Below are positions 1-64,000 of a stretch of DNA of 64,000 nucleotides, in pieces. Numbering within the stretch: the stretch's first letter is position 1; each line of letters starts with the position of its first letter. The stretch is from Janibacter limosus. GTDB taxonomy: Bacteria > Actinomycetota > Actinomycetes > Actinomycetales > Dermatophilaceae. Location: positions 1,860,001 through 1,924,000 of the forward strand of contig NZ_CP036164.1 in assembly GCF_004295485.1 (NCBI RefSeq), written 5' to 3'. The notes under the pieces are model-generated. The model was not told the origin of the DNA. It made no database searches and worked only from the letters and a program-made list of their open reading frames with translations. Both the position numbers and the translations under genes were made by a program.

Positions 1-361
1 GGGTGCCGGGACCCGTGCTGCCCTGGCAGCCGCCGAGGACGTTGACCGCGACGACGAAGTGCTCGTCGGTGTCGAGCAGGGCGCCGGGTCCGACGAGGTC
101 CGGCCACCATCCGGCCGTGGGGTGGCCCGGACCGGTGGGGCCGACGACGTGGCTGTCGCCGGTGAGGGCGTGCTCGACGAGGATGGCGTTGTCCCGGGCC
201 GGGTTGAGCTCGCCCCAGGTCTCGTAGGCGAGCACGACGTCGGGCAGGTGGTCCCCGGACTCGAGGGTGAGGTCACCGATCGCGTGGAAGATGCGGTCGC
301 CCGGCGGGTCGCCGTCGCGCCACAGCGCGGTGCCCGTGGGGGGTGTGGTGGTAACACTCAT
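1..361 (-). CDS. metX: Homoserine O-acetyltransferase, N-terminal part (runs off left edge)
   Basis: Transfers an acetyl group from acetyl-CoA to homoserine, the committed cytoplasmic step of methionine synthesis by direct sulfhydrylation. Only the first 120 residues are in the window. The alpha/beta-hydrolase fold begins near residue 44 ([10 protein letters not shown]), and the family hallmark [12 protein letters not shown] lies at the cut end. The nucleophile serine and the Asp/His partners would be further left. The ATG at 361 follows a SAM-IV-type riboswitch (408..484), so expression should fall when S-adenosylmethionine is plentiful. The next enzyme of the pathway, metY, is at 14801..16117 behind a second riboswitch of the same type. 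The assignment is firm although the gene is incomplete. Confidence 0.93.
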
Positions 362-407
362 CAGGATGACTCCCGGCTCGCCTTGCCACATCACTGCGAT
401 GCAGCCT

Positions 408-484
408 GGTCATCACCCGGGGCACCCCGTCGCGAGGAGGGTTGCCGGCCAGCGAGCCGGGGCTTGACGCTGGCGCTCATGACC
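408..484 (-). promoter_or_regulatory. SAM-IV-type riboswitch upstream of metX
   Basis: On the minus strand the closing stem is GGTC (484-481) with GACC (411-408). It encloses the conserved actinobacterial core GGCCGGCAACCCTCC and GGGGTGCCCCGGGTG. A nearly identical core precedes metY at 16171..16248. A TAGCAT -10 element sits just upstream (493..498). A small hairpin (CATC/GATG, near 389-401) lies between the aptamer and the ATG at 361 and could belong to the expression platform. That SAM-IV lies upstream of methionine genes in Actinobacteria is established; control of metX here is inferred. Confidence 0.88.
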
Positions 485-569
485 TGCCGACCATGCTAGC
501 CGCAGGAGCGACCCGCGATCGAGCCCGGGTCCGGTGTGCGGACGGCCTCGCGCAGCCGTCCCGGTCGTC

Positions 570-1637
570 TCAGGCGGCCGGGTCCGGCACGGCCGCGAGC
601 CCGGTCCGCTCCCACGGACGCACTCCCTCGGACAGCAGGCTGAGCAGCAGGTCCGCCAGGCTGTGCCCGGGGTCGACCTCGAGCGCGCGCTCCAGGCAGG
701 TCCCCGCGACGGTGCCGTCACCGGTCCACCACGCGAGGAGTGCCGTGATGGTCAGGAGCGAGGGGGTCAGCTCCAGGGGCACGAGTCGCGTCAGCTCCCC
801 CAGGCGCAGCCGCACGGCCATCAGGTCGTCCTGGTGCCCACTGCGGGCCGCGTCCACCCCCTCTGTCCAGGCGCACCGGGTGCTGGCGTGGCGGGCCCTG
901 GTGATGTGGGGGGCGGAGAGGGCTGCCCACGAGATGGTGCCGGGGCACAGGACGGCCAGGAGCGCGTCGCGCCAGTCGACGTCGAGCACCGACGTGGCCA
1001 GGAGGTGCAGCTCGTCGTCGGTCAGGTCGGCCACGGCGAGCGCGCCGGCGGACGGATCCAGCACCCTCCCCCAGACCTGCGTGACCGCCTTGTCGTCCGG
1101 TGCACCGGACGTGCGCCCGGCCGCGGCCACGGCTGCGGCCCGGTGCTCGTCGCGCGCCGGCAGCGCGCCCCTGATCAGGTGGTCGCGGCTCGGCAGGGGG
1201 TAGACCCCCGCGTGGACGAAGGGGGCGACGGCCGGGACGTCCTCCGGCGGCGGCAGCGGACGCACGATCGTGGGCCCGCGCTGACCGGTGAGGTGACCGT
1301 GGCCGTCCCTGACGACGAGCTGGAGACCGACCTCGACGGCGACCTCGTCGGCGGCGGCCACGAGTGCCTCGACGAGGGGCGCGGACTCCCGGGCGTCGTC
1401 CTCGAAGGCGATGAGCATGATGCTCGTCGCGCCCTCGCGCACGGCGACCGACAGTGCGTGGCGGGCGACGGCGAGCCCGTCATGCGGGTCGTCGGGCAGG
1501 TCGTGGCGCTGCAGCATGCCGAACCGCGACTCCTGCATCACGACCAGGACGACGGACGGGCCCGGGTGGTACCCGAGCTGGTACGGGAGCAGGACGGCGA
1601 GCTCGAGCGGGTTGCGTGGTCTGGCGAAGGTTGTCAT
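570..1637 (-). CDS. DUF4192 family protein
   Basis: A 355-residue soluble protein with the layout of DUF4192, an actinobacterial family of unknown function. The N-terminus (RNPLELAVLLPYQLGYHPGP) matches the family opening, which is followed by a VVLVVM strand. The C-terminal third (LLTITALLAWWTGDGTVAG to SLADLLLSLL) has the alpha-helical, TPR-like region typical of the family. I chose the ATG at 1637 because homologous sequence starts with MTTFARPRNP; the open frame upstream runs through a terminator hairpin (1647..1679). No catalytic motif is visible. The gene is monocistronic, between the metX leader and a DUF1232 gene. Confidence 0.8.
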   Translation of the reverse strand: MTTFARPRNPLELAVLLPYQLGYHPGPSVVLVVMQESRFGMLQRHDLPDDPHDGLAVARHALSVAVREGATSIMLIAFEDDARESAPLVEALVAAADEVAVEVGLQLVVRDGHGHLTGQRGPTIVRPLPPPEDVPAVAPFVHAGVYPLPSRDHLIRGALPARDEHRAAAVAAAGRTSGAPDDKAVTQVWGRVLDPSAGALAVADLTDDELHLLATSVLDVDWRDALLAVLCPGTISWAALSAPHITRARHASTRCAWTEGVDAARSGHQDDLMAVRLRLGELTRLVPLELTPSLLTITALLAWWTGDGTVAGTCLERALEVDPGHSLADLLLSLLSEGVRPWERTGLAAVPDPAA

Positions 1638-1646
1638 GCATCGAAT

Positions 1647-1679
1647 CTGGCCCCTGCCGAGGTGCTCGGCAGGGGCCAG
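1647..1679 (-). terminator. Terminator hairpin after the DUF1232 gene
   Basis: A perfect 14-bp inverted repeat (CTGGCCCCTGCCGA and its complement) with a 5-base loop lies between the DUF1232 stop (1724) and the DUF4192 start (1637). There is no clear T-run, which is usual in high-GC actinobacteria. Confidence 0.7.
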
Positions 1680-1723
1680 GACGATGGTGTGGACGTGCCG
1701 TGAGGGCGCCCTGGGCCTGTGGA

Positions 1724-2155
1724 TCAGTCGGGCACGACGTACGACGGGACGGTCTGCTCCCTCGGGCCGTGGGCCGACGACTGCCGCGGCTGCTCCGCGG
1801 CCGAGGGGGTCCACTCCTCACGCGCTGTCATCCCCTGCTCCCAGGCGATGAAGTCCTCGGTCTCGCGCACGAGCGTGGCCGCGACCCACCCCATGACCAT
1901 CACGTCGTCGACGAGACCGAGCACGAGGAAGAGTCCCTCCGGCACGACGTCGATCGGCGAGACGATGTAGCCGACTCCGGCGAGCAGCATGAGCAGGCGG
2001 CCGGAGGACAGGCCGGGGTACTCCCCCGAGCGGACGGCGCGGATCATCCGCGGCACGGCGCGCAGGCGCTGCCACAGGCTGGGCCCACCGGGGCGGGCAG
2101 CCGTGCGGACGGCCGACGCGAGGTGGGCGGCGTTGCGGACGCGGCGAGTGGCCAT
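1724..2155 (-). CDS. DUF1232 (YkvA-like) membrane protein
   Basis: A 143-residue protein of the DUF1232/YkvA family, function unknown. The family core is clear at residues 50-90: a membrane segment (GRLLMLLAGVGYIVSPIDVV), the near-invariant SPIDVVPEG motif, then LGLVDDVMVMGWVAATLV. The N-terminus is basic and the C-terminus (from about 110) is polar and disordered. I used the ATG at 2155; the reading frame stays open far upstream only because of base composition and overlaps the symporter gene. A strong hairpin follows the stop, so it is probably transcribed alone. Confidence 0.82.
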   Translation of the reverse strand: MATRRVRNAAHLASAVRTAARPGGPSLWQRLRAVPRMIRAVRSGEYPGLSSGRLLMLLAGVGYIVSPIDVVPEGLFLVLGLVDDVMVMGWVAATLVRETEDFIAWEQGMTAREEWTPSAAEQPRQSSAHGPREQTVPSYVVPD

Positions 2156-2256
2156 GGGATCTCCTGGTGCTCGGGCGCTCCCGGTCCGGGCGCGCTCCCG
2201 CAGGATCCAACGTAGCGCGCCCGTCCCGGATTCCCCGCCCTCGGCAGGGGCCGCGC

Positions 2257-3804
2257 TCACTCCCGCGGCGAGACCCTCTCGTCGAGCGCCCCGTGGGTCA
2301 CCCGGGCGTCGGCCCGGCCCACCCAGAAGTCGGCACCCTGGATGTCGAGGTCCCGCGGGTCGAACTGCGGGTCGAGGCCCTGCTTCTTCTGCGCTCGGTA
2401 GTCCTTGAGCGCCTTGAGTGCCGGGACCTGCAGGGCGAGGATCCCCACGATGTTCAGCCAGGCCATCGTGCCCACGCCGATGTCGCCGAGACCCCACGCG
2501 GATCCGGCCGTGGTCACCGCGCCATAGGCCACCGAGCACAGGATGAGCAGCTGGAGACCGCGGATCATCCCGCGGCGCACGACGCCGCTGCTGATCTTGC
2601 GGGTCAGGTACGACAGGTTGACCTCGGCCATGTAGTAGTACGCGATCATCGTGGTGAAGGCGAAGAAGGCCAGCGCCAGCGCCACGAAGCTCGACCCCAG
2701 CCCGGGCGCCAGGGTGTCGAAGCCGGCCTGGACGAAGCCGGGCCCCGGCTCGACATCGGTCCCGATCTTGCCGACGTAGTGCGTCGCGCTGCCGAACTCC
2801 TCGTTCTTGAAGACGGTGTACATGTCGGTCGAGAGGATGATGAAGGCCGTTGCGGTGCAGACGAAGAGCGTGTCGATGTACACCGAGAAGGCCTGCACGA
2901 AGCCCTGCTTGGCCGGGTGCGAGACCTCGGCCGCCGCTGCGTGGTGCGGACCGGTGCCCTGACCCGCCTCGTTGGAGTAGATGCCGCGCTGCACGCCCCA
3001 CTTGATGGCCAGCCCGATGATCGCGCCGTACACCGCGTGGGTGCCGAAGGCGCCGGCGAAGATCTCACCGAAGACCTGACCGATCTGATCGAAGTTGAGG
3101 AAGAACACGACCAAGGACGCGAGGATGTACAGGATCGCCATCGGGGGCACGACGAGGGCGGCGAAGGTCGCGATGCGCTTGACGCCGCCGACGACGATGA
3201 AGGACATCGCGATGACGATGCCGATCGCGGTCACCCAGGTGGGCAGACCCCACGCGGAGTTCATCGCCGACGCCATGCCGTTGGCCTGCACGCCCGGGAG
3301 GAAGAAGCTCATCGCAAAGACGGTGACGACGGCGAAGGCGATCGCGTAGACGAGCGAGAAGGTCTTCGCCTTGTGCGCGTAGGCCTTCTCGAAGTAGTAC
3401 GCCGGACCACCGCGGTACTCACCGGTGTCGGGGTCCTGCTCCTTGTAGATCTGGCCCAGGGTGCACTCGACGAAGGACGTGGCGGCACCGAGCAGCGCGA
3501 CCGTCCACATCCAGAAGACGGCGCCCGCGCCACCGAAGGCGATGGCCGTCGCGACGCCGCCGATGTTGCCCATGCCGACGCGGTTGGCGAGCGACATCAT
3601 CAGGGACTGGAAGGACGAGGTGCCGTTCACCGACTTCTCCCCGTCCCGCAGCTGGGCGATCATGTCGGGCAACGAGACCTGGACGGCCCTGGTGCGGACG
3701 GTGAAGTACAGACCGGCCAACAGGCACAGCCCGACCAGGGGGATCGACCAGACCACCCCGTTGGTGGCGTCGACGAGCTCGGCGAAGGACATGGAACAAC
3801 TCAC
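2257..3804 (-). CDS. Sodium:alanine symporter family transporter (AGCS)
   Basis: Imports alanine or glycine with sodium across the cytoplasmic membrane. The 515-residue protein has about 11 hydrophobic segments. It carries the AGCS signature region near residues 70-100 (ANRVGMGNIGGVATAIAFGG, then AVFWMW) and the conserved EGGQGTGPHHAAAA-type loop near residue 275 (seen as NEAGQGTGPHHAAAA). Length is normal for the family. Two starts are possible, GTG at 3804 and ATG at 3792; neither has a strong ribosome site and they differ by four residues. It stands alone, and the EcsC gene upstream ends in a hairpin at 3830..3861. The true substrate cannot be fixed from sequence. Confidence 0.9.
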   Translation of the reverse strand: MSCSMSFAELVDATNGVVWSIPLVGLCLLAGLYFTVRTRAVQVSLPDMIAQLRDGEKSVNGTSSFQSLMMSLANRVGMGNIGGVATAIAFGGAGAVFWMWTVALLGAATSFVECTLGQIYKEQDPDTGEYRGGPAYYFEKAYAHKAKTFSLVYAIAFAVVTVFAMSFFLPGVQANGMASAMNSAWGLPTWVTAIGIVIAMSFIVVGGVKRIATFAALVVPPMAILYILASLVVFFLNFDQIGQVFGEIFAGAFGTHAVYGAIIGLAIKWGVQRGIYSNEAGQGTGPHHAAAAEVSHPAKQGFVQAFSVYIDTLFVCTATAFIILSTDMYTVFKNEEFGSATHYVGKIGTDVEPGPGFVQAGFDTLAPGLGSSFVALALAFFAFTTMIAYYYMAEVNLSYLTRKISSGVVRRGMIRGLQLLILCSVAYGAVTTAGSAWGLGDIGVGTMAWLNIVGILALQVPALKALKDYRAQKKQGLDPQFDPRDLDIQGADFWVGRADARVTHGALDERVSPRE

Positions 3805-3829
3805 TCTCAGGGGCTATGTCAGGACAAAC

Positions 3830-3861
3830 CACGGGGACGCTACCGCAGCAGCGTCCCCGTG
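3830..3861 (-). terminator. Terminator hairpin after the EcsC-family gene
   Basis: Perfect 12-bp arms (CACGGGGACGCT and its complement) with an 8-base loop sit 39 bases downstream of the EcsC-family stop. A second small hairpin (GCGCGA/TCGCGC, 3865..3880) lies just before it. Confidence 0.75.
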
Positions 3862-3899
3862 TCAGCGCGAAAACTCGCGCGGCGTCCTGATGAGCGGCC

Positions 3900-4640
3900 T
3901 CAGGCCCCCGGTGTGCTCGCGATCGCCCGCGGGAACTCCGAGCGCACGTGCTGCGCGAGCTGGCGCATCAGCCACACGTCCATCCCGGCGCCCACGGCAC
4001 CGCCGACGACGGGGACGGCCTTGCCGAAGCGGGCGAAGACGCCCTTGCCGGCCGAGGAGAGGATCCGGAAGCCGACGGCCTTGTTGACGACCATGAGGGC
4101 GGGACCGGGCAGTCGCTGGGCGGCCAGCCCGGCCAGTCGCCCGGTGGGCGCGACCATGCCGGCCTTGGCGAGCAGGTCCTGGGCGTCGGCACCGACGAGG
4201 CTGAGCAGCACCGCGGACCGGATCTCGGGCTGCTTGAGGTCATAACCGCGCAGGGCGGCGACGGCCGCCGACATGCGCGTGGCGAGGACGTAGAAGCCGA
4301 GCACATTGGCCGGCAGCGCGACGATCATCGTCGCGAAGCCACCGAGGTTGGTGACGAAGCCGGCCGCGCCCGCCAGCTTGAGGTGGTCGGCGATGACCTC
4401 GTCGACGGCCTTGTCCACGTCACCGGCGTGCTTGGCGCGCGCCGTGTCCGCGACCTTGGTCGCGGAGTCGAAGGGCCCGCGGCCGTCGATGCCGGTGTCC
4501 AGCAGGTTTTCGACGAGCTTGAGCGACGACGACGCGAGCGCTCCCTCGTTCTTGGGGTCCTTGGCCTGCTCCAAGGCGGTGCGCGTGTCCTTGACCTGCT
4601 TCTTGCGGCCGAATCCGAGACGGTCGGAGATGAATCCCAT
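3900..4640 (-). CDS. EcsC family protein
   Basis: A 246-residue protein resembling the EcsC family, whose Bacillus namesake is encoded with the Ecs ABC transporter and whose molecular function is unclear. Residues 60-200 contain the family's amphipathic or hydrophobic glycine-rich helices (GFVTNLGGFATMIVALPANVLG and FGKAVPVVGGAVGAGMDVW). Start: ATG at 4640 (MGFISDRLGFGRKK); the frame continues upstream without a plausible start and would overlap the divergent polymerase gene. The spacing to that gene's GTG (4709) is 68 bases, so the two probably share a promoter region. No transporter genes are adjacent. Confidence 0.72.
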   Translation of the reverse strand: MGFISDRLGFGRKKQVKDTRTALEQAKDPKNEGALASSSLKLVENLLDTGIDGRGPFDSATKVADTARAKHAGDVDKAVDEVIADHLKLAGAAGFVTNLGGFATMIVALPANVLGFYVLATRMSAAVAALRGYDLKQPEIRSAVLLSLVGADAQDLLAKAGMVAPTGRLAGLAAQRLPGPALMVVNKAVGFRILSSAGKGVFARFGKAVPVVGGAVGAGMDVWLMRQLAQHVRSEFPRAIASTPGA

Positions 4641-4708
4641 GCGATGTCCTCTCTCCAGGTGCAGTGGTGGTCCTGCCGGGCATCCTGCCACGGGTAGCCT
4701 CACGCATC

Positions 4709-6382
4709 GTGGGTGCAGCCGAGCCGGGAGCCGTCGTCGTCGGGGTCGACGGTGTGGGTGCCGTGCTGCCCTCGCAGGGCCCCGCGGTGCTGGCGCGGGA
4801 CCTCCCTTCGCTCGTGGCCGCCCTCTCCCCAGGGACCCGGTATGTCACCTGGTCGGCGGCGTCGGTCGCTCCCCTGATCGCCGCCGGCGCGGTCCTCGAT
4901 CGCACCTGGGACGTCGCGGAGGTCCACCGGCTCGTCCACGGGGGCTGGGCGGCGGGGCCGGAGCGGGCCTGGTCAGCCGTCCACGGTCTCGACGCGTCAG
5001 CCGCACCGACCGCGCCGAGCGGCGACCTCTTCGACCTCCTCGCGGACGAGGTGCCGCGCGAGCAGCTGGTCCTCGACGACGGTTACCTGCGCGCCGATGC
5101 CGTCACGGGTGCCTGGCTGACGACGCCGCAGCGGTGCGCGGCCTTCGCGGAGGCGGCCCGGCAGGTCGCCACCGCACAGCACGAAGGGATGACCGCCCGC
5201 GGTCCTCGCGTGCTCGCCACCGCGCACGCCGAGTCGGCCGCGGCGGTGCTGTGCGTCGAGCTCGAGCAGGGTGGCCTGCCCATCGACCGCGCGACCGCGC
5301 GGGCACTCGTCGCCGACGCGGCCGGCGCCGAGCCGCACACGCTCGAGGAGGAGCTGGCCGCCCGGGTGACCCGCGACGCCCCGGTCCTCGCGGCACTGCC
5401 CGGGACCGGTCACGTCGACCTGCGCAACCCCGCCCAGGTCAAGGCGATGCTCGCTCGGGCCGGCATCGACGTGCCCTCCACGCGCAAGTGGGTCCTGGAG
5501 GCGCACGTCGCCACCCACCCCGTCGTCCCGGCCCTGCTCGAGTGGCGCAAGCGTGAGCGGATCGCGACGACCTACGGCTGGCGGTGGCTGCGCGAGCACG
5601 TGGGCAGCGACGACCGGCTGCGCGGGGCGTGGGCCGCCTGCGACGGCGCGGCGGGACGGATGACCGCCCAGGCGGGCCTGCACAACCTCCCGGCAGAGCT
5701 GCGGCCCGCGGTCGCCGCGGACGACGGCCACGTCCTCGTGCGGGCCGACCTCGGGCAGGTCGAGCCCCGGGTGCTGGCGGCGGTCTCCCGGGACGAGGCC
5801 TTCGCGGCGGCCACGCGTGAGGACGACCTCTACGCACCCGTGGCCGCCCGCCTGGGTGTCGATCGGCCGGTGGCCAAGATCGCGGTCCTCGCCGCGATGT
5901 ACGGCCAGCGGTCGGGTCCGGCGGCCGAGGCCCTCAAGGGTCTGGAGCGCGAGTACCCGGTCGCCATGGCCCACCTGCAGCGCGCCCAGGACCGCGGCCG
6001 GCGCGGTGAGCCCGTGCGCACCTTCGGTGGGCGGCTCGTGCGCACCGACTTCGGCGTGGGCGGGCTCGACGACGAGGGCCGCGACGGCCTCGCGGCCTCT
6101 CGCGGGCGCTTTGCCCGCAATGCCGTCATCCAGGGGTCCGCGGCCGAGCTCTTCAAGGCCTGGGCCGCGACCGTGCGGGTGGCCGTGCGACCGCTGGAGG
6201 GGCGGATCGTGCTGTGCCTGCACGACGAGCTGCTCGTGCACGTCCCTCAGGAGCGCGCCGACGAGGCGGCCGCGGTGGTCGATCGCGCCCTCACCGACGC
6301 CGCACGACGCTGGCTCGGTGGTGAGCAGGTGCGCTTCGTCTCCGACACCTCGATCGTGCGGCGCTGGTCCGAGGCGAAGTAG
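4709..6382 (+). CDS. Family-A DNA polymerase without 5' nuclease domain (3'-5' exonuclease-like/polymerase)
   Basis: A PolI-type polymerase of 557 residues, about 350 shorter than PolA because the 5'-3' nuclease is absent. The first 200 residues correspond to a degenerate 3'-5' exonuclease-like region. The polymerase motifs are present: motif A as LVRADLGQVEPRVLAA (near 345), a finger-helix region AKIAVLAAMYGQRSGP (near 390), NAVIQGSAAELFKAW (near 475) and motif C as CLHDELLVHVP (near 508). Actinobacteria commonly carry this second enzyme beside PolA, and it is often linked to repair. I chose GTG 4709 because a -10 element TAGCCT ends eight bases before it (leaderless pattern); GTG 4664 is the alternative. 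Confidence 0.87.
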   Translation: MGAAEPGAVVVGVDGVGAVLPSQGPAVLARDLPSLVAALSPGTRYVTWSAASVAPLIAAGAVLDRTWDVAEVHRLVHGGWAAGPERAWSAVHGLDASAAPTAPSGDLFDLLADEVPREQLVLDDGYLRADAVTGAWLTTPQRCAAFAEAARQVATAQHEGMTARGPRVLATAHAESAAAVLCVELEQGGLPIDRATARALVADAAGAEPHTLEEELAARVTRDAPVLAALPGTGHVDLRNPAQVKAMLARAGIDVPSTRKWVLEAHVATHPVVPALLEWRKRERIATTYGWRWLREHVGSDDRLRGAWAACDGAAGRMTAQAGLHNLPAELRPAVAADDGHVLVRADLGQVEPRVLAAVSRDEAFAAATREDDLYAPVAARLGVDRPVAKIAVLAAMYGQRSGPAAEALKGLEREYPVAMAHLQRAQDRGRRGEPVRTFGGRLVRTDFGVGGLDDEGRDGLAASRGRFARNAVIQGSAAELFKAWAATVRVAVRPLEGRIVLCLHDELLVHVPQERADEAAAVVDRALTDAARRWLGGEQVRFVSDTSIVRRWSEAK

Positions 6383-6385
6383 GGC

Positions 6386-6970
6386 TCAGCCCGCCCTTCG
6401 TCGACCGGTCCCGGCCAGGCGGACGAGCTCCGCCAGCTCGTCGAGGGTGACCGAGCCCAGGTGACCGGGCAGGAGCACTGCCGTGGCCGGCGCGCCCGTC
6501 ACATCCCTCATCGACAAGACCTCGGCCGCATCGTCCACGAGCCGGCGGTTGGCAGCGGCGCCCTCGGCGGTCAGCTCGACCCACGCGTACGCGTGCTCAC
6601 CCTCACCCGAGACCCCGGCCGTGACGATCGCGGACCACGGCAGGCGGCACCACGTGTGCATCACCAGGCCGTCATGGTCGAGGACGAGTGTCCTCAGGCT
6701 GCCGCGGAGGTTCCAGATCGCGATCGGCACCCCGACGACGCCGAAGAGGAGGAGCACCAAGATCCCGGCGGGGAGGATGTCCATGCCCGCGTAGTGACGA
6801 CGTTGCCCCGGCTCGAGACCGAAGAGCCCGTTGCCGATCATCGCGAGGCCGACGAGAGCGAAGAGCAGGCACCCGACGAGGATTGCGAGGTCACGCCCGC
6901 TCTGCGCGGTCAGCGCGACCGGCCGTCCTCGCTCGATCGCGCGAGCTGCCCGGCGCGCCCGCCGACCCAC
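6386..6970 (-). CDS. Two-helix membrane protein, PH-like C-terminal domain possible
   Basis: A 194-residue protein of unknown function. A basic N-terminus (RRARRAARAIERGR) is followed by two membrane segments at about 27-48 and 66-85 (ILVLLLFGVVGVPIAIW). A cytoplasmic beta-rich region follows (LRTLVLDHDGLVMHTWCRLP...), which looks like a bacterial PH-type fold. Its GTG start at 6970 shares a base with the stop of the PAC2 gene upstream (TAGTG), so the two are translationally coupled. It converges on the polymerase gene, three bases from its stop. The function is not recognisable. Confidence 0.68.
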   Translation of the reverse strand: MGRRARRAARAIERGRPVALTAQSGRDLAILVGCLLFALVGLAMIGNGLFGLEPGQRRHYAGMDILPAGILVLLLFGVVGVPIAIWNLRGSLRTLVLDHDGLVMHTWCRLPWSAIVTAGVSGEGEHAYAWVELTAEGAAANRRLVDDAAEVLSMRDVTGAPATAVLLPGHLGSVTLDELAELVRLAGTGRRRAG

Positions 6971-7881
6971 TAGGGGTTGTCGGTCTCGTCGACCGTGCGC
7001 AGGAAGTCCTCGAAGTCGGCGCCGATCTCGTCGGCGGACGGGAGGTCGTCCCCTTCGCCGGCGAGCAGGCTGGGCCGCTCGAGCCCGCGCAGGTGGACGT
7101 CGTACTGGCGCTCGAGCGCCTGCACGGCCTCCTTGACCTCGTCGTTCTCCTCGACCTCGCGCTCGATCTGCAGCCGTCCCTCGCGGGCGGCCTCGGCGAG
7201 CGCGTCGTTGGGCAGGTTGAGCCCGGTGACGTCGACGATGGCGTTGAGCGCGGTGAGCGCGGCGTCGTGGAAGGACGACTGCGCCAGGTAGTGCGGCACG
7301 TGGATGCTGAAGCCGACGGCGTCGCGGGAGGACTCCCCCAGCCGCAGCTCGAGCAGCGCCGCGAGCGAGGCCGGGACCTGCACGGTGCCGAAGACCGGCT
7401 TGTGCTCACCGATGAGTCGCTCGTCGGAGCCGTGGACGGTCATGCCGACCGGGCGCGTGTGCGGGACGGCCATGGGGATGCCGTGGGCGTGCACCGCGAT
7501 CGAGATGCCGATCTCGTCCATGAGGGTGGTGACGGCGTCGATGACCGCCTCCCACCGGTAGTCGGGCTCGGGCCCGGTGAGGATGTAGTAGGTCTGGCCG
7601 TCACGGTCGAGCAGGTGGTAGAGCACCAGCGAGGGATCCGAGTAGTCGGTGTACCGGTTGGCGTCGAAGGTGATGACCGGCCGGCGGCTGCGGTAGTCGA
7701 TCAGCGAGTCCACGTCGAAGGAGGCGACCACGGTCGGGTCGCCCGCCTCGAGGAGGTGGTCGACGAGCAGCCGCTGGGCCATGCCCGCGTCGAAGAAGCC
7801 GTCGAAGGCCACGATCACCGGTCCGGGCTGCAGCAGCGCGGTGTCGGTGTCGGCCTCGTAGCGGTAGAGACGCTCGGTCAC
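6970..7881 (-). CDS. PAC2 family protein
   Basis: A 303-residue cytoplasmic protein of the PAC2 (proteasome assembly chaperone-like) family, widespread in actinobacteria; its bacterial role is not established. The family core is visible: GPVIVAFDGFFDAGMAQRLL near the N-terminus, GPEPDYRWEAVIDAV in the middle, GIPMAVPHTRPVGMTVHGS, then an acidic helical C-terminus (EREVEENDEVKEAVQALERQ). I used GTG 7881 (VTERLYRYE); the frame is open for another 2.2 kb upstream, but that is a shadow of hrpA. It is coupled to the small membrane protein downstream through the overlapping TAGTG. Confidence 0.85.
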   Translation of the reverse strand: MTERLYRYEADTDTALLQPGPVIVAFDGFFDAGMAQRLLVDHLLEAGDPTVVASFDVDSLIDYRSRRPVITFDANRYTDYSDPSLVLYHLLDRDGQTYYILTGPEPDYRWEAVIDAVTTLMDEIGISIAVHAHGIPMAVPHTRPVGMTVHGSDERLIGEHKPVFGTVQVPASLAALLELRLGESSRDAVGFSIHVPHYLAQSSFHDAALTALNAIVDVTGLNLPNDALAEAAREGRLQIEREVEENDEVKEAVQALERQYDVHLRGLERPSLLAGEGDDLPSADEIGADFEDFLRTVDETDNP

Positions 7882-7949
7882 GTCGGGGACCTCCTGGTCG
7901 GTGAAACTCTCATTGTGGCAACGACCGGGACGATCCGGCCATTCCCACG

Positions 7950-10900
7950 TCAGGTCGAGATGGCGGCGATGGCGGACCGGACCCGTTTGGCCGAGACCGA
8001 GCGGGCCGTCCCGATGGACTGCGCGAAGAGCGAGATGCGCAGCTCCTCGATCATCCACCCGATGTCGACCACGTCCGGCGAGCGTCGGCGCAGGGGCGGC
8101 AGTGCGTCGAGCAGGTCGGCGTAGGCGGCTTCTACCCCGTCGATCGCCTCCTGGTGGGTGGCGTCGCGGCGTGGGTTCTCCGCGGCGCGCTCCAGCCGAA
8201 GGGAGATCCCGCGCAGGTATCGCCGCAGGTCCGGCAGCCGGTCGAGCCCGGTGTCGGCGATGAAGCCGGGGCGCACGAGCCCGTCGAGCTGGGCCCGCAC
8301 GTCGGCGACGGTCACGCCGAGCGCAGGCGCAGTCATGCGCTCGAGCAGCGCGAGGGCCGCGGTGCGCTGCGCCAGGACCGGCTCGACCTCGGAGACGGCG
8401 GTGAGCACCCGCTGGGCGACATGGGTGCGGGTGGCCGTGAGCGCCTGGTCGAAGTCGGCCCGGGTACGCACCGGTCCGGTGACGTGCTGCAGGACGATGT
8501 CGTCCACGGCGGCCGCGAGGGCGTCGTCGAGGAGCTTCGGGACGGAGCCGTGCGGGTTGTCGGCCAGCGCCAGCTTCTGCGCATTGGTCAGGCGCGCGAG
8601 CACCCTCTTCCACGGAGGGGTGGTGCACAGCAGCAGGAGCCGGCGCACGCCCGCGCGATGGGCGGCGATCGCCTGCTGCTCGTCGGGCAGCACGCGGACG
8701 GCGACGCTGCTCCCTTCGTCCACGAGGGCCGGGTACCCGACGACGGTGTGCTTGCCCGTCCGCGTGCTGAAGGTGCTCGGCAGCTCGTCGAGGTCCCACG
8801 TCGTCAGGCCGGTGCGCTCGATGGAGGCGCCGGCGCGCGACATCCCCTGCTGGACATGGCCGGCGAGGCTCTCGCGCAGGGCTTCGAGGTCCTTGCCGTG
8901 GCCCAGGCGGCGCCGGTTGCCGTCCTCGACGGCGAAGCTGACCCGCAGGTGGTCGGGCACCTTGGCCCAGTCCCACTCCGCCTCGTCGATCCGGATGCCG
9001 CCGCGCCGGCCGAGCACGCTCGACAGCTGCGAGGTGATGGTGGTGCCCGCGTCGGCGTCCAGCTCGGCCAGCGCCGCGCGGGCGTGGTCCGGAGCCGGGA
9101 CGAGGTGGCGGCGGGTGGCCTTGGGGAGCGACTTGATGAGCGCCGTGACCAGATCGGCGCGCAGGCCGGGCACCTGCCAGTCGAAGCCGTCGGCGGTCAG
9201 CCGGTTGAGCACCGCGACGGGGACGTGGACGGTGACGCCGTCGTCCTCGGTGCCGGGCTCGAACTGGTAGGTCACGGCCAGCTCCAGCCCGTCGGTGCGC
9301 CAGCGTCGCGGGTAGTCCCGCTGGTCGACCTGGGCCGCGTCTTCGCGGGTCAAGAGGTCCTCGGTGAGGGTGAGCAGGTTGGGCTGCTCCCGCCGGGCGG
9401 ACTTCCACCAGGTGTCGAAGTGCGCGCCGGAGACGACCTCTGCGGGGATCCGCGCGTCGTAGAAGGCGATGACGTCCTCGTCGTCGACGAGCAGGTCGCG
9501 GCGGCGGGCCCGCTCCTCGAGCTGCTCGAGGCGGCGGGTCAGCTTGCGGTTGGCGGCGAGGAACTCGTGCCGGCCGTCCCACTCGCCCTCGAGCAGCGCG
9601 TGCCGGATGAAGAGCTCGCGGCTGACGACGGGGTCGATCCTGCCGTAGGACACCGAGCGGCCGACGACGAGCGGGACACCGAAGAGGGTGACCCGCTCGG
9701 TCGCCATGACCGACGCCGCCTTCTTGCTCCACCGCGGCTCGGAGTAGGTGCGCTTGACGAGGTGGGCGCCGGCCCGCTCGGCCCACACGGGGTCGATGCG
9801 GGCGGACGAGCGCGCCCACAGCCGTGAGGTCTCGACGAGCTCCCCCGCCATGACGAAGGGGGGTTGCCGCTTGAAGTTCGTGGTGCCGGGTTGGATCGAG
9901 AAGCGCGCTCCGCGCGCCCCGAGGTAGTCGCGCTTGTCCTCGTCGCGCAGACCGATGTGGCTGAGCAGCCCGGTGAGCAGTGCCTGGTGGATCCGGTCCC
10001 AGTCGGGCTCGGCGTCGTCCGCCGAGGTGCGCTGCCGGGTGTCGATCCCCCGCTGCTTGGCAGCGCGCACGAGCTGGGAGTGCAGGTCCTGCCACTCACG
10101 GATCCGCAGGAAGTGCAGGTACTCGCGCTTGCACATCCGGCGGAATGCGCTGCCGGACAACGACTTCTGCTGGTCCTTGAGGTAGATCCACAGGTGCCAC
10201 CAGCTGGCGAAGTCGGAGCCCTCCTGACGGAAGCGCGCGTGCTGCTGGTCGGCCTGCGGGCGCTTGTCGATCGGCCGCTCGCGCGGGTCCTGGATCGACA
10301 TGGCCGAGATGATGACGAGCACCTCGGTGGTGCAGCCGAGCTTGTCGGCCTCGATGAGCATCCGGCCGAGCCGCGGATCGACGGGCAGGCGCGCGAGGGT
10401 CTTGCCGGTCGGGGTGAGCCGACGACCACCGCCGCGGCGTCCTCCCTTCGCCTGCTGGGCCTCGCGGATGGCCGCGCTCTCGGTGTCGAAGGCCTGCAGC
10501 TCCTGCAGCAGGCGGACGCCGTCGGTGATCTGGCGGGAGTCCGGCGGCTCGAGGAAGGGGAACCGGGCCACGTCGCCGAGGCCGAGCGAGGTCATCTGGA
10601 GGATGACGCTGGCGAGGTTGGTGCGCAGGATCTCGGGGTCGGTGAACTCGGGCCGGGACTCGTAGTCCTCCTGCGAGTACAGGCGGATGCAGATGCCCTC
10701 GGCGATGCGGCCACAGCGCCCGGCGCGCTGGTTGGCGGAGGCCTGCGAGACCCGCTCGATCGGCAGGCGCTGGACCTTGGTGCGCTGGCTGTAGCGCGAG
10801 ATGCGCGCGGTCCCGACATCGATGACGTAGCCGATGCCCGGGACGGTCAGTGACGTCTCGGCGACGTTGGTGGACAGCACGATCCGGCGTCCGCGGTGCT

Positions 10901-11771
10901 GGGCGAAGACGCGGTGCTGCTCGGCTGCGGACAGCCGCGCGTAGAGCGGGATGATCTCGGTGTCGGGCAGCTGCATCGAGGTCAGCGCCTCCTGCGCGTC
11001 GCGGATCTCCCGCTCGCCGGAGAGGAAGATCAGCGCGTCTCGCGGGCCATCGCCGTGGGGCTCGGTCCACAGCTCCTCGACGGCCTTGCAGATGCCGGTC
11101 AGCTGGTCGCCGTCGCCGTCGTCCTCCTCGTCGTCGCCCAAGGGTCGGTAGCGGACCTCGACGGGGTAGGTGCGGCCCGAGACCTCGATGATCGGCGCGG
11201 GCTCACCGTCGGGGCCGGCGAAGTGCGCGGCGAAGCGCTCCGGGTCGATCGTCGCGGAGGTGATGACGACCTTGAGGTCGGGGCGGCGCGGCAGCAGCTG
11301 CTTGAGGTAGCCGAGGATGAAGTCGATGTTGAGCGAGCGCTCGTGCGCCTCGTCGATGATGATCGTGTCGTAGCGGCGCAGGTCACGGTCGCGCTGCATC
11401 TCGTTGAGCAGGATGCCGTCGGTCATCACCTTGACCGCGGTGGCGTCGCTGCTGTGGTCGGTGAAGCGCACCTGGTACCCGACGAGCCCACCGAGCTCGA
11501 GGCGCAGCTCCTCGGCGATCCGCTCGGCGACCGAGCGCGCGGCGATCCGACGGGGCTGGGTGTGACCGATCTGCCCGGTGCGTCCGCGGCCGATCTCGAG
11601 GGCGATCTTGGGCAGCTGGGTCGTCTTGCCGGACCCGGTCTCCCCCGCGACGATCACGACCTGGTGGTCCCGCATCGCTGCGGCGATGTCGTCCTTGCGC
11701 GCGACGACCGGCAGGTCCTGCGGGTAGTGCAGGTCCTCCGCGGGGATGGCTTCGCGAAGGGGGATGGGCAT
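7950..11771 (-). CDS. hrpA: ATP-dependent RNA helicase HrpA
   Basis: A 1273-residue DEAH-box RNA helicase, the usual length for HrpA. The helicase core is complete: Walker A GETGSGKT at residues 43-50, DEAH with IIIDEAHERSLNIDF near 138, motif III SATI near 170, and motif VI region QRAGRCGRIAEG near 345. Winged-helix and helical-bundle regions follow, then the long C-terminal DUF3418 region typical of HrpA. E. coli HrpA acts on stalled ribosomes and mRNA processing; a similar role here is inferred. ATG at 11771 chosen from homology (MPIPLREAIP). It stands between the Eis-like gene and PAC2 without overlap. Confidence 0.96.
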   Translation of the reverse strand: MPIPLREAIPAEDLHYPQDLPVVARKDDIAAAMRDHQVVIVAGETGSGKTTQLPKIALEIGRGRTGQIGHTQPRRIAARSVAERIAEELRLELGGLVGYQVRFTDHSSDATAVKVMTDGILLNEMQRDRDLRRYDTIIIDEAHERSLNIDFILGYLKQLLPRRPDLKVVITSATIDPERFAAHFAGPDGEPAPIIEVSGRTYPVEVRYRPLGDDEEDDGDGDQLTGICKAVEELWTEPHGDGPRDALIFLSGEREIRDAQEALTSMQLPDTEIIPLYARLSAAEQHRVFAQHRGRRIVLSTNVAETSLTVPGIGYVIDVGTARISRYSQRTKVQRLPIERVSQASANQRAGRCGRIAEGICIRLYSQEDYESRPEFTDPEILRTNLASVILQMTSLGLGDVARFPFLEPPDSRQITDGVRLLQELQAFDTESAAIREAQQAKGGRRGGGRRLTPTGKTLARLPVDPRLGRMLIEADKLGCTTEVLVIISAMSIQDPRERPIDKRPQADQQHARFRQEGSDFASWWHLWIYLKDQQKSLSGSAFRRMCKREYLHFLRIREWQDLHSQLVRAAKQRGIDTRQRTSADDAEPDWDRIHQALLTGLLSHIGLRDEDKRDYLGARGARFSIQPGTTNFKRQPPFVMAGELVETSRLWARSSARIDPVWAERAGAHLVKRTYSEPRWSKKAASVMATERVTLFGVPLVVGRSVSYGRIDPVVSRELFIRHALLEGEWDGRHEFLAANRKLTRRLEQLEERARRRDLLVDDEDVIAFYDARIPAEVVSGAHFDTWWKSARREQPNLLTLTEDLLTREDAAQVDQRDYPRRWRTDGLELAVTYQFEPGTEDDGVTVHVPVAVLNRLTADGFDWQVPGLRADLVTALIKSLPKATRRHLVPAPDHARAALAELDADAGTTITSQLSSVLGRRGGIRIDEAEWDWAKVPDHLRVSFAVEDGNRRRLGHGKDLEALRESLAGHVQQGMSRAGASIERTGLTTWDLDELPSTFSTRTGKHTVVGYPALVDEGSSVAVRVLPDEQQAIAAHRAGVRRLLLLCTTPPWKRVLARLTNAQKLALADNPHGSVPKLLDDALAAAVDDIVLQHVTGPVRTRADFDQALTATRTHVAQRVLTAVSEVEPVLAQRTAALALLERMTAPALGVTVADVRAQLDGLVRPGFIADTGLDRLPDLRRYLRGISLRLERAAENPRRDATHQEAIDGVEAAYADLLDALPPLRRRSPDVVDIGWMIEELRISLFAQSIGTARSVSAKRVRSAIAAIST

Positions 11772-11802
11772 GGCGGTCAGGATACGTGCGATCTTCGAGG
11801 GG

Positions 11803-13065
11803 TCAGAAGTCGATGGTCCCGACGGGGCCGATCGGGGTGCGCAGGGCGAGGTCCAGCTGCGTGATGGCGTCGCGATCGCCGGTGACGTGGCCGGCGGCGG
11901 CCCGGGCGGCCAGTGACTGCCCACCCAACCAGACCGCGCCGAGGTCGCTGATGTCGAGGACGACGTCCGGCTCGAGGTCGCTGCGGACCAGCGCCCCGAC
12001 GCCCGCGCCGGCGGTCCAGCGCCAGGTGCCGGCCTGGTCGGTGAGGATCTCGTCGCGCACCTGCACGACGACGTCGACGTCCACCGCGTGGCCGCGCTCG
12101 GCGACGGCGGTCGGCAGGTCGACGAGGCGGACCCACAGGTTGTCGGCCACGCCGCTGACGCTCATCGACCGGAGCGAGGGCTGCCAGAGCGCGAGGACGT
12201 CGTCGGGTGCCACCCAGTACTCGGTACTGCCCATCAGGTCGAGGTCGACGAGCCGCTCGGCGAGCGCGAGGCGTGCCCCCGCGTCCACCGACAGGAGGAA
12301 GAAGACCCCCACCTTGCCTGCGGCGCTCCCGTCGTCCCACTTGGGCGTGCGGTGGAAGTAGGCACACCCGACGTCGTGGCCGTCGCGGGTCGCCCACAGC
12401 AACCGGGCCGGCTCTCGCTCCCCGCGACTCTCCGGGGTGTCGGTGAGCAGCCGCTGGCTGTCCTCGGCGCTGCGCACGAGGTGCCCGGGCAGGGTGGTCG
12501 CGCACTCGCGCGCGAGGGCGTGCCATCGCGCGCCCTGGTCCGGGCTCGCCGTCGTGGTCCTCAGGGTGGTGAGCTCGGCGATGTCGCGGACCGACTGCGG
12601 CGCAGCGAACTTCGTGCCCCGCGCGAAGCTGGACATCAGCTCGGAGCTGGCGACGCCGTAGCCGAACCGGCCGTAGATCCCCGGCTCGGACGCCTTGAGC
12701 ACGGCGATCGAGCGCCCCTGCTCGTCACGGGTCCAGCGCAGGTGGTGGGCCATCATCGCGCCGAGCACCCCACGGCGCCGGTGGTCGGGGTGCACACCCA
12801 CCCAGGTCAGGCCCTCTGCGGGGCGAAGGGAGGCGCCCCCCTTCGCCGTCGGGACGGACAGCTCGACGTCCCACGAGCCCGCGATGCCCGCTGGCTCCCC
12901 GTCACGGGTGGCGACGAAACCGGCCCGCCGTGGGGTGTCGCGCAGCGCATCCGCCCGTGGCACCCGGCCGGACGCGGACCAGACGAGCTCGTCGAGGTCG
13001 AGGATCTGCTGGACGGCTGCGTCGTCGGCGGGGTCGATGCGGGTGACGTGGATGTCGGAGGGCAT
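11803..13065 (-). CDS. Eis-like GNAT family N-acetyltransferase
   Basis: A 420-residue protein with the tripartite Eis layout: an N-terminal GNAT domain, a second degenerate GNAT region and a C-terminal sterol-carrier-like domain ending in a terminal phenylalanine (GPVGTIDF), whose carboxylate is the catalytic base in Eis enzymes. The acetyl-CoA loop is seen as TWVGVHPDHRRRGVLGAMM near residue 90, followed by SEPGIYGRFGYGVAS, which is characteristic of the family. Eis enzymes acetylate amines including aminoglycosides; whether this one confers resistance cannot be told. ATG at 13065. No partner genes are evident. Confidence 0.85.
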   Translation of the reverse strand: MPSDIHVTRIDPADDAAVQQILDLDELVWSASGRVPRADALRDTPRRAGFVATRDGEPAGIAGSWDVELSVPTAKGGASLRPAEGLTWVGVHPDHRRRGVLGAMMAHHLRWTRDEQGRSIAVLKASEPGIYGRFGYGVASSELMSSFARGTKFAAPQSVRDIAELTTLRTTTASPDQGARWHALARECATTLPGHLVRSAEDSQRLLTDTPESRGEREPARLLWATRDGHDVGCAYFHRTPKWDDGSAAGKVGVFFLLSVDAGARLALAERLVDLDLMGSTEYWVAPDDVLALWQPSLRSMSVSGVADNLWVRLVDLPTAVAERGHAVDVDVVVQVRDEILTDQAGTWRWTAGAGVGALVRSDLEPDVVLDISDLGAVWLGGQSLAARAAAGHVTGDRDAITQLDLALRTPIGPVGTIDF

Positions 13066-13117
13066 GGCGTCACGCTCGCACCCGGATGACGGCGTCGCAA
13101 CGGAGTTTTGGCGGCCT

Positions 13118-14365
13118 TCACGGGATCGGACTCGCGACCGGTCGCGTCGTCAGGTCGTCGACCGCTGCATCGCGGCGCTGCTGATCGGCCACCTTCCGGC
13201 GCTCGGCGGCCGCCTCCTGCTCCTGCCGGGCCGTGCGTTCCGCGGAGGTCTCGGTGAGCCGGTCGTAGCTCTCCTTGTGCTTCTTCGCCGCGTCGACCTG
13301 CGTGATGGTGTGGTTCGTCGCCCTCACCGAGTACTTGATGACCACGCCACCCTTGCGGACCCGGCCCGAGCCGGCGACCGCCGCCCAGTCGGTCGCGAAG
13401 TCGTCGATGAGGCGGGCACCGGACTTCTGCGCCACCGTGTCGCTGACCTTGTCCTTCAGCCTGACCTTCGACGTGGCCACCTGGTGTCGCGTGGAGACCT
13501 TTGCATTGGCCACGATCCGCTTGCGTGCGATCGGGTTCGTGGATTTGTCGGCAGCCTTGATCCCCCGCAGGCGCTCCGCACGGCCACTCCCGCGGAAGGT
13601 GTTCTTGGCGGCCACCTTCTTGCTCGTGGGGAGGACTGTGTTCAGGCCTGCGACGACGGTGCTCGCACTGACGTCCTTGTAGCTGCCCTCGCCGTAGACG
13701 ACGCGGCGGCCGAGCTTGCCGATGGGATCCCCCACGCCGAGGACGGACATCGGCCTGAAGGTGGGGATCCAGTCGACGACCGGGTTGTGGACCAGTGAGC
13801 TGGTGCCCGTGCGGCTCGACTTCTCGAAGGCGTTGTAGGCCCTCGGGTCGGTCAGCTCCGGCGCCACGTCACCCAGCCGGGTCGCCACGGCGCGCTCGTC
13901 GGCACTGGCCTCCTCGGCCTCACGGGTGAACTCGCGCTTGTTGGTCTCTCTCGCGTTGCTCGCCGCCCGGTACTCCCGGTCGACCCTGGCGTACTGCGGG
14001 TCCTCGGGCGTCATCGTCGCCAGCGTCGCCTTGCGGTCCTGCGAGGTCGTGACGTTGTCGTCGTAGCGGGCACGGATGCGCGTAAGCGCGGCCTGGCTCG
14101 TCTCGAGCCGCTCCGCGTACGGACGGATGATCCGCTCGGTCCCGGCGAGCCGGTTGGCGATGGCCACGAGGTCGTCAGGGGTCGCGCCGACCTCGGCGTC
14201 GAAGGTGGTCCCCGCGCAGGAGTCCCACACCCCCTTCGTCGAGACCGTGCGCAGCATCGCGGCCACCGTGTGGATGTTGGCGGCCACGGTCTTCAGCTCG
14301 TCGGCCTCCGCACGGATCATGGCGGGGTCGCCCTCCTCGATGGTCCCCGGGTCGTAGAGCGCCAT
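13118..14365 (-). CDS. Large WXG100/LXG-like protein, unknown C-terminal domain
   Basis: A 415-residue protein. The first 130 residues are helical and resemble the WXG100 four-helix hairpin (LKTVAANIHTVAAMLRTV, then VWDSCAGTTFDAEVG with a W-x-S turn). A charged coiled-coil stretch lies at 130-190, and a basic region follows (RAERLRGIKAADKSTNPIAR...). The C-terminus is an EQEAAAERRKVADQQRRDAA coil. Its ATG shares a base with the stop of the small WXG-like gene upstream (TGATG), so the pair is co-translated. This looks like a secreted substrate or toxin-like protein with its partner, but no type VII secretion genes or immunity gene are adjacent and the C-terminal domain is not recognised. Confidence 0.6.
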   Translation of the reverse strand: MALYDPGTIEEGDPAMIRAEADELKTVAANIHTVAAMLRTVSTKGVWDSCAGTTFDAEVGATPDDLVAIANRLAGTERIIRPYAERLETSQAALTRIRARYDDNVTTSQDRKATLATMTPEDPQYARVDREYRAASNARETNKREFTREAEEASADERAVATRLGDVAPELTDPRAYNAFEKSSRTGTSSLVHNPVVDWIPTFRPMSVLGVGDPIGKLGRRVVYGEGSYKDVSASTVVAGLNTVLPTSKKVAAKNTFRGSGRAERLRGIKAADKSTNPIARKRIVANAKVSTRHQVATSKVRLKDKVSDTVAQKSGARLIDDFATDWAAVAGSGRVRKGGVVIKYSVRATNHTITQVDAAKKHKESYDRLTETSAERTARQEQEAAAERRKVADQQRRDAAVDDLTTRPVASPIP

Positions 14366-14667
14366 CAGAGGATCCCTCGGTTGCGCTGGTCGACGAGGTC
14401 CTCGGTCTCGACGTACCAGGACCCGGCGTCCTTGGCCAGGCGGGCCAGCTCACGCAGCTGCTTGCACACCCGCGTGCGCTCCAGCTCGTAGTCCCCGATG
14501 GCTCCCTCGTACGCGTTGGTGCCCTCGAAGCTCGGGAAGCCGAAGGTCTCCACGAGGTCGTTGTTGGCCTTGGCCGCCTTCTCCTCCAGGTAGTCGGCGA
14601 TGCTGGACAGCTGCCGCCCCAGCCCCTCGATGCCCGCGCTGTCGATCGATATGCGTTGTCCGCCCAT
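14365..14667 (-). CDS. Small WXG100-like (ESAT-6 size) protein
   Basis: A 100-residue helical protein with the size and helix-turn-helix layout of WXG100 proteins: helix 1 IEGLGRQLSSIADYLEEKAA, a turn with TFGFPSFEGT in place of the usual W-x-G, and helix 2 ERTRVCKQLRELARLAKDAG followed by W-Y. WXG100 proteins are usually secreted as dimers by type VII systems. Here the downstream 415-residue partner starts on the base where this gene stops. The preceding hairpin (14688..14727) separates the pair from metY. Assignment to the superfamily rests on layout rather than a strict motif. Confidence 0.58.
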   Translation of the reverse strand: MGGQRISIDSAGIEGLGRQLSSIADYLEEKAAKANNDLVETFGFPSFEGTNAYEGAIGDYELERTRVCKQLRELARLAKDAGSWYVETEDLVDQRNRGIL

Positions 14668-14687
14668 GCCCCGACGGTACGAAAGAA

Positions 14688-14727
14688 CGCCGCTGGGCCC
14701 GTGGAGATTTCCACAGGCCCAGCGGCG
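14688..14727 (-). terminator. Terminator hairpin after metY
   Basis: Perfect 12-bp arms (CGCCGCTGGGCC and complement), with an inner GTGG/CCAC extension, lie about 75 bases downstream of the metY stop and before the WXG-like pair. Confidence 0.75.
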
Positions 14728-14800
14728 CGGACCCTTCGAGACGGTTGCTGCGCAACCTCCTCAGGGATCCAGGAGGATCAGGCTCCTCAGGGAGCGTTGG

Positions 14801-16117
14801 TCACTTCGCGGCGGCGAAGCCCTCCTCGAGGTCGGCGATGATGTCGTCGACGCTCTCGAGGCCGACCGACAGACGCACCAGGCCGGGGGTGACGCCGGCG
14901 GCGAGCCGGTCCTCCTCCGGGCCCTGCGAGTGGGTCGTCGACGCGGGGTGGATGACGAGCGAGCGCACGTCACCGATGTTGGCCAGGTGGCTGTGCAGCG
15001 TCAGCCCCTCGACGAACTTCTTGCCCGCCTCGAGCCCACCGGAGATCTCGAAGGAGATGACCGAGCCGGCGCCCTTGGGCGTGTACTTCTGCGCGGTGTC
15101 GTAGCTGGCGCTGGTCGGCAGCGAGGCCCACGTGACCTTGTCGACCTGCGCGTGGCCACCGAGGAACTCGGCGACCTTGGCGGTGTTGGCCAGGTGACGG
15201 TCCATCCGCAGCGAGAGGGTCTCGATGCCCTGACCGATGAGGAAGGCGTTGAAGGGCGAGATCGCCGGACCGAGGTCGCGCAGCAGCTGGACGCGCGCCT
15301 TGAGGATGAAGGAGAGGTTGGCGCCCATGACGCCGTTGATCCCCAGGTCCGGGCCGTAGCGCAGACCGTGGTAGCCCGGGTCCGGCTCGTTGTAGTTGGG
15401 GAACTTCTCCGGGTCGGCCGCGTAGTCGAACTTCCCTGCGTCGACGATGACACCGGCGATGGAGTTGCCGTGGCCCCCGAGGAACTTGGTGGCGGCGTGC
15501 ACGACGACGTCGGCGCCGTGCTCGATCGGGCGCAGCACGTAGGGCGTGGCGATCGTGTTGTCGACGACCAGCGGGACACCGGCGGCGTGGGCGGCGTCGG
15601 CGATGGCGGCGATGTCCAGGACGACGTCCTTGGGGTTGCCGATGGTCTCGCCGAAGAAGGCCTTGGTGTTGGGCTTGACCGCGGCCTTCCACTGCTCGAT
15701 GTCGTGCGGGTCCTCGACGAGCGTGACCTGGATGCCGTACTTGGGCAGGGTGTGCTGGAGGAGGTTGACCGTGCCGCCGTAGAGCGCGGCGCTGGCGACG
15801 ATGTGGTCACCGGCCTCGGCGAGGTTCATCAGCGCGAGGGTGGTCGCGGACATGCCGGAGGCGGTCATCAGGGCGGCGATGCCGCCCTCGAGCGCGGCGA
15901 TCTTCTGCTCGACCGCGTCCTGGGTCGGGTTCATGATCCGCGTGTAGATGTTGCCGAGCTCCTTGAGCCCGAAGAGGTTGGCGGCGTGCTCGGTGTCCTT
16001 GAAGACGTACGACGTCGTCTGGTAGATCGGCAGGTTCCGGGCGCCCGTGGTCGGGTCGGGGGCCTGGCCGGCATGGATCTGCTTCGTCTCGAAGCTCCAC
16101 GTGGACTGGTCGGTCAT
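14801..16117 (-). CDS. metY: O-acetylhomoserine sulfhydrylase / aminocarboxypropyltransferase
   Basis: A PLP enzyme of 438 residues that joins O-acetylhomoserine with sulfide (or methanethiol) to give homocysteine or methionine. It is a typical Cys/Met-metabolism PLP protein: N-terminal [19 protein letters not shown] and [11 protein letters not shown], the cofactor region [20 protein letters not shown], and the PLP-lysine motif [16 protein letters not shown] (near residue 205). The C-terminal region has [14 protein letters not shown] 16117 has a ribosome site (AGGAGTG) and lies about 50 bases below a SAM-IV-type riboswitch; the frame runs upstream through that RNA, so longer starts are artefacts. 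It works directly after MetX, which is under the same control. Confidence 0.95.
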
Positions 16118-16170
16118 GGGTTCACTCCTGTGCATGGTGCGCGCTTGACCGTGGCGGACGCCACGGACCG

Positions 16171-16248
16171 GGTCGTCTCCCGGGGCACCCCACCGCGGAG
16201 GAGGGTTGCCGGCCAGCAAGCCGGGGCTGTGCGCTGGCGCTCAAGACC
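16171..16248 (-). promoter_or_regulatory. SAM-IV-type riboswitch upstream of metY
   Basis: On the minus strand GGTC (16248-16245) pairs with GACC (16174-16171). The core GGCCGGCAACCCTCC and GGGGTGCCCCGGG matches the metX leader almost base for base. A -10 TATCAT is at 16256..16261. A perfect hairpin CCGTGGC/GCCACGG (about 16150-16167) lies between the aptamer and the ribosome site and is a candidate expression platform. Confidence 0.88.
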
Positions 16249-16295
16249 TGCTCCGATGATAGGAAACGAGCCGCGGGCCACCAGCCCTGTCTCAC

Positions 16296-16709
16296 CTAGC
16301 GGGCGGAGTGTCCAGATCGCGCGCGGTGGATCCACCACAAGCCGACGAAGGGGAGGACCAGCGGCAGGTAGCCGTAGCCGGACCCGTAGTGGGACCAGAC
16401 CGTCTTGTCCGGGAAGAGGCTCGGTTGCAGGTAGGACAGCGTCCCCACCGTGAGGACACCGACGGCCTCGACGAGGATCGCCCCGGTGGCCACGCGGGCA
16501 CCGGAGGCTCCCCCCTTCGCCAGGGCAACGGTCGCGACGATGTAGATCACGGCCGCGAGGGCCGAGAGCACGTACGCCAGCGGCGCCCGGTCGAGGTACT
16601 CGGTGATCTGCAGGACCGAGCGTCCGGTCGCGGCGAGCGCGAGGACGCCGTAGACGGCGACGACGATGCGACCCGGCCCCGTGCCGGTGCTGACCTCAGG
16701 CCGGGCCAC
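16296..16709 (-). CDS. Four-helix membrane protein, unknown function
   Basis: A 137-residue integral membrane protein with four hydrophobic segments: about 15-33 (IVVAVYGVLALAATG), 43-62, 72-90 and 112-128 (LPLVLPFVGLWWIHR). It ends in a short polar tail. It overlaps the 3' end of the next membrane gene upstream by 14 bases, so both probably form one transcript and perhaps one membrane complex. I do not recognise the family. Confidence 0.68.
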   Translation of the reverse strand: MARPEVSTGTGPGRIVVAVYGVLALAATGRSVLQITEYLDRAPLAYVLSALAAVIYIVATVALAKGGASGARVATGAILVEAVGVLTVGTLSYLQPSLFPDKTVWSHYGSGYGYLPLVLPFVGLWWIHRARSGHSAR

Positions 16710-17064
16710 TGGTCTGCCAGATCTGCAGGATGCGGTAGGTCATGACGCCCACGGTGAAGGCGCCGGCGATGACGACGCCCATCGCCCAGCGGGTCTTCTC
16801 CTTCAGCGCGATGAAGACGACGATCGGGGGCAGGATCGGCAGGGTGAGGGCGTAGGCGAGCATCGTCGCGCCCTCCCCCGTGCCGGTGACCTGCCGGTGG
16901 ACGATCGCGGTCACGACGGCGAGCACGACGAGGCCGAGCTCGACGACGGCGGTCACGAGGAGCAGCGCGTCGTCGACGAGCCGGTTGATCGCGAGGTAAC
17001 CCAGGGAGAGGATCCCGAGCACGCCGACAGCGATCATCACGAAGGTGGTCAGAGGCACAAGCAC
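16696..17064 (-). CDS. Small membrane protein, unknown function
   Basis: A 122-residue protein with four hydrophobic stretches (TTFVMIAVGVLGILSLGYLA, then LLLVTAVVELGLVVLAVV, LTLPILPPIVVFIAL and MGVVIAGAFTVGVM). The GTG at 17064 lies six bases after a TAACCT -10 element (17071..17076), the leaderless pattern seen elsewhere in this window. It is divergent from the carboxyltransferase gene. With the downstream 137-residue protein it makes a two-gene membrane operon. Function not recognised. Confidence 0.66.
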   Translation of the reverse strand: MLVPLTTFVMIAVGVLGILSLGYLAINRLVDDALLLVTAVVELGLVVLAVVTAIVHRQVTGTGEGATMLAYALTLPILPPIVVFIALKEKTRWAMGVVIAGAFTVGVMTYRILQIWQTSGPA

Positions 17065-17105
17065 CGGGCAAGGTTACCCAGCCCCGGCGGTGGGACCATC
17101 ACGGC

Positions 17106-18584
17106 ATGAGTACTTCGCGCCCCGGTGCCCAGCAGCTCATCGCCTCCGTGGTCGATGCCGACAGCCATGTCTCGTGGGACCAGCCCCTCGACCTGGACGG
17201 CCTCGACGACACCTATCGCGCGACGATGGCCAAGGCAGCCGAGCGCGCCGGCACCGACGAGTCGATCCTCACCGGGCGGGCCACCATCCGCGGTCACGAG
17301 GTCGCGCTCATCGTCGGCGAGTTCCGCTTCCTCGGTGGCTCGATCGGCCGGGCGGCCGCCGGGCGGATCGTCGCCGCCATCCGCCGGGCGACCACCGAGC
17401 GCCTCCCGCTGATCGCGGCGACCGCCAGCGGTGGCACGCGGATGCAGGAGGGCACACCGGCCTTCATGACGATGGTCGACATCTCGGCGGCGGTCGTGGC
17501 GCACAAGGGCGCCGGACTGCCCTATCTCGTGTACCTGCGGCACCCCACGACCGGCGGGGTCTTCGCCTCGTGGGGCTCGCTGGGTCACGTGACGATCGCC
17601 GAGCCGGGCGCGCTCATCGGGTTCCTCGGCCCGGTCGTCTACGAGACGGTCAACGGCGTGCCCTTCCCCGAGGGGGTCCAGCTCGCGGAGAACCTCGTGG
17701 ACAAGGGCATCGTCGACGCCGTCGTCCCGGCCGAGGGGCTGGCCGACATCGCGGCCCGCGCGCTGACCCTGCTGTCCGCGACGACCGAAGGGAGCACCGC
17801 CGACCCGTCGGACCACCCCACGTGGCCGGTCGCTCCCTTCGTCTCCCGGCCGGAGCCGACCGAGCAGGAGATCGCCACCGTGTGGGCCGCGATCGAGACC
17901 ACGCGACGGCAGGACCGTCCCGGCGTGCGTGAGCTGCTCAGGTACGCGGCCGACGACGTCATCCCGCTCAACGGCACCGGCTTCGGTGAGTCCGACAAGG
18001 GCGTGATGCTCGCGCTGGCCTCCTTCGGCGGGCGGCCCTGCGTGCTCGTCGGCCAGGACCGCCGCTACCAGGTGTCGGAGTCGATGGGCCCGGCCGCGTT
18101 GCGCGAGGCCCGCCGCGGGATGCGGATGGCGACCGAGCTCGGCCTCCCGCTCGTCACCGTCATCGACACCCCGGGCGCCGACCTCTCCCCCAACGCCGAG
18201 GAGGGCGCGCTGGCCGGTGAGATCGCTCGCTGCATCGCCGACATGACCTCGCTGACCGTGCCGAGCGTCTCGGTGCTGCTCGGTGAGGGAACCGGTGGTG
18301 GAGCCCTCGCGCTCCTCCCCGCACGACGGGTCATCGCCGCCGGCAATGCCTGGCTCTCGCCGCTGCCGCCCGAGGGCGCCAGCGCGATCGTCTTCAAGGA
18401 CACCGACCACGCTCCCCTGCTCGCCGCCCGTCAGCGGGTGGGCGCCCGGCAGATGCTCGAGGACGGGCTGGTCGACGTCATCGTCGCGGAGTCCCCCGCC
18501 GCCCACGAGGACCCCGAGGCCTTCGCCGCCGCGATCGGGTCGGCCATCACGGCAGAGATCGATGGCCTGCTGGCCCAGGGCTAG
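17106..18584 (+). CDS. Carboxyl transferase domain protein (AccD3-like acyl-CoA carboxylase beta/alpha subunit)
   Basis: The carboxyltransferase half of a biotin-dependent acyl-CoA carboxylase. The 492 residues hold two crotonase-like halves. The N-terminal half has LPLIAATASGGTRMQEG and MTMVDISAAVV, with GSLGHVTIAEPGALIGFLGP. The C-terminal half has VTVIDTPGADLSPNAEEGA and LGEGTGGGALALLPA, the oxyanion loops of the ACC alpha-like domain. Length and layout resemble mycobacterial AccD3 (about 495 residues), in which beta and alpha functions are fused. Substrate (acetyl- or propionyl-CoA) is unknown, and no biotin carboxylase is adjacent. The stop codon abuts a 21-bp tandem repeat. Confidence 0.85.
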   Translation: MSTSRPGAQQLIASVVDADSHVSWDQPLDLDGLDDTYRATMAKAAERAGTDESILTGRATIRGHEVALIVGEFRFLGGSIGRAAAGRIVAAIRRATTERLPLIAATASGGTRMQEGTPAFMTMVDISAAVVAHKGAGLPYLVYLRHPTTGGVFASWGSLGHVTIAEPGALIGFLGPVVYETVNGVPFPEGVQLAENLVDKGIVDAVVPAEGLADIAARALTLLSATTEGSTADPSDHPTWPVAPFVSRPEPTEQEIATVWAAIETTRRQDRPGVRELLRYAADDVIPLNGTGFGESDKGVMLALASFGGRPCVLVGQDRRYQVSESMGPAALREARRGMRMATELGLPLVTVIDTPGADLSPNAEEGALAGEIARCIADMTSLTVPSVSVLLGEGTGGGALALLPARRVIAAGNAWLSPLPPEGASAIVFKDTDHAPLLAARQRVGARQMLEDGLVDVIVAESPAAHEDPEAFAAAIGSAITAEIDGLLAQG

Positions 18585-18646
18585 TCACCCCGTGGCGAGG
18601 CGTGGTCACCCGGTGGCGAGGCGTGGTCACCCCGTCGCGAGGAGCG
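18584..18646. repeat. Three 21-bp tandem repeats spanning two convergent gene ends
   Basis: Copies start at 18584, 18605 and 18626 with the unit GTCACCCCGTGGCGAGGCGT plus one base; copies 1 and 2 differ at one base and copy 3 at three or four. The third copy contains the end of the minus-strand gene (LLATG then stop). Each copy therefore repeats the same last codons and TGA stop in frame on the minus strand, which looks like duplication of a gene's 3' tip. Confidence 0.85.
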
Positions 18647-19118
18647 ACTGCTGGTCCCACCGCGGCATCTCGGTGACCGCCTGGGCGGTCGCCAGGTAGG
18701 TGCCCAGCAGCGGCACCCCGTGCTCGCGGCAGCCGGCGATGGCGGCCTCGTGCCAGGCCCGGGCCTCGTCGTCGGGCTCGTGCCCGAGCGGTCGACCGAT
18801 CGCGACGACCACCCCGCCCAGACGCTCGGCGAACTGCCCCACGACGAGGTCGAAGGGCCGCTGGTACTCCCCCGGCTCCGGCCCGACGATGTCCAGGTCG
18901 GTGATCGAGATCGGTTGGATCATCCGCAGGCTGTCGTCGCACAGCAGGATGCTCAGGCACCCTGTGGCGCGGTCGCTGTCGCGCACGACGAGGTCGACGA
19001 CGTCGGCCGCGATGCTCGCGTCGGAGAGGGGTCGGGTGGGCCAGTCACTGGGCAGGTCTTCGAAGGTCATGCCCTTGATCATGGCCACGTCGAGCACGAC
19101 GGCCGCGAGCTTTTCCAC
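18627..19118 (-). CDS. Conserved-looking hypothetical protein
   Basis: A soluble acidic protein of up to 163 residues with no recognised domain. It alternates strands and helices: DVVDLVVRDSDRATGCLSIL, LLCDDSLRMIQPISI, FDLVVGQFAERLGGVVVAIG, then RAWHEAAIAGCREHGVPLLG. The pattern recalls a small alpha/beta regulatory or DNA-repair-related fold, but that is only an impression. Starts are uncertain: GTG 19118, ATG 19082 or ATG 19070; the last gives a natural opening MTFEDLPSDWP. It is divergent from sdaA, and its last codons form the third unit of the tandem repeat. Confidence 0.62.
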   Translation of the reverse strand: MEKLAAVVLDVAMIKGMTFEDLPSDWPTRPLSDASIAADVVDLVVRDSDRATGCLSILLCDDSLRMIQPISITDLDIVGPEPGEYQRPFDLVVGQFAERLGGVVVAIGRPLGHEPDDEARAWHEAAIAGCREHGVPLLGTYLATAQAVTEMPRWDQQSLLATG

Positions 19119-19248
19119 AGGCGCCCTCCGGGCACCCGGGGAGCGGGCGTGCCCTCAGCGGGGGTGGGTAGTGTGATCTGTGGCACGACGCCCCACCCAG
19201 TGCGTCTGTCGTCCGTGCGACCACCCCCAGCACCCAGGAGAGCCACCC

Positions 19249-20622
19249 GTGGCACTGAGCGTCTTCGACCTGTTCTCGATCGGCATCGGCCCCTCGAGCT
19301 CGCACACCGTCGGCCCCATGCGGGCCGCGGTGATGTTTGCCGAGAGGATGCGCGACGAGGGCCTGCTCCCCGACGTGCGTCGCGTCAAGGCCGAGCTCTT
19401 CGGGTCCCTGGGCGCCACCGGCCACGGGCACGGCTCCAACACTGCGGTGCTGCTCGGCCTGTCCGGGGAGCGCCCCGAGCTGTGCGACCCCCGCTCGGTC
19501 CGCGGCAAGCTGGAGCAGGTCCGCAGCGCCCGTCGGGTCAACCTCCTGGGCGAGCACGAGATCGACTTCGTCGAGGACGACGACCTCGTGCTGCACCGCC
19601 GCAAGTCGCTGCCCCTGCACCCCAACGGCATGACCTTCACCGCGTGGGGCGAGGGCGAGGAGCCGATCAGCAGCCACACCTACTACTCCGTCGGCGGTGG
19701 CTTCGTGGTCGGCGAGGACGCCTCCGGGTCGACCAAGATCGTCGCCGACACCACGCCCGTCGCCCACCCCTTCACCACCGGCGACCAGCTGCTCGCGATC
19801 TGCCGCGAGACCGGCCTGTCGATCGCCCAGGTGATGATGGACAACGAGCTGTCCTGGCGCACCGAGGCGCAGGTCCGCAGCGAGCTGCTGCACATCTGGT
19901 CGGTCATGCTCGAGTGCATCGACAACGGCACCCGGACCGAGGGCGTGCTGCCCGGGGGCCTCAAGGTCCGTCGCCGCGCGCCCCAGCTGAACCAGCGGTT
20001 GCGGTCCGAGGGCGACAGCACCGACCCCCTGCGCGGCATGGACTGGCTGACGCTCTACGCCCTGGCCGTCAACGAGGAGAATGCGGCCGGCGGCCGGGTC
20101 GTCACGGCTCCCACCAACGGCGCTGCGGGCATCATCCCCGCGGTGCTGCGCTACTACGTCGACTTCGTCCCGGGCGCCGATGACGACGGCGTCATCCGGT
20201 TCCTGCTGACCGCGGCCGCGATCGGGGTGATCTACAAGGAGAATGCGTCGATCTCCGGCGCCGAGGTCGGCTGCCAGGGTGAGGTCGGCTCCGCCTGCTC
20301 GATGGCCGCGGGCGCCATGGCCGCCGTCATGGGCGGTAGCCCCGGTCAGGTGGAGAATGCCGCGGAGATCGGCATGGAGCACAACCTGGGGCTGACCTGC
20401 GACCCCGTGGGCGGACTCGTGCAGATCCCCTGCATCGAGCGCAACGCCGTCGCCTCGGTCAAGGCGATCACCGCCGCCCGCACCGCGATGCGCGGCGACG
20501 GCTCCCACGTCGTCTCCCTCGACAAGGTCGTCAAGACCATGCGCGAGACCGGACGCGACATGAAGGTGAAGTACAAGGAGACCGCCCGCGGCGGTCTCGC
20601 GGTCAACGTCATCGAGTGCTGA
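19249..20622 (+). CDS. sdaA: L-serine ammonia-lyase (iron-sulfur, single chain)
   Basis: Deaminates L-serine to pyruvate in the cytoplasm. The 457-residue chain fuses the beta and alpha domains. The beta part opens with [20 protein letters not shown], the family signature. The alpha part has [20 protein letters not shown] (near 310), [20 protein letters not shown] (near 350) and [20 protein letters not shown] (near 400), which contain the conserved cysteines for the 4Fe-4S cluster. GTG 19249 is preceded by AGGAGAG and is chosen over an upstream GTG that would add unrelated residues. A bidirectional terminator follows. It is probably transcribed alone. Confidence 0.95.
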
Positions 20623-20680
20623 GCGTCCGCTCCCTTCGCCCGGCATGACGGTCGCCGGGCATGACGAAGGCGGGCATGAC

Positions 20681-20711
20681 GAAGGCGCCGCCCCGACGGG
20701 ACGGCGCCTTC
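20681..20711. terminator. Bidirectional terminator between sdaA and a DUF2510 gene
   Basis: Perfect 10-bp arms GAAGGCGCCG/CGGCGCCTTC with an 11-base loop lie between two converging genes. The preceding bases contain a short direct repeat of GGGCATGACGAAGGC. Confidence 0.78.
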
Positions 20712-20733
20712 GTGCTGCTCGCTGGTCAGGCGA

Positions 20734-22062
20734 TCACTTCTTGGTGATCGTCCAGTCGCCCGAGGCGGAGACGACCAGGTACTTCGTGCCGTCCTGGACG
20801 GTCGAGGTGCCCTCGTAGTTGTCGTACTCGCTGACGAGACGGTCCGGGTAGTCCGCGGCACCGACGGCCTGGATCTTGATGTCACCCATGAAGGAGTCCT
20901 TGGGCTGCGTGTACTTCACGCCGATGTCGGACTTCTTGCCGTCCCACTTGAAGACCTTGGCGCCGTCGCCCTTCTCGGAGGACCCGAAGGTCGGGGCCTC
21001 ACCGATCTTCATGAACTTCACGCTCCACGAGCCCTTGGTGTCCATCTCGATCTGGGTGGTGCTCGTGTTGTAGCCCGTCAGGTTGTACGCGACGGTGCCC
21101 TTGTTGCTGTCGGTCGAGGAGAGGATGTACTCGGAGTTCTTGCCGTTGTAGTCAAGACCCTTGATCGTCAGGCTGTCGTACTTCTGGCCGTCGTAGGTGT
21201 ACTCCACCAGACCAGGACCGTCGCCGGCCGGGACGCGCAGCTCCTCGGCGCCCTTGCCCGTGTAGGTGGTGTTCCACTTGGTGACCTTGGCGCCGGCCTT
21301 CTGCGTCGGGCCGTCCGTGGTGGTCGACGTCGTGGGGTCGCTGGTGGTCGTCGACGTCGTCGGGTCGTCAGTCGTCGTCGACGTCGTCGGGTCGGTGGGC
21401 TGGCTCGACGTCGACGGCTGGGCCGTGGTGGGGTCGTCGCCACCGCTACCGAGGACCTTGAAGCCGAGGAAGCCCAGGGCGAGGAGGAGCACGAGGCCCA
21501 GGACGCCGAGACCGGCGATCAGCGGGAGCTTGCTCTTGCTGGCGGGCTGGCCGGCTGCGTAGGACGGCTGCTGGCCGTAGCCACCGGCCTGCTGGCCGTA
21601 GCCGGGCTGCTGCTGCTGGCCGTAGGCGTTGGACTGGTCGTAGCCCTGCTGGCCGTAGCCGGCCTGCTGGCCGTAGGCGCTGGACTGGTCGTAGCCCTGC
21701 TGCTGCTGGCCGTAACCCTGCTGCTGCTGGTCGTAGCCCTGCTGGCCATAGGCGGAGGCGCCGTACCCGGCAGCCCCTGCAGCGCCGGCCGAGGAGCCGT
21801 AGCTCGTGCTGTCGGTGGAGATGGACTCCGTCTCGGGCGAACGGTCGGCGTTGGGGCGCACCCGAGTGGCCTCGTCGACCTCGCTGGTGGAACCGACGGA
21901 GTCCTGGCGGGTGCCGGTCCCCGTCGAGTCGGGGCCCGGCGCGCCGACGCCGAAGCCGTCAGGCGTCGCCTGCCGGTGCTCTGTCCATCCGTTGCCGTCC
22001 CAATAGCGAATCTGACCCTGATTGTCAGGGTCCTGATACCAACCGGCAGCCCAGTTGCTCAT
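20734..22062 (-). CDS. DUF2510 membrane protein with Gln/Tyr-rich repeats and Thr-rich stalk
   Basis: A 442-residue protein in four parts. An N-terminal DUF2510 motif is at residues 5-30 ([20 protein letters not shown]). A low-complexity cytoplasmic segment at about 85-165 is built from YGQQ/GYDQ repeats. One membrane helix lies at about 180-200 ([20 protein letters not shown]). An exported Thr/Asp/Ser-rich linker with DPTTSTTT repeats and an extracellular beta-rich domain (residues 250-442) follow. Function unknown; DUF2510 proteins are common actinobacterial envelope proteins. ATG 22062 gives [10 protein letters not shown], the usual opening. A second DUF2510 protein lies upstream. Confidence 0.8.
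21567..21810 (-). repeat. In-gene YGQQ/GYDQ codon repeat tract
   Basis: The DNA coding residues 85-165 of the DUF2510 protein repeats a 12- to 15-bp unit (CTGGCCGTAGCC and variants) about 14 times. It encodes a Gln/Tyr/Gly-rich prion-like tract and is likely prone to length variation. Confidence 0.75.
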
Positions 22063-22173
22063 CGCAGGCCCTCTCCCGTGTCTCGTGAATGTCATCGTCT
22101 TGTGCGGGGCCCAGACTACCTGCGCTGCACCCCCGTGCCATGGGGAGAAGTCCCCATGCCGTGCCGACTTGCG

Positions 22174-22674
22174 TCAGTTCTGGTAACCGGCTCTGCGGTT
22201 GAAGTCCACGGCCCCTTGGTAGGCGTGGTACATGCCCCAGCCCCAGGCGACGAGCATCATCGGCAGCCCGATGAAGCCGATGATGATCCAGCCGAGGCAG
22301 ATCACCAGGACGAGGCCGAAGACGTAGAGACCCAGGAACCCGACCCCTGCGCCCACGTCGCCGTTCATCATCGACCCGACGCCGGGGATGAGGAAGGAGA
22401 CGACCAGCGCGATGGCCGGCTCCTTGCGGGCGACCGGGATCCCACCCGGGTAGGGCGGCTGCGGCGGCCCGAAGGGGGGTGCTCCCGCTCCGTAGGCCGG
22501 CGGCGGCGCGTAGGGCACGACCTGGCTCGCCGCAGGAGGTGCGGACAGCGGTGCGGGTGGCGGTGGTGGCGTCGGCGAGGGGGCCGGCGTCGACGACGAA
22601 TGCGTCCACTGGGAGCCGTCCCAGTAGCGCCTTTCGCCCTCGTGCTCGTACCAGCCGGGCGCGTGTTCGTTCAT
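22174..22674 (-). CDS. DUF2510 domain membrane protein
   Basis: A 166-residue protein. The N-terminal DUF2510 motif (APGWYEHEGERRYWDGSQW) is followed by a proline-rich cytoplasmic linker (about 30-80) and a C-terminal pair of membrane segments (ALVVSFLIPGVGSMMNGDVG and LYVFGLVLVICLGW), which resembles a TM2-type hairpin. It is the second DUF2510 protein in a row and is on the same strand as the larger one, separated by 111 bases. It starts at 22674, 14 bases beyond the next gene's stop, so it may be co-transcribed with the NERD helicase. Function unknown. Confidence 0.75.
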   Translation of the reverse strand: MNEHAPGWYEHEGERRYWDGSQWTHSSSTPAPSPTPPPPPAPLSAPPAASQVVPYAPPPAYGAGAPPFGPPQPPYPGGIPVARKEPAIALVVSFLIPGVGSMMNGDVGAGVGFLGLYVFGLVLVICLGWIIIGFIGLPMMLVAWGWGMYHAYQGAVDFNRRAGYQN

Positions 22675-22688
22675 GTTCTCCCCTGTGT

Positions 22689-24374
22689 CTACGGGGAAAG
22701 GGTACCTGCGGATCCCAACGCTCGCGCCACGTGCTCGGCTGCGGCACCGATCACATCGAGGTCCCCGACGACGACGAGACGATCGGTCGCGCGGGAGAGA
22801 CCGACGTACAGGCGCTCACGGAAGCGGCCCATGGTCCCGCTCTCGTTGATGCAGAGCACGACGGCGCGACGCTCCATCCCCTTCGCGCCGAGGACGTGCC
22901 CGTAGAAGACGTCGTCGTTGTCCCAAAACGTGTCCCAGTAGCCGCGCTGCCCGAGCTCCTCCTGTCGTTCGACCTGGACGGGGTGCCGCCGGCCGGTGGT
23001 GAGGAGGGCTACATGACCGGGGTTCCACCCTTCGCCGAGCAGGAGGTCGACCTGGTCGTCGGCGACTCCCAGAGCGTCCTCGGAGGTCGCCGGGACGAAG
23101 ACGACGTCCGGCCCGTCACCGCCCTCGAGACGCATCCGCAGCGGGGCGAGCGGTCGGAAGACCTCGGCGATCTGCTTGGTGTTGCGCAGGTTGTGGTCGA
23201 GGACGAGGGGCACGAGCGGGACCGGCGGGCGGCCGAAGCGGTTGAAGAGGCGCTGGTTCTCGTCGGAGTAGATGTAGAGGCCGCCCTCGCTCTCGTCGGT
23301 GAGCGCGCCGATGAGCGGCTGCCACCACGACTCGGCGAAGTCCTGCGCCTCGTCGACGACGAAGGAGTCGTAGCGCTCCCCCGGCGGCAGCCCGGCGGCC
23401 TGGTCCGCCATGAGCCGGGGCAAGGTCTCCTCCCAGTAGTCGGGGTCGTCGCGGGTCCCCGACGCGACGCCCCAGCGGTTGCCGAGCTCCTCGAAGGTGC
23501 CGACGAAGGCGGGCTGCCGGCGGCGCGGCCAGGTCGCCACCTCGCGCTTGAAGTAGGTCGCCAGCCCGATCGAGTAGCACAGCAGGGCCACCCGCTCTGC
23601 GGGTCGTGGCAGCTCTCCGGTGCGGCCGGCGCTCAGCTGTGAGGCCTGGGTGAGAGCGAGGACGGTCTTGCCGCTGCCGGCCCCGCCGCGGATCTCGACC
23701 CGTCGCAGCAGCCGGGTGACGTCGAGGATCATCCCCTGCTCCTGGGTGAGCCGGTCGGCGCGGGCCTCGCGCTCGTCGGCCTCGTCGACGACGGTCGTGA
23801 TCGCGTCGGTCCCGCGGGCGGTAAGGATGTCGACGACGGTGTCGCAGTCCTCCTGGCTCGGCACCCGCAGGTGGGTGTCGAAGCCGAGGGGGATGTCTGC
23901 CAGCCGCTCGGCGAGACTCGCCATGTCGTCGCGGTCGTGGATCATCCACCGCGGGCAGTCGGGCAGGTCGAAGTCCAGACCCAGACCGACGAAGGGAGTG
24001 ACCACCGCGTGCGCGATCCGCACCCTCGAGCGTGAGGAGTCGGCCCACCGACGGTCGGACTCCACGTACTGCCGGATCGCGTAGCGCGTGCTGCGCACCT
24101 GGTCCACCGGGTCGATGCGCTTGCGCTGGCCGCCGCGCTTGATCGACCACTGGCCGTCCTCGACGCGCACCCCGCTGCCCTTGACCTCGACGACGATCAC
24201 CCCGATGTCCGGCATGACCACGACCAGGTCCGCCTCGTGGTCCTTGCGGGCATCGGTCAGGCGGAAGTTGGCGATCAGCGTGTCCTGCTGGCGAAGGGAG
24301 TCCCTCAGGTTTGTCCACACCACGCGCTCGGACTCGTTGGTGAACCTCGGGTCCTGTGGGATCAGGTGCGGCAT
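22689..24374 (-). CDS. NERD domain-containing UvrD/Rep-like (superfamily I) helicase
   Basis: A 561-residue protein. The N-terminal NERD nuclease-like domain (about 10-110) keeps the core ADLVVVMPDIGVIVVEVKGS, the D...E-x-K arrangement of restriction-type nucleases. The helicase part has Walker A GGAGSGKT (near 240), Walker B VVDEAQDF (near 345), SDENQRLFNR (motif III), and motif VI-like ERLYVGLSRATDRLVVVGD near the end. Related proteins are annotated as DNA/RNA helicases of unclear role, sometimes in defence contexts. ATG 24374 gives MPHLIPQDPRF, the normal family opening. A second NERD protein lies 1 kb away. Confidence 0.85.
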   Translation of the reverse strand: MPHLIPQDPRFTNESERVVWTNLRDSLRQQDTLIANFRLTDARKDHEADLVVVMPDIGVIVVEVKGSGVRVEDGQWSIKRGGQRKRIDPVDQVRSTRYAIRQYVESDRRWADSSRSRVRIAHAVVTPFVGLGLDFDLPDCPRWMIHDRDDMASLAERLADIPLGFDTHLRVPSQEDCDTVVDILTARGTDAITTVVDEADEREARADRLTQEQGMILDVTRLLRRVEIRGGAGSGKTVLALTQASQLSAGRTGELPRPAERVALLCYSIGLATYFKREVATWPRRRQPAFVGTFEELGNRWGVASGTRDDPDYWEETLPRLMADQAAGLPPGERYDSFVVDEAQDFAESWWQPLIGALTDESEGGLYIYSDENQRLFNRFGRPPVPLVPLVLDHNLRNTKQIAEVFRPLAPLRMRLEGGDGPDVVFVPATSEDALGVADDQVDLLLGEGWNPGHVALLTTGRRHPVQVERQEELGQRGYWDTFWDNDDVFYGHVLGAKGMERRAVVLCINESGTMGRFRERLYVGLSRATDRLVVVGDLDVIGAAAEHVARALGSAGTLSP

Positions 24375-24463
24375 GGGGTCAACGTATCGAGTTCCTCGCA
24401 CCCCGCCATCCCCTAGGCTCCAGCGACAGTCAATCAGCAGGGGACGTGTTGGGGGAGCAGATC

Positions 24464-25234
24464 ATGACGCAATTCAATGGACGACTTCGGGTGTCCACCT
24501 TCGTGGCCGCGCTGGCCGTCGTCGGCACGCTCGCAGGATGTAGCGACGCACCACCGGAGCGGGCAGGGACCGTCAACGAGTCCGCCAGCCCCGTCGAGCC
24601 ATCGGCCGCCTCGAGTGAGGCGTCGAGCGAGGAGGTCGAGCTGGACGCCGTCGGTCGGCAGCTGACCGACGAGCAGGCCAAGGCCGCCCTGCCCGCCGTC
24701 TCTACGCTGCCGACGGGGTGGAGCGTGGATCCGGAGAACACCCTCAATGACGAGTCGGACGACGAAGACTCGAAGGCGACCATCGAGCCGGCCGAATGTC
24801 AGGCAATCATGGACGGCCTGTCCGACCAGCAGAAGGACGAGCCGACGGGCAAGGCCTCGCGCACGTACATGGCCGGCATGCTCGGGCCCTTCATGGGCGT
24901 CGAGATCAGCTCCTTTGCCGATGAGGTGCCTGACGACGTCTTCACGAAGACTCTCGACGCGCTCACCGCGTGCCCAGAGTTTACCTCGACGGAGGACGGG
25001 GTGGACACGACCTTCAAGACCTCCAGCCTGTCCTTCCCGAACCTCGGCGAGGAGTCGGCAGCGATCAGGATGGCGGCCACTGCGGACGGGATGCCGGTCG
25101 GCCTGGACATGGTCTTCATCCGAGCCGGCCACACGATCGTGACGGTGTCGACCGCGACCGTCGGCGCTGGGTCGGCCGGTGAGGCGATGGAGAAGGTCGC
25201 TCGTGCCACGGTGACCAATCTGGAAAAGGGCTGA
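24464..25234 (+). CDS. Lipoprotein with PknH-like sensor domain
   Basis: A 256-residue exported lipoprotein. The signal peptide has a lipobox ending VVGTLAGC, with Cys about 26 residues in. A Ser/Glu-rich linker follows, then a globular domain with ECQAIMDGLSDQQ and paired cysteines (ECQ and TACPEF) and the closing strands GHTIVTVSTATVG. This pattern resembles the extracellular sensor domain of mycobacterial PknH and its stand-alone relatives. The ATG at 24464 has a strong ribosome site (GGGGGAG). It is divergent from the NERD helicase and convergent with the next NERD gene, separated by a palindrome (25261..25286). Confidence 0.75.
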   Translation: MTQFNGRLRVSTFVAALAVVGTLAGCSDAPPERAGTVNESASPVEPSAASSEASSEEVELDAVGRQLTDEQAKAALPAVSTLPTGWSVDPENTLNDESDDEDSKATIEPAECQAIMDGLSDQQKDEPTGKASRTYMAGMLGPFMGVEISSFADEVPDDVFTKTLDALTACPEFTSTEDGVDTTFKTSSLSFPNLGEESAAIRMAATADGMPVGLDMVFIRAGHTIVTVSTATVGAGSAGEAMEKVARATVTNLEKG

Positions 25235-25260
25235 GACGGGCGGCTCCGCTCGAGATCTGC

Positions 25261-25286
25261 GTTCGCCCCCTATGAAGGGGGCGAAC
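25261..25286. terminator. Palindrome GTTCGCCCCCT-ATGA-AGGGGGCGAAC (bidirectional terminator, repeat copy 1)
   Basis: Perfect 11-bp arms with a 4-base loop lie between two converging genes, so termination is likely. Near-identical palindromes occur at 26221..26244, 26715..26736 and 27361..27384, two of them inside a coding region. Confidence 0.75.
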
Positions 25287-25291
25287 CACCC

Positions 25292-26140
25292 TCATGCGGG
25301 AGGCAGGCTCGTCTCGAGGATCCTGCACACCTCTGCGACGTCGAGGCGAGGCTCCGCGGGCCGGGTCAGGAGCCTGGACAACTTCTTGGGCGAGAGCCAG
25401 TGAACCCCGCGGGTCGTGAAGGACCCGCCGATCCGCGGCCTGTCCGGACCGACAAAGCACAGCGCACCAGTGACGGGAAGTTCACCGACGACTCCCCGGA
25501 CGAGGTCGATCTGCTTGAGGTTGTCATCGACGAGCTTGGTTTTGTTGCGCCGGCCGACGATGAGCTTGTCGACACGAGGACGCAGGATCCCCCCTTCGAT
25601 CTCGAGACGAGGGCGCGCCTTGTAACGCTTGGCGTCGACGACCCAGATCCCGCTCGGCGTGATGACGAGGTGGTCGATGTTGGCTCGGGACCGCGGGATG
25701 CGACGGTCGTGGAGCACAGCGAGCGAGGGCGAGGCGAGGCCGTCCAGGTGGGCGCCGAGACGTTCCTCGCCGAGGGCCCCTGTGGCCCAGGCCGTGGTGC
25801 TCTGGCGCTCGTCCGACAGGGCGACGGCCACGCCGCCGAGACGGCCCCACTTCTGGCGCAGTCGCTCCTCGTCCTTCGTCTTGCGTCGCTCGTACTCACG
25901 GCGAGCGGACGAGCCGGCCCTCGAGGTGACCACGGGGGCCGGATGAGGTTCCGAAGCAATATCCGTTGGAGCACAGTCGATGCAGCGGACGGTTTTGGTC
26001 GTCTTGTCATAGATCGCGGCCGTGTGGGCAGGAAGGTCGCTGCCGCACAGGCGACACACTCCGGCGTATCGCAGACGCATCCTCTTGTCCGTCGAGGGAG
26101 GGTCTGTTGGCTCAGGCACCTCTGAAGCGTCCATCGACAT
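25292..26140 (-). CDS. NERD domain-containing protein with N-terminal zinc-finger-like motif
   Basis: A 282-residue protein. The N-terminus has a CRLCGSDLP...CIDC four-cysteine motif (residues 23-52) typical of a small zinc ribbon. A charged helical linker (RREYERRKTKDEERLRQKWG) follows. The C-terminal NERD domain has TGALGEERLGAHLDGL, RANIDHLVITPSGIWVVDAK and the nuclease-like D..V-D-A-K motif, then VDDNLKQIDLV. NERD domains are predicted nucleases of unknown role. ATG at 26140 or at 26134; GGAGG lies upstream. It is convergent with the lipoprotein gene and on the same strand as the accessory nuclease genes. Confidence 0.78.
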   Translation of the reverse strand: MSMDASEVPEPTDPPSTDKRMRLRYAGVCRLCGSDLPAHTAAIYDKTTKTVRCIDCAPTDIASEPHPAPVVTSRAGSSARREYERRKTKDEERLRQKWGRLGGVAVALSDERQSTTAWATGALGEERLGAHLDGLASPSLAVLHDRRIPRSRANIDHLVITPSGIWVVDAKRYKARPRLEIEGGILRPRVDKLIVGRRNKTKLVDDNLKQIDLVRGVVGELPVTGALCFVGPDRPRIGGSFTTRGVHWLSPKKLSRLLTRPAEPRLDVAEVCRILETSLPPA

Positions 26141-26220
26141 CGTCCTCCACTCCCCCAGCACCCACGCTGCTGATGTCGCGTGAGCATAGGGCTGAATGCC
26201 GTGGCGCGACAGGCCCGCGA

Positions 26221-26244
26221 TTCGCCCTCTTCACAGGGGGCGAA
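26221..26244. repeat. Palindrome repeat copy 2 (one mismatch)
   Basis: TTCGCCCTC/GGGGGCGAA arms with a 6-base loop and one mismatch. It lies in the gene-poor stretch next to the decayed peptidase gene. Confidence 0.6.
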
Positions 26245-26341
26245 GGTCACGACGGGTCGAGCCGCTCCCACCGCCCTTCGGACACGAACGTCGACCGCGC
26301 CGTCGTGACGCTAATGGCGCTCTGGTCGTCGCTGGCGTAGG

Positions 26342-26560
26342 CCCGTACGTCGCGTCGCCACCGTTGACGAGCAGGACGTCGGCCTCGCGGACCACTGGGA
26401 CCCGCCGGTCGGCGCCGATGCCGGGGAGGACCGTGATCTCGAGGACACCCACGGATATCCACCCGAGTCCGGTCACCGGGCACTCGTCGTGACCGCTGAT
26501 GAACCTCTAGGCAGCTTTGTCGATCATCAGGTGAGCAAACGCATGGCGTTACCTTCGTGG
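26342..26560 (-). pseudogene. Remnant of a peptidase S51-like (type 1 glutamine amidotransferase-like) gene
   Basis: Read on the minus strand, 26476-26345 encodes GLGWISVGVLEITVLPGIG, then VPVVREADVLLVNGGDATYG. This matches the middle of S51/dipeptidase-E-like proteins (typical GWKSVGVLELTALPSI ... VREADVLLVDGGDA). Upstream, in the same frame, RFISGHDECPVTG is preceded by an in-frame TAG. Downstream the homology stops right after the GGDA motif and the frame continues with unrelated residues. So the start, the catalytic serine region and the C-terminus are missing. The rest of 26141..26586 shows no gene. Confidence 0.65.
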
Positions 26561-26586
26561 AGGGCTGCGTGGTCGAAGGGAGCCCG

Positions 26587-28245
26587 TCAGAAGGGAGGGT
26601 CGACCGGGTACTCCTGCGGTCCTCCTACCCCGACCAAGCACTCCGGCTTCAGGGACTCATAGAAGGCGTCTCGCTCCTCGTCCTCGTCGCAGATGTACCG
26701 CGGCTTCGCCTCGTTCGCCCCCTCTGAAGGGGGCGAGTCCTCGTCGTCGGTGTGGACCCACAGGCTCGGGAAGGTGCCCGTCGCGACGCCGGCCGGGCTG
26801 ATCCACTCGGTACGCCCGTCCTCGTGCAGCCTGTGCGTCCATCCCGGGGTGTGCTTCAGCCGGTGGTGGTGGCGGCACAGTCCCGACAGGTTGGCCGGGC
26901 AGGACTGGCCCTCCGGCCACTCGGTCGCGTGGTCGAGGTCGGCGTTGTCCTCGGTGCAGCCAGTCATCAGTCGACGGTTGCAGCCCCACATGCGGCAGGT
27001 CTCGTCGCGGGCCGCGACGAACTCGCGCATCCCGTCCGTCACGACGTAGCGCGGGTTGCTCGTCTCCACGAGGGTCCCTGTGCGAGCGTCGACCAGCGCC
27101 CGGGAGACCTTGGTCTCCAGGTTGCTCGTCAGTGCCGCGACCACGTCCGCCGGGATGAACCCGATGCCCGGGATCTCGCAGCCACTGATCCAGCACTCCT
27201 GACCACCCGGGCCCAGGCTGGCGGGCACCTGTGAGGTCACCGCGTCGCCCGCCCACTCCTCGGGGAGCACGTCGACCGCGTCGGCGCCCTCCCCGGTGAC
27301 GAAGCGCCCTTCGCGAGCGGTCGGGCCGTGCAGGTCCTGGCCAATGCTCGAGCCGCCGCCTTTGCCCCCTTGGTAGGGGGCGAAGGTCAGCCTGGAGGCA
27401 GCGGACGTGATGACCGGGATACCCAGGCGGATGCTCGCCCGGACCTCCACTCCCCTCAGCGCGAGGTCGGCGAGTCCGTAGGCGCGTGAGGCGCCGGCGG
27501 TCAGCGTCGGATCGGACTCGCGACGCAGCTTCGCGGCGACCTCGATGGCCTCCTTGAGGGCGACTGCCATCTCGGAGGGCAGGGTCGCAAACATCTGAGC
27601 GGTGCCGACCGGGCCCTCCGCGAAGCTCACGTCCGTCTGCTCGCGACGGTTGCGACGCGCCTTCTCCGCGAGGAGCTCCGGCTCGACGCGCTGGAGGACG
27701 CGTCGGATGGCCTTGCGCAGCTCACGCTCCTCGAGCTCACCGATGCGGACTGACCCCGGCTTGCCACGAAGGGGGGCAAGCAGGTGAGCCACGACTGCCG
27801 CCACGGCCTCGGGGCTGGCTCGCTTGGTCTCCTTGGCCACGATGCTGAGCGCCCTGGTCGGGACGCGGCCCTCCGCGACGAGGTCGGCGATGGGCAGCAG
27901 GTCCGTCACCGCCCGGGCTGCCAGATCGCACCGCTCCCCCGCGGCCCAGGTGCTGGAGTGCGTGACCATCGCGACCGCGTCCTCGGCGAACTCGGCCACC
28001 TCGCCCTCGCGCAGGTGAACCTGACGGTAGATGCCGTCCGGGCCACGCTCCTCGCCCCAGCGCACGACCTGCCCCAGCACGGACAGCTCCAGGGCATCAG
28101 CCGCGCGTCTGAGTCGCTCCGTTGCCTGCAAGACGCACGTCAGGCTCGTCTCGTCCGCTCGGCCACCGCGCTCGGTCACCCCCGCTCGCGCCTGCCCCAG
28201 CCCTCGGAAGGACTCCTCCACCACGGTCAGCTCTTCATCGAACAT
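26587..28245 (-). CDS. DUF222 / HNH endonuclease domain protein
   Basis: A 552-residue member of the actinobacterial DUF222-HNH family (the 13E12-repeat type of mycobacteria), usually multi-copy and of unknown role. DUF222 occupies about residues 30-370 (TSLTCVLQATERLRRAADAL at its start). The HNH nuclease core is near 430: CRMWGCNRR, then ADLDHATEWPEGQSCPANLS and LCRHHHRLKHTPGW with the catalytic H-N-H pattern. The coding sequence contains two copies of a GC palindrome (26715..26736 and 27361..27384), which encode SPPSEGAN and FAPYQGGK and probably inserted in frame. ATG at 28245. It borders two further nuclease genes. Confidence 0.88.
   Translation of the reverse strand: MFDEELTVVEESFRGLGQARAGVTERGGRADETSLTCVLQATERLRRAADALELSVLGQVVRWGEERGPDGIYRQVHLREGEVAEFAEDAVAMVTHSSTWAAGERCDLAARAVTDLLPIADLVAEGRVPTRALSIVAKETKRASPEAVAAVVAHLLAPLRGKPGSVRIGELEERELRKAIRRVLQRVEPELLAEKARRNRREQTDVSFAEGPVGTAQMFATLPSEMAVALKEAIEVAAKLRRESDPTLTAGASRAYGLADLALRGVEVRASIRLGIPVITSAASRLTFAPYQGGKGGGSSIGQDLHGPTAREGRFVTGEGADAVDVLPEEWAGDAVTSQVPASLGPGGQECWISGCEIPGIGFIPADVVAALTSNLETKVSRALVDARTGTLVETSNPRYVVTDGMREFVAARDETCRMWGCNRRLMTGCTEDNADLDHATEWPEGQSCPANLSGLCRHHHRLKHTPGWTHRLHEDGRTEWISPAGVATGTFPSLWVHTDDEDSPPSEGANEAKPRYICDEDEERDAFYESLKPECLVGVGGPQEYPVDPPF
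26715..26736. repeat. Palindrome repeat copy 3, inside the DUF222-HNH gene
   Basis: TCGCCCCCT-CTGA-AGGGGGCGA, perfect 9-bp arms, in the coding region near the C-terminus (encodes SPPSEGA). Confidence 0.75.
27361..27384. repeat. Palindrome repeat copy 4, inside the DUF222-HNH gene
   Basis: TTTGCCCCCT-TGGT-AGGGGGCGAA, 10-bp arms with one T-G mismatch, in the coding region (encodes TFAPYQGGK). A weaker relative (GCTTGCC/GGCAAGC) is near 27759..27781. Confidence 0.7.
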
Positions 28246-28329
28246 GCGTCCTAGTCTTCCAGCGGGGTGTGACAACGCTCTGGTGTGTGCACCGAGACCC
28301 AGGACTGGTGGTCGGCCCGTCTCAGTCGC

Positions 28330-29178
28330 TCACTCTGAGGAGCGCGATGGAAGGGCCGTGTACGACTCAGGCGCTAGATCGCAAGCATGGCGAAGGTCGC
28401 CGCGCAGCGTGTAGAAGCGCACAGCTTCTGGCCGGAAGTCGTGGAGACGATAGAGGTGGTATCGCTCCCCCTCAACGCCGCTGACCTCGACCTCGTTCCG
28501 ACTCACGACCATGGGCCAGTGAGCTCCGCGCTTCGTGGTCTTAACCTCGATCAGCTTTTCGGCGCCGTCTGGTTCGAACGACCGGATGTCGAAGCCGAGA
28601 CCGTCCCCCACCGTTTGGCTGACGTGATCGACTCGTGAAGCAAGGTGGTGCTGCCCGGCCCTGGTAAGGAGCAGACGCTCGCGAGCCAAGACTGCACGCT
28701 CTCCGGCGGCACCCAACTGTCGGTTCATCGCTTCCAGCTCGACAAAGTTCCACCGTCCTGCGCGCTGACCGGGGAGACCCTCGCTCGGCTGCAACCCCAG
28801 CGTGGGTGGCTCGCCTTCCCTCCAGATCGCCGAATCAGCGACGTCAGGCATTGATGCCGTCATGCTGTCGAAGGCCAGGTCTGTCAGGTCCTGCTGTCGC
28901 AGGATCTCCTCGCGAACGCAGTCCCGCAGAGAGGCCTGGATATTGGGATACGGCTTGTAACCGTTGACGAAGGGGAAACTCAGCTCTCGAAGGACCGCGC
29001 TCACATTCATCAACTTGAACTCGATCGACCCACGGCCGCGGTCAAGGAGGCCCTGAAGCTGCCGATTGACATCAGCCTTGACGAAGCTCTCGTCCTTCAA
29101 CTCTGAGCGAAGCATCCCCAGATATGCGTGCACGAGAATGCTGTTCTCCTCCGCGGACCACGCCTCCCTGGTTGCCAC
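28330..29178 (-). CDS. DUF3883 domain protein, restriction-nuclease-like
   Basis: A 282-residue protein. The N-terminal 95 residues (WSAEENSILVHAYLGMLRSE ... IEFKLMNVSAVLRE ... VNGYKPYPNIQASL) are the module commonly found at the start of DUF3883 proteins. The C-terminal DUF3883 domain (about 160-265) has LGFDIRSF and EKLIEVKTTKRG, the D...E-x-K nuclease signature, then VSRNEVEVSG. Proteins of this type are often near restriction or defence genes. GTG 29178 has a strong ribosome site (AGGAGG, five bases away). It is followed by DUF222-HNH and preceded by another HNH gene on the same strand. Codon use is visibly less GC-rich than in the core genes. Confidence 0.78.
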   Translation of the reverse strand: MATREAWSAEENSILVHAYLGMLRSELKDESFVKADVNRQLQGLLDRGRGSIEFKLMNVSAVLRELSFPFVNGYKPYPNIQASLRDCVREEILRQQDLTDLAFDSMTASMPDVADSAIWREGEPPTLGLQPSEGLPGQRAGRWNFVELEAMNRQLGAAGERAVLARERLLLTRAGQHHLASRVDHVSQTVGDGLGFDIRSFEPDGAEKLIEVKTTKRGAHWPMVVSRNEVEVSGVEGERYHLYRLHDFRPEAVRFYTLRGDLRHACDLAPESYTALPSRSSE

Positions 29179-29224
29179 TCAGCCTCCTCGATTCCTCGAA
29201 CCATATGACCAACGGATGACGGCG

Positions 29225-30136
29225 TCAGCTGGCGGCCCTGAAGCGCTCGTAGGAGAGCTCCAGCAAGCTGGCATCAGGCTGCTCTCGCTTGAGACTCGGA
29301 AGCACCATCAGCCTTTCGTCATGCCGCTCCTTGAGGCCGTACTGAAGCATGGGCCCGTCCACCTCCTCCAAGAGGTCTGCCCGGATCTGGACCACGAGAT
29401 CGGGCCTGATGCCGAGGATGTTGGCATCGAACGCGGCGTGGTGAATCTTGCACAGCGCCAGTCCGTTACGCACCGAGGCGACGCCGAGGTCATGGCGGTC
29501 CTCGACGATGTGTGCCGCATCAAGCAGGTCACCATGACGCAGCGAGCACACGGCGCACCGCGTCTCGTAGGCACGCATGACGGTCGAGCGAAAGACCCGT
29601 TGGTGGACCCGCTGATTGCGCTCCACCCTGAGGTAACGACGCACGTGCTCATCGGCTGCGTCAGAGATCGAGTCACGCTGGACCTCATCAATTGCGACAA
29701 CAAACTGATGCTGGAGTGATTCTTCTGCGTCGATGTAGACCGGGTAGATCGGCTTGTAGTCCCCTGGCCCGACCCCGAAGAACCAGATCAGGGGCAGCTC
29801 AGCCTTCATGGCCGCCCTCAGGGCCTTGTTCTCCGGGTGCTCTGGATCCGTCCCACGCCACTTGTACCTGAGGCGGCCATCCGGACCGACCGCATCCTCG
29901 TAGGGCCTCGCCGCCCCCTCCGGCCGATACACAGTCCGGATCGAAAGTGCAGCGACGGCGTCCGCCGGTTTACGAATCCCGCGCTGGGCATCGACGAGAG
30001 GTACGCGAACTCCGTCGAACTCGAAAGCCCGCAGAGTCTCCGAACGAAGCCAGTCACGCTCCGCCGTAGCCGCGTCCGAGAGCCAGCCCATGGCTGCTGC
30101 CCGAAAAGCCCGCTCGTAGTCCAGATCCCACGCCAT
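29225..30136 (-). CDS. HNH endonuclease (COG3440-type predicted restriction nuclease)
   Basis: A 303-residue protein. The C-terminal HNH domain is complete (about 195-255): VMRAYETRCAVCSLRHGDLL, AAHIVEDRHDLGVASVRNGL and ALCKIHHAAFDANILGI, including the metal-binding Cys pairs and catalytic His. The N-terminal 180 residues (VYRPEGAARPYEDAVGPDG, then IWFFGVGPGDYKPIYPVYID) match the target-recognition part of COG3440 proteins. Such enzymes are predicted restriction nucleases, and some relatives act on modified DNA; no methylase gene is near. ATG 30136 selected (MAWDLDYERAF). With the DUF3883 gene 46 bases downstream it forms a likely operon. Confidence 0.82.
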   Translation of the reverse strand: MAWDLDYERAFRAAAMGWLSDAATAERDWLRSETLRAFEFDGVRVPLVDAQRGIRKPADAVAALSIRTVYRPEGAARPYEDAVGPDGRLRYKWRGTDPEHPENKALRAAMKAELPLIWFFGVGPGDYKPIYPVYIDAEESLQHQFVVAIDEVQRDSISDAADEHVRRYLRVERNQRVHQRVFRSTVMRAYETRCAVCSLRHGDLLDAAHIVEDRHDLGVASVRNGLALCKIHHAAFDANILGIRPDLVVQIRADLLEEVDGPMLQYGLKERHDERLMVLPSLKREQPDASLLELSYERFRAAS

Positions 30137-30166
30137 GACTGGAGCTTGCCAGGCCAACGACGAGAA

Positions 30167-30197
30167 GGGGGCCAACCGGACTCACCGGTTGGCCCCC
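30167..30197 (-). terminator. Terminator hairpin after nrdJ
   Basis: Perfect 13-bp arms (GGGGGCCAACCGG and complement), 5-base loop, 20 bases downstream of the nrdJ stop. Confidence 0.8.
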
Positions 30198-30216
30198 CTT
30201 CGATCAACTACTCAGA

Positions 30217-33129
30217 TCAGCTGCAACCGCTGGTCGAGCCGCAGCCCTCGCAGACGTAGCAGGAGCCGGCGGGACGCATCTTGGTACCGCAGGTCATGCA
30301 CATGGGGGCGTCCGAGGCCTTGCCCTGGAACTTCTCCATGAGCTCGGCCGAGGAGTGGACGGTGGCGTCGACTGCACGGGCAGAGGCAGCACCGGCACCG
30401 GACTGGTCGGTGATGGTCTCGTCCTTGGTGGCTACCTCGGACTTGACCTCCTTGACCTCGTTGGTCGCGACGCCCTGGCTGTAGCTGTCGTCGTCGTAGT
30501 CCGAGTCGTCACTGTCCGTGGACGAGGCCTCGTAGGAGCCGGTCTCCAGCTGACGGGCGCGCTCCTCCGCGGTGTGGATGCCCATGAAGGACCGCGTGTC
30601 GAAGTCCAGGTAGTCCAGCGCCAGGCGACGGAAGACGTAGTCCATGATCGACTGCGCCATCCGCACGTCCGGGTCATCCGTCATACCAGCCGGCTCGAAG
30701 CGCAGGTTGGTGAACTTCTCGACGTAGGTCTCCAGCGGCACACCGTGCTGCAGGGCGATCGAGATCGCGATGGAGAAGGCATCCATCAGGCCGGCCAGGG
30801 TCGAGCCCTGCTTGCCGAACTTCAGGAAGAGCTCACCGAGGTCACCGTCCTCGTAGGTGCCAGCGGTCAGGTACCCCTCGGCCCCACCGACGGCGAAGCT
30901 CGTCGTCTGCGAGGAGCGACGCTTGGGCATCCGGCGACGCAGCGGGCGGTACTCGACGACCTTCTCGACCGGCGCGGCAGCGGCGGCGTCCTTGGCGTCC
31001 TTCGCGTCCTTGGCGGTGGACCCACCGTCGGACAGCGGCTGACCGACCTTGCAGTTGTCGCGGTAGACCGCGAGCGCCTTCAGGCCGAGCTTCCAGCCCT
31101 GCATGTAGACGTCCTCGATCTCCTCGACCGACGCCGACTCAGGCAGGTTGACCGTCTTGGAGATGGCACCGGAGAGGAAGGGCTGGACCGCAGCCATCAT
31201 CCGCACGTGACCCATCGGAGCGATCGCACGGGCACCCATGGCGGTGTCGAAGATCTCGTAGTGGTCCTGCTTCAGACCCGGGGCGTCGATGACGTGACCC
31301 TTGTCGGCGATGTATTCGACGATCGCCTCGATGGTCTCCTCGGTGTAGCCGAGCTTCTTCAGCGCACGCGGGATCGTCAGGTTGACGATCTGCATCGAGC
31401 CGCCACCGACGAGCTTCTTGAACTTCACCAGGGAGAAGTCCGGCTCGATGCCGGTGGTGTCGCAGTCCATCATGAAGCCGATGGTCCCGGTCGGGGCGAG
31501 CACCGACGCCTGGGCGTTGCGGTAGCCGTTCTTCTCGCCGACCTTGACGACCGCGTCCCACGCCTTGGTGGCCACCGCGTGGATGTCCTTGTCCATCGTG
31601 TGGATCGTGCGGATCTGGTCGTTGGCCGCTTGGTGCTTGCGCATGACGCGCTTGTGGGCGTCAGCGTTGCGGGCGTAGCCGTTGTAGGCACCGACGATCC
31701 CGGCGAGCTCGGCGGAGCGCTTGTAGGACGCACCGGTGAGCAGCGAGGTGATCGACGCGGCCAGCGCGCGGCCACCATCGGAGTCGTAGCCGTGACCGGT
31801 CGCCATGAGCAGCGCGCCGAGGTTGGCGTAACCGATGCCCAGCTGACGGTAGTCGCGGGTGGTGTCGCCGATCGCCTCGGTCGGGAAGTCGGCGAAGCAG
31901 ATCGAGATGTCCATCGCGGTGATGACCAGCTCGGCAACCTTCTGGAAGCGCTCGGCGTCGAAGGTGTCGTCGTCCTTGAGGAACTTCAGCAGGTTGAGCG
32001 AGGCGAGGTTGCAGGAGGAGTTGTCCAGGGACATGTACTCGCTGCACGGGTTGGACGCGGTGATCCGGCCCGTCTCCGGGTTGGTGTGCCAGTCGTTGAT
32101 CGTGCCGTCGTACTGGATGCCCGGGTCGGCGCACTCCCACGCGGCCTTGGCGATCTTGCCCATGAGCTCACGAGCGTCGACGGTCTCGATGACCGAGCCG
32201 TCCTTGCGGGAGGTCAGACCGAACTCGGTGCCCTCGTCGACCGCACGCATGAACTCGTCGTTGACACGCACCGAGTTGTTGGCGTTCTGGTACTGGACCG
32301 AGGTGATGTCGGCCCCGCCGAGGTCCATGTCGAAGCCTGCGTCACGCAGCGCACGGATCTTGTGCTCCTCGCGCGCCTTGGTCTCGACGAACTCCTCGAT
32401 GTCCGGGTGGTCGACGTCCAGGACGACCATCTTGGCCGCACGACGGGTCGCGCCACCGGACTTGATGGTGCCCGCGGAGGCGTCGGCACCACGCATGAAG
32501 GAGACCGGCCCGGAGGCGGTACCACCGGAGGACAGCAGCTCCTTGGAGGAGCGGATGCGGGAGAGGTTGAGGCCGGCACCGGAGCCGCCCTTGAAGATGA
32601 AGCCCTCCTCCTTGTACCAGTTGAGGATCGAGTCCATCGAGTCGTCGACCGAGAGGATGAAGCAGGCGCTGACCTGCTGCGGGCTGGCCGTGCCGACGTT
32701 GAACCACACCGGGGAGTTGAAGCTGAAGATCTGGTGCAGCAGCGCGTAGGTCAGCTCGTGCTCGAAGATCTCGGCGTCGGTGTCAGCGGCGAAGTAGCCG
32801 TTGTCCTTGCCCGCCTTGACATAGGTCAGGACGACCCGGTCGATGAGCTGCTTGAGACCGGACTCGCGCTCCGGCGAACCGACGGCCCCACGGAAGTACT
32901 TGGTCGTGACGATGGTCGAGGCGTTGACCGACCAGAAGTCGGGGAACTCGACACCGCGCTGCTCGAAGATCGTCTCGCCGGACTTCCAGTTCTGCTGGAC
33001 GACGTCACGCTTCTCCCAGGTGACCTCGTCGTAGGGGTGCACACCCTCGGTGGTGTGGATGCGCTCGATGGTCAGGCCCTTGGTGCGGGACCCGCGACGG
33101 GTGCTGGGCTTGCCGGCGGTCTCGGTCAT
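30217..33129 (-). CDS. nrdJ: Vitamin B12-dependent ribonucleotide reductase (class II)
   Basis: Reduces ribonucleotides to deoxyribonucleotides using adenosylcobalamin. At 970 residues it matches the long actinobacterial NrdJ. Visible parts are NSPVWFNVG and SACFILSVDDSMDSI (catalytic cysteine region), GSGAGLNLSRIRSS, NPCSEYMSLDNSSCNLASLN (active-site N-x-C-x-E), and PTGTIGFMMDCDTTG in the barrel. A C-terminal cysteine cluster (MCMTCGTKM...CYVCEGCGS) probably serves thioredoxin-type re-reduction. ATG 33129. NrdR is encoded just upstream, with paired NrdR boxes in its promoter, although a hairpin (33215..33251) lies between the two genes. No cobalamin riboswitch is seen. Confidence 0.97.
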   Translation of the reverse strand: MTETAGKPSTRRGSRTKGLTIERIHTTEGVHPYDEVTWEKRDVVQQNWKSGETIFEQRGVEFPDFWSVNASTIVTTKYFRGAVGSPERESGLKQLIDRVVLTYVKAGKDNGYFAADTDAEIFEHELTYALLHQIFSFNSPVWFNVGTASPQQVSACFILSVDDSMDSILNWYKEEGFIFKGGSGAGLNLSRIRSSKELLSSGGTASGPVSFMRGADASAGTIKSGGATRRAAKMVVLDVDHPDIEEFVETKAREEHKIRALRDAGFDMDLGGADITSVQYQNANNSVRVNDEFMRAVDEGTEFGLTSRKDGSVIETVDARELMGKIAKAAWECADPGIQYDGTINDWHTNPETGRITASNPCSEYMSLDNSSCNLASLNLLKFLKDDDTFDAERFQKVAELVITAMDISICFADFPTEAIGDTTRDYRQLGIGYANLGALLMATGHGYDSDGGRALAASITSLLTGASYKRSAELAGIVGAYNGYARNADAHKRVMRKHQAANDQIRTIHTMDKDIHAVATKAWDAVVKVGEKNGYRNAQASVLAPTGTIGFMMDCDTTGIEPDFSLVKFKKLVGGGSMQIVNLTIPRALKKLGYTEETIEAIVEYIADKGHVIDAPGLKQDHYEIFDTAMGARAIAPMGHVRMMAAVQPFLSGAISKTVNLPESASVEEIEDVYMQGWKLGLKALAVYRDNCKVGQPLSDGGSTAKDAKDAKDAAAAAPVEKVVEYRPLRRRMPKRRSSQTTSFAVGGAEGYLTAGTYEDGDLGELFLKFGKQGSTLAGLMDAFSIAISIALQHGVPLETYVEKFTNLRFEPAGMTDDPDVRMAQSIMDYVFRRLALDYLDFDTRSFMGIHTAEERARQLETGSYEASSTDSDDSDYDDDSYSQGVATNEVKEVKSEVATKDETITDQSGAGAASARAVDATVHSSAELMEKFQGKASDAPMCMTCGTKMRPAGSCYVCEGCGSTSGCS

Positions 33130-33214
33130 GCTGCTTCTCCTCGATCCGAAAGGTTCGGTCTGCTGCGGTGGCGCCTGGTGCGCCTGGTGCTGCGGGCTGC
33201 TACTGACGATGTCA

Positions 33215-33251
33215 CCGGGTACCGACAGCCCACTCGCGTGTCGGCACCCGG
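33215..33251 (-). terminator. Hairpin between nrdR and nrdJ (terminator or attenuator)
   Basis: 13-bp arms CCGGGTACCGACA/TGTCGGCACCCGG with one wobble pair and an 11-base loop, beginning five bases past the nrdR stop. It may partly separate nrdR from nrdJ transcription. Confidence 0.65.
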
Positions 33252-33255
33252 GGTC

Positions 33256-33717
33256 CTAGGGGGTGGTGGCGGCATGCTCGCGACGCAGGGTCGCGATCGC
33301 CGACTCGAAGTCCTCGAGCGAGTCGAAGGACTGGTAGACGGAGGCGAAGCGCAGGTACGCCACCTCGTCGAGATCACGCAGCGGCGACAGGATCGCCATG
33401 CCCACCTCGTGGGCATCGATCTCTGCGCTCCCCTGCGATCGGATGCTCTCCTCGACGCGCTGCGCGAGGAGGGCGAGCTGGTCCTCGGTGACCGGTCGGC
33501 CCTGGCAGGCCTTGCGGACACCGGCGAGCACCTTGGCCCGGCTGAAGGGCTCGGCCGCCCCCGACCGCTTGGTCACCGTCAGGCTGGCGCTCTCGAGCGT
33601 CGTGAAGCGGCGGCTGCACTCGGGGCACTGGCGACGACGCCGGATGGCGCTGCCGTCATCGGTCGTGCGGCTGTCGATGACCCGGGAGTCGGTGTGACGG
33701 CAGAACGGGCAGTGCAC
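33256..33717 (-). CDS. nrdR: Transcriptional repressor NrdR
   Basis: A 153-residue regulator of ribonucleotide reductase genes. A zinc ribbon at the N-terminus has CPFC (3-6) and CPEC (31-34), with the invariant [17 protein letters not shown] segment. The ATP-cone nucleotide-sensing domain occupies about 45-138 ([32 protein letters not shown]). It senses ATP/dATP and represses nrd genes when dATP is high. It lies 126 bases upstream of nrdJ on the same strand. Two NrdR boxes 32 bp apart (33805..33852) lie about 90-135 bases above its ATG, suggesting autoregulation. Confidence 0.97.
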
Positions 33718-33781
33718 GGCCGAATCTCCCTTCGCTTGTGGATGGTGCGGTGGACGAAACTGGGGATATACCCGCTCCGCC

Positions 33782-33790
33782 TGTGGACAA
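33782..33790 (-). promoter_or_regulatory. DnaA box in the nrdR promoter region
   Basis: TGTGGACAA on the plus strand is the exact complement of the DnaA box TTGTCCACA. It lies between the NrdR boxes and the nrdR start. DnaA control of ribonucleotide reductase genes is known in E. coli; here it is inferred. Confidence 0.5.
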
Positions 33791-33804
33791 CTGCTGTCAG
33801 CCTG

Positions 33805-33852
33805 TGCACTAGATGTGGACGAATGACAACCGTGTAACCACTAGATGTAGTG
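33805..33852 (-). promoter_or_regulatory. Pair of NrdR boxes
   Basis: Two 16-bp sites, 33805..33820 (TGCACTAGATGTGGAC) and 33837..33852 (ACCACTAGATGTAGTG), share CACTAGATGT with centres 32 bp apart, three helical turns. This is the arrangement known for NrdR operators. The second is a near-perfect palindrome (CACTA-GATG-TAGTG). Confidence 0.8.
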
Positions 33853-33914
33853 ACCATTAGACGCCTCCGTGGCACGCGACGCAAGTCCTCGTCCAGATGC
33901 GTCGGTGAACGGCA

Positions 33915-33951
33915 CATCGGCCACCTCCGAGGGGGACGGAGATGGCCGATG
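33915..33951 (-). terminator. Terminator hairpin after the LysM gene
   Basis: 15-bp arms (CATCGGCCACCTCCG against CGGAGATGGCCGATG, one wobble), about 65 bases past the LysM stop. Confidence 0.68.
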
Positions 33952-34014
33952 GCCGGCCCGGGCTGGGTCGGTGGGCCCGGGAGGAAGGGGGTCGCCGTCG
34001 CCGGCGACGTGCAG

Positions 34015-34389
34015 TCAGCGCGTCGGGATCGTGAGCGTCTGACCGGCGTGGATGTAGGTCGTCGAGAGCCCGTTGGCAACCTGGATGTCGGCCACAGCCT
34101 CGGCCGTCGGCACGCCGACGAGCTCGCTCGAGGCGATCTGGCTCAGCGTCTGACCTGGCTCGACGGTGATCTCCTGCGGCGCGGCGGCGGGTCCGGCGAA
34201 GGCGAAGGTCGCGCCGGCGATGCTCGCGGCGGCGAGCACGGAGGTGGTGATGGCCAGGCGGCCACGACGGGTCAGCCGCGTGCGAGGGGTCGGGCGTGCG
34301 ACGACTGCGTCACCGGTGGGCATGGAGACGAGGTGGCGCGAGCGCGCGGGGACGTCGATGCGGATCGGGGTGGCGGTGAGAGCGGTCAT
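34015..34389 (-). CDS. LysM-domain membrane protein, SOS-linked cell-division suppressor candidate
   Basis: A 124-residue protein with a polar N-terminus, one membrane helix at about 45-66 (LAITTSVLAAASIAGATFAF) and an extracytoplasmic LysM domain (ITVEPGQTLSQIASSELVGV ... ANGLSTTYIHAGQTLTIP) that binds peptidoglycan. Its position, divergent from lexA with a perfect SOS box 25 bases above its start, matches Bacillus yneA and mycobacterial Rv2719c (ChiZ), which delay division during DNA damage. The same role is inferred here. The ATG at 34389 is clear. Confidence 0.82.
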   Translation of the reverse strand: MTALTATPIRIDVPARSRHLVSMPTGDAVVARPTPRTRLTRRGRLAITTSVLAAASIAGATFAFAGPAAAPQEITVEPGQTLSQIASSELVGVPTAEAVADIQVANGLSTTYIHAGQTLTIPTR

Positions 34390-34414
34390 GCGAATCCTCC
34401 TCGGTGCGGTTCTG

Positions 34415-34430
34415 TCGAACCGGTGTTCGA
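34415..34430. promoter_or_regulatory. LexA (SOS) box 1
   Basis: TCGAACCGGTGTTCGA, a perfect match to the actinobacterial/Gram-positive SOS palindrome TCGAAC-N4-GTTCGA, 25 bases upstream of the LysM gene. Confidence 0.9.
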
Positions 34431-34484
34431 TAGAACGTCTGTACGATGTCTAGCACGGGTGTTCGAAGAAAATCAACAACACGC

Positions 34485-34500
34485 TCGAACAGATGTTTGA
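34485..34500. promoter_or_regulatory. LexA (SOS) box 2
   Basis: TCGAACAGATGTTTGA, one mismatch from the palindrome, on the lexA side of the divergent region. A further half-site-like TGTTCGAACG follows at about 34507. Confidence 0.85.
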
Positions 34501-34611
34501 AATGCGTGTTCGAACGTCCTACTGTCTTCACTACCGAGAAGTTGACCAGCGAGCACCGACAACGCTGGTTGCACCTCGGTCACACCGGACACGGACGAAG
34601 GGGTCGAGAGC

Positions 34612-35361
34612 ATGAGCGGCACGGACGAGGACAACATCCACCAGCTCCCCGAGCGGGACACGGGCGATGGTCTGACCGTCCGCCAGCGCAAGGTGCTCGA
34701 GGTGATCCGCAATGCCGTGGCCACCCGTGGCTACCCGCCGAGCCTGCGCGAGATCGGTGAGCTCGTCGGCCTGACCAGCCCCAGCTCCGTGGCCCACCAG
34801 CTCTCCTCCCTCGAGCGCAAGGGCTACCTGCGCCGGGACCCCCACCGGCCCCGCGCCATCGAGGTCATCTCTCCCGACGGCCACACCGCTCCCCCGGCCG
34901 AGGTCACCGACCTGGGCGGCATGCGCGGCGGTGCCAGCACGACCGACGAGGTCGTCGACCCCACCGGCTCCGGTGACCACCGCCCCGAGGCCAGCTATGT
35001 GCCCGTCCTCGGCCAGATCGCCGCCGGCGTGCCGATCACCGCCGAGGAGGTCGTCGACGACGTCTTCCCCCTGCCCAAGCAGATCGTCGGCGAGGGCTCC
35101 CTCTTCCTCCTCAAGGTCGTCGGCGACTCGATGATCGACGCCGCCATCTGCGACGGCGACTGGGTGGTCGTGCGCCAGCAGCCCAATGCCGACAACGGCG
35201 ACATCGTCGCGGCGATGCTCGACAACGAGGCGACGGTCAAGACCTACAAGCGCACCGACGGCCACCTGTGGCTGCTGCCGCACAACCCCGCCTTCGACCC
35301 GATCGACGGCGACCACGCGACGATCCTCGGCAAGGTCACCGCGGTCCTGCGACGCCTCTGA
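34612..35361 (+). CDS. lexA: LexA repressor
   Basis: Represses the SOS regulon and self-cleaves on RecA filaments. The 249 residues include an N-terminal winged helix (21-82; [34 protein letters not shown]), an acidic linker, and the S24 peptidase domain. The cleavage site is Ala138-Gly139 in QIAAGVP; the Ser/Lys dyad is Ser173 (VGDSMIDA) and Lys210 (TVKTYKR). Two SOS boxes in the divergent region to the LysM gene show autoregulation. The protein is slightly longer than average because of a Gly/Asp-rich linker. The 3' neighbour is a glutaredoxin-like gene 28 bases downstream. Confidence 0.97.
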
Positions 35362-35389
35362 GCGGCTGGCTCTCTGAGACGCTGAACCC

Positions 35390-35809
35390 ATGAGTCGATG
35401 GTGGCCGGCGATGACCGGTGTGGTCGCGAGCGTCGTCCTGCTCGTGCAGACGGTACTCACCGGCGACCTGTCGTTGCTCGTGCTCGCCGTGGGCTTCCTC
35501 GTCCTCGCGTGGTGGCTGTCACCACTCAACGGACGCGGGGGCCCGCGGCACACCGACATCGAGGCACACCGTGGGGACTTCCCCGTGGTCGTCTACTGGC
35601 GTCCGGGATGCGTCTACTGCCTGCGCCTGCGCGGTGCCCTCGGCAAGGACAAGGACAAGGCGACCTGGGTCAACATCTGGGCCGACGAGGAGGCCGCCGC
35701 CTTCGTCCGCTCGATCAACGACGGCAACGAGGTCGTCCCGACCGTGCGCATCGGCGAGCAGGTGCACACCAACCCCGAGCCGGACCTCGTCAGAGCCGCG
35801 CTGCGCTGA
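35390..35809 (+). CDS. Membrane-anchored mycoredoxin/glutaredoxin-like protein
   Basis: A 139-residue protein with two hydrophobic N-terminal segments (GVVASVVLLVQTVLTG and LLVLAVGFLVLAWWL) followed by a glutaredoxin fold with the redox motif CVYC (WRPGCVYCLRLRG, near residue 75), the cis-proline region VVPTVRIG and a C-terminal helix. Mycoredoxins reduce mycothiol mixed disulfides in actinobacteria, so this is probably a mycothiol-dependent thiol oxidoreductase at the membrane. Its end overlaps the end of the convergent sir2 gene by 20 bases. ATG at 35390. Confidence 0.82.
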   Translation: MSRWWPAMTGVVASVVLLVQTVLTGDLSLLVLAVGFLVLAWWLSPLNGRGGPRHTDIEAHRGDFPVVVYWRPGCVYCLRLRGALGKDKDKATWVNIWADEEAAAFVRSINDGNEVVPTVRIGEQVHTNPEPDLVRAALR

Positions 35810-36755
35810 GCTCCTCCACGAGAGAGCGAAGGGAGTCCCCCAGCTCCCCGTCGACGCGATGATCGACGAGGTCGTCACCACGGGTGGGACCACGGGTGAT
35901 CAGGGAGACCGGGATCCCCCGCTTGGCCGCGTGGCGGACGAAGCGCAGCCCCGACATCACCTGCAGCGAGCTGCCGAGCACGAGCAGGCTGGGCGCAGCA
36001 TCGACGAGGTCGTAGCAGTGCTGCACCAGCGGCTTGGCCACCGATCCACCGAAGAAGACGACATCCGGCTTGAGGGTGTCGGCCCCGCACGCCTGGCAGG
36101 TCGGGGTGCGAAACCGCTCGACGTCCACGCTGTCCAGCCGGACGTCACCATCGGGTCGGATCTCGTCGCTGTCGACGTCGAAGCCGGGGTTGTCCCTGGC
36201 CATCCGCGCGTCGAGCGTCGGGCGATCGATGCGGGCCCCGCAGGTGAGGCAGACGACCTCGACGAGGTTGCCGTGCAGCTCGACGACCTCCCTCGTCCCG
36301 GCCGCCTGGTGCAGTCCGTCGACGTTCTGCGTGATGAGCGGACCGACCGTGCCGAGCTGCTGCAAGCGGGTGACCAGGTGGTGCGAGACATTGGGCCGCG
36401 CCGCGTGGAACCGGCGCCAGCCGACAAAGCTGCGCGCCCAGTACCGCTGCCGTGCCTCGCTGCTGCCGACAAACTCCGAGTAGTGCATCGGGGTGACCCG
36501 GCGCGTGCCGTCGGGCCCGCGATAGTCAGGGATCCCACTGTCGGTGGAGTAGGTGTTGTTAGTAACAGTGTTTGTGAAGCGCCACTGGCGAGCCGCCTCG
36601 AACTCTTCCTCGGGGGCTCCGGGCTCGGGCCACGGGCGATAGCAAGGGATCCCAGATCCCACGCTCATGCCTGCACCGCTCAGGACCAGAGCCGGTCCGT
36701 GCTGGGTCAGGACGTCAGCGATCTTGGACAGCACCTCATCTTGCTCACCCACCAT
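35790..36755 (-). CDS. Sir2 family NAD-dependent deacylase, chimeric 5' end supplied by an integrated element
   Basis: A sirtuin that uses NAD+ to deacylate lysines. The chromosomal part (residues 71-321) has TDSGIPDYRGPDG, ITQNVDGLH (142-149), catalytic His161 in VELHGNL, zinc cysteines 169/172/220/223 and GSSLQV. Residues 1-70 are encoded by the integrated element and repeat a Sir2 N-terminus (KIADVLTQHGPALVLSGAGM, SGIPCYR). The chimera thus has about 39 extra residues (VGSGIPCYRPW to NNTYS) between GAGMS and TDSGIP, in the NAD-binding loop. The native first 24 codons are at 43688..43759. A leaderless promoter (TAGCAT, 36762..36767) precedes ATG 36755. Whether the chimera is active is unknown. 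Confidence 0.85.
   Translation of the reverse strand: MVGEQDEVLSKIADVLTQHGPALVLSGAGMSVGSGIPCYRPWPEPGAPEEEFEAARQWRFTNTVTNNTYSTDSGIPDYRGPDGTRRVTPMHYSEFVGSSEARQRYWARSFVGWRRFHAARPNVSHHLVTRLQQLGTVGPLITQNVDGLHQAAGTREVVELHGNLVEVVCLTCGARIDRPTLDARMARDNPGFDVDSDEIRPDGDVRLDSVDVERFRTPTCQACGADTLKPDVVFFGGSVAKPLVQHCYDLVDAAPSLLVLGSSLQVMSGLRFVRHAAKRGIPVSLITRGPTRGDDLVDHRVDGELGDSLRSLVEELSAARL
36530..36560. other. Left attachment junction of the element (attL or attR by orientation)
   Basis: Chromosomal sir2 sequence (CCACTGTCGGT) meets element sequence (GGAGTAGGTGTTGTTAG). The shared core is GGT at 36543..36545, within GGTGGA here and GGTCGA at the other end. Both junctions split the same ACC (Thr) codon of sir2. 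Confidence 0.75.
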
Positions 36756-36853
36756 GTCTCGATGCTAGGCCGTGGCCTCTGGCGGCGTTCACCACTGTCG
36801 GAGACGCGATCTATCGTCTGGTCAACGACAAACTCTCTGGCGGGAGCAACAAC

Positions 36854-37735
36854 ATGACCGAACGATTCGTACCCCTCAACGTGCGGATGAGCAACGACCC
36901 TGCGGTGCACGACCGATGGAACGTCCTGCACGAGGGCATGCCGCCCCACCTGCGGCCAAGCGTCGAGGGATGGCTCAACGAGGTCTTCTACGCGTTCCGA
37001 GACATCCCCGGAATCTGTGCCCGGACCCTCCAGTTCCAGACGGGCGAGGACCCAGACGACGCGCTTCGGGGATACATGTCTGACACAGACGACTCAGCCC
37101 TTCGGGTCGTTGACATGGTGCTTCAGATCCTCGGCAGCAAGTTCGAAGATGCCGAGGGGAGTTCCAGCAGCCTCACCGCGAACAAGGCCGCGAAGTTTTG
37201 GGTGGAGATTGACGACTACTTCGTTCAGGCCAACTCGGCATGGCGCATCGAGCAGGAGCCGACATGGATGCTGGGCCGGATCGTGGACGAGACCACGACG
37301 CGCGCGTTTGAGGACGTCCGCGACAGCGGGACCACGGCGGGACGGCTGCTAGCCGAGGCATGGCAGGCATCGTTCAAGCATGACGCGGACTACACGGAGG
37401 GCTACCGGAAGGCCGTGCTCGCAGTCGAAAGCGTTGCCATCTCAAAGTTCTGCCCGGACAACACGAGAGCGACGCTCGGAACCGCAATCCGGGATTTCAG
37501 GAGTCAAGGGCCGAAGTGGACTGTCGCCGGTCTGGACGACCAAGTTCAGCAGTCCAGGGACACGCTCCTCGCCATGCTGGAGTCAATCTGGCAGAACCAG
37601 CAGCGCCACGTGAAGCACGACGGCAACGCACCAGAGCCCGCTGAGCAGGACGAGACCGAGGCGGTCCTCTTCCTTGCGATCACGATCGTTCAGTGGTTCC
37701 AGCGCGGCTTCGTCCAGAAGAAGCCGGGCTCCTAA
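36854..37735 (+). CDS. Abi-like protein (possible HEPN C-terminal domain), element cargo
   Basis: A 293-residue soluble protein. The N-terminal half (NVLHEGMPPHLRPSVEGWLN) is not clearly assigned but recalls the small N-terminal domains of AbiJ-type proteins. The C-terminal half follows the pattern of the domain at the end of many abortive-infection proteins: KAVLAVESVAISKFC, a TLGTAIRDF segment, a helical region, then NQQRHVKHDGNAPE, which resembles the R-x(n)-H of HEPN RNases, and the closing helix FLAITIVQWFQRG. A defence role as element cargo is inferred. It lies next to the left end of the element and is the only plus-strand gene in it. GGGAG precedes ATG 36854. Confidence 0.55.
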   Translation: MTERFVPLNVRMSNDPAVHDRWNVLHEGMPPHLRPSVEGWLNEVFYAFRDIPGICARTLQFQTGEDPDDALRGYMSDTDDSALRVVDMVLQILGSKFEDAEGSSSSLTANKAAKFWVEIDDYFVQANSAWRIEQEPTWMLGRIVDETTTRAFEDVRDSGTTAGRLLAEAWQASFKHDADYTEGYRKAVLAVESVAISKFCPDNTRATLGTAIRDFRSQGPKWTVAGLDDQVQQSRDTLLAMLESIWQNQQRHVKHDGNAPEPAEQDETEAVLFLAITIVQWFQRGFVQKKPGS

Positions 37736-38394
37736 CTGATCCGTCGGGCGGCGTTCTGTCGCTCCCGGAGGCAGGTCCGGCACCTGCGGGACCCGTTGGC
37801 CTCGGTGACCACGTTGTCACCGGCCAGCGGGTGCCCGCGCCGACAGACCGGGTAGCGCCCGTCTGGGCCTCTCAGGTGGTCGGGGTGAACCCACGTGTGC
37901 TCGGCTCGCTGCTCCCGCGAGCGCTCCAACACGCAGATCCTGCAGCGTCGGCGCGGACGCTTCCCTCCCGACCACGCGGCCACGGCTGGATCGGTGAGGT
38001 CGTGACCGCGAGGGCAGCAGGCGGGCAGTTGAGTGTCCTCTTCGTCTTTCTCGCATCGTCGCCTAGACCCGAGGCGTCCCACGGGCCACAAAGTCATGTG
38101 CTTGACCGCGACGCAGCCCGGGCGGCTGCAGGTCGTGGCGACGGTGAACCCGGGCGGGACTCGACGGTGCAGCGACTGGATCCAGACGAGCGTCCGCACC
38201 GGCAGCAGGCGGCCCGCGGCGGCGACCATCGGGACGCCCTTCACGTGCACGCCCTGCCACGGGAGGCAGTAGTCCTTCCGTAGGTGCCGCGACATCGCGT
38301 GGAGCGCTGCGGCTACTCGCGCTGGTGGGGCCGACACGAACGCCGACCCCACCAACGGTCCCGTGAGCGAAGTCCACCCACTCTCACGGGACAA
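37732..38394 (-). CDS. Zinc-knuckle / HNH-like phage-type protein
   Basis: A protein of up to 220 residues rich in Cys/His pairs: TCSRPGCVAVKHM, ACCPRGHDLT, RRCRICVLERS, VCRRGHPLAGDN and RRCRTCLRERQ. C-x-x-GH...CR-x-C modules of this type end many phage HNH proteins. The central GVHVKGVPMVAAAGRLLPVR and LVWIQSLHR could be the recognition region. The catalytic H-N-H order is not fully convincing, so the activity is uncertain. The upstream start is unclear (TTG 38394 or ATG 38295). Its 3' end overlaps the convergent Abi-like gene by three bases. It is the last gene of the leftward operon. Confidence 0.6.
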   Translation of the reverse strand: MSRESGWTSLTGPLVGSAFVSAPPARVAAALHAMSRHLRKDYCLPWQGVHVKGVPMVAAAGRLLPVRTLVWIQSLHRRVPPGFTVATTCSRPGCVAVKHMTLWPVGRLGSRRRCEKDEEDTQLPACCPRGHDLTDPAVAAWSGGKRPRRRCRICVLERSREQRAEHTWVHPDHLRGPDGRYPVCRRGHPLAGDNVVTEANGSRRCRTCLRERQNAARRIS

Positions 38395-38433
38395 CGACGT
38401 GCCTCCGGACCACGGTGCACATCGCTGGTCTCA

Positions 38434-39090
38434 TCACAGGCGGACGAAGCCTGCAGGTCGAGTCCGCGACGACGGGCGACGCGGCGGCGTGGACTCCGGC
38501 GCTCCGTGACCGTCCATGATCCGCGGACCACCACGCTCCACCGGAACCAGCGCGAACGGGTCGCGGCCATGCTGGAGGACGTCCACAACCTCTTCGACGC
38601 CCCACCGGGTCACGGTCCGCTCCCCTGCTGTCGGGCGTGGGATCGCCTTCTTCTGGCTGTCGGCGAGCGTCCGTGCTTCGGCGACTACGCGAGCGTCCTG
38701 ACGCAGTTCCTGCGCTGCTTCCGCGAGGACCGCGACCGCTGCGGCCACGTCATCTCGCCGGGTAGCCCACCTGCCCCGGGCAGCCGCTTCGAGATCGGGC
38801 AGGACTTCGGCCTTCAGCCGCTTCTCTTCGTCCCTCAGCAGGTCGTGCTCGCGCTGCAGGTGCCGAATGGCGTCGGTGTTCGCTCGCCCTGGCTTCTCGG
38901 GCGCTTCCTGCGGGATCGGATGGCCCTGATCCGCTGCCTTCTCCACCGCTTCCCGGTGAGCGTCGAGCGCTGCCCGGTACGCCTCGGCTTCTTCCCGGGC
39001 GGCGGCGGACACCTTGGCGCGGCGCGCCTGCAGTTCGGCCACGCGCTGCTCGTGCTCGACCCAGCGCGGGTGCTCTTCGAGGATGCTCAC
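38434..39090 (-). CDS. Coiled-coil protein of the element, unknown function
   Basis: A 218-residue charged protein. Residues 1-150 are mostly Glu/Arg/Ala-rich helix (HEQRVAELQARRAKVSAAA, REHDLLRDEEKRLKAEVL), a likely long coiled coil. The C-terminus is proline/arginine-rich. The GTG at 39090 overlaps the stop of the 68-residue gene upstream (GTGA), which fixes the start and shows translational coupling. The next gene downstream starts 40 bases away. I recognise no family; a scaffold or DNA-associated role would be a guess. Confidence 0.6.
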   Translation of the reverse strand: MSILEEHPRWVEHEQRVAELQARRAKVSAAAREEAEAYRAALDAHREAVEKAADQGHPIPQEAPEKPGRANTDAIRHLQREHDLLRDEEKRLKAEVLPDLEAAARGRWATRRDDVAAAVAVLAEAAQELRQDARVVAEARTLADSQKKAIPRPTAGERTVTRWGVEEVVDVLQHGRDPFALVPVERGGPRIMDGHGAPESTPPRRPSSRTRPAGFVRL

Positions 39091-39293
39091 GACCGCTCCC
39101 TCTTCGCGGCCCACTTCTGCTGGACAGCCTCGGCGCGCATCTTGTCCTCGGTGGACGTCGCGCACAGGCGGATGCTCGACAGAACGCCTCGCTGCCACTC
39201 GGTGGGCTCGGTGATCTCCTCGAACCGGGTCAGGGTCTCGCGCTGCGGGTCGTTGAGCCCGGCGCGAATGCTGGCCTGCGGCGTGTACGTCAT
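39087..39293 (-). CDS. Small element protein, unknown function
   Basis: A 68-residue protein (MTYTPQASIRAGLNDPQRET, ending WAAKRERS), probably helical and slightly basic. It sits between two genes with 4-base overlaps on both sides (ATGA upstream, GTGA downstream), which supports it as real. Its size would suit a recombination directionality factor or DNA-binding accessory protein, but no motif proves that. Confidence 0.55.
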   Translation of the reverse strand: MTYTPQASIRAGLNDPQRETLTRFEEITEPTEWQRGVLSSIRLCATSTEDKMRAEAVQQKWAAKRERS

Positions 39294-39556
39294 CGGCTGG
39301 CCTTCCCGGGTGCGCGGCGAGCCTTGCCGACCGGAGTCGCGTCCTGCACGGCCTGCATCTTCCGCACGAGCGGTGACATGGACCGTCGGTTGCGGGCCTC
39401 GCGGGCGTACCTCCCTCGGGAGATGTTCACTCCGGATGGGCGTCGGTCTGGGTCGCCCATGCCTTCGTGGCCCGGGCCGTAGTAGCCGTACGGCGTCGGC
39501 CCGCTCACCGGGGTGGGGTACGGCACCGTCTGGGCGGTGTCCGGGGGTGTGGTCAT
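39290..39556 (-). CDS. Small basic element protein, unknown function
   Basis: An 88-residue protein with a Pro/Tyr/Gly-rich N-terminus (VPYPTPVSGPTPYGYYGPG) and a basic C-terminus (SRGRYAREARNRRSMSPLVR, then KARRAPGKASR), which suggests nucleic-acid binding. ATG 39556 is used; its stop overlaps the start of the 68-residue gene. It follows the HNH gene by 79 bases. Confidence 0.55.
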   Translation of the reverse strand: MTTPPDTAQTVPYPTPVSGPTPYGYYGPGHEGMGDPDRRPSGVNISRGRYAREARNRRSMSPLVRKMQAVQDATPVGKARRAPGKASR

Positions 39557-39635
39557 GGTCTTGCTCCTTCGTTGGTGGACGTTCTCAGGGTCTCTGCGGG
39601 ACCGGTCGGGAGGCGGGTACGACACCGCTCACGTA

Positions 39636-40070
39636 TTACGGGCGGTCCGCCGTGCCAGCAGATCTCGTAGACGCCTCGTGACGGGCTGGGGCGCTCTCGG
39701 GTGGGTGGTTGGGAGGGCTCGGCCCAGAGATCGCCTGTACGTGGCCGGACGGTCGCCGATTCGCCCAGGAGCCCCGGTGGTGGAGGTGCATCTCGTTCCA
39801 GTCCATCTCGCGGCAGTGGTCGGGGCGGACGCACAGCCGGTCACCACAGACGACGTGGACCAGCATCTTGCTCGTCGGTCCGTGCTCGGCTTCCCACAGG
39901 ACGCGGTGCAGCAGCCTCCCGCCCGTCGTCGCTGGGTACCGCGCTCCGCACCCGGACCGTGCCCCACGGACAGCACGCCAGCACCCGGTGTCTCGGTCCA
40001 CGTCGATCCGCGCCCAGTGCTCGGGAGGCACTGACGTCCGGAACTCTTCGGCATCGCTCGCGGTGCTCAT
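39636..40070 (-). CDS. HNH endonuclease, phage type
   Basis: A 144-residue protein. The phage HNH pattern is clear: TGCWRAVRGARSGCGARYP, LLHRVLWEAEHGPTSK, VHVVCGDRLCVRPDHCREM, with the Cys pair and C-terminal His that coordinate zinc/metal. Small phage HNH enzymes nick or cut DNA, often to help packaging or gene mobility. The ATG at 40070 overlaps the stop of the rep-like gene (ATGA). It is one of two Cys/His-rich proteins in the operon. Confidence 0.75.
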   Translation of the reverse strand: MSTASDAEEFRTSVPPEHWARIDVDRDTGCWRAVRGARSGCGARYPATTGGRLLHRVLWEAEHGPTSKMLVHVVCGDRLCVRPDHCREMDWNEMHLHHRGSWANRRPSGHVQAISGPSPPNHPPESAPARHEASTRSAGTADRP

Positions 40071-41158
40071 CGCGCCGCCCTCCGCTGCTCCTGCGTATTC
40101 GACTTCACTGGGCGACCCTGAGGACGGCCACCAGCGATCACACCGAGTCGAGAGCGTCGTTGGTCCGACGCCCAGTCCAGCCACATCTCACGGGCCTTGT
40201 CGTGACGCTCCCGGACCTTCTCGCCCCTGCCTGCCGTGCGACGGAACTTCGCCACCGCATCGAGGCGTCGAGCAAGTCCCTCAGCGTCGGTAACCAGCGG
40301 CCTCCACGTCCCATCGTCCAGTCGCTCGACCAGACCGAGACCATGCATCTCCCCTAGCCGGGTTCGGACCGTGCGATCAGTGACTCCCAGCGCCTCCGCG
40401 ATCACTCGGGCGGACGCCGGGTCGTCGGTCATCAGGAGCAGCCGCAGCACCCTGTACCCAGTGCCTCCGAGGGCTCCACGCCTGAACGCGTCGTGGGCGG
40501 AAGATATAGGGACAGTCTCTGCACCAGAGAACAGTCTGACTACTGTCCCTGTATCTTCCGTGGGCTTCCGGAGGGTCCAGCCGGTTCCTGTGGTGTCAGT
40601 GCTGTCGTGGGTCTTCTTCAGCCAGCCTGCGTCGATGAGCCTTCGGGTGGCCCGGTGTGCTGTGTCGGCGCTTCCGAGTCCGGCTTCTTCGGTGATCTGT
40701 CGGAGTGACGCTCGGAGCACCGGTCCGCCTGCTTTTTGGGCGAGTCGGCACAGGGCATCGAGCACGAGTCGGTCTGTGGTGCCGGTGCGCCCCTTCCACG
40801 GTCGGGCTTCGGCGCTCGCGTGGATCTGGGCGACCTTCTCGGACGCTGACTGTCGGTCTACGACGGGTGGGTTGGCCGCGATGAACTTTCGGGCGCTCTC
40901 GATGCGGTAGCGGAGGTCCCCGGTGGCGGCTGGTCCGCCGTTGCGCTCGGCCAGGCGGCGGTACCACCAGCCTCCGCGGTGCTCAGGGTCGAGCAGTGCC
41001 TCGCGCATCTGCTGTTCGGTCCAGTGGTGTTGGACCATCGACGTGACGAGCGTCCGGTACGCCTTGTGCGGGTCATCTTCGATGCCATGGCGTAGGCGGT
41101 CCTGCATCTCGCGGGACAGCGGCGTTCGCTGGGGTGGGTCTCCAACTTCATGGGCCAT
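40067..41158 (-). CDS. Replication-initiator-like winged-helix protein of the element
   Basis: A 363-residue protein. The N-terminal part (ALLDPEHRGGWWYRRLAERN, then RIESARKFIAANPP) resembles the C-terminal segment of primase/replication proteins of actinobacterial plasmids and prophages. Two winged-helix regions follow: LVLDALCRLAQKAGGPVLRA with SADTAHRATRRLIDAGWLKK near 150-200, and GYRVLRLLLMTDDPASARVI with TDRTVRTRLGEMHGLGLVER near 255-305. A basic tail ends it. A long inverted repeat lies inside the coding sequence (40498..40560). ATG 41158 is preceded by a 337-base control region. A role in element replication or regulation is inferred. Confidence 0.6.
   Translation of the reverse strand: MAHEVGDPPQRTPLSREMQDRLRHGIEDDPHKAYRTLVTSMVQHHWTEQQMREALLDPEHRGGWWYRRLAERNGGPAATGDLRYRIESARKFIAANPPVVDRQSASEKVAQIHASAEARPWKGRTGTTDRLVLDALCRLAQKAGGPVLRASLRQITEEAGLGSADTAHRATRRLIDAGWLKKTHDSTDTTGTGWTLRKPTEDTGTVVRLFSGAETVPISSAHDAFRRGALGGTGYRVLRLLLMTDDPASARVIAEALGVTDRTVRTRLGEMHGLGLVERLDDGTWRPLVTDAEGLARRLDAVAKFRRTAGRGEKVRERHDKAREMWLDWASDQRRSRLGVIAGGRPQGRPVKSNTQEQRRAAR
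40498..40560. repeat. Long inverted repeat inside the rep-like gene
   Basis: Arms of 19 bp (CGGAAGATATAGGGACAGT at 40498..40516 and its complement with one wobble at 40542..40560) flank a 25-base loop that includes CTCTG/CAGAG. It is AT-richer than its surroundings. It could be a replication or transfer origin, a protein-binding site, or an mRNA hairpin that controls the operon. Confidence 0.8.
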
Positions 41159-41495
41159 GACGGCCTCCCTTTCGGTCTGACCGTCGTGACTAGCGACGGC
41201 GCGGGGCGATTCACTTAGATCGCTCTTCCGCCAGAAAGGGTGTTGCAACTCCAATCCTAGGAGACCCACGCGACACGCTTCGGAGGACTCGTGGTGTGTC
41301 GTGGGCTGATGGCAAAATGGGCTCCACGCGGGAGTGACTCCCCGCGAAGAACGTCACCGGGCTTACTTCCTTTCACCGGCCTGACCTTCGGTCTCGACGC
41401 CCTCCGGACTTCACGACGGGGGGCGTCGGCATGTCCACGGGGGCGGCGCTCTCGATGTGCGCTCGATGTACTCCCGGTGGCCAGTCGCCCTGGGC
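41159..41495. other. Intergenic control region of the element, no gene seen
   Basis: This 337-base stretch lies upstream of the leftward operon and downstream of the DUF488-like gene. It contains an imperfect palindrome CGCGGGAGTGACTCCCCGCG (about 41329..41348) and a hairpin CTGGG/CCCAG at the DUF488-like stop, a likely terminator. The operon promoter must be here; no protein-like frame is convincing. Confidence 0.5.
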
Positions 41496-41882
41496 TCAGT
41501 CCCAGAGCGTCGGCGGGGCCGGGGCGAGTTCGGGCACGGTCAGGCCGCGGCGAGCGAGCCAGTCAGCGGCCCATCTGCGGTGGCACTCGTTCGTCCCGTC
41601 CAGCACTTCCCAACACATGAGGACCAGCCGTTGGCCCGGGTGCCTCGCGGTGAGGTCTTGCAGGGCTGCGGCTACTCGGGCCTCGGTGTCATCCAACTGC
41701 CGCCAGTACCGGGCGCGCTGCACGGTCAGGGGCTGGTCGTCCATCTTCCGGAAGACAGTCCACGGCTTCAGCGGGTCGCACTGCTCCGCTTCACGGAATC
41801 GCGGGTGCTTCCCGATGCTCGTCCCGACCGCGACACCCATGTCCGGCGTGAACTGCGAGTACGAGCACGTCGCGAGGTTCAC
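41496..41882 (-). CDS. DUF488-like protein of the element
   Basis: A 128-residue protein. The end matches DUF488 proteins: LVLMCWEVLDGTNECHRRWA, with the C-x-E...C-H-R pattern, then LARRGLTVPEL. The N-terminus (MNLATCSYSQFTPDMGVAVG) and YWRQLDDTEARVAAAL differ from the chromosomal DUF488 gene at 59404..59934. DUF488 function is unknown. It starts three bases after the stop of the serine recombinase and so is in its transcript. Such genes often accompany actinobacterial integrases, which may suggest a link to integration or excision, but that is inference. Confidence 0.65.
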   Translation of the reverse strand: MNLATCSYSQFTPDMGVAVGTSIGKHPRFREAEQCDPLKPWTVFRKMDDQPLTVQRARYWRQLDDTEARVAAALQDLTARHPGQRLVLMCWEVLDGTNECHRRWAADWLARRGLTVPELAPAPPTLWD

Positions 41883-41885
41883 GGG

Positions 41886-43574
41886 TCAGTCCGCCAGCAC
41901 CGTGCCCTGCAGGTACCAAGAGTCCGGGTCGCGCCACACGATCTCGATGCTGTCGGTGTCGAACTTCCGGCCTCGCACCTTCGTCGGGTGGATGACGACC
42001 CTCTCGACGTACATGCGGATCCAGTACCGCTGCGCGTTGATCGCCTTGGCCTTCTGCTCCTTCAGCCCGTCGGCCTTGTTCTTCTGGGCCTCTGTGAGGA
42101 CTGGGATCTCCGGTACGACGTCCTTCCCGGCTTTCTGCTCCTTGGTCTCCTTATCCCACTTCTTCTGCTGCTCCTGCGTCCAAACGTCGCGCTCGTCACC
42201 GTTCGGCAGCAGACTCGCGGAGTACTCGAACGCCTTCGTGAGGTCGAACTGGCCGTACTCGTGCGAGGCCATGCGGTGGCCGGCTCGCATCTGCAGCGCT
42301 TCCCGCCGCTCGGTCTGCAATGCCTCGATCTCCGCTTCGATCTTCTGCGTCATCCGCGCCAGCCGGGCCGGGTCGCCGCCGTTGCTCACGAACTTGTCTT
42401 CGAGGTCCGCGAGCCGGTCCTCCAACGCGGTGATCTCCTTCGTCCGGTCGACCGTCTCCTCGACTCGCCACTCGACCCGGCGAGGCTCCACCTTCAGCGC
42501 GTAGTCACGCACCTGATCCAGCACGTACCGGTCCGTCTGGTCACGGTCCCGCGACAGGTGCCCACGACACCGGTAGGACACCTTCCCGTTCGTCTGCTGG
42601 TGCGGCAGCAACTTCTCACCGCACGTCCCGCACCGCGTCAACGTCCCCGACAGCAGGTGCCGCCGCGTGGACGTCCAGTTGTCCACGACCACCCGCCTGT
42701 TCTCCAACGCGTGCACCACCTCGTCATGCAGCGACGTGGAGATGATCGGCGTGACACCCTCCGCCATGACCGGGTGCCCCGCGTCGTCATAGACGATCTC
42801 CCGCCCGTGGAAGATGTAGCCCGCGTGCCTCGGGTTCCCAGCGACCTCCCGGACCTTCCGGACGTCCCACCTTCGGTCCCCAGCGGTCTTGATGCCGCGC
42901 CCGTTCAACGACCGCGCGATCTCTGAGAGCGAGTCACCTGCCGCAAGCCGCTCACACATCTCCTTGACGACCCGCGCCTCTGTCGGACGGGGCCGCTTGT
43001 GGTCCTTCGACCAGCCGTAGGGCCGCATACCGCGCTGAGCCATGCGCCCTGACAGGCGAGCCTGCTCGTTGCGTCGCAGCACACGCTCACTCGTCGCGTC
43101 CGCCTCCATGTTCGCGACCACCGCCAGCAGCGCTGTCTGCCCTCTCCCCTGCGCTGTCGTCAGGTCCAGGTCTCCCCCGACCGTCGCGACAAGCACGTCA
43201 TGCTCCTTCGCGACCTCGATAAAGCGCACCGCGTCGTCCAACCGCCGCACCAGCCTGTCCAGCCGGTACGCGATGACCGCCCGCACCTCACCCGCCTTCA
43301 TCGCCGCCACCAGCGCCTCGAACTTCGGGCGGCGTCCCCTCGTCGCAGACGTGTCGTTCTCCACCAACACCCACGACTCGTCCACCTCCCACTCACGAGC
43401 CTCCGCGTACTTCCGACACGCCTGCTCCTGACGCTCGACACCGAGCCCTTCCATGGCCGCGTCACGCGAGATACGGCAGTAGACCGCCGTCTTCACCTTC
43501 GTCTGCGACGACTTCCGCGACCGCGCTTGTGATCTGCGGCGGGACTGGACGGTCGGGGCGCTCACCGCTCCCAC
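41886..43574 (-). CDS. Large serine recombinase (integrase)
   Basis: A 562-residue site-specific recombinase. The resolvase/invertase catalytic domain spans about 28-175, with catalytic Ser36 in VYCRISRD and the arginine motif IAYRLDRLVRRLDDAV. The recombinase domain follows (RPTEARVVKEMCERLAAGDS ... NPRHAGYIFHGREI, about 190-300). A zinc ribbon (RCGTCGEKLL ... YRCRGH, about 320-345) and a coiled-coil tail with QTERREALQMRAG complete it. It catalyses insertion between attP and a sir2 attB and is encoded beside the right junction, as usual. GTG 43574 or GTG 43565 are possible starts. Confidence 0.93.
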   Translation of the reverse strand: MGAVSAPTVQSRRRSQARSRKSSQTKVKTAVYCRISRDAAMEGLGVERQEQACRKYAEAREWEVDESWVLVENDTSATRGRRPKFEALVAAMKAGEVRAVIAYRLDRLVRRLDDAVRFIEVAKEHDVLVATVGGDLDLTTAQGRGQTALLAVVANMEADATSERVLRRNEQARLSGRMAQRGMRPYGWSKDHKRPRPTEARVVKEMCERLAAGDSLSEIARSLNGRGIKTAGDRRWDVRKVREVAGNPRHAGYIFHGREIVYDDAGHPVMAEGVTPIISTSLHDEVVHALENRRVVVDNWTSTRRHLLSGTLTRCGTCGEKLLPHQQTNGKVSYRCRGHLSRDRDQTDRYVLDQVRDYALKVEPRRVEWRVEETVDRTKEITALEDRLADLEDKFVSNGGDPARLARMTQKIEAEIEALQTERREALQMRAGHRMASHEYGQFDLTKAFEYSASLLPNGDERDVWTQEQQKKWDKETKEQKAGKDVVPEIPVLTEAQKNKADGLKEQKAKAINAQRYWIRMYVERVVIHPTKVRGRKFDTDSIEIVWRDPDSWYLQGTVLAD

Positions 43575-43660
43575 CTGCCGACTCCAGCCGGGCGGGTGAA
43601 AAGCGTTGGGAGAGAAGGGGATTGGGGTGCGGTGTGAGGTGTTGAGGGCATGCCCTCATT

Positions 43661-43759
43661 TTAGTGTGTAAGTAGGTGTGGGAGGTAGGTCGACATGCCT
43701 GCACCGGTCAGGACGAGGGCCGGTCCGGCCGTCAGCACACGGGCGATGTCCTCGATCAC
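43661..43759 (-). pseudogene. Displaced native 5' end of sir2
   Basis: Translating from GTG 43759 gives 24 native residues (VIEDIARVLTAGPALVLTGA, then GMST). The next codons (TACCTC...) are element DNA and reach TAA at 43661. Joined to 36545 at the shared ACC codon they restore the canonical GAGMSTDSGIPDYRG. A -10-like CATACT lies six bases before the GTG. Excision should rebuild the uninterrupted gene. Confidence 0.85.
43670..43705. other. Right attachment junction of the element
   Basis: Element sequence (AGTAGGTGTGGGAGGTA) meets sir2 sequence (CGACATGCCTGCACC) at the GGT core 43688..43690. AGTAGGTGT also occurs just inside the left junction (36548..36556), a short direct repeat of the attP arms. 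Confidence 0.75.
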
Positions 43760-43805
43760 CCGACCAGTATGGGCGCCCGGCACGGGCCCGACCTACGATG
43801 GCCCC

Positions 43806-44720
43806 ATGATCGACGCCGCAGGGCTGCGCGTGATGCGGGCCATCTCCGAGGAGGGCAGCTTCACCGCGGCCGCTCTCGCGCTCGGATACTCCCAGCCCGC
43901 CGTCTCCCAGATGGTCAAGCGCCTCGAGCAGCGCACCGGGACCGTCCTGGTCGAGAAGGTCGGCCGCTCGGTCCGGCTCACCGAGGCGGGCGCCGTCCTC
44001 GCGCGGCACGCGGCCCCGGTCCTCGCGGCGCTCGATGCCGCCGAGGAGGAGGTCGCTGCGATCGCCGGACTGCGTGCCGGTCGGGTGCGGCTGATGGCCT
44101 TCCCCTCCTCCTCCGTCACCCTGGTCCCCCGGGCCCTGGCCGCCGTGCGAGCCGAGTACCCGGACCTGTCCGTGCAGTTCGCCGAGGCCGAGCCGCCGGA
44201 GTCGCTGACCGCCCTTCGCTCCGGTGAGGTCGACCTGGCCGTCGCCTTCACCTATGACGGCAGCGACCTGGGTCGGGGCGAGGACCTCGAGGGCTTCGTC
44301 GTGCACCCGCTGCTCGACGAGGAGGTGCGCGTCGCCCTCCCGCGCGACCACCCCCTCGCTGGCAAGGAGACGGTCTCGATGACCGACCTCACCGACGAGG
44401 ACTGGATCGCCGGCTGCGCCCGATGCCGGGGTCACCTGCTCAAGATCGCTCACGACGCCGGCTTCGCCCCCAAGGTCGCCTTCGAGACCGAGGACTACGT
44501 CGCGGTGCAGGGCTTCGTCGCGGCCGGTCTGGGCGTCGCGCTCATCCCCGACCTCATCCGCGCCGCGACCTCCAACCCCGATGTCGTCATCCGGCCGCTC
44601 GACCCGCAGAGCCGACGACGCATCCACGTCGTGACGACCGAGGACCTGCTCAAGGTGCCCGCCGTCGCCGCGACGCTCCAGGCCCTGATCGCCTCGGCCC
44701 AGGTGGCCCTGCCCGCCTGA
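43806..44720 (+). CDS. LysR family transcriptional regulator
   Basis: A 304-residue regulator. The N-terminal winged helix (residues 3-62: RVMRAISEEGSFTAAALALG, YSQPAVSQMVKRLEQRTG) is a textbook LysR domain, followed by the effector-binding domain (90-300; VRLMAFPSSSVTLVPRALAA, LPRDHPLAGKE). It is divergent from the native sir2 start (46 bases apart), so it may regulate sir2 and its own gene; insertion of the element at the sir2 start alters that relation. A leaderless -10 TACGAT (43794..43799) lies six bases before ATG 43806. The effector is unknown. Confidence 0.9.
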   Translation: MIDAAGLRVMRAISEEGSFTAAALALGYSQPAVSQMVKRLEQRTGTVLVEKVGRSVRLTEAGAVLARHAAPVLAALDAAEEEVAAIAGLRAGRVRLMAFPSSSVTLVPRALAAVRAEYPDLSVQFAEAEPPESLTALRSGEVDLAVAFTYDGSDLGRGEDLEGFVVHPLLDEEVRVALPRDHPLAGKETVSMTDLTDEDWIAGCARCRGHLLKIAHDAGFAPKVAFETEDYVAVQGFVAAGLGVALIPDLIRAATSNPDVVIRPLDPQSRRRIHVVTTEDLLKVPAVAATLQALIASAQVALPA

Positions 44721-44758
44721 TCAGCTGTGCCTACCGCTGTCCCACCCGGCGGGTCGCC

Positions 44759-46378
44759 TCAGTCCTGCAGGCCCCACTCCCGCCAGCCCTGCTCGGCGTC
44801 CAGCACCTCGTCCGGGCGGTCCGTCGCGAGGACGACCACACCCGGGTAGTCCGCGAGCTGCCGGCGCAGCATGGCCCGTCCGTCCGTGCCCAGGTCGTCG
44901 TCGACGTGGTCGAGGACGAGGAGTGCCGGCTGACCGAGCATGGCCCGGGCGATCCACAGCCGAGCGATCTCCTGCCGCGTCAGCGGTTCACCACCACGGC
45001 GAAGGGAGGTCCGCTCACCCTGCGGCAGCGCGGCCACCCGCTCGGCCAGGCCGACCGCGGCGAGAGCCGCAGCGCCCTCCCCTTCGTCGAGGTCGGGTCT
45101 GCGGTAGCGCACCGCGCGGCTGATGGCACCCCGCTCCAGGCGCGCGCCGACCCGGGCATGGCCGACGCGGCGGCGGCGGTTCTTGGGACCGGTGTGGGCG
45201 AGGTCCTTGCCGTCGACGCAGACACTGGTCCGGCCATCGCGAGAGGGCAGGACGAGCTGGTCGAGGATCTCCCGCGCGTGCCACGGAGCGGTGCTGCGCA
45301 CCAGGACGCGCTCCCCCGGCTGGGCCCTGAGCCCCGGCAGCGGCCGGTCGTCGACCTGCAGCCCGCTGACGAGGACCCGCCCACCCGCGCTCGGCGCGGG
45401 GTCGTGCACCGGTGAGGTCGACTCGGGGCTGCTCTCCGCGAGCAGGGGCGCGATGATGCGGCGGGCCGCCCGGTGGTTCTGCCGGTACTCCACGACACGT
45501 CCCATCTCGGAGACCGGCCCGGCGATGATGCCGATGATCGTCAGTGCCACGGCGACGGCCGCGGTGCTGACCACTCCCAGTGCACCCAGCGTGGCAGCGC
45601 CCGCCGAGCCGGCGACCGGGGCGACCAGCGCCACGGCGCGCAGGGCCCCAGCGGTCCGCGACCGGTGCACGGCGGCGTCGACCACCCTGGACCCGGTCCG
45701 GTCGATGGCGCGCAGCTCACGCTCGACACCACCGGCGGCGGCGATGCCCGGCGCGGCGGTCACGGTGTCGGCGACCCGGGCGGCCAGCGAGCCTCGGTGA
45801 CGGCGCAGCTCGCGGGCCCGCTCGTAGGCCGGGCCCGAGATGAGCACGAAGACGATGACCAGCACGACCAGCGGCAGGGCGACGACGAGCGCGAGCTGCC
45901 ACGCGACGACCAGCAGCGCGGCGAGGCACCCGACGGCGAGCGGGACCAGGGCGATGATCGGTGCGATGCCGAGGGAGACCCAGTTGCGCACACTGGCCAG
46001 GTCGTTGCTGGAGCGGGCGATCGTGATGCCGAGCGAGGGGGCCGAGGCCGACGTCATCGCGTGGCCGACGAGGCCGCGGCGGAGCTCCTGCACATAGTCC
46101 TGTCCCAGCCGCTCGGCCGCGACCCGGTCGACGTAGCGGGTGGCACCGAGACCCAGGAGGGCCAGCACCAGGACCGCCAGGTCCGTGAGCACCGCGGAGG
46201 TGGGTTGCCCGACGTCAGCGAGCAGCACCCCGACGAGCAGCCCGACGCCCACGGCGCAGGCGCTGTGGGCCAGGGCCGTCGCGACGAGGAGGGCCATGAC
46301 GCCCCGCCGGTGCCCACGCAGGAGCGGAGGCATCGGCGGGGTGGTCTCGGCCTCGAGCTGCTCGGTGTCGTCGGTCAC
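44759..46378 (-). CDS. ABC exporter-like protein with degenerate nucleotide-binding domain
   Basis: A 539-residue fusion of a six-helix ABC transmembrane domain (about 20-310) and a C-terminal domain shaped like an ABC ATPase but lacking its catalytic motifs. Where Walker A should be there is QPGERVLVRSTAPWHAREIL. The signature is RRGGEPLTRQEIARLW rather than LSGGQ, Walker B reads LLVLDHVDD (His for the catalytic Glu), and the H-loop His is missing (LATDRPDE). It keeps the ABC outline (ARAMLGQPALLVLD). It is translated from an ATGA overlap with the P-loop NTPase upstream. It may be regulatory, half of a heterodimer, or powered by another ATPase; the substrate is unknown. Confidence 0.78.
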   Translation of the reverse strand: MTDDTEQLEAETTPPMPPLLRGHRRGVMALLVATALAHSACAVGVGLLVGVLLADVGQPTSAVLTDLAVLVLALLGLGATRYVDRVAAERLGQDYVQELRRGLVGHAMTSASAPSLGITIARSSNDLASVRNWVSLGIAPIIALVPLAVGCLAALLVVAWQLALVVALPLVVLVIVFVLISGPAYERARELRRHRGSLAARVADTVTAAPGIAAAGGVERELRAIDRTGSRVVDAAVHRSRTAGALRAVALVAPVAGSAGAATLGALGVVSTAAVAVALTIIGIIAGPVSEMGRVVEYRQNHRAARRIIAPLLAESSPESTSPVHDPAPSAGGRVLVSGLQVDDRPLPGLRAQPGERVLVRSTAPWHAREILDQLVLPSRDGRTSVCVDGKDLAHTGPKNRRRRVGHARVGARLERGAISRAVRYRRPDLDEGEGAAALAAVGLAERVAALPQGERTSLRRGGEPLTRQEIARLWIARAMLGQPALLVLDHVDDDLGTDGRAMLRRQLADYPGVVVLATDRPDEVLDAEQGWREWGLQD

Positions 46379-47547
46379 GATGCGAGGTGACCGCTCGGCA
46401 GCAGGCTGAGCGCGGTGTGCGGCTCGCGCAGGTCGAAGGTGCCGATGACGGGGACGGAGAGGACCTGGCCGGCCTCGCTGGTGGCCAGGGGGGACGACGT
46501 GACGACGCCCGAGACGGCGGCGGTCGTGACGCCGGCCGCGTCGAGCACCTGCATGCCCGCGACGGCACCGAGCGCGTCCTGCGAGGCGAAGACGACGCGG
46601 TCGACCCGCTCGTGGAAGGCCGGGTCCTCGAGGAGGCGACGCGTCTCCTCCTGGTAGACGCCGTCGGCGACCTCGATGACGACGACGTCGGGGCCGGTGG
46701 CGGCCAGCTCGTCGACCATGTCGACGAAGATCTCCCGGATCCGCTGGTCACCGAGGCGGTAGGTCGTGGCGTGACCGAAGTCGGTGAAGTCGAGGACCGT
46801 CGATGCTCCTGCGTCGCGGAAGTGGTGGGGGTCGTTGCCCGCCCCGGTGCCCGTCGACTTGCCGGCGGCGACCTGCAGGCCCGCGCCCACGAGGCCGTTG
46901 ACGATCGAGCCGAGGACGGTGGACTTGCCGGAGTTCATCGACGAGCCGAAGACGGCGATGACGGGCGGGCGGCCCTCGCTCCTCGGCGCGGCCAGCGTGG
47001 CGGTGGACCCGAGGGGGGCGAACCGGTCGAGGGTGACCCGCCCGTGGCGGTCGGCGAGGAGCCCGAGGGGCTCGATCCGGGTCGCCCCGTCGATGCTCGC
47101 GTGCATCTCGATGACCTCGGAGGCGAGGCCGCCACCGGCGACGAGGTCGGTCGGCGCGAGCGACGAGGGGACGTGGGCGAGGAACTGGTCGGGGGCGTAA
47201 CGGTCGCCGTAGGCCACGAGGATCTCGCGCCCGGGGAAGAGCAGCTGGCGCCGCGAGACGGGGCTCTCCAGGCGGGTGTGCTTGCCGATCTCGACGACGC
47301 GGGCGAGGACGACGTCACCGGCCCGCGGGACGACGTCGCTGCCGAGCTCCAGGTGGTAGCCGTCGCCGGCGGACTCGATCGCGGCCGCGACGAACCGCGT
47401 GGTGTACGCCTTGAGCACCCGGCGCAGGCGCACGGGGTCGATCGGCTCCGTGTGGTGGCCCGGCCGCATCGCCGCGGTCGGCTGCTCGGCGGGCGCGCTC
47501 GGCTGCTCGTCGGTGGTCTCGCTCGGGATGAAGTGGGTCGTCGTCAT
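46375..47547 (-). CDS. P-loop NTPase, DUF1611-like
   Basis: A 390-residue protein. The N-terminal half (about 50-210) is a beta-rich domain (VVLARVVEIGKHTRLESP, GREILVAYGDRYAPDQFLAH). The C-terminal half is a P-loop NTPase with Walker A GSSMNSGKST (near 230), followed by AAGKSTGTGAGNDPHHFRDA, VLDFTDFGHATTYRLG and Walker B-like DVVVIEVADGVYQEE. This resembles DUF1611-type NTPases seen near transport or amino-acid-modifying genes. It overlaps the ABC gene downstream (ATGA). ATG 47547 (MTTTHFIPSE) is favoured over an upstream start at 47613. Function unknown. Confidence 0.7.
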   Translation of the reverse strand: MTTTHFIPSETTDEQPSAPAEQPTAAMRPGHHTEPIDPVRLRRVLKAYTTRFVAAAIESAGDGYHLELGSDVVPRAGDVVLARVVEIGKHTRLESPVSRRQLLFPGREILVAYGDRYAPDQFLAHVPSSLAPTDLVAGGGLASEVIEMHASIDGATRIEPLGLLADRHGRVTLDRFAPLGSTATLAAPRSEGRPPVIAVFGSSMNSGKSTVLGSIVNGLVGAGLQVAAGKSTGTGAGNDPHHFRDAGASTVLDFTDFGHATTYRLGDQRIREIFVDMVDELAATGPDVVVIEVADGVYQEETRRLLEDPAFHERVDRVVFASQDALGAVAGMQVLDAAGVTTAAVSGVVTSSPLATSEAGQVLSVPVIGTFDLREPHTALSLLPSGHLAS

Positions 47548-47747
47548 CGTGGGCTCCTGTGGGTGCGCCGCCGGGGCGGTCTCGGTGCGGTCGAGGGGGG
47601 GTCCTGCGGCCACGACGTACAGACAACCGCGCCGCGGTGAAGCAATGATGAGGTCAGGATGAGAACCTCTTCATCGGTCGGACACCTGCCGTTTGCCGGG
47701 TCCCCGAACGAGGGCCCAGCCCTGTAGGGGGGCCCGGCCCTGCACTG

Positions 47748-50144
47748 CTACCGGGAGGTGAGGACGGCCGGTCCGTCGACGACCGCGATGTCACCGTCCT
47801 GGTCGGTGCGCAGCACCCGGGCACCGTGGTCGCGAGCCCAGCGCAGCGCCGCGGGCGTCGGGTGACCGTAGGTGTTGTCCTCGCCGACGCTGATGATCGC
47901 GACGGGGGCGGCGACCCGGTCCATGAAGTCCTCGTCGAGGTTGCTCGACCCGTGGTGCGGCATCTTGACCACGTCGAGGTCGGCCGCCGCAGCGGCCATC
48001 ATCGGGTCCCGGCGCATGGCCAGGAGCATCGCGTGACCGGCCTCCTGCTCGATGTCACCGAGCAGGAGCGCGGAGGTCTGCCCGACACGCACGTGCAGGA
48101 CGATGCTCGCGTTGTTGGCCGCGGAGCCGCCGGCGACGACCCGGCCCGGCCACCACGCCGTGGCACTCACCTCGCCCATCTCGAGACGCCCTCCCGCCAC
48201 CACGCGGGTCACCGGGATCGACCGCTCCGCGGCGAGCTCCTGCACCTGCCGCGTGGCCCACTGCGGGTCGTCGACGGGCGTGACGAGGATCCGCCCGACC
48301 GGCCGGTCGTCGATCGCTGCCGCGAGGTCGCCCACGTGGTCGTCGTGGAAGTGCGTCAGCACCACGGCGTCGAGCGTGCGCACCCCCAACCGCCGCAGGC
48401 AGGCGTCGATGCCCCCTCCCTCGGGGCCGACGTCGACCAGCACCGCGCGCCCGGGGCCCGACGCGAGGACGAGACCGTCGCCCTGACCGACGTCGCAGGC
48501 GACGACGCGCCATCCCGCCGGCGGCCAGACCAGGGTGCGTTGTGGCAGGGCGGAGATGGCCACCACGACGACGAGCGCGAGCGCCACGATCGGACTGGCC
48601 CGCGACCGCCGGACCGCCCACGGCCCGGCGAGGACACCGAGGGTGGTGACGAGGGCGAGCAGCACTGCCCCCGGCGCCCCGTCGGGCCACGGGAGCGCCC
48701 CGCCGGGCACGTCAGCGCTCACCCGAGCGGTCCACGCGATGGCCAGGGCGAAGGGAGCCCCGCACCACCCGACGAGCGTCGCCAAGGTCGTGCTGAGCAC
48801 CGCGACGAGGGCGATGCTCACGCCGAGGACCGTGGCCGGGGCGACGAAGGGGGCCGCCACGAGGTTGGCGGCCACCGCGATGAGACTGACATTGCCCTGG
48901 AGCAGGACGATCACCGGTCCGCAGACGAGCTGGGCGGCGAGCGGGATCGCGATCGCGGGACCGACGAGGTGCAGCCGCGGCGGCAGGTGTGCGTTGATCG
49001 CCGCCGACCACGGCCGGACGAAGAGCAGCAGGCCCAGCGTCGCGAGCGATGACAGGACGAAGCCGTAGGACCGGGCCAACCACGGGTCGACGGCGAGCAG
49101 CACGAGGATCGCCGCACACAGCGCCGGCGTCCCGGATCCGCGACGGGAGGAGCTCATCCCCAGCAGGCCGATCGCGCCCATCGTCGCGGCCCGGATGACG
49201 CTCGGCTCGGGACGGGCCAGGACGACGAAGAAGGCCAGACCGGCACCGGCCACCCAGGGCCGCCACCGCCGACGGACGCCGCTGATGCGACAGGCCCCGA
49301 CGAGCGCCGCCAGCACGACCGCGACGTTGGAGCCGCTGACCGCGGACAGGTGCGACATCCCGGTCACGAGCATGTCGTCGGTGAGCTCCTGCGGGGTGAG
49401 CGAGGTGTCACCGATGACCAGGGCAGGCAGCAGGGCACGGGCGTCGGACGGCAGCGGCTCGACTGCGGTCCGCATCCCGCTGCGCAGGTGCTCCGCAGCA
49501 CTGCGCACCACCGACGGCTCGCCCACCGGACGGGGTGGACCACGAGGACTGAGCAGCGCCACCTCCGGGTCCGCGGGGTCGGCGGGAGAGAGCTTGCCGG
49601 TCAGCGAGATCCGGTCGCGCCAGCCCACGTCGGCCCACGACTCCTTGGCCCGGACGAAGACCGGGGCGCTCACCGATGTGGTCACCCCACGAGCGGTCAC
49701 CGACTCCAGGCGCACCCGCAGCAGCACCTGCCGGGGCGGGTCGCTGCCCGAGTCGCTGCTCGCCCGACCGGCGCGGACGATCGGCTCGGTGAGGACCACG
49801 CCCTGCGCCTGCACCATCGCGCCCTGGGCGACGAGCTCGTCGATCGGGCCGACCCGTCGAGTGGACTCGTGAGCGGCCGAGGAGCCCAGCACGAGCGCCG
49901 CCGCGACCAGCCCCAGGGCGACGACGCCCGGTCCGTCACGCCGCCACGACGGCCGGGCGTGCCGCCCTCGGTAACGCACCCCTGCGGCGAGCGCGACGAG
50001 CAGGAGTGCGACCGCGCCCAGCGCGCCCACGGCTCGCTGCTGCCCCGACCACGACAGGGCCCATGCACCGAGTCCCCAGGCGCTCAGGCACGGCAGGAGC
50101 AGCCTCAGGTCGAGGACCGGAGGCTGCTGCCGCTCGGGAGTCAC
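47748..50144 (-). CDS. comEC: ComEC/Rec2 DNA-uptake channel protein
   Basis: The membrane channel that carries single-stranded DNA into the cytoplasm in transformation. The 798 residues hold an N-terminal DUF4131-like region with membrane helices, the Competence domain (about 230-500; VTGMSHLSAVSGSNVAVVLA, the family signature), and a C-terminal metallo-beta-lactamase domain with LTHFHDDHVGDL and VKMPHHGSSN, the metal ligands. Length and order match ComEC. Its start overlaps the comEA stop (ATGA). ATG 50144. Many actinobacteria carry comEA-comEC without proven competence. Confidence 0.94.
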   Translation of the reverse strand: MTPERQQPPVLDLRLLLPCLSAWGLGAWALSWSGQQRAVGALGAVALLLVALAAGVRYRGRHARPSWRRDGPGVVALGLVAAALVLGSSAAHESTRRVGPIDELVAQGAMVQAQGVVLTEPIVRAGRASSDSGSDPPRQVLLRVRLESVTARGVTTSVSAPVFVRAKESWADVGWRDRISLTGKLSPADPADPEVALLSPRGPPRPVGEPSVVRSAAEHLRSGMRTAVEPLPSDARALLPALVIGDTSLTPQELTDDMLVTGMSHLSAVSGSNVAVVLAALVGACRISGVRRRWRPWVAGAGLAFFVVLARPEPSVIRAATMGAIGLLGMSSSRRGSGTPALCAAILVLLAVDPWLARSYGFVLSSLATLGLLLFVRPWSAAINAHLPPRLHLVGPAIAIPLAAQLVCGPVIVLLQGNVSLIAVAANLVAAPFVAPATVLGVSIALVAVLSTTLATLVGWCGAPFALAIAWTARVSADVPGGALPWPDGAPGAVLLALVTTLGVLAGPWAVRRSRASPIVALALVVVVAISALPQRTLVWPPAGWRVVACDVGQGDGLVLASGPGRAVLVDVGPEGGGIDACLRRLGVRTLDAVVLTHFHDDHVGDLAAAIDDRPVGRILVTPVDDPQWATRQVQELAAERSIPVTRVVAGGRLEMGEVSATAWWPGRVVAGGSAANNASIVLHVRVGQTSALLLGDIEQEAGHAMLLAMRRDPMMAAAAADLDVVKMPHHGSSNLDEDFMDRVAAPVAIISVGEDNTYGHPTPAALRWARDHGARVLRTDQDGDIAVVDGPAVLTSR

Positions 50145-51001
50145 ACGGTGACCTTGGGCGAGAGCTGCGCATAGATCTTGTCCCCGATGCCACTGACCTC
50201 ACCGAGCTCCTCGACGGCGGTGAACTGCCCGTGCTCGGTGCGCCAGTCGAGGATCCGCTGCGCGAGCACCGGCCCGACGCCGGGCAGCGTCTCGAGGGTG
50301 GCCAGGTCGGCCGTGTTGAGGTTGACCAGCTCCGCAGCGGCGCCGCCCGCGCCTGCGTCACCCACCCCTGCGCCACCCGCCCCTGCAGCCCCCGCGCCGC
50401 CCGATGCTGCTCCGGTGCCCGCCCCGGGCGCCCCCACGACCCGCTCCCCCGGCGCGGGCACGACGACCTGCTCACCGTCGACGAGTGGCCGGGCCAGGTT
50501 GACGCCCGTCAGGTCGGCCTCGGAGGTTGCGCCACCCGCCTGATCGAGCGCGTCGTCCACCCGCGAGCCCGCAGGCAACGTCACGACCCCCGGGCGCTCG
50601 ACCTCCCCGACGATGTGGACCGTCACGCGCGCCGCCGCCCCCGTCGTCGCCGCCCCCTTCGTCCCTGCCCCCGTCGCCGCGTCGCTCGCCGTGCCACGTG
50701 TCGCTGCGTCCCCCACCGGTGTCGGCGTCGCCCCGGGGAGCGCGCCGCCGCTGGGACCACCGACGTCGCTCGCTCGACCCGTCGCCACCGGCTGCGGGGC
50801 GGCGTCCTGCCGTGCCATGACGTACCGCCCGCCGAGCAGCGCCACGGCGAGCGCGACGACCAGCGCCACACCGATGATCGCCTGCCGGCTCACGGCGTAG
50901 CGGCCGGTGGCGAGCGTCGAGGGCAGCTCGAGCGGCCGCGGGTGATGGGCCTCGTCGAGGATCTCGGTCACCCGGAGGGAGGGTTCGCTGGCGCGGCTCA
51001 T
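50141..51001 (-). CDS. comEA: ComEA-like DNA-binding protein
   Basis: A 286-residue protein with a cytoplasmic N-terminus, one membrane helix (about 45-63, AIIGVALVVALAVALLGGRY), an Ala/Thr/Gly-rich linker, a SLBB domain (VTVHIVGEVERPGVVTLPAG), a second Gly/Ala-rich linker, and a C-terminal helix-hairpin-helix DNA-binding pair (VNLNTADLATLETLPGVGPV, VEELGEVSGIGDKIYAQL). It presents incoming DNA to ComEC, encoded immediately downstream with a 4-base overlap. ATG 51001 (MSRASEPS) is preferred to the longer frame at 51025. Confidence 0.92.
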   Translation of the reverse strand: MSRASEPSLRVTEILDEAHHPRPLELPSTLATGRYAVSRQAIIGVALVVALAVALLGGRYVMARQDAAPQPVATGRASDVGGPSGGALPGATPTPVGDAATRGTASDAATGAGTKGAATTGAAARVTVHIVGEVERPGVVTLPAGSRVDDALDQAGGATSEADLTGVNLARPLVDGEQVVVPAPGERVVGAPGAGTGAASGGAGAAGAGGAGVGDAGAGGAAAELVNLNTADLATLETLPGVGPVLAQRILDWRTEHGQFTAVEELGEVSGIGDKIYAQLSPKVTV

Positions 51002-51091
51002 GGCAGCGACGCTAGGCAGCCCCACAGGTCGGCGGCGGCTGCCGGGCTCCGGTGTGGATCGCCACGGTGACCCGGGCGCGGCTGTGGATCG

Positions 51092-51949
51092 TCAGTCGGC
51101 GATGCGCGGGACCATGGCGACGCCGATCGTCCCGAGACCGACGTGCGAGGCGACCGTCGCGCTCAGCCGGGTGGTCTCCACCTTGGTGCTCAGGGCATCG
51201 GCCAGGGTGCGCGCCAGGCCCTGCGCCCGCTCGCCCGCGTCGACGTGCTGCACGGCGATGTCGACGCCCCCTGCCCACTCGGGCAGGTTGTCGTGGTTCT
51301 CCACGGTGAGGGCCTGCAGCCGGGCGATCGCCTTGCTGGCCGTGCGCACCCGCTCCAGCGGCTCGACCTGGCCGTCCTGCACGTGCAGGACCGGCTTGAC
51401 CGCGAGGGCCGACCCGAGCAGTGCCGCGGCGCCGCCGATGCGACCGCCTCTGCGCAACCGCTCGAGACTGTGCACGAGCAGCCGCACCGAGGACGCGTCC
51501 AGGCGCCGCTCCAGGCGCTCCAGCACGTCGTCGACATCGCGCCCGGCCGCTGCATCCCGACTGGCCGACACGGCGGCGAATCCGACCGCCATCCCGATCG
51601 TCCGCGAGTCGACGACGTGCACCGGCACCGGCGACTCCAGTGCCGCCGAGCGCGCGGAGTCGGCCGTCCCCGACATCGCGGCGCTCAGGTGCACGGAGAT
51701 GATCGCGTCGGCTCCCCCCTTCGCCGCCTGCTCGTAGGCCCGCAGGAAGCTGACGGGAGCCGGTCGCGAGGTGGAGATGTCGACCTTGCGGCGCAGCGCG
51801 TCGACGACCCAGTCGGTGCCCACGTCGTCACCCTCGACCTGCTCCTGCCCGTCGACGACGAGGTGGAGGGGCACGACGACGATCCCGTGCTCGGTGCGCA
51901 GCTCGTGCGGCAGCGAGGCGGTCGAGTCGGTGACGACGGCGATATTCAC
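51092..51949 (-). CDS. DegV family fatty-acid-binding protein
   Basis: A 285-residue DegV protein: NIAVVTDSTASLP at the N-terminus and STSRPAPVSFLRAYEQA with ISVHLSAAMSGT form the fatty-acid-binding pocket of the family. The second domain carries HSLERLRRGGRIGGAAALLG. DegV proteins bind fatty acids, and in some bacteria serve as the carrier (FakB) for fatty-acid kinase. No kinase gene is adjacent. GTG 51949 is chosen: TACGCT (51956..51961) lies six bases upstream (leaderless), and the family opening begins there. It is divergent from the AhpD-like gene. Confidence 0.9.
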   Translation of the reverse strand: MNIAVVTDSTASLPHELRTEHGIVVVPLHLVVDGQEQVEGDDVGTDWVVDALRRKVDISTSRPAPVSFLRAYEQAAKGGADAIISVHLSAAMSGTADSARSAALESPVPVHVVDSRTIGMAVGFAAVSASRDAAAGRDVDDVLERLERRLDASSVRLLVHSLERLRRGGRIGGAAALLGSALAVKPVLHVQDGQVEPLERVRTASKAIARLQALTVENHDNLPEWAGGVDIAVQHVDAGERAQGLARTLADALSTKVETTRLSATVASHVGLGTIGVAMVPRIAD

Positions 51950-52011
51950 AAGGAGAGCGTATCGAGACCGCGGCAGCCGGGCACGAGACGTCCGCGGATA
52001 GCCTGACGAAC

Positions 52012-52479
52012 ATGTCCACGACACCGCGCCTGCCGTATCTCGACAAGACCGTGCCAGAGGCGTGGAAGGCGCTCAACGCCCTCGCGCTCAAGGTCGCCGC
52101 CGCGGCCGAGGCCGCCGGCCTGGAGCGCGAGACGATCGAGCTGATGAATGTGCGGATCTCGCAGCTCAACGGCTGCTCGTACTGCCTCGACATGCACACC
52201 CGCCTGGCCATCGAGGCCGGCGCGACGGTCCAGCGCATCGCCCAGCTGCCGGCATGGCGCGAGTCCGCCGTCTTCGACAGCGTGGAGTGCGCAGTCCTCG
52301 ACGTCGCCGAGGTGACGACGACGCTCCCCGACCCGCAGGCGCGCGGCGAGGCGCTCGCCGCGGCCCGGCAGCTGCTCGGTGACGAGACCTTCGCGGCCGT
52401 CGAGTGGGCGGCCGTGACGATGAATGCCTTCAACCGGGTGTCGATCCTCAGCGAGCACCCGGTGCGCCTGCGGTCGTGA
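52012..52479 (+). CDS. Carboxymuconolactone decarboxylase / AhpD-like protein
   Basis: A 155-residue protein with the AhpD redox motif C-x-x-C in LNGCSYCLDMHTRLAIEAGA (near residue 56). This is the signature of alkylhydroperoxidase-like members of the CMD family. It probably acts as a thiol peroxidase or disulfide oxidoreductase. A leaderless -10 TAGCCT (51999..52004) precedes ATG 52012 by seven bases. It converges on leuS, 33 bases apart. A second, more divergent member is at 58809..59384. Confidence 0.85.
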   Translation: MSTTPRLPYLDKTVPEAWKALNALALKVAAAAEAAGLERETIELMNVRISQLNGCSYCLDMHTRLAIEAGATVQRIAQLPAWRESAVFDSVECAVLDVAEVTTTLPDPQARGEALAAARQLLGDETFAAVEWAAVTMNAFNRVSILSEHPVRLRS

Positions 52480-52512
52480 CGACCCCGCCGTCACGACCCC
52501 AGGCAGTGACCC

Positions 52513-55422
52513 TCAGGCCGTGACGATGTTGACCAGCTTGGGTGCGCGCACGATGACCTTGCGCACGCCGCCCTCGATCGCGGCCTTGATCTTGTCGCGG
52601 TCGAGCGCCAGGGCCTCGAGGTCGGCCTCGCTGATGTCGGCCGGGACCTCGACGCGGTCGCGCACCTTGCCCTTGATCTGGATGACGCAGGTGACGCTCG
52701 ACTCGACCATCTTGCTCGGGTCGGCGACGGGGAAGGGCTCGGCGCTCAGCGAGTCGGGGTGACCCAGACGCGACCAGAGCTCCTCGGCGAGGTGCGGCGC
52801 GATCGGGGCGACCATGAGCACGAGCGGCTCGACCGCCGCGCGCGGCACGTCCCCGAGCTTGGTGAGCGCGTTGTTGAGCTCGATGAGCCGGGCGATCGCG
52901 GTGTTGAAGCCGAGCGACCCGTAGTCCTGGGTGACCGCGGCGATCGTCTGGTGCAGCAGCCGCTCGGTGTCGGTGTCGAGCGCGGTATCGACGACGTCGA
53001 CCTCACCGCTCTCCTCGTCGACCACGTTGCGCCACAGTCGCTGCAGGAAGCGCTGGCTCCCGACGACGGCGCGCGTCTCCCACGGCTTGGACTGCTCCAG
53101 CGGGCCGAGCGACATCTCGTAGACGCGGAAGGTGTCGGCGCCGAACTGCTCGTACATCTCGTCGGGGCTCACGGCGTTCTTCAGCGACTTGCCGATCTTG
53201 CCGTACTCCTGGGTGACCGGCTGGCCCTGCCACAGGTAGGACGTCGGCCCCTGCTTGTCGACGTGCTCCTCGACCTCGGCCGCCGGCACCGGCTGTCCAC
53301 GGTCGTCGCGGTAGGCGTGGGCCTGGATGTAGCCCTGCGAGAAGTACTTGCGGAAGGGCTCCTCGCTGCTCACGTGACCGAGGTCGAAGAGGACCTTGTG
53401 CCAGAAGCGGGCGTAGAGCAGGTGCAGCACGGCGTGCTCGACACCGCCGATGTAGAGGTCGACGCCACCCGGGTCACGGGTACCGGCGGGGGCGCCGGGC
53501 ACGGCCTCGTCGCGCGGGCCGACCCAGTAGGCCTCGTTGGCCGGGTCGACGAGCGCGTCGGAGTTGGCGGGGTCGAGGTAGCGCAGGTAGTACCAGCACG
53601 ACCCGGCCCAGTTGGGCATCGTGTTGGTCTCGCGGCGGTACTTCTTGACCCCGTCGCCGAGGTCCAGCTCGACCTCGACCCACTCGGTCGCGCGGCCCAG
53701 CGGTGGCTCGGGCTCGCTGCTCGCGTCGTCGGACTCGAAGGTCCGCGGGCTGTAGTCGTCGACCTCGGGCAGCTCGATCGGCAGCATCGACTCGGGAACG
53801 GCGTGGGCGACGCCCTCCTCGTCGAAGACGATCGGGAAGGGCTCGCCCCAGTAGCGCTGCCGGGAGAAGAGCCAGTCGCGCAGCTTGTAGTTGATCGTCC
53901 CCTGGCCGAGGTCGCGCTCGTCCAGCCAGGCCGTGATCGCAGCCTTGGCCTCGGTGACGTCCATGCCGTCGAGGCTCACCTCGTCGTTGCTCGAGGCGGT
54001 GGCCAGGCCGTCCCCGACGAAGGGGGCCGACTCGTCGATCTCGCCGTCGCGCGGCGCGATGACGTGTCGGATCGGCAGCTCGAAGGCGGTCGCGTAGTCG
54101 AAGTCGCGCGCGTCGTGCGCGGGCACCGCCATGATCGCGCCGGTGCCGTAGCCCATCAGGACGTAGTCGGCGACGAAGACAGGGATGCGCTCGCCGTTGA
54201 CCGGGTTGGTCGCGAGGGCGCCGGTGAAGACGCCGGTCTTGTCCTTGGTGTCGATCTGGCGCTCGACATCACTCTTGCGACCGGCCGCGTCACGATAGGC
54301 GGCGACGGCCTCGCCGGGCGTCGCTGCTCCACCGGTCCAGACGTCCTTGGTGCCCTCGGGCCAAGCCCCCTGCGGGACAAGGGCGTCCACGAGCGGGTGC
54401 TCCGGTGCGAGGACCATGAAGGTCGCGCCGAAGAGGGTGTCGGGGCGGGTCGTGAAGACCTCGATGCCGTGCTCGGAGCCATCGGCGCCGGCCGCGGTGA
54501 AGGTCACCGCAGCGCCCTCGCTGCGACCGATCCAGTTGCGCTGCATGGCCTTGACCTTGTCCGGCCAGTCCACGCGGTCCAGGTCGTCGGCCAGCCGGTC
54601 GGCGTAGGAGGTGATGCGCATCATCCACTGGCGCAGGTTGGCCTTGAAGACCGGGTAGTTGCCCCGCTCCGAGCGGCCGTCGGAGGTGACCTCCTCGTTG
54701 GCCAGGACCGTGCCCAGGCCCGGGGCCCAGTTGACCGGCGCGTGGCTGGTGTAGGCGAGGCGGTACTCGTCCAGGACCGAGGAGCGCTCCGGGCCGGACA
54801 GCTCCGCCCAGGTGCGGGTCTCCCCCTTCGGCAGGGGACGCTCACCGGCGGCGAAGGAAGCGATCAGCTCGTCGATGGGCCGCGCCCGGCCCCGCCCGCC
54901 ATCGGGACGCTCGGCGTCCTCGTCGTACCAGGCGTTGAAGATCTGCAGGAAGATCCACTGCGTCCACTTGTAGTAGTCCGGGTCGATCGTCGCGAAGGCG
55001 CGGCGGTCGTCGTGGCCCAGCCCGAGACGGCGCAGCTGGCGCTTCATCGTCACCATGTTGGCCTCGGTCGTCACCCGCGGGTGCTGGCCGGTCTGGACGG
55101 CGAACTGCTCCGCCGGCAGGCCGAAGGCGTCGTAGCCCAGGCAGTGCAGGACGTTTTTGCCGAGCATCCGGTGGTAGCGCGCGTAGACGTCCGTCGCGAT
55201 GTAGCCCAGCGGGTGACCGACGTGCAGGCCCGCACCCGAGGGGTAGGGGAACATGTCGAGGACGAGCATGTGGCCGTCGTGCTGGCTCACCCGCTCCGGC
55301 TCGGCCCACGGTCCGGCGGGGTTGGGCGCCCGGAAGGTGCCGAGCTCCTCCCAACGGTCCTGCCAGCCGGTCTCGATCCGGCCGGCCATCTCCGCGGTGT
55401 AGCGGTAGGGCGTCTCGCTCAT
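52513..55422 (-). CDS. leuS: Leucyl-tRNA synthetase
   Basis: Charges tRNA-Leu. The 969 residues include the Rossmann fold with the HIGH motif as HVGH in [16 protein letters not shown], a CP1 editing insertion (about 240-440; [18 protein letters not shown] motif seen as [20 protein letters not shown]), the KMSKS motif as KIGKS in [18 protein letters not shown], and the anticodon/C-terminal domain. ATG 55422 ([12 protein letters not shown]) is chosen; the frame is open 380 bases upstream only through high GC. Typical length for an actinobacterial LeuS. No operon partner is evident. Confidence 0.97.
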
Positions 55423-55483
55423 CAGTGCTGGTTCTCCATGGGTTGCGGCGGCCACGTGGCCTGCCGAAACACTACCGGCCCGC

Positions 55484-56479
55484 TCACCAGCGGTTGTGCA
55501 CCTCCTCGCACCACCCCACGAGGTCGACGAAGGGGGTGACCCTGCCCTCGTCGTCGGTGAAGGTCCCGGACCAGTGCCCGAAGCACTGGTCCGTGTGCGA
55601 GGCGAGGAGCTTGAGGTCGGTGTGCGTCGCCTTGCGGTGGAAGGCGGTGAAGCTCGCCTCGAGCCCACCGCCGGTGATCCGCCACGGCTGCCGCCAGCGC
55701 TCGAGGTCGTAGTCGAAGTCCAGCTCGACGGGGATGTGGTGCAGGCGCCCGTCGATGACCATCGCGTTCTCCGTCGAGCCGGTGCCCTCGGTCCACCGGC
55801 CACCGACCTGCAGGCCGATGGTGCGTCCGTGCGTGCTGCCGGAGCCCGCGCCCCAGTTCCACCGGATGTCGTGGGGCCAGCGCCCGCGACCGTGGTCGAG
55901 CACCGCCCAGCTGGCCCCCTCGGACAGGTCGACCCGCCGGCCGTCGAGGACGAGGTGACCGCTCGCCGGCCGGGCGACGTCCTTGACCGTGTACTGGAAG
56001 CGAGTCTCGCTCCATGGCACGACGACGGCGAGGCGCTCGTGGCCGGGCGGCAGCTGCGCGACGACGTCGATGACCGCGCCGTCGATGCGGGCCCGCAGTC
56101 GGGTGCCGCCCTCGACCTCGTCGATGTCGACCTCGAGCCCGCGGGTCCTCGCCCGTGTCGGGCCCGCGCCCAGGGTCGTCGGCAGGGTGGCTCCGCGCGG
56201 CGGCACGAGCGTCGCCTGGCGGTGCCACTCCCGACCGGAGTCGATCTCGTGGATCCACACCTCGTGCACGGCGGCGTAGTCGACGTGCGAGACGGTCACG
56301 CCGAGCAGGTGGGTGGGGGTGACGACGCCCCAGTACTCCCAGCGCTTGTTGCGACCCCGCCCGCGGCCGATCCCGGCGGTCTCGACGAGTGGCTGCCGGG
56401 CCCAGCCGACGGCGGCGGGGTTCAGCCGGCCGTCGCTGCGGGTCAGGGAGACCGGTGCGGTCAGCTCGGGCAGGCTCAT
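55484..56479 (-). CDS. DUF2804 family protein
   Basis: A 331-residue protein of the DUF2804 family: N-terminal [19 protein letters not shown], central [18 protein letters not shown] segment (seen as [20 protein letters not shown]) and [13 protein letters not shown]-terminal [20 protein letters not shown]. This is a beta-rich fold akin to AttH/lipocalin-like hydroxysteroid or isoprenoid proteins; function unknown. The ATG overlaps the stop of the next gene upstream (ATGA), showing a two-gene operon. Confidence 0.8.
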
Positions 56480-57111
56480 GAGGCTCCGGGGTCGGTGTGC
56501 AGGACGTAGTGGTCGCCCTCGGGGGTGAACCCGAGTCGGGCGTAGTAGGGCTCGCGCATGCCGCGCGGGGTCCTCACGACGGTGTGGCCGCGCTGGCGGA
56601 AGGGACCGTGCTCGCCGAAGACGAACTCCCCCGGGGTGCGGTCGCGGTAGCGCGCGGTGACGTGGTCGAGGAGGACCTGGGCCTCCCCCTTCGCCGGTCC
56701 CGGTCGCACGATGACGACACCGACGGTCGCGTCGCCGGTGAGCACGAGATAGGCCTCGTCGCCGGCCGCGGGGTCGTGGACGAAGCCGGGCTGCCACCGC
56801 TGGATGTCTGCCGCGTGCACCCGCAGGACGTACCGCAGATAGGTGTCGTCGCCGTCCACCTGCAGGACCTCGTAGGCCCGCTCGTCGTGCCGCTCGTGGT
56901 GGCTGCGCACGAGGTACCAGAGGTTGATCGTCGCGAGGACGACGTTGAGCCCGACCATCGGCCAGACCCCGACCACGCCGTTGTAGCCGATGAGCACCAG
57001 GCAGCCGACCAGGTTGATCCAGCGCAGCCGGTGCAGGTTGGTCTGCAGCAGCGAGACGACGAGGACGGCAGACCCGAGCCAGCCGATGACCTCCAGCAGC
57101 GTCCCGTCCAT
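56476..57111 (-). CDS. Inner membrane YgjV-like protein with acetyltransferase-like tail
   Basis: A 211-residue protein. The first 75 residues form three membrane helices (VIGWLGSAVLVVSLLQTNLH, LRWINLVGCLVLIGYNGVVG, WPMVGLNVVLATINLWYLVR), resembling the YgjV family. The rest is a soluble alpha/beta region (YLVLTGDATVGVVIVRPGPA, FVFGEHGPFRQRGHTVVRTP) that looks like a lipid-modifying or GNAT-like domain. The ATG at 57111 lies seven bases from a TAGGTT -10 element. It is divergent from the amidohydrolase gene and coupled to the DUF2804 gene. Function unknown. Confidence 0.7.
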   Translation of the reverse strand: MDGTLLEVIGWLGSAVLVVSLLQTNLHRLRWINLVGCLVLIGYNGVVGVWPMVGLNVVLATINLWYLVRSHHERHDERAYEVLQVDGDDTYLRYVLRVHAADIQRWQPGFVHDPAAGDEAYLVLTGDATVGVVIVRPGPAKGEAQVLLDHVTARYRDRTPGEFVFGEHGPFRQRGHTVVRTPRGMREPYYARLGFTPEGDHYVLHTDPGAS

Positions 57112-57141
57112 GCCCCGGAACCTAGTGCCTAGGGTGTGCCC
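57112..57141. promoter_or_regulatory. Compact divergent leaderless promoters
   Basis: In 30 bases, TAGGTT (minus strand, 57119..57124) serves the gene starting at 57111 and TAGGGT (57130..57135) serves the ATG at 57142. Each is 6-7 bases from its start codon. The two flank the small palindrome CCTAG-TGC-CTAGG. Confidence 0.6.
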
Positions 57142-57999
57142 ATGGACGCGCGCGACCTGCCGGAGATCATCGACATCCACACCCACTTCATGCCCCAGCG
57201 GGTGCTCGACAAGGTGTGGGCCTACTTCGACTCGGCCGGTCCGCTCCTCGGGCGGGCGTGGCCGATCACGTACCGCGAGGACGAAGGGAGCCGCCTGGCC
57301 ACCCTGCGAGCGCTCGGTGTGCGGGCCTTCACCTCGCTCAACTACGCCCACCGGCCGGGGATGGCCCAGTGGCTCAACGACTGGTCGAGCGAGTTCGCGG
57401 CACAGCACGACGACGTGCTGCACTCGGCGACCTTCTACCCCGAGCCGGGCGCAGCGGACTACACGGCGGCCGCGATCGAGGCCGGTGCACGGATCTTCAA
57501 GGCCCACGTTCAGGTCGGTGACTACTCGCTGGCCGACCCGCTCCTGGACGACGTGTGGCCGGTGCTGGAGCGCAGCCGCACGCCAATCGTCATGCACGCG
57601 GGCAACGGCCCGGCACCCGGCCGCTTCACCGGGCCGGAGTCCGTACGCGACCTGCTGCAGCGCCACCCGGGTCTCGTGCTCGTCATCGCCCACATGGGCA
57701 TGCCCGACTACGGCGACTTCCTCGACATCTGCGCCGAGCACCCCGATGTGCGCCTCGACACGACGATGGCCTTCACGGACTTCACCGAGGAGACGTCCCC
57801 CTTCCCCCGCGAGCGCCTGGACGACCTGGCCGCGCTCGGTGACCGGGTGCTCTTCGGCAGCGACTTCCCCAACATCCCTTACCCCTACGAGCACGCGGTC
57901 GACGCCGTGCGGGGGTTGGGTCTGGGCGGCGAGTGGGAGCGCAAGGTGTTGCACGACAACGCTGCTCGGCTCTTCGAGATCTCAGCTGCGCAGGTGTGA
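57142..57999 (+). CDS. Amidohydrolase family (TIM-barrel) metal-dependent hydrolase
   Basis: A 285-residue TIM-barrel enzyme of the amidohydrolase-2/ACMSD-like group: EIIDIHTHFMP with metal-binding H-x-H (residues 13-15), KAHVQVGDYS, MHAGNGPAPGRFTG, VLVIAHMGMPDYGDF (His ligand) and FGSDFPNIPYPYEHA with the catalytic Asp. Related enzymes decarboxylate or hydrolyse aromatic-type acids; the substrate is unknown. ATG 57142 is six bases from a -10 element. Its last 18 bases overlap the convergent membrane gene. Confidence 0.87.
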   Translation: MDARDLPEIIDIHTHFMPQRVLDKVWAYFDSAGPLLGRAWPITYREDEGSRLATLRALGVRAFTSLNYAHRPGMAQWLNDWSSEFAAQHDDVLHSATFYPEPGAADYTAAAIEAGARIFKAHVQVGDYSLADPLLDDVWPVLERSRTPIVMHAGNGPAPGRFTGPESVRDLLQRHPGLVLVIAHMGMPDYGDFLDICAEHPDVRLDTTMAFTDFTEETSPFPRERLDDLAALGDRVLFGSDFPNIPYPYEHAVDAVRGLGLGGEWERKVLHDNAARLFEISAAQV

Positions 58000-58413
58000 C
58001 AGCACCATCCCGACGGGGATGCTGATCGCCAGGACCAGGAGCAGGGCGCGGTAGGCGAGCGCGGCCGCTGACGGCACCCTCGCGACCCGGGCACGCAGGG
58101 CGAGGACCAACGCGACGACGAGCAGCACCGACCCGCCGTCGACGAGCAGCGGCGTCGTGACGAGGGTGCCGCCGATCACGAGGGCGCTGCCGAGGTTCCA
58201 GCCGGCCAGCTGCACCCAACCGGCCCGGTCGTCCCCGTCGTCCACCGCCCGGAAGCGACCCATGACGTACTGGGCCACACCGACGACGAGCACGAGATAG
58301 GCCGCAGCCCAGCTCCCCTTCGTCCAGTCCATCGGACCGGTGACGGCCGCGACGAGCCCACCCGCGACCACACCCAAGGCCCCGAGGGCGGTGAGCGCGC
58401 GAGCAGACGTCAC
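57982..58413 (-). CDS. Membrane protein, unknown function
   Basis: A 143-residue protein with four hydrophobic segments: residues 5-26 (ARALTALGALGVVAGGLVAA), 35-52, 70-88 and 118-138 (LLLVLAISIPVGMVLSHLRS). Its GTG at 58413 overlaps the stop of the cupin gene (GTGA), so they are co-translated. The other end overlaps the convergent amidohydrolase. Family not recognised. Confidence 0.65.
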   Translation of the reverse strand: MTSARALTALGALGVVAGGLVAAVTGPMDWTKGSWAAAYLVLVVGVAQYVMGRFRAVDDGDDRAGWVQLAGWNLGSALVIGGTLVTTPLLVDGGSVLLVVALVLALRARVARVPSAAALAYRALLLVLAISIPVGMVLSHLRS

Positions 58414-58742
58414 GCCCCGGTGCCGACGCTGAGCAGCACGACGGCGTCCTCGAGGGCCAGCAGGTCATGCCGAGCCGGCGGGATGACGAGCATCTCCCCC
58501 ACGCCGCCCTCCCAGGTGTCCTCACCAGCGGTCAGGCGCACCCGCCCGTGCAGCACCTGCAGCGTCGCCTCCCGCGGGCTGTCGTGCTCGGCGAGGGCCT
58601 GGTCCTGCAGGAGGGCGATGAGGGTCTGACGCAGGACGAAGTCATGGTGACCGTGGACCGTCACGGCGCTGCGTCCGGCGGATCCCTCTCGTGCCTTGCC
58701 CAGGTGCTCCTGCGCCAGATCGGTCAGTGACAGAGACTCCAT
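58410..58742 (-). CDS. Cupin-like protein
   Basis: A 110-residue single-domain cupin: [20 protein letters not shown], then [20 protein letters not shown] and [20 protein letters not shown], the two conserved cupin motifs in order with a PPARHD metal-side segment. Metal ligands are only partly present, so it may be a non-enzymatic or small-molecule-binding cupin. ATG 58742; an alternative at 58774 adds about 11 residues. Coupled to the membrane gene downstream and divergent from the AhpD-like gene at 58809. Confidence 0.78.
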
Positions 58743-58808
58743 GATGGCTCCTTCGACGGGGATGTGTCCTCCCATGGTGCTCCCTCCCGGACCCGGTACG
58801 TTGCCGTC

Positions 58809-59384
58809 ATGGGTCAACAACAGCGTCCGATCTCCTTCCTCCGAGTCCCCGACGTGGACGACGTACCCGAGGGCGTCCAGCGGCTGTGGTCGAAGTCCAA
58901 GGAGGCCTTCGGCTTCATCCCCAACGTCTTTCGCGCTCAGGCGCTCAACGGCGCCCAGTTCGAGGCGTGGTGGAAGTACTTCAACCTCCTGGTCAACAAG
59001 GAGGGCCACCTGAGCAATGCCGAGCGCGAGCTCATCGCGGTCGTCGTCAGCGGCATCAACCAGTGCACCTACTGCGCCGTCTCCCACGGGGCGGCCCTGC
59101 GCGAGTACTCGGGCGACCCGGTGATGGCCGACCTCGTCGCGGTCAACTGGCGCCAGGCCGAGCTGAGCGACCGTCAGCGGGCGATGGCCGAGTACGCCGA
59201 GCTGCTCACGACGGCTCCGGGCTCCGTGGAGGCCGCCGACCTGGAACCGATGCGTGAGGCCGGTCTGGACGAGCACGAGATCCTCGAGGCGGTCCAGGTC
59301 ATCGGGATGTTCAACATGACCAACCGCGTCTCCAGCGCCCTGGGCATGGTCCCCAACCACGAGTACCACGCGCAGGCGCGCTGA
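58809..59384 (+). CDS. Peroxidase-related CMD/AhpD family protein
   Basis: A 191-residue member of the AhpD-like/uncharacterised peroxidase-related family. The redox motif is [16 protein letters not shown] (C-x-x-C...H near residue 82), preceded by [13 protein letters not shown]. Homologues reduce hydroperoxides with the C-x-x-C pair. ATG 58809 is six bases from -10 TACGTT (58797..58802), a leaderless pattern, and opens with [15 protein letters not shown], as in homologues. It converges on a DUF488 gene 20 bases away. Confidence 0.86.
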
Positions 59385-59403
59385 CCTCGCTCCTCGTCGA
59401 GGC

Positions 59404-59934
59404 TCAGTCCTCGTCGGCGGTGCCCGGGTAGGTCACCCTGGTTCCGTCGACGACGGCGAAGGAGGTCAGCGTGTGCTCCTTGGGCGCGCCGTCCCCGATG
59501 ATGTCCAGGACGGTGACGCCCCGCACGAGCAGCGCGTCGCCGACGAGCGAGCGATGACAGCGCCAGGGCACCGCCTCGGCGCACATGATGACCGGTGACT
59601 CCGCCTCGGCGATCTCCAGCAGCCGGGCCAGGCCCCGCTCGAACTCCTCGGTGCCCATGTGGTCGGCATAGCCCTGGAAGGAGGCGTTGCGCCACTGCGT
59701 GTTGACCGAGTCCGGTCGGCGCTTGCGCAGACCGCCCAGCTCCTCGATGCGCGTGTACCCGAGCCCCGCCTCGGTCAGGGACGCCTCGAGGGCGTCATGC
59801 CAGTACTGCGGGTTGTGCCGCGACTTGGGCACGGTGCGGATGTCCACGACCCGCGTGATGCCGAGCTCGTGCAGCAGAGTGATGAACTCGTCGACGGGCC
59901 GCGTCGAGTGACCGATCGTGTGGACGGTGCTCAT
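59404..59934 (-). CDS. DUF488 family protein
   Basis: A 176-residue DUF488 protein: TIGHSTRPVDEFITLLHELG and VVDIRTVPKSRHNPQY at the N-terminus, RIEELGGLRKRRPD in the middle, and MCAEAVPWRCHRSLVGDALL with the C...C-H-R signature near residue 125. Function unknown; the fold suggests a small enzyme or nucleic-acid-related protein. ATG 59934 (MSTVHTIGHS). The BenE gene starts upstream on the same strand and its stop is seven bases before this start, so they may be co-transcribed. Confidence 0.86.
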   Translation of the reverse strand: MSTVHTIGHSTRPVDEFITLLHELGITRVVDIRTVPKSRHNPQYWHDALEASLTEAGLGYTRIEELGGLRKRRPDSVNTQWRNASFQGYADHMGTEEFERGLARLLEIAEAESPVIMCAEAVPWRCHRSLVGDALLVRGVTVLDIIGDGAPKEHTLTSFAVVDGTRVTYPGTADED

Positions 59935-59941
59935 CCAGCCA

Positions 59942-61114
59942 TCATGCACGCGCGCGGTGCGAGCGCAGGACTCCCCTGACGACGAGCCCGACGACGATCG
60001 CCCAGAAGGCGGCGCTGATGCCGGCGATGGCGATCCCCGAGGCGGCCATGACGAAGGAGGTGACGGCCGGGACGTGGTCCGCGGGCTCGGCGAGGGCCGC
60101 CTTGAGCGAGACCGCGAGCGTCCTCACGAGGGCCAGCCCGGCGACGGCCGGGACGACGCCCTCCGGGGCCAGGGAGACGAGCGTGGCGAAGGCCGCGGAG
60201 GCGATCCCGACCGGGACGAGCAGCACGCCCGAGGTCACGCTGGCGATCCACCGACGCGAGGTGTCCTCCCCCGCCTCCGGGCCCGCCGCGAGCGCAGCGC
60301 TGATCGCCGCGAGGTTGATGCCGTGACCACCTGCCGGGGCACCGACGACCGTGCCGACACCGGTGACGAGCATCGAGCGCCGCCACGGCACCTCGTAGCC
60401 GAAGCCGCGCATCACCGCCATGCCCGGGACGTTTTGCGAGGCCATCGTCACGAGGTAGAGCGGGAGGGCGATGCCGACCAGCCCCCCGAGGGTGAAGGCG
60501 GGCGCCGTCAGCTCCAGCCTCGGCACGAGGGCCGCCGCGTGCACGGGAGTCCCCGCCAGGGAGAGGTGGACCGCGATGACGACGGCAGCCGCGACGAAGG
60601 CGAGGGGCGAGGCCCACCGGGGCAGGAAGCGTAGCGCGAGGAGCCACACGAGCACGACGGGCCCCACGGCCCACGGGTTGGCTGCCATGCCCGTCACGGG
60701 CCCCAGGCAGAGCTGCAGGACGATGCCCGCGAGCATCGCCTGCGCGATGGCGGCGGGGATGCGGGTGATGAGGGCGCCCAGCGCCGGGACCAGCCCGGTC
60801 ATGACGACGAGGGCGCCCGTGACGACGAAGGCTCCGACGGCGGCGGGCCAGCCGCCCTCGACGGCGCCGGTGGAGGCGAGCAGCGCCGCGCCGGGCGTCG
60901 ACCACGCGATGGTGACCGGCAGGCGGGTGGACAGGGACAGGACGATCGAGCCCAGCGCCATGAGCACCGTGACGGCCATGAGCCCGCTCGCGGCCTGGGC
61001 ATGGCTCGCGCCAACCGCCTCGAGACCGGCCAGGACGATGACGAAGGCACTCGTGAAGCCGACGAGGGCCGTGACCACCCCGGCGCCCACGGGTCGGAGG
61101 GTGACATCGCGCAT
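59942..61114 (-). CDS. benE: Benzoate/H+ symporter BenE family protein
   Basis: A 390-residue transporter with about 12 hydrophobic segments. BenE-type features: TALVGFTSAFVIVLAGLEAV at the start, TIAWSTPGAALLAS in helix 3, LALRFLPRWASPLAFV, and YLVTMASQNVPGMAVMRGFG, which is strongly conserved in BenE. Imports aromatic acids by proton symport; the actual substrate is unknown and no benzoate degradation genes are near. ATG 61114. A longer frame at 61240 passes through tRNA-Ala and its terminator and is rejected. Confidence 0.87.
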   Translation of the reverse strand: MRDVTLRPVGAGVVTALVGFTSAFVIVLAGLEAVGASHAQAASGLMAVTVLMALGSIVLSLSTRLPVTIAWSTPGAALLASTGAVEGGWPAAVGAFVVTGALVVMTGLVPALGALITRIPAAIAQAMLAGIVLQLCLGPVTGMAANPWAVGPVVLVWLLALRFLPRWASPLAFVAAAVVIAVHLSLAGTPVHAAALVPRLELTAPAFTLGGLVGIALPLYLVTMASQNVPGMAVMRGFGYEVPWRRSMLVTGVGTVVGAPAGGHGINLAAISAALAAGPEAGEDTSRRWIASVTSGVLLVPVGIASAAFATLVSLAPEGVVPAVAGLALVRTLAVSLKAALAEPADHVPAVTSFVMAASGIAIAGISAAFWAIVVGLVVRGVLRSHRARA

Positions 61115-61135
61115 GGGCGCAAAGGTACGGGAACG

Positions 61136-61170
61136 CACAAGGCCCGGACCGTGTCGGTCCGGGCCTTGTG
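61136..61170 (-). terminator. Terminator of tRNA-Ala
   Basis: Perfect 15-bp arms (CACAAGGCCCGGACC and complement) with a 5-base loop, ten bases past the tRNA 3' end and 22 bases before the BenE start. Confidence 0.85.
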
Positions 61171-61179
61171 CTCTACCAC

Positions 61180-61255
<76 letters not shown>

Positions 61256-61335
61256 GAGTGGGTTTCCCCCGAAGGGGACTGCCAGACTATATCCATAGGC
61301 CCCCCTCGATCACCAAATCGAGTGGCGCCGGGGGC

Positions 61336-62010
61336 TCACAGCCCTTCGGCGGAGGCATTCCACTGGGTGATCCGCCACCCGGCACGCCCCTCCTCGAGGC
61401 TGGCCCAGTGGCAGTTGCCGAAGCCGCCGAGCACCCGCCAGGCGGTGCTCTGGTCGAGCCCGACGAGCTCGGCGACGAGCGAGCGTCCGGTGACGCCGTG
61501 GGTGGCGATGACGACGCACTCCCCCGGGTCCATCGACGCCAGGAGCTCGTCGAGGGCCGCGCGGGCGCGCGCGCCGACATCGGCGAGGGACTCACCGTGG
61601 CCGCCGCGCTTGAAGTCCTCGCCGCTGATCAGCTTGTCGGCGTCCTGCGGGTACTGCGAGTACACCTGCGCGGCCGTGAGGCCCTGCCAGCCTCCGGCGT
61701 GGATCTCGCGCCACCGCTCGTCCGTGGTCACCTGCAGGCCGCCGCTGGCGGCAGCCACCTCGTCAGCGGTGTCGCGGGCGCGCACGAGGTCCGAGGAGAC
61801 CACGCGGGTGGGACGAAGGGAGGCGATCGCCGCCGCGGCCGCGCGCGCCTGCTCACGACCCAGGTCGGTCAGCTCGTGGTCGAGCTGGCCCTGCCAGATG
61901 CCCTTGAGGTTGGAGCCGGTCTGACCGTGCCGCAGCACGATGAGGCGACGGGGCTCCCCCTTCGTGCCGCCGACGGCCTCCGCAGAGATCCGGCGGGTGG
62001 CGTCGCTCAC
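61336..62010 (-). CDS. Histidine phosphatase family protein (phosphoglycerate-mutase-like)
   Basis: A 224-residue cytoplasmic phosphatase. The catalytic RHG motif is LIVLRHGQTGSNLKG (near 25-40), with SSDLVRARDTADEVAA, EIHAGGWQG and the second His motif VIATHGVTGRSL. In actinobacteria a gene in this position, next to rsfS and nadD, is annotated as a phosphoglycerate mutase-like or glucosyl-3-phosphoglycerate phosphatase. The ATG overlaps the stop of rsfS (ATGA). The substrate cannot be told. Confidence 0.88.
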   Translation of the reverse strand: MSDATRRISAEAVGGTKGEPRRLIVLRHGQTGSNLKGIWQGQLDHELTDLGREQARAAAAAIASLRPTRVVSSDLVRARDTADEVAAASGGLQVTTDERWREIHAGGWQGLTAAQVYSQYPQDADKLISGEDFKRGGHGESLADVGARARAALDELLASMDPGECVVIATHGVTGRSLVAELVGLDQSTAWRVLGGFGNCHWASLEEGRAGWRITQWNASAEGL

Positions 62011-62396
62011 TGCTGGCCCTCGGCCTGCTGCGAGCCCACCGCCCCGAGGTCCAGGTGCGGGCAGTCGCGCCAGAGGCGCTCGAGGTCGTAGAAGTCCTTC
62101 TCGTCGTCGTGCTGGCAGTGCACGACGATGTCGCCGAAGTCGAGCAGGACCCAGCGGCCGGGGCCGTGGCCCTCTCGGCGCAGCGTCTTGACGCCCGCCT
62201 CCTCGCGCAGGGTGTCCTCGACCGCCTCGGAGATCGCCTGCACCTGGCGCTCGTTGTCGGCGGAGACGATGACGAAGATGTCGGTGAGGGGCATCTGCCC
62301 GGACACGTCGAGTCCGGTGATGGTCGTCGCGAGCTTGTCGGCCGCCGCGCGGGCGGCGGTGGTCGCAAGGTCGAGGGCGTGCTGGGTGGCTACCAC
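62007..62396 (-). CDS. rsfS: Ribosomal silencing factor RsfS
   Basis: A 129-residue protein that binds ribosomal protein L14 and stops subunit joining. Family features: ALDLATTAARAAADKLATTI, LTDIFVIVSADNERQVQAIS, then WVLLDFGDIVVHCQHDDEKDF with the Y-D-L-E-R-LW segment. Length is normal. It lies between the histidine phosphatase (4-base overlap) and nadD (10-base gap), the standard actinobacterial order. Confidence 0.95.
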   Translation of the reverse strand: MVATQHALDLATTAARAAADKLATTITGLDVSGQMPLTDIFVIVSADNERQVQAISEAVEDTLREEAGVKTLRREGHGPGRWVLLDFGDIVVHCQHDDEKDFYDLERLWRDCPHLDLGAVGSQQAEGQQ

Positions 62397-62406
62397 GGTG
62401 TGTCGG

Positions 62407-62982
62407 TCACTTCCGGTCGTCTGTGTAGAGCTCGTACTTGTTGATGTACTGCACGACGCCGTCCGGCACGAGGTACCAGACTGGTTCGCCGTCGCTGACG
62501 CGCTGGCGGCAGTCGGTGGAGGAGATCGCCATGGCGGGCACCTCCTGGAGGGTCACCTTGTCCTCGGGCAGGCCCGACTCGCTCAAGGTGTACCCGGGAC
62601 GGGTGACGCCGATGAAGTGGGCCAGGTCCCACAGCTCGTCGACGTCCTTCCACGACAGGATCTGCGCGAGGGCGTCGGCGCCGGTGATGAAGAAGAGCTC
62701 GTCATCGGGGCGCACCCGACGCAGGTCACGCAGGGTGTCGCTGGTGTAGGTCGGTCCGTCACGGTCGAGATCGACCCGGCTGACGGTGAACCTCGGGTTG
62801 GAGGCGGTCGCCACGACCGTCATCAGGTAGCGGTGCTCGGCCGGGCTGACCTGCTTGTCGGCCTTCTGCCACGGCTCACCGGTCGGCACGAAGACGACCT
62901 CGTCGAGGTCGAAGCGCGACGCCGCCTCGCTGGCCGCCACGAGGTGGCCGTGGTGGATGGGGTCGAAGGTCCCACCCATCAC
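62407..62982 (-). CDS. nadD: Nicotinate-nucleotide adenylyltransferase
   Basis: Adenylates nicotinate mononucleotide in NAD synthesis. Motifs: [20 protein letters not shown] with the (H/T)xGH nucleotide-binding motif, [37 protein letters not shown] and [11 protein letters not shown] (ISSTxxR). The only ATG/GTG/TTG starts are GTG 62982 and ATG 62979, which would remove part of the first beta-strand. Upstream, CTG 63000 would give [14 protein letters not shown], the normal family opening, and overlaps the previous stop (CTGA). The real start may be that CTG. It is in an operon with rsfS. Confidence 0.93.
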
Positions 62983-62996
62983 GCCGAGGCGCTTGC

Positions 62997-63200
62997 TCAG
63001 TGCTGGTCCTCGGCGTCGGGCCCGTGCTCGTCGTGGGCCACGGTGTTGTGCTCGGCGGGGAGCTTGGTCGCGGCCTGGCGGAAGGCGAAGAGGACGCCGA
63101 GCATCATCGCGAAGACCAGCAGGGCGAACAGGCCGTACATGGCGGGCGGGACAGGCAGCTCGTTGGACTCAGCGACGAGGGAGGCGAAGGTGCTCAGCAT
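62997..63200 (-). CDS. Small single-helix membrane protein
   Basis: A 67-residue protein with one membrane helix ([20 protein letters not shown]) and an acidic, His-rich C-terminus ([17 protein letters not shown]). ATG 63200 is favoured because TAGCAT (63208..63213) lies seven bases upstream; ATG 63209 is the alternative. It ends one base before the possible CTG start of nadD. Such a small membrane protein is common upstream of nadD in actinobacteria. Function unknown. Confidence 0.7.
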
Positions 63201-63595
63201 GAGGCCCATGCTACCCGGACGTTGTCCACCGTCGTCATCCACAGGCCGGTGGGGGACGGCGAGGACATCCCGGTCTTCCTGTGGACAGGTCTGTGGGTGG
63301 TGTCCGCTCGGCGATGGGTGCGCCCTGCTGTTGCCGTCAGTGGTCCAGGACGCGTAGAACAGACCTCACACCGCGGCCGCTCGGGGAGGGTGCCCACCCG
63401 CTCTCGGGGGCCGGCAGGACCACAGGGATAACGACATTGCACGCCCGCACGGGGCCACCCCCGTGCCGGGCACCGGCGACTCGAGCAGTGTCGGCGCCTC
63501 CTGGTCCACGTGTCACCGCGACGTCGCGGCCTCGTGCCCGATGTCGTGCCTGCAGTCGCCGCAGGGCCCGCGAGGGAACGTGCCACGGACACGGT
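63201..63595. other. Intergenic region, no gene seen
   Basis: About 395 bases without a convincing protein frame. Three DnaA-box-like 9-mers, each one mismatch from the consensus (63222..63230, 63235..63243, and on the other strand 63279..63287), cluster within 70 bases. The rest is GC-rich without repeats or RNA features I can name. Confidence 0.45.
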
Positions 63596-63629
63596 CGAGG
63601 GCCTTCTCCATCGACGGAGAGGGCCCTCG
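63596..63629 (-). terminator. Terminator hairpin after proA
   Basis: 14-bp arms CGAGGGCCTTCTCC/GGAGAGGGCCCTCG with one wobble, 33 bases past the proA stop. Confidence 0.75.
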
Positions 63630-63661
63630 GCCAGCGTCAGGGGTGGTGCGCGCAGGGGGGC

Positions 63662-64000
63662 TCAGCCGCGGATCTGCCCGTCGCCCTCCACGACCCACTT
63701 CGTAGTGGTCAGCTCCGGCAGCGCCATCGGGCCGCGGGCGTGCAGCTTTTGCGTCGAGATGCCGATCTCCGCACCGAAGCCGAACTCGCCACCGTCGGTG
63801 AAGCGCGTGGAGGCGTTGACCATCACGGCCGCCGCATCGACCTCGGCGGTCCAGCGGCGAGCGGCGCCGCGGTCCTCCGTGACGATCGCCTCGGTGTGGC
63901 CCGAGCCGTGCCGGCGCACGTGCTCCATGGCCGCGTCGATGTCGTCGACGACCGCGACCGACATCTGCAGGTCCAGGTACTCCGCGTCGAAGTCCTCGTC
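63662..64000 (-). CDS. proA: Gamma-glutamyl phosphate reductase, C-terminal part (runs off right edge)
   Basis: Reduces glutamyl-5-phosphate in proline synthesis. Only the last 112 residues are present, including [36 protein letters not shown] (the conserved C-terminal motif) and [20 protein letters not shown]. The stop is at 63662, and the N-terminal catalytic part with the active-site cysteine lies beyond the window. A terminator hairpin follows at 63596..63629. Confidence 0.94.

Follow-up and report, generated by a model that had tools for sequence, protein, structure and literature searches.

Results

The window (the whole stretch of 64,000 nucleotides analysed here) comes from a genome of a single 3.55 Mb contig. 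The genus is most likely Janibacter, as a sirtuin of Janibacter anophelis (P0031) shows 98% identity to that of G012, a genome of the window's genus. The window contains an element of 7,145 bases (7.1 kb; 36543..43687) that interrupts sir2, a gene for a SIRT4-like sirtuin, within a single Thr codon. The G+C content of the element is 67.0%, compared with 70.5% for the window outside it; a 71-codon segment at the element's left end has 62.4%. The right end is adjoined by a gene for a large serine recombinase (integrase; 41886..43574, minus strand) that matches the integrase family phrog_95 (1e-85) and has Resolvase (2e-25) and Recombinase (4e-14) domains; its zinc ribbon (2e-5, 25.2 bits) scored just under the cut-off of 25.3. 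Residues that do not vary among 19 aligned sequences also support this class of recombinase. Between attR and this gene we noticed by eye a perfect 14-bp palindrome (GAGGGCATGCCCTC, 43644..43657), a possible operator.

Besides four frames of unknown function (293, 254, 111 and 68 aa), the cargo encodes a winged-helix protein, a DUF488-like protein and two proteins of the HNH type. The 293-aa frame (36854..37735, plus strand) lies beside the left end and is divergent from the fused sir2 gene described below; it had no Pfam match above cut-off and matched the candidate defence family PDC-S32 weakly (padloc, E 0.002). Five further features are on the minus strand: an HNH endonuclease-like protein (37732..38394; phrog_826, 1e-20), the 254-aa frame (38434..39198), which had only weak phage-helicase matches (best E 0.004), an HNH endonuclease (39636..40184; PF13392, 8e-8), a 400-aa winged-helix protein (40067..41269; HTH_36, 3e-8; MarR_2, 2e-9) and the DUF488-like protein (41496..41882; PF04343, 0.001, below cut-off; phrog_2450, of unknown function, 3e-7). 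The winged-helix protein also matched phage replication initiators weakly and is perhaps a replication initiator.

A search with the single recombinase protein detected no related loci in genome_contigs or viral_contigs, and a query with the recombinase alignment retrieved 8 and 48 loci, respectively, with a best segment identity of 54%. Matches in the phage and plasmid collections amounted to 393 and 34 records, all below 60% identity. The nearest relatives of the recombinase, P0003 (92%) and P0004 (84%), came from another source, marked 'lgn'. Among the loci collected, those other than the sir2 loci carried no convincing piece of sir2 (best E 0.1, the window's own stump with E 0.002 aside). 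In a Nocardioidaceae MAG, a short frame (L062:2126-2677) corresponded to the start of a recombinase from this subfamily, with 54% identity across residues 23-172. It adjoined genes that by eye resemble nrdR and nrdJ. As similar genes in the window end ~2 kb from sir2, this frame may be an insertion relic in the same neighbourhood.

A preliminary description of the locus had placed both ends of the element in the same Thr codon of sir2. The two junctions bear this out, with ACC (GGT on the plus strand) at 36543..36545 on the left and at 43688..43690 on the right, both read on the minus strand. This ACC is the common core of the junctions and is very short. By eye, the rebuilt attB is an inverted repeat round a dinucleotide (TGTCG-AC-CGACA), and AC/GT is the predicted core dinucleotide at the crossover. 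The rebuilt attP showed no inverted symmetry by eye and had direct AGTAGGTGT repeats instead, one in each half (36548..36556 and 43671..43679) and in the same orientation; the usual attP is symmetric.

Integration has separated the beginning of sir2 from the rest of the gene. As had been described, the native GTG and the first 24 codons (VIEDIARVLTAGPALVLTGAGMST) are stranded at 43688..43759 (minus strand); in congeners they are contiguous with the sir2 body. A -10-like hexamer (CATACT, 43766..43771, minus strand) precedes the native GTG by 6 nt. Read by eye, the frame left to this promoter encodes 32 aa (43661..43759, minus strand) and runs for nine codons, stop included, into the element towards the recombinase gene. 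When the element is integrated, the severed native promoter, which points at this gene, could drive the recombinase.

At the left junction, sir2 continues as a fused ORF of 321 aa (35790..36755, minus strand), so the gene is open after insertion as originally reported; residues 1-71 derive from the element and residues 72-321 are ordinary sirtuin. The host part extends from the Asp after the crossover Thr to the stop codon (35790..36542, minus strand), is SIRT4-like (PF02146, 2.7e-36) and is 95% identical to congener G011; the best solved relative is Xenopus Sirt4 (5oj7). Residues H161, C169, C172, C220 and C223 are invariant in alignment A3, and we take them to be the catalytic His and the four zinc cysteines. 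The sir2 body of the window has no change at columns invariant in 13 other congeners compared. The element-borne 5′ segment (36543..36755, minus strand) starts with its own ATG and is in frame with the remaining sir2; it had been given as 70 codons and comprises 71 if the shared Thr is counted. It contains 34 codons in common with a second segment described below (SKIADVL...GAGMSVGSGIPCYRPWP; 36627..36728, minus strand), flanked downstream by a linker that is absent from that segment (codons 44-70; 36546..36626, minus strand) and includes an attP half-site.

In native homologues examined, the NAD loop GAGxSxxSGIPDYRG is uninterrupted, whereas in the chimera it is split by 39 residues, the number counted in the preliminary description. 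The loop carried by the element differs from residues that are invariant in 46 aligned native homologues: T is replaced by V, D by C and GPD by PWP. These 46 sequences (alignment A4) were chosen by hand from 120 listed native homologues; P0069, which starts inside the loop, was kept in A3 and left out of A4. None of the 120 has the insert. In the predicted structure, the chimera matches the sirtuin fold over its full length, and the borrowed helix and strand fold as a sirtuin N-terminus. Most of the 39-residue insert and of the linker is of low confidence; values fell below 50 at residues 32-41 and 57-76, and the greater part of each loop copy lies in these two stretches.

The segment had been recognized as Sir2-like from its letters, and both the model and a homologous borrowed segment in another genome (G094) agree with that assignment. 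The likeness is not due to chance, since the match in G094 has an E value of 4e-16 and the DNA pattern for GIPCYRPWP, present once in the window, was absent from all 100 shuffles. When residues 1-75 were used as a protein query, one of 38 candidates was a native sirtuin. The borrowed segment had no match in the phage collection and one in the plasmid collection, a Thermomicrobium sirtuin gene; the GIPCYRPWP pattern had no match in viral_contigs.

We compared the locus with that of relatives. A contiguous GAGxSTxSGIPDYRG frame was present in 14/15 congeners, G001 being the most diverged; in the remaining one (G015, 79% complete) no sir2 orthologue was found, and matches were weak and to other sirtuins only. 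The uninterrupted congeners are without the 70-residue extension, and in the six examined the native GTG lies as far before the GAG as the stranded start does. Neither of the two observations named in the preliminary description as refuting it was thus made. In the family, this sir2 was detected in 173/186 genomes (native query, E 1e-50). Among the 150 matches listed of these 173, the N-terminus was lost at this site in the window and G094 only: the matches start at query residues 18 (window) and 22 (G094), and no other starts beyond residue 14.

G094 belongs to another genus of the same family. With the 71-residue segment as query, 71 of 396 genomes of the order had a match; the best outside the window was that in G094, which was also found as DNA, and the next had an E value of 8e-8. 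The G094 protein reads ...VSEIADVLKQHSPALVLTGAGMSVDSGIPCYRPWPPENSVSKTPHST|ESGIPDYRG... and is fused at the same codon as in the window; the fused gene is open and has 23 extra residues in the NAD loop. In four siblings of G094 the gene is uninterrupted, and their DNA is homologous to that of G094 again from the junction (L128:7946) onwards. Homology with sibling G096 ends near L128:6546 and is followed by ~1.4 kb of other DNA. This DNA holds a 274-aa frame (L128:6772-7596) that was found in 3/186 family genomes, G094 included; it is divergent and in the same place as the 293-aa frame of the window, but different from it. Beyond the shared segment, the two insertions had a 25-bp match (E 0.004), which we treated as chance. 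An isochorismatase gene was considered as cargo of the G094 element and rejected: it lies beside sir2 without the borrowed segment in G096 (one of eight siblings) and was accordingly taken as host DNA.

The G094 contig has 19,958 bases, and the frames listed in its positions 1-12000 included no recombinase. A search of the genome with the recombinase of the window gave nothing at E 1e-30, and a native sir2 stump was not found. An element in G094 is therefore deduced from the segment and the inserted DNA, and we infer from this one draft contig that the element has decayed and the fused gene has remained. A profile of the two segments matched 103 of the 186 family genomes and 90 of 394 class genomes; no other row aligned past the Arg of SGIPxYR. 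The preliminary description had envisaged further elements with a Sir2-like 5′ segment beside a serine recombinase. G094 supplies such a segment, at the same codon; because no recombinase was detected there, the adjacency holds for the window only. The suggested generality of the strategy is modest, with the segment carried by 2/186 family genomes (E 1e-5).

Both element-borne starts are preceded by TAnnnT at exactly 6 nt (TAGCAT before ATG in the window, 36762..36767 on the minus strand; TACGCT before GTG in G094). A -10-like motif at this spacing is the layout of leaderless transcription in actinobacteria. Native genes of the G094 genus have TACGAT-N6-GTG in 5/5 cases examined, and those of the window's genus have CATACT-N6-GTG in 7/7 (six congeners and the stump). 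As CATACT fits TAnnnT in part only, the assignment as a promoter depends on the spacing and on an incomplete resemblance.

The two segments are identical at 29/34 residues and share the non-host motif CYRPWP. Their 34 shared codons differ by 15 silent and five replacing changes (dN/dS 0.067, a rough value as dS is high at 1.5), and third positions account for 19/24 differences (binomial P=5e-6). In 5000 trials with equal numbers of changes placed at random, the mean number of identical residues was 19 and the maximum 26. The V, C and PWP are common to both segments at positions where the 46 aligned native homologues invariantly have T, D and GPD. These comparisons show that the borrowed segment has been conserved at the protein level although its two copies have diverged. 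Part of the constraint may date from the time before capture, in host genes, but the V, C and PWP in common are not the residues of the natives.

The bases at the crossover have been rewritten. Compared with its own host native, the window segment differs at 10/12 crossover bases and 5/51 flanking bases (P=1.3e-6), and both Ser codons of the crossover stretch come from the other Ser codon box than those of the host. The corresponding differences are 7-11/12 and 7-15/51 with 15 other natives, and 7-9/12 and 11-15/51 between the G094 segment and eight natives. By contrast, pairs of natives (n=66) differ on average at 3.1/12 (at most six) and 8.0/51 bases. Between the window and G094 segments, 3/12 crossover and 13/51 flanking bases differ (codon-table count). 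In its flanks (within 36636..36698), the window segment is thus closest to its own host allele. Sequence may have been exchanged locally with the native stump, situated 7 kb away in direct orientation.

The sir2 body of G094 has the most lineage-specific changes in its set of six (7 vs 2-5) and the highest mean pN/pS (0.271 vs 0.210-0.262). These values leave room for a slight relaxation.

Discussion

Taken together, our data make it probable that a small serine-recombinase element uses the NAD-loop sequence of sir2 as attB and that a borrowed, edited 5′ copy keeps the host gene open. The recombinase would insert the element at the loop sequence, and integration cuts off the native promoter and the first 24 codons. 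The edited copy sits just inside the left attachment site. From the element come a start codon, the N-terminal helix, GAGMS and the first strand of the Rossmann fold, joined in frame to the sirtuin. In the sequence, the attP half-site is read as a linker between the borrowed 5′ end and the remaining sirtuin; a leaderless-type promoter of the element, recognized by its motif, would drive the fused gene. As its crossover bases are rewritten, the borrowed copy no longer matches attB, which presumably stops the recombinase from using it as such. Because the segment has been conserved as protein in two copies, the chimera most likely works as a sirtuin or at least has a sound structure. Points against this reading are the 39 (window) or 23 (G094) residues added to the NAD loop, the departures of the element's loop from invariant native residues, the possible slight relaxation of the G094 sir2 body, the imperfect fit of CATACT, an attP in which no inverted symmetry was seen by eye, the failure to find a recombinase in G094 and the small number of cases, two.

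Repair may not be the whole function of the segment. We hold it possible, if doubtful, that the chimera with its altered second NAD loop (CYRPWP) is a changed, reduced or regulated sirtuin that suits the element. The borrowed stretch runs past the crossover, which pure repair would not need, and the non-host V, C and P-W-P are identical in two diverged copies despite silent changes in or near several of their codons, at positions where native homologues are invariant and different. Low model confidence over most of both loop copies is also compatible with altered function. On the other hand, simple loss of function would not need a repair segment, the model matches a sirtuin over its full length, and the sir2 body of the window has no private change at invariant columns. 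Rather unlikely, and put forward tentatively, is that the element installs a re-engineered sirtuin in which an element-specific loop (GAGMSVxSGIPCYRPWP) and a linker are placed ahead of the host loop. If so, the host would have acquired a modified NAD-dependent enzyme to the benefit of the element, and the new form of the sirtuin could outlive the recombinase, as G094 suggests.

Other explanations concern the origin of the segment. A piece of host sir2 acquired by faulty excision might be open by chance, and the closeness of the flanks to the window's own host allele would fit such a passive relic. We consider this highly improbable, since a homologous segment is under strong protein-level constraint in a second genus, start and -10 motif are equally spaced in both segments, both have rewritten crossover bases, and the frame is kept through non-homologous linkers of two lengths. 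Independent capture of the two segments from host sirtuins, followed by convergence, would account for linkers that are entirely different after PWP and for window flanks that resemble the host (5/51) more than the G094 segment (13/51). This history is improbable as well: both segments have five differences from natives in common (V, C, P, W, P), no other row of the family or class searches aligns past the Arg before PWP, the insert is absent from the native homologues listed, and the crossover bases of the segments differ at 3/12 only. The flanks could resemble the host because of local gene conversion.

An edited copy carried by the element remains our preferred reading, and it offers a way round a constraint on this recombinase class. 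As attP and attB of serine integrases share almost no sequence, seamless repair is closed to elements that use them; a separate, edited 5′ copy of the target, with the attP half-site as protein linker, keeps the frame open instead. The same codon in two genera, the constraint on the protein and a fused gene in a genome that yielded no related recombinase make permanent rewriting of a host active-site loop directly testable. An edited 5′ copy beside attP can also serve as a search rule for more cases. In the open-licence literature searched, we found no serine-integrase element in sir2 and no repair of a protein gene by a serine-integrase element.

The ICE SXT is a large conjugative element with a tyrosine-type integrase, and the integrases of dusA elements are also of the tyrosine type, whereas the sir2 element is small and has a serine recombinase. 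According to the discussion section of PMC8409611, SXT provides prfC with a new promoter and a new N-terminus, the effect of which on activity is said there to be unknown. The dusA element IMEVchUSA3 is described in the same paper as supplying a new promoter and a new in-frame N-terminus, with expression shown by a lacZ fusion and 61% identity to native DusA over the first 35 residues. Like IMEVchUSA3, the sir2 element supplies a new N-terminus in frame, its promoter being known from the motif. The N-terminus from IMEVchUSA3, however, keeps an identical length, whereas the sir2 chimeras gain 39 or 23 residues, and the borrowed copy of the sir2 element has rewritten crossover bases.

One group of tRNA-targeting elements rebuilds the 5′ end of the tRNA gene, as outlined in PMC8092301, and thus resembles the sir2 element in carrying a replacement for the displaced gene part. 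These elements have a core of 25 to 76 bp within the tRNA gene; attP and attB of the sir2 element share only ACC, and the replacement is therefore a separate upstream copy. The serine-integrase prophages of M. abscessus, and Bxb1 in groEL1, have a short core (5 to 8 bp) within an ORF, as does the sir2 element. The three serine-integrase sites of the M. abscessus survey are given in PMC8092301 as lying in frames that the phages disrupt, whereas the sir2 element rebuilds its frame. The main text of a large survey of serine recombinases (PMC10083194) has no mention of Sir2 or a deacetylase. By analogy, the chimera can be regarded as target-gene repair of the SXT/prfC and dusA kind, with a serine integrase and a modified NAD loop. 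The repair strategy is not new in principle; the sir2 case stands apart in the class of its recombinase, in a NAD loop that is longer and altered, and in relying on a separate, edited copy rather than on a shared core.
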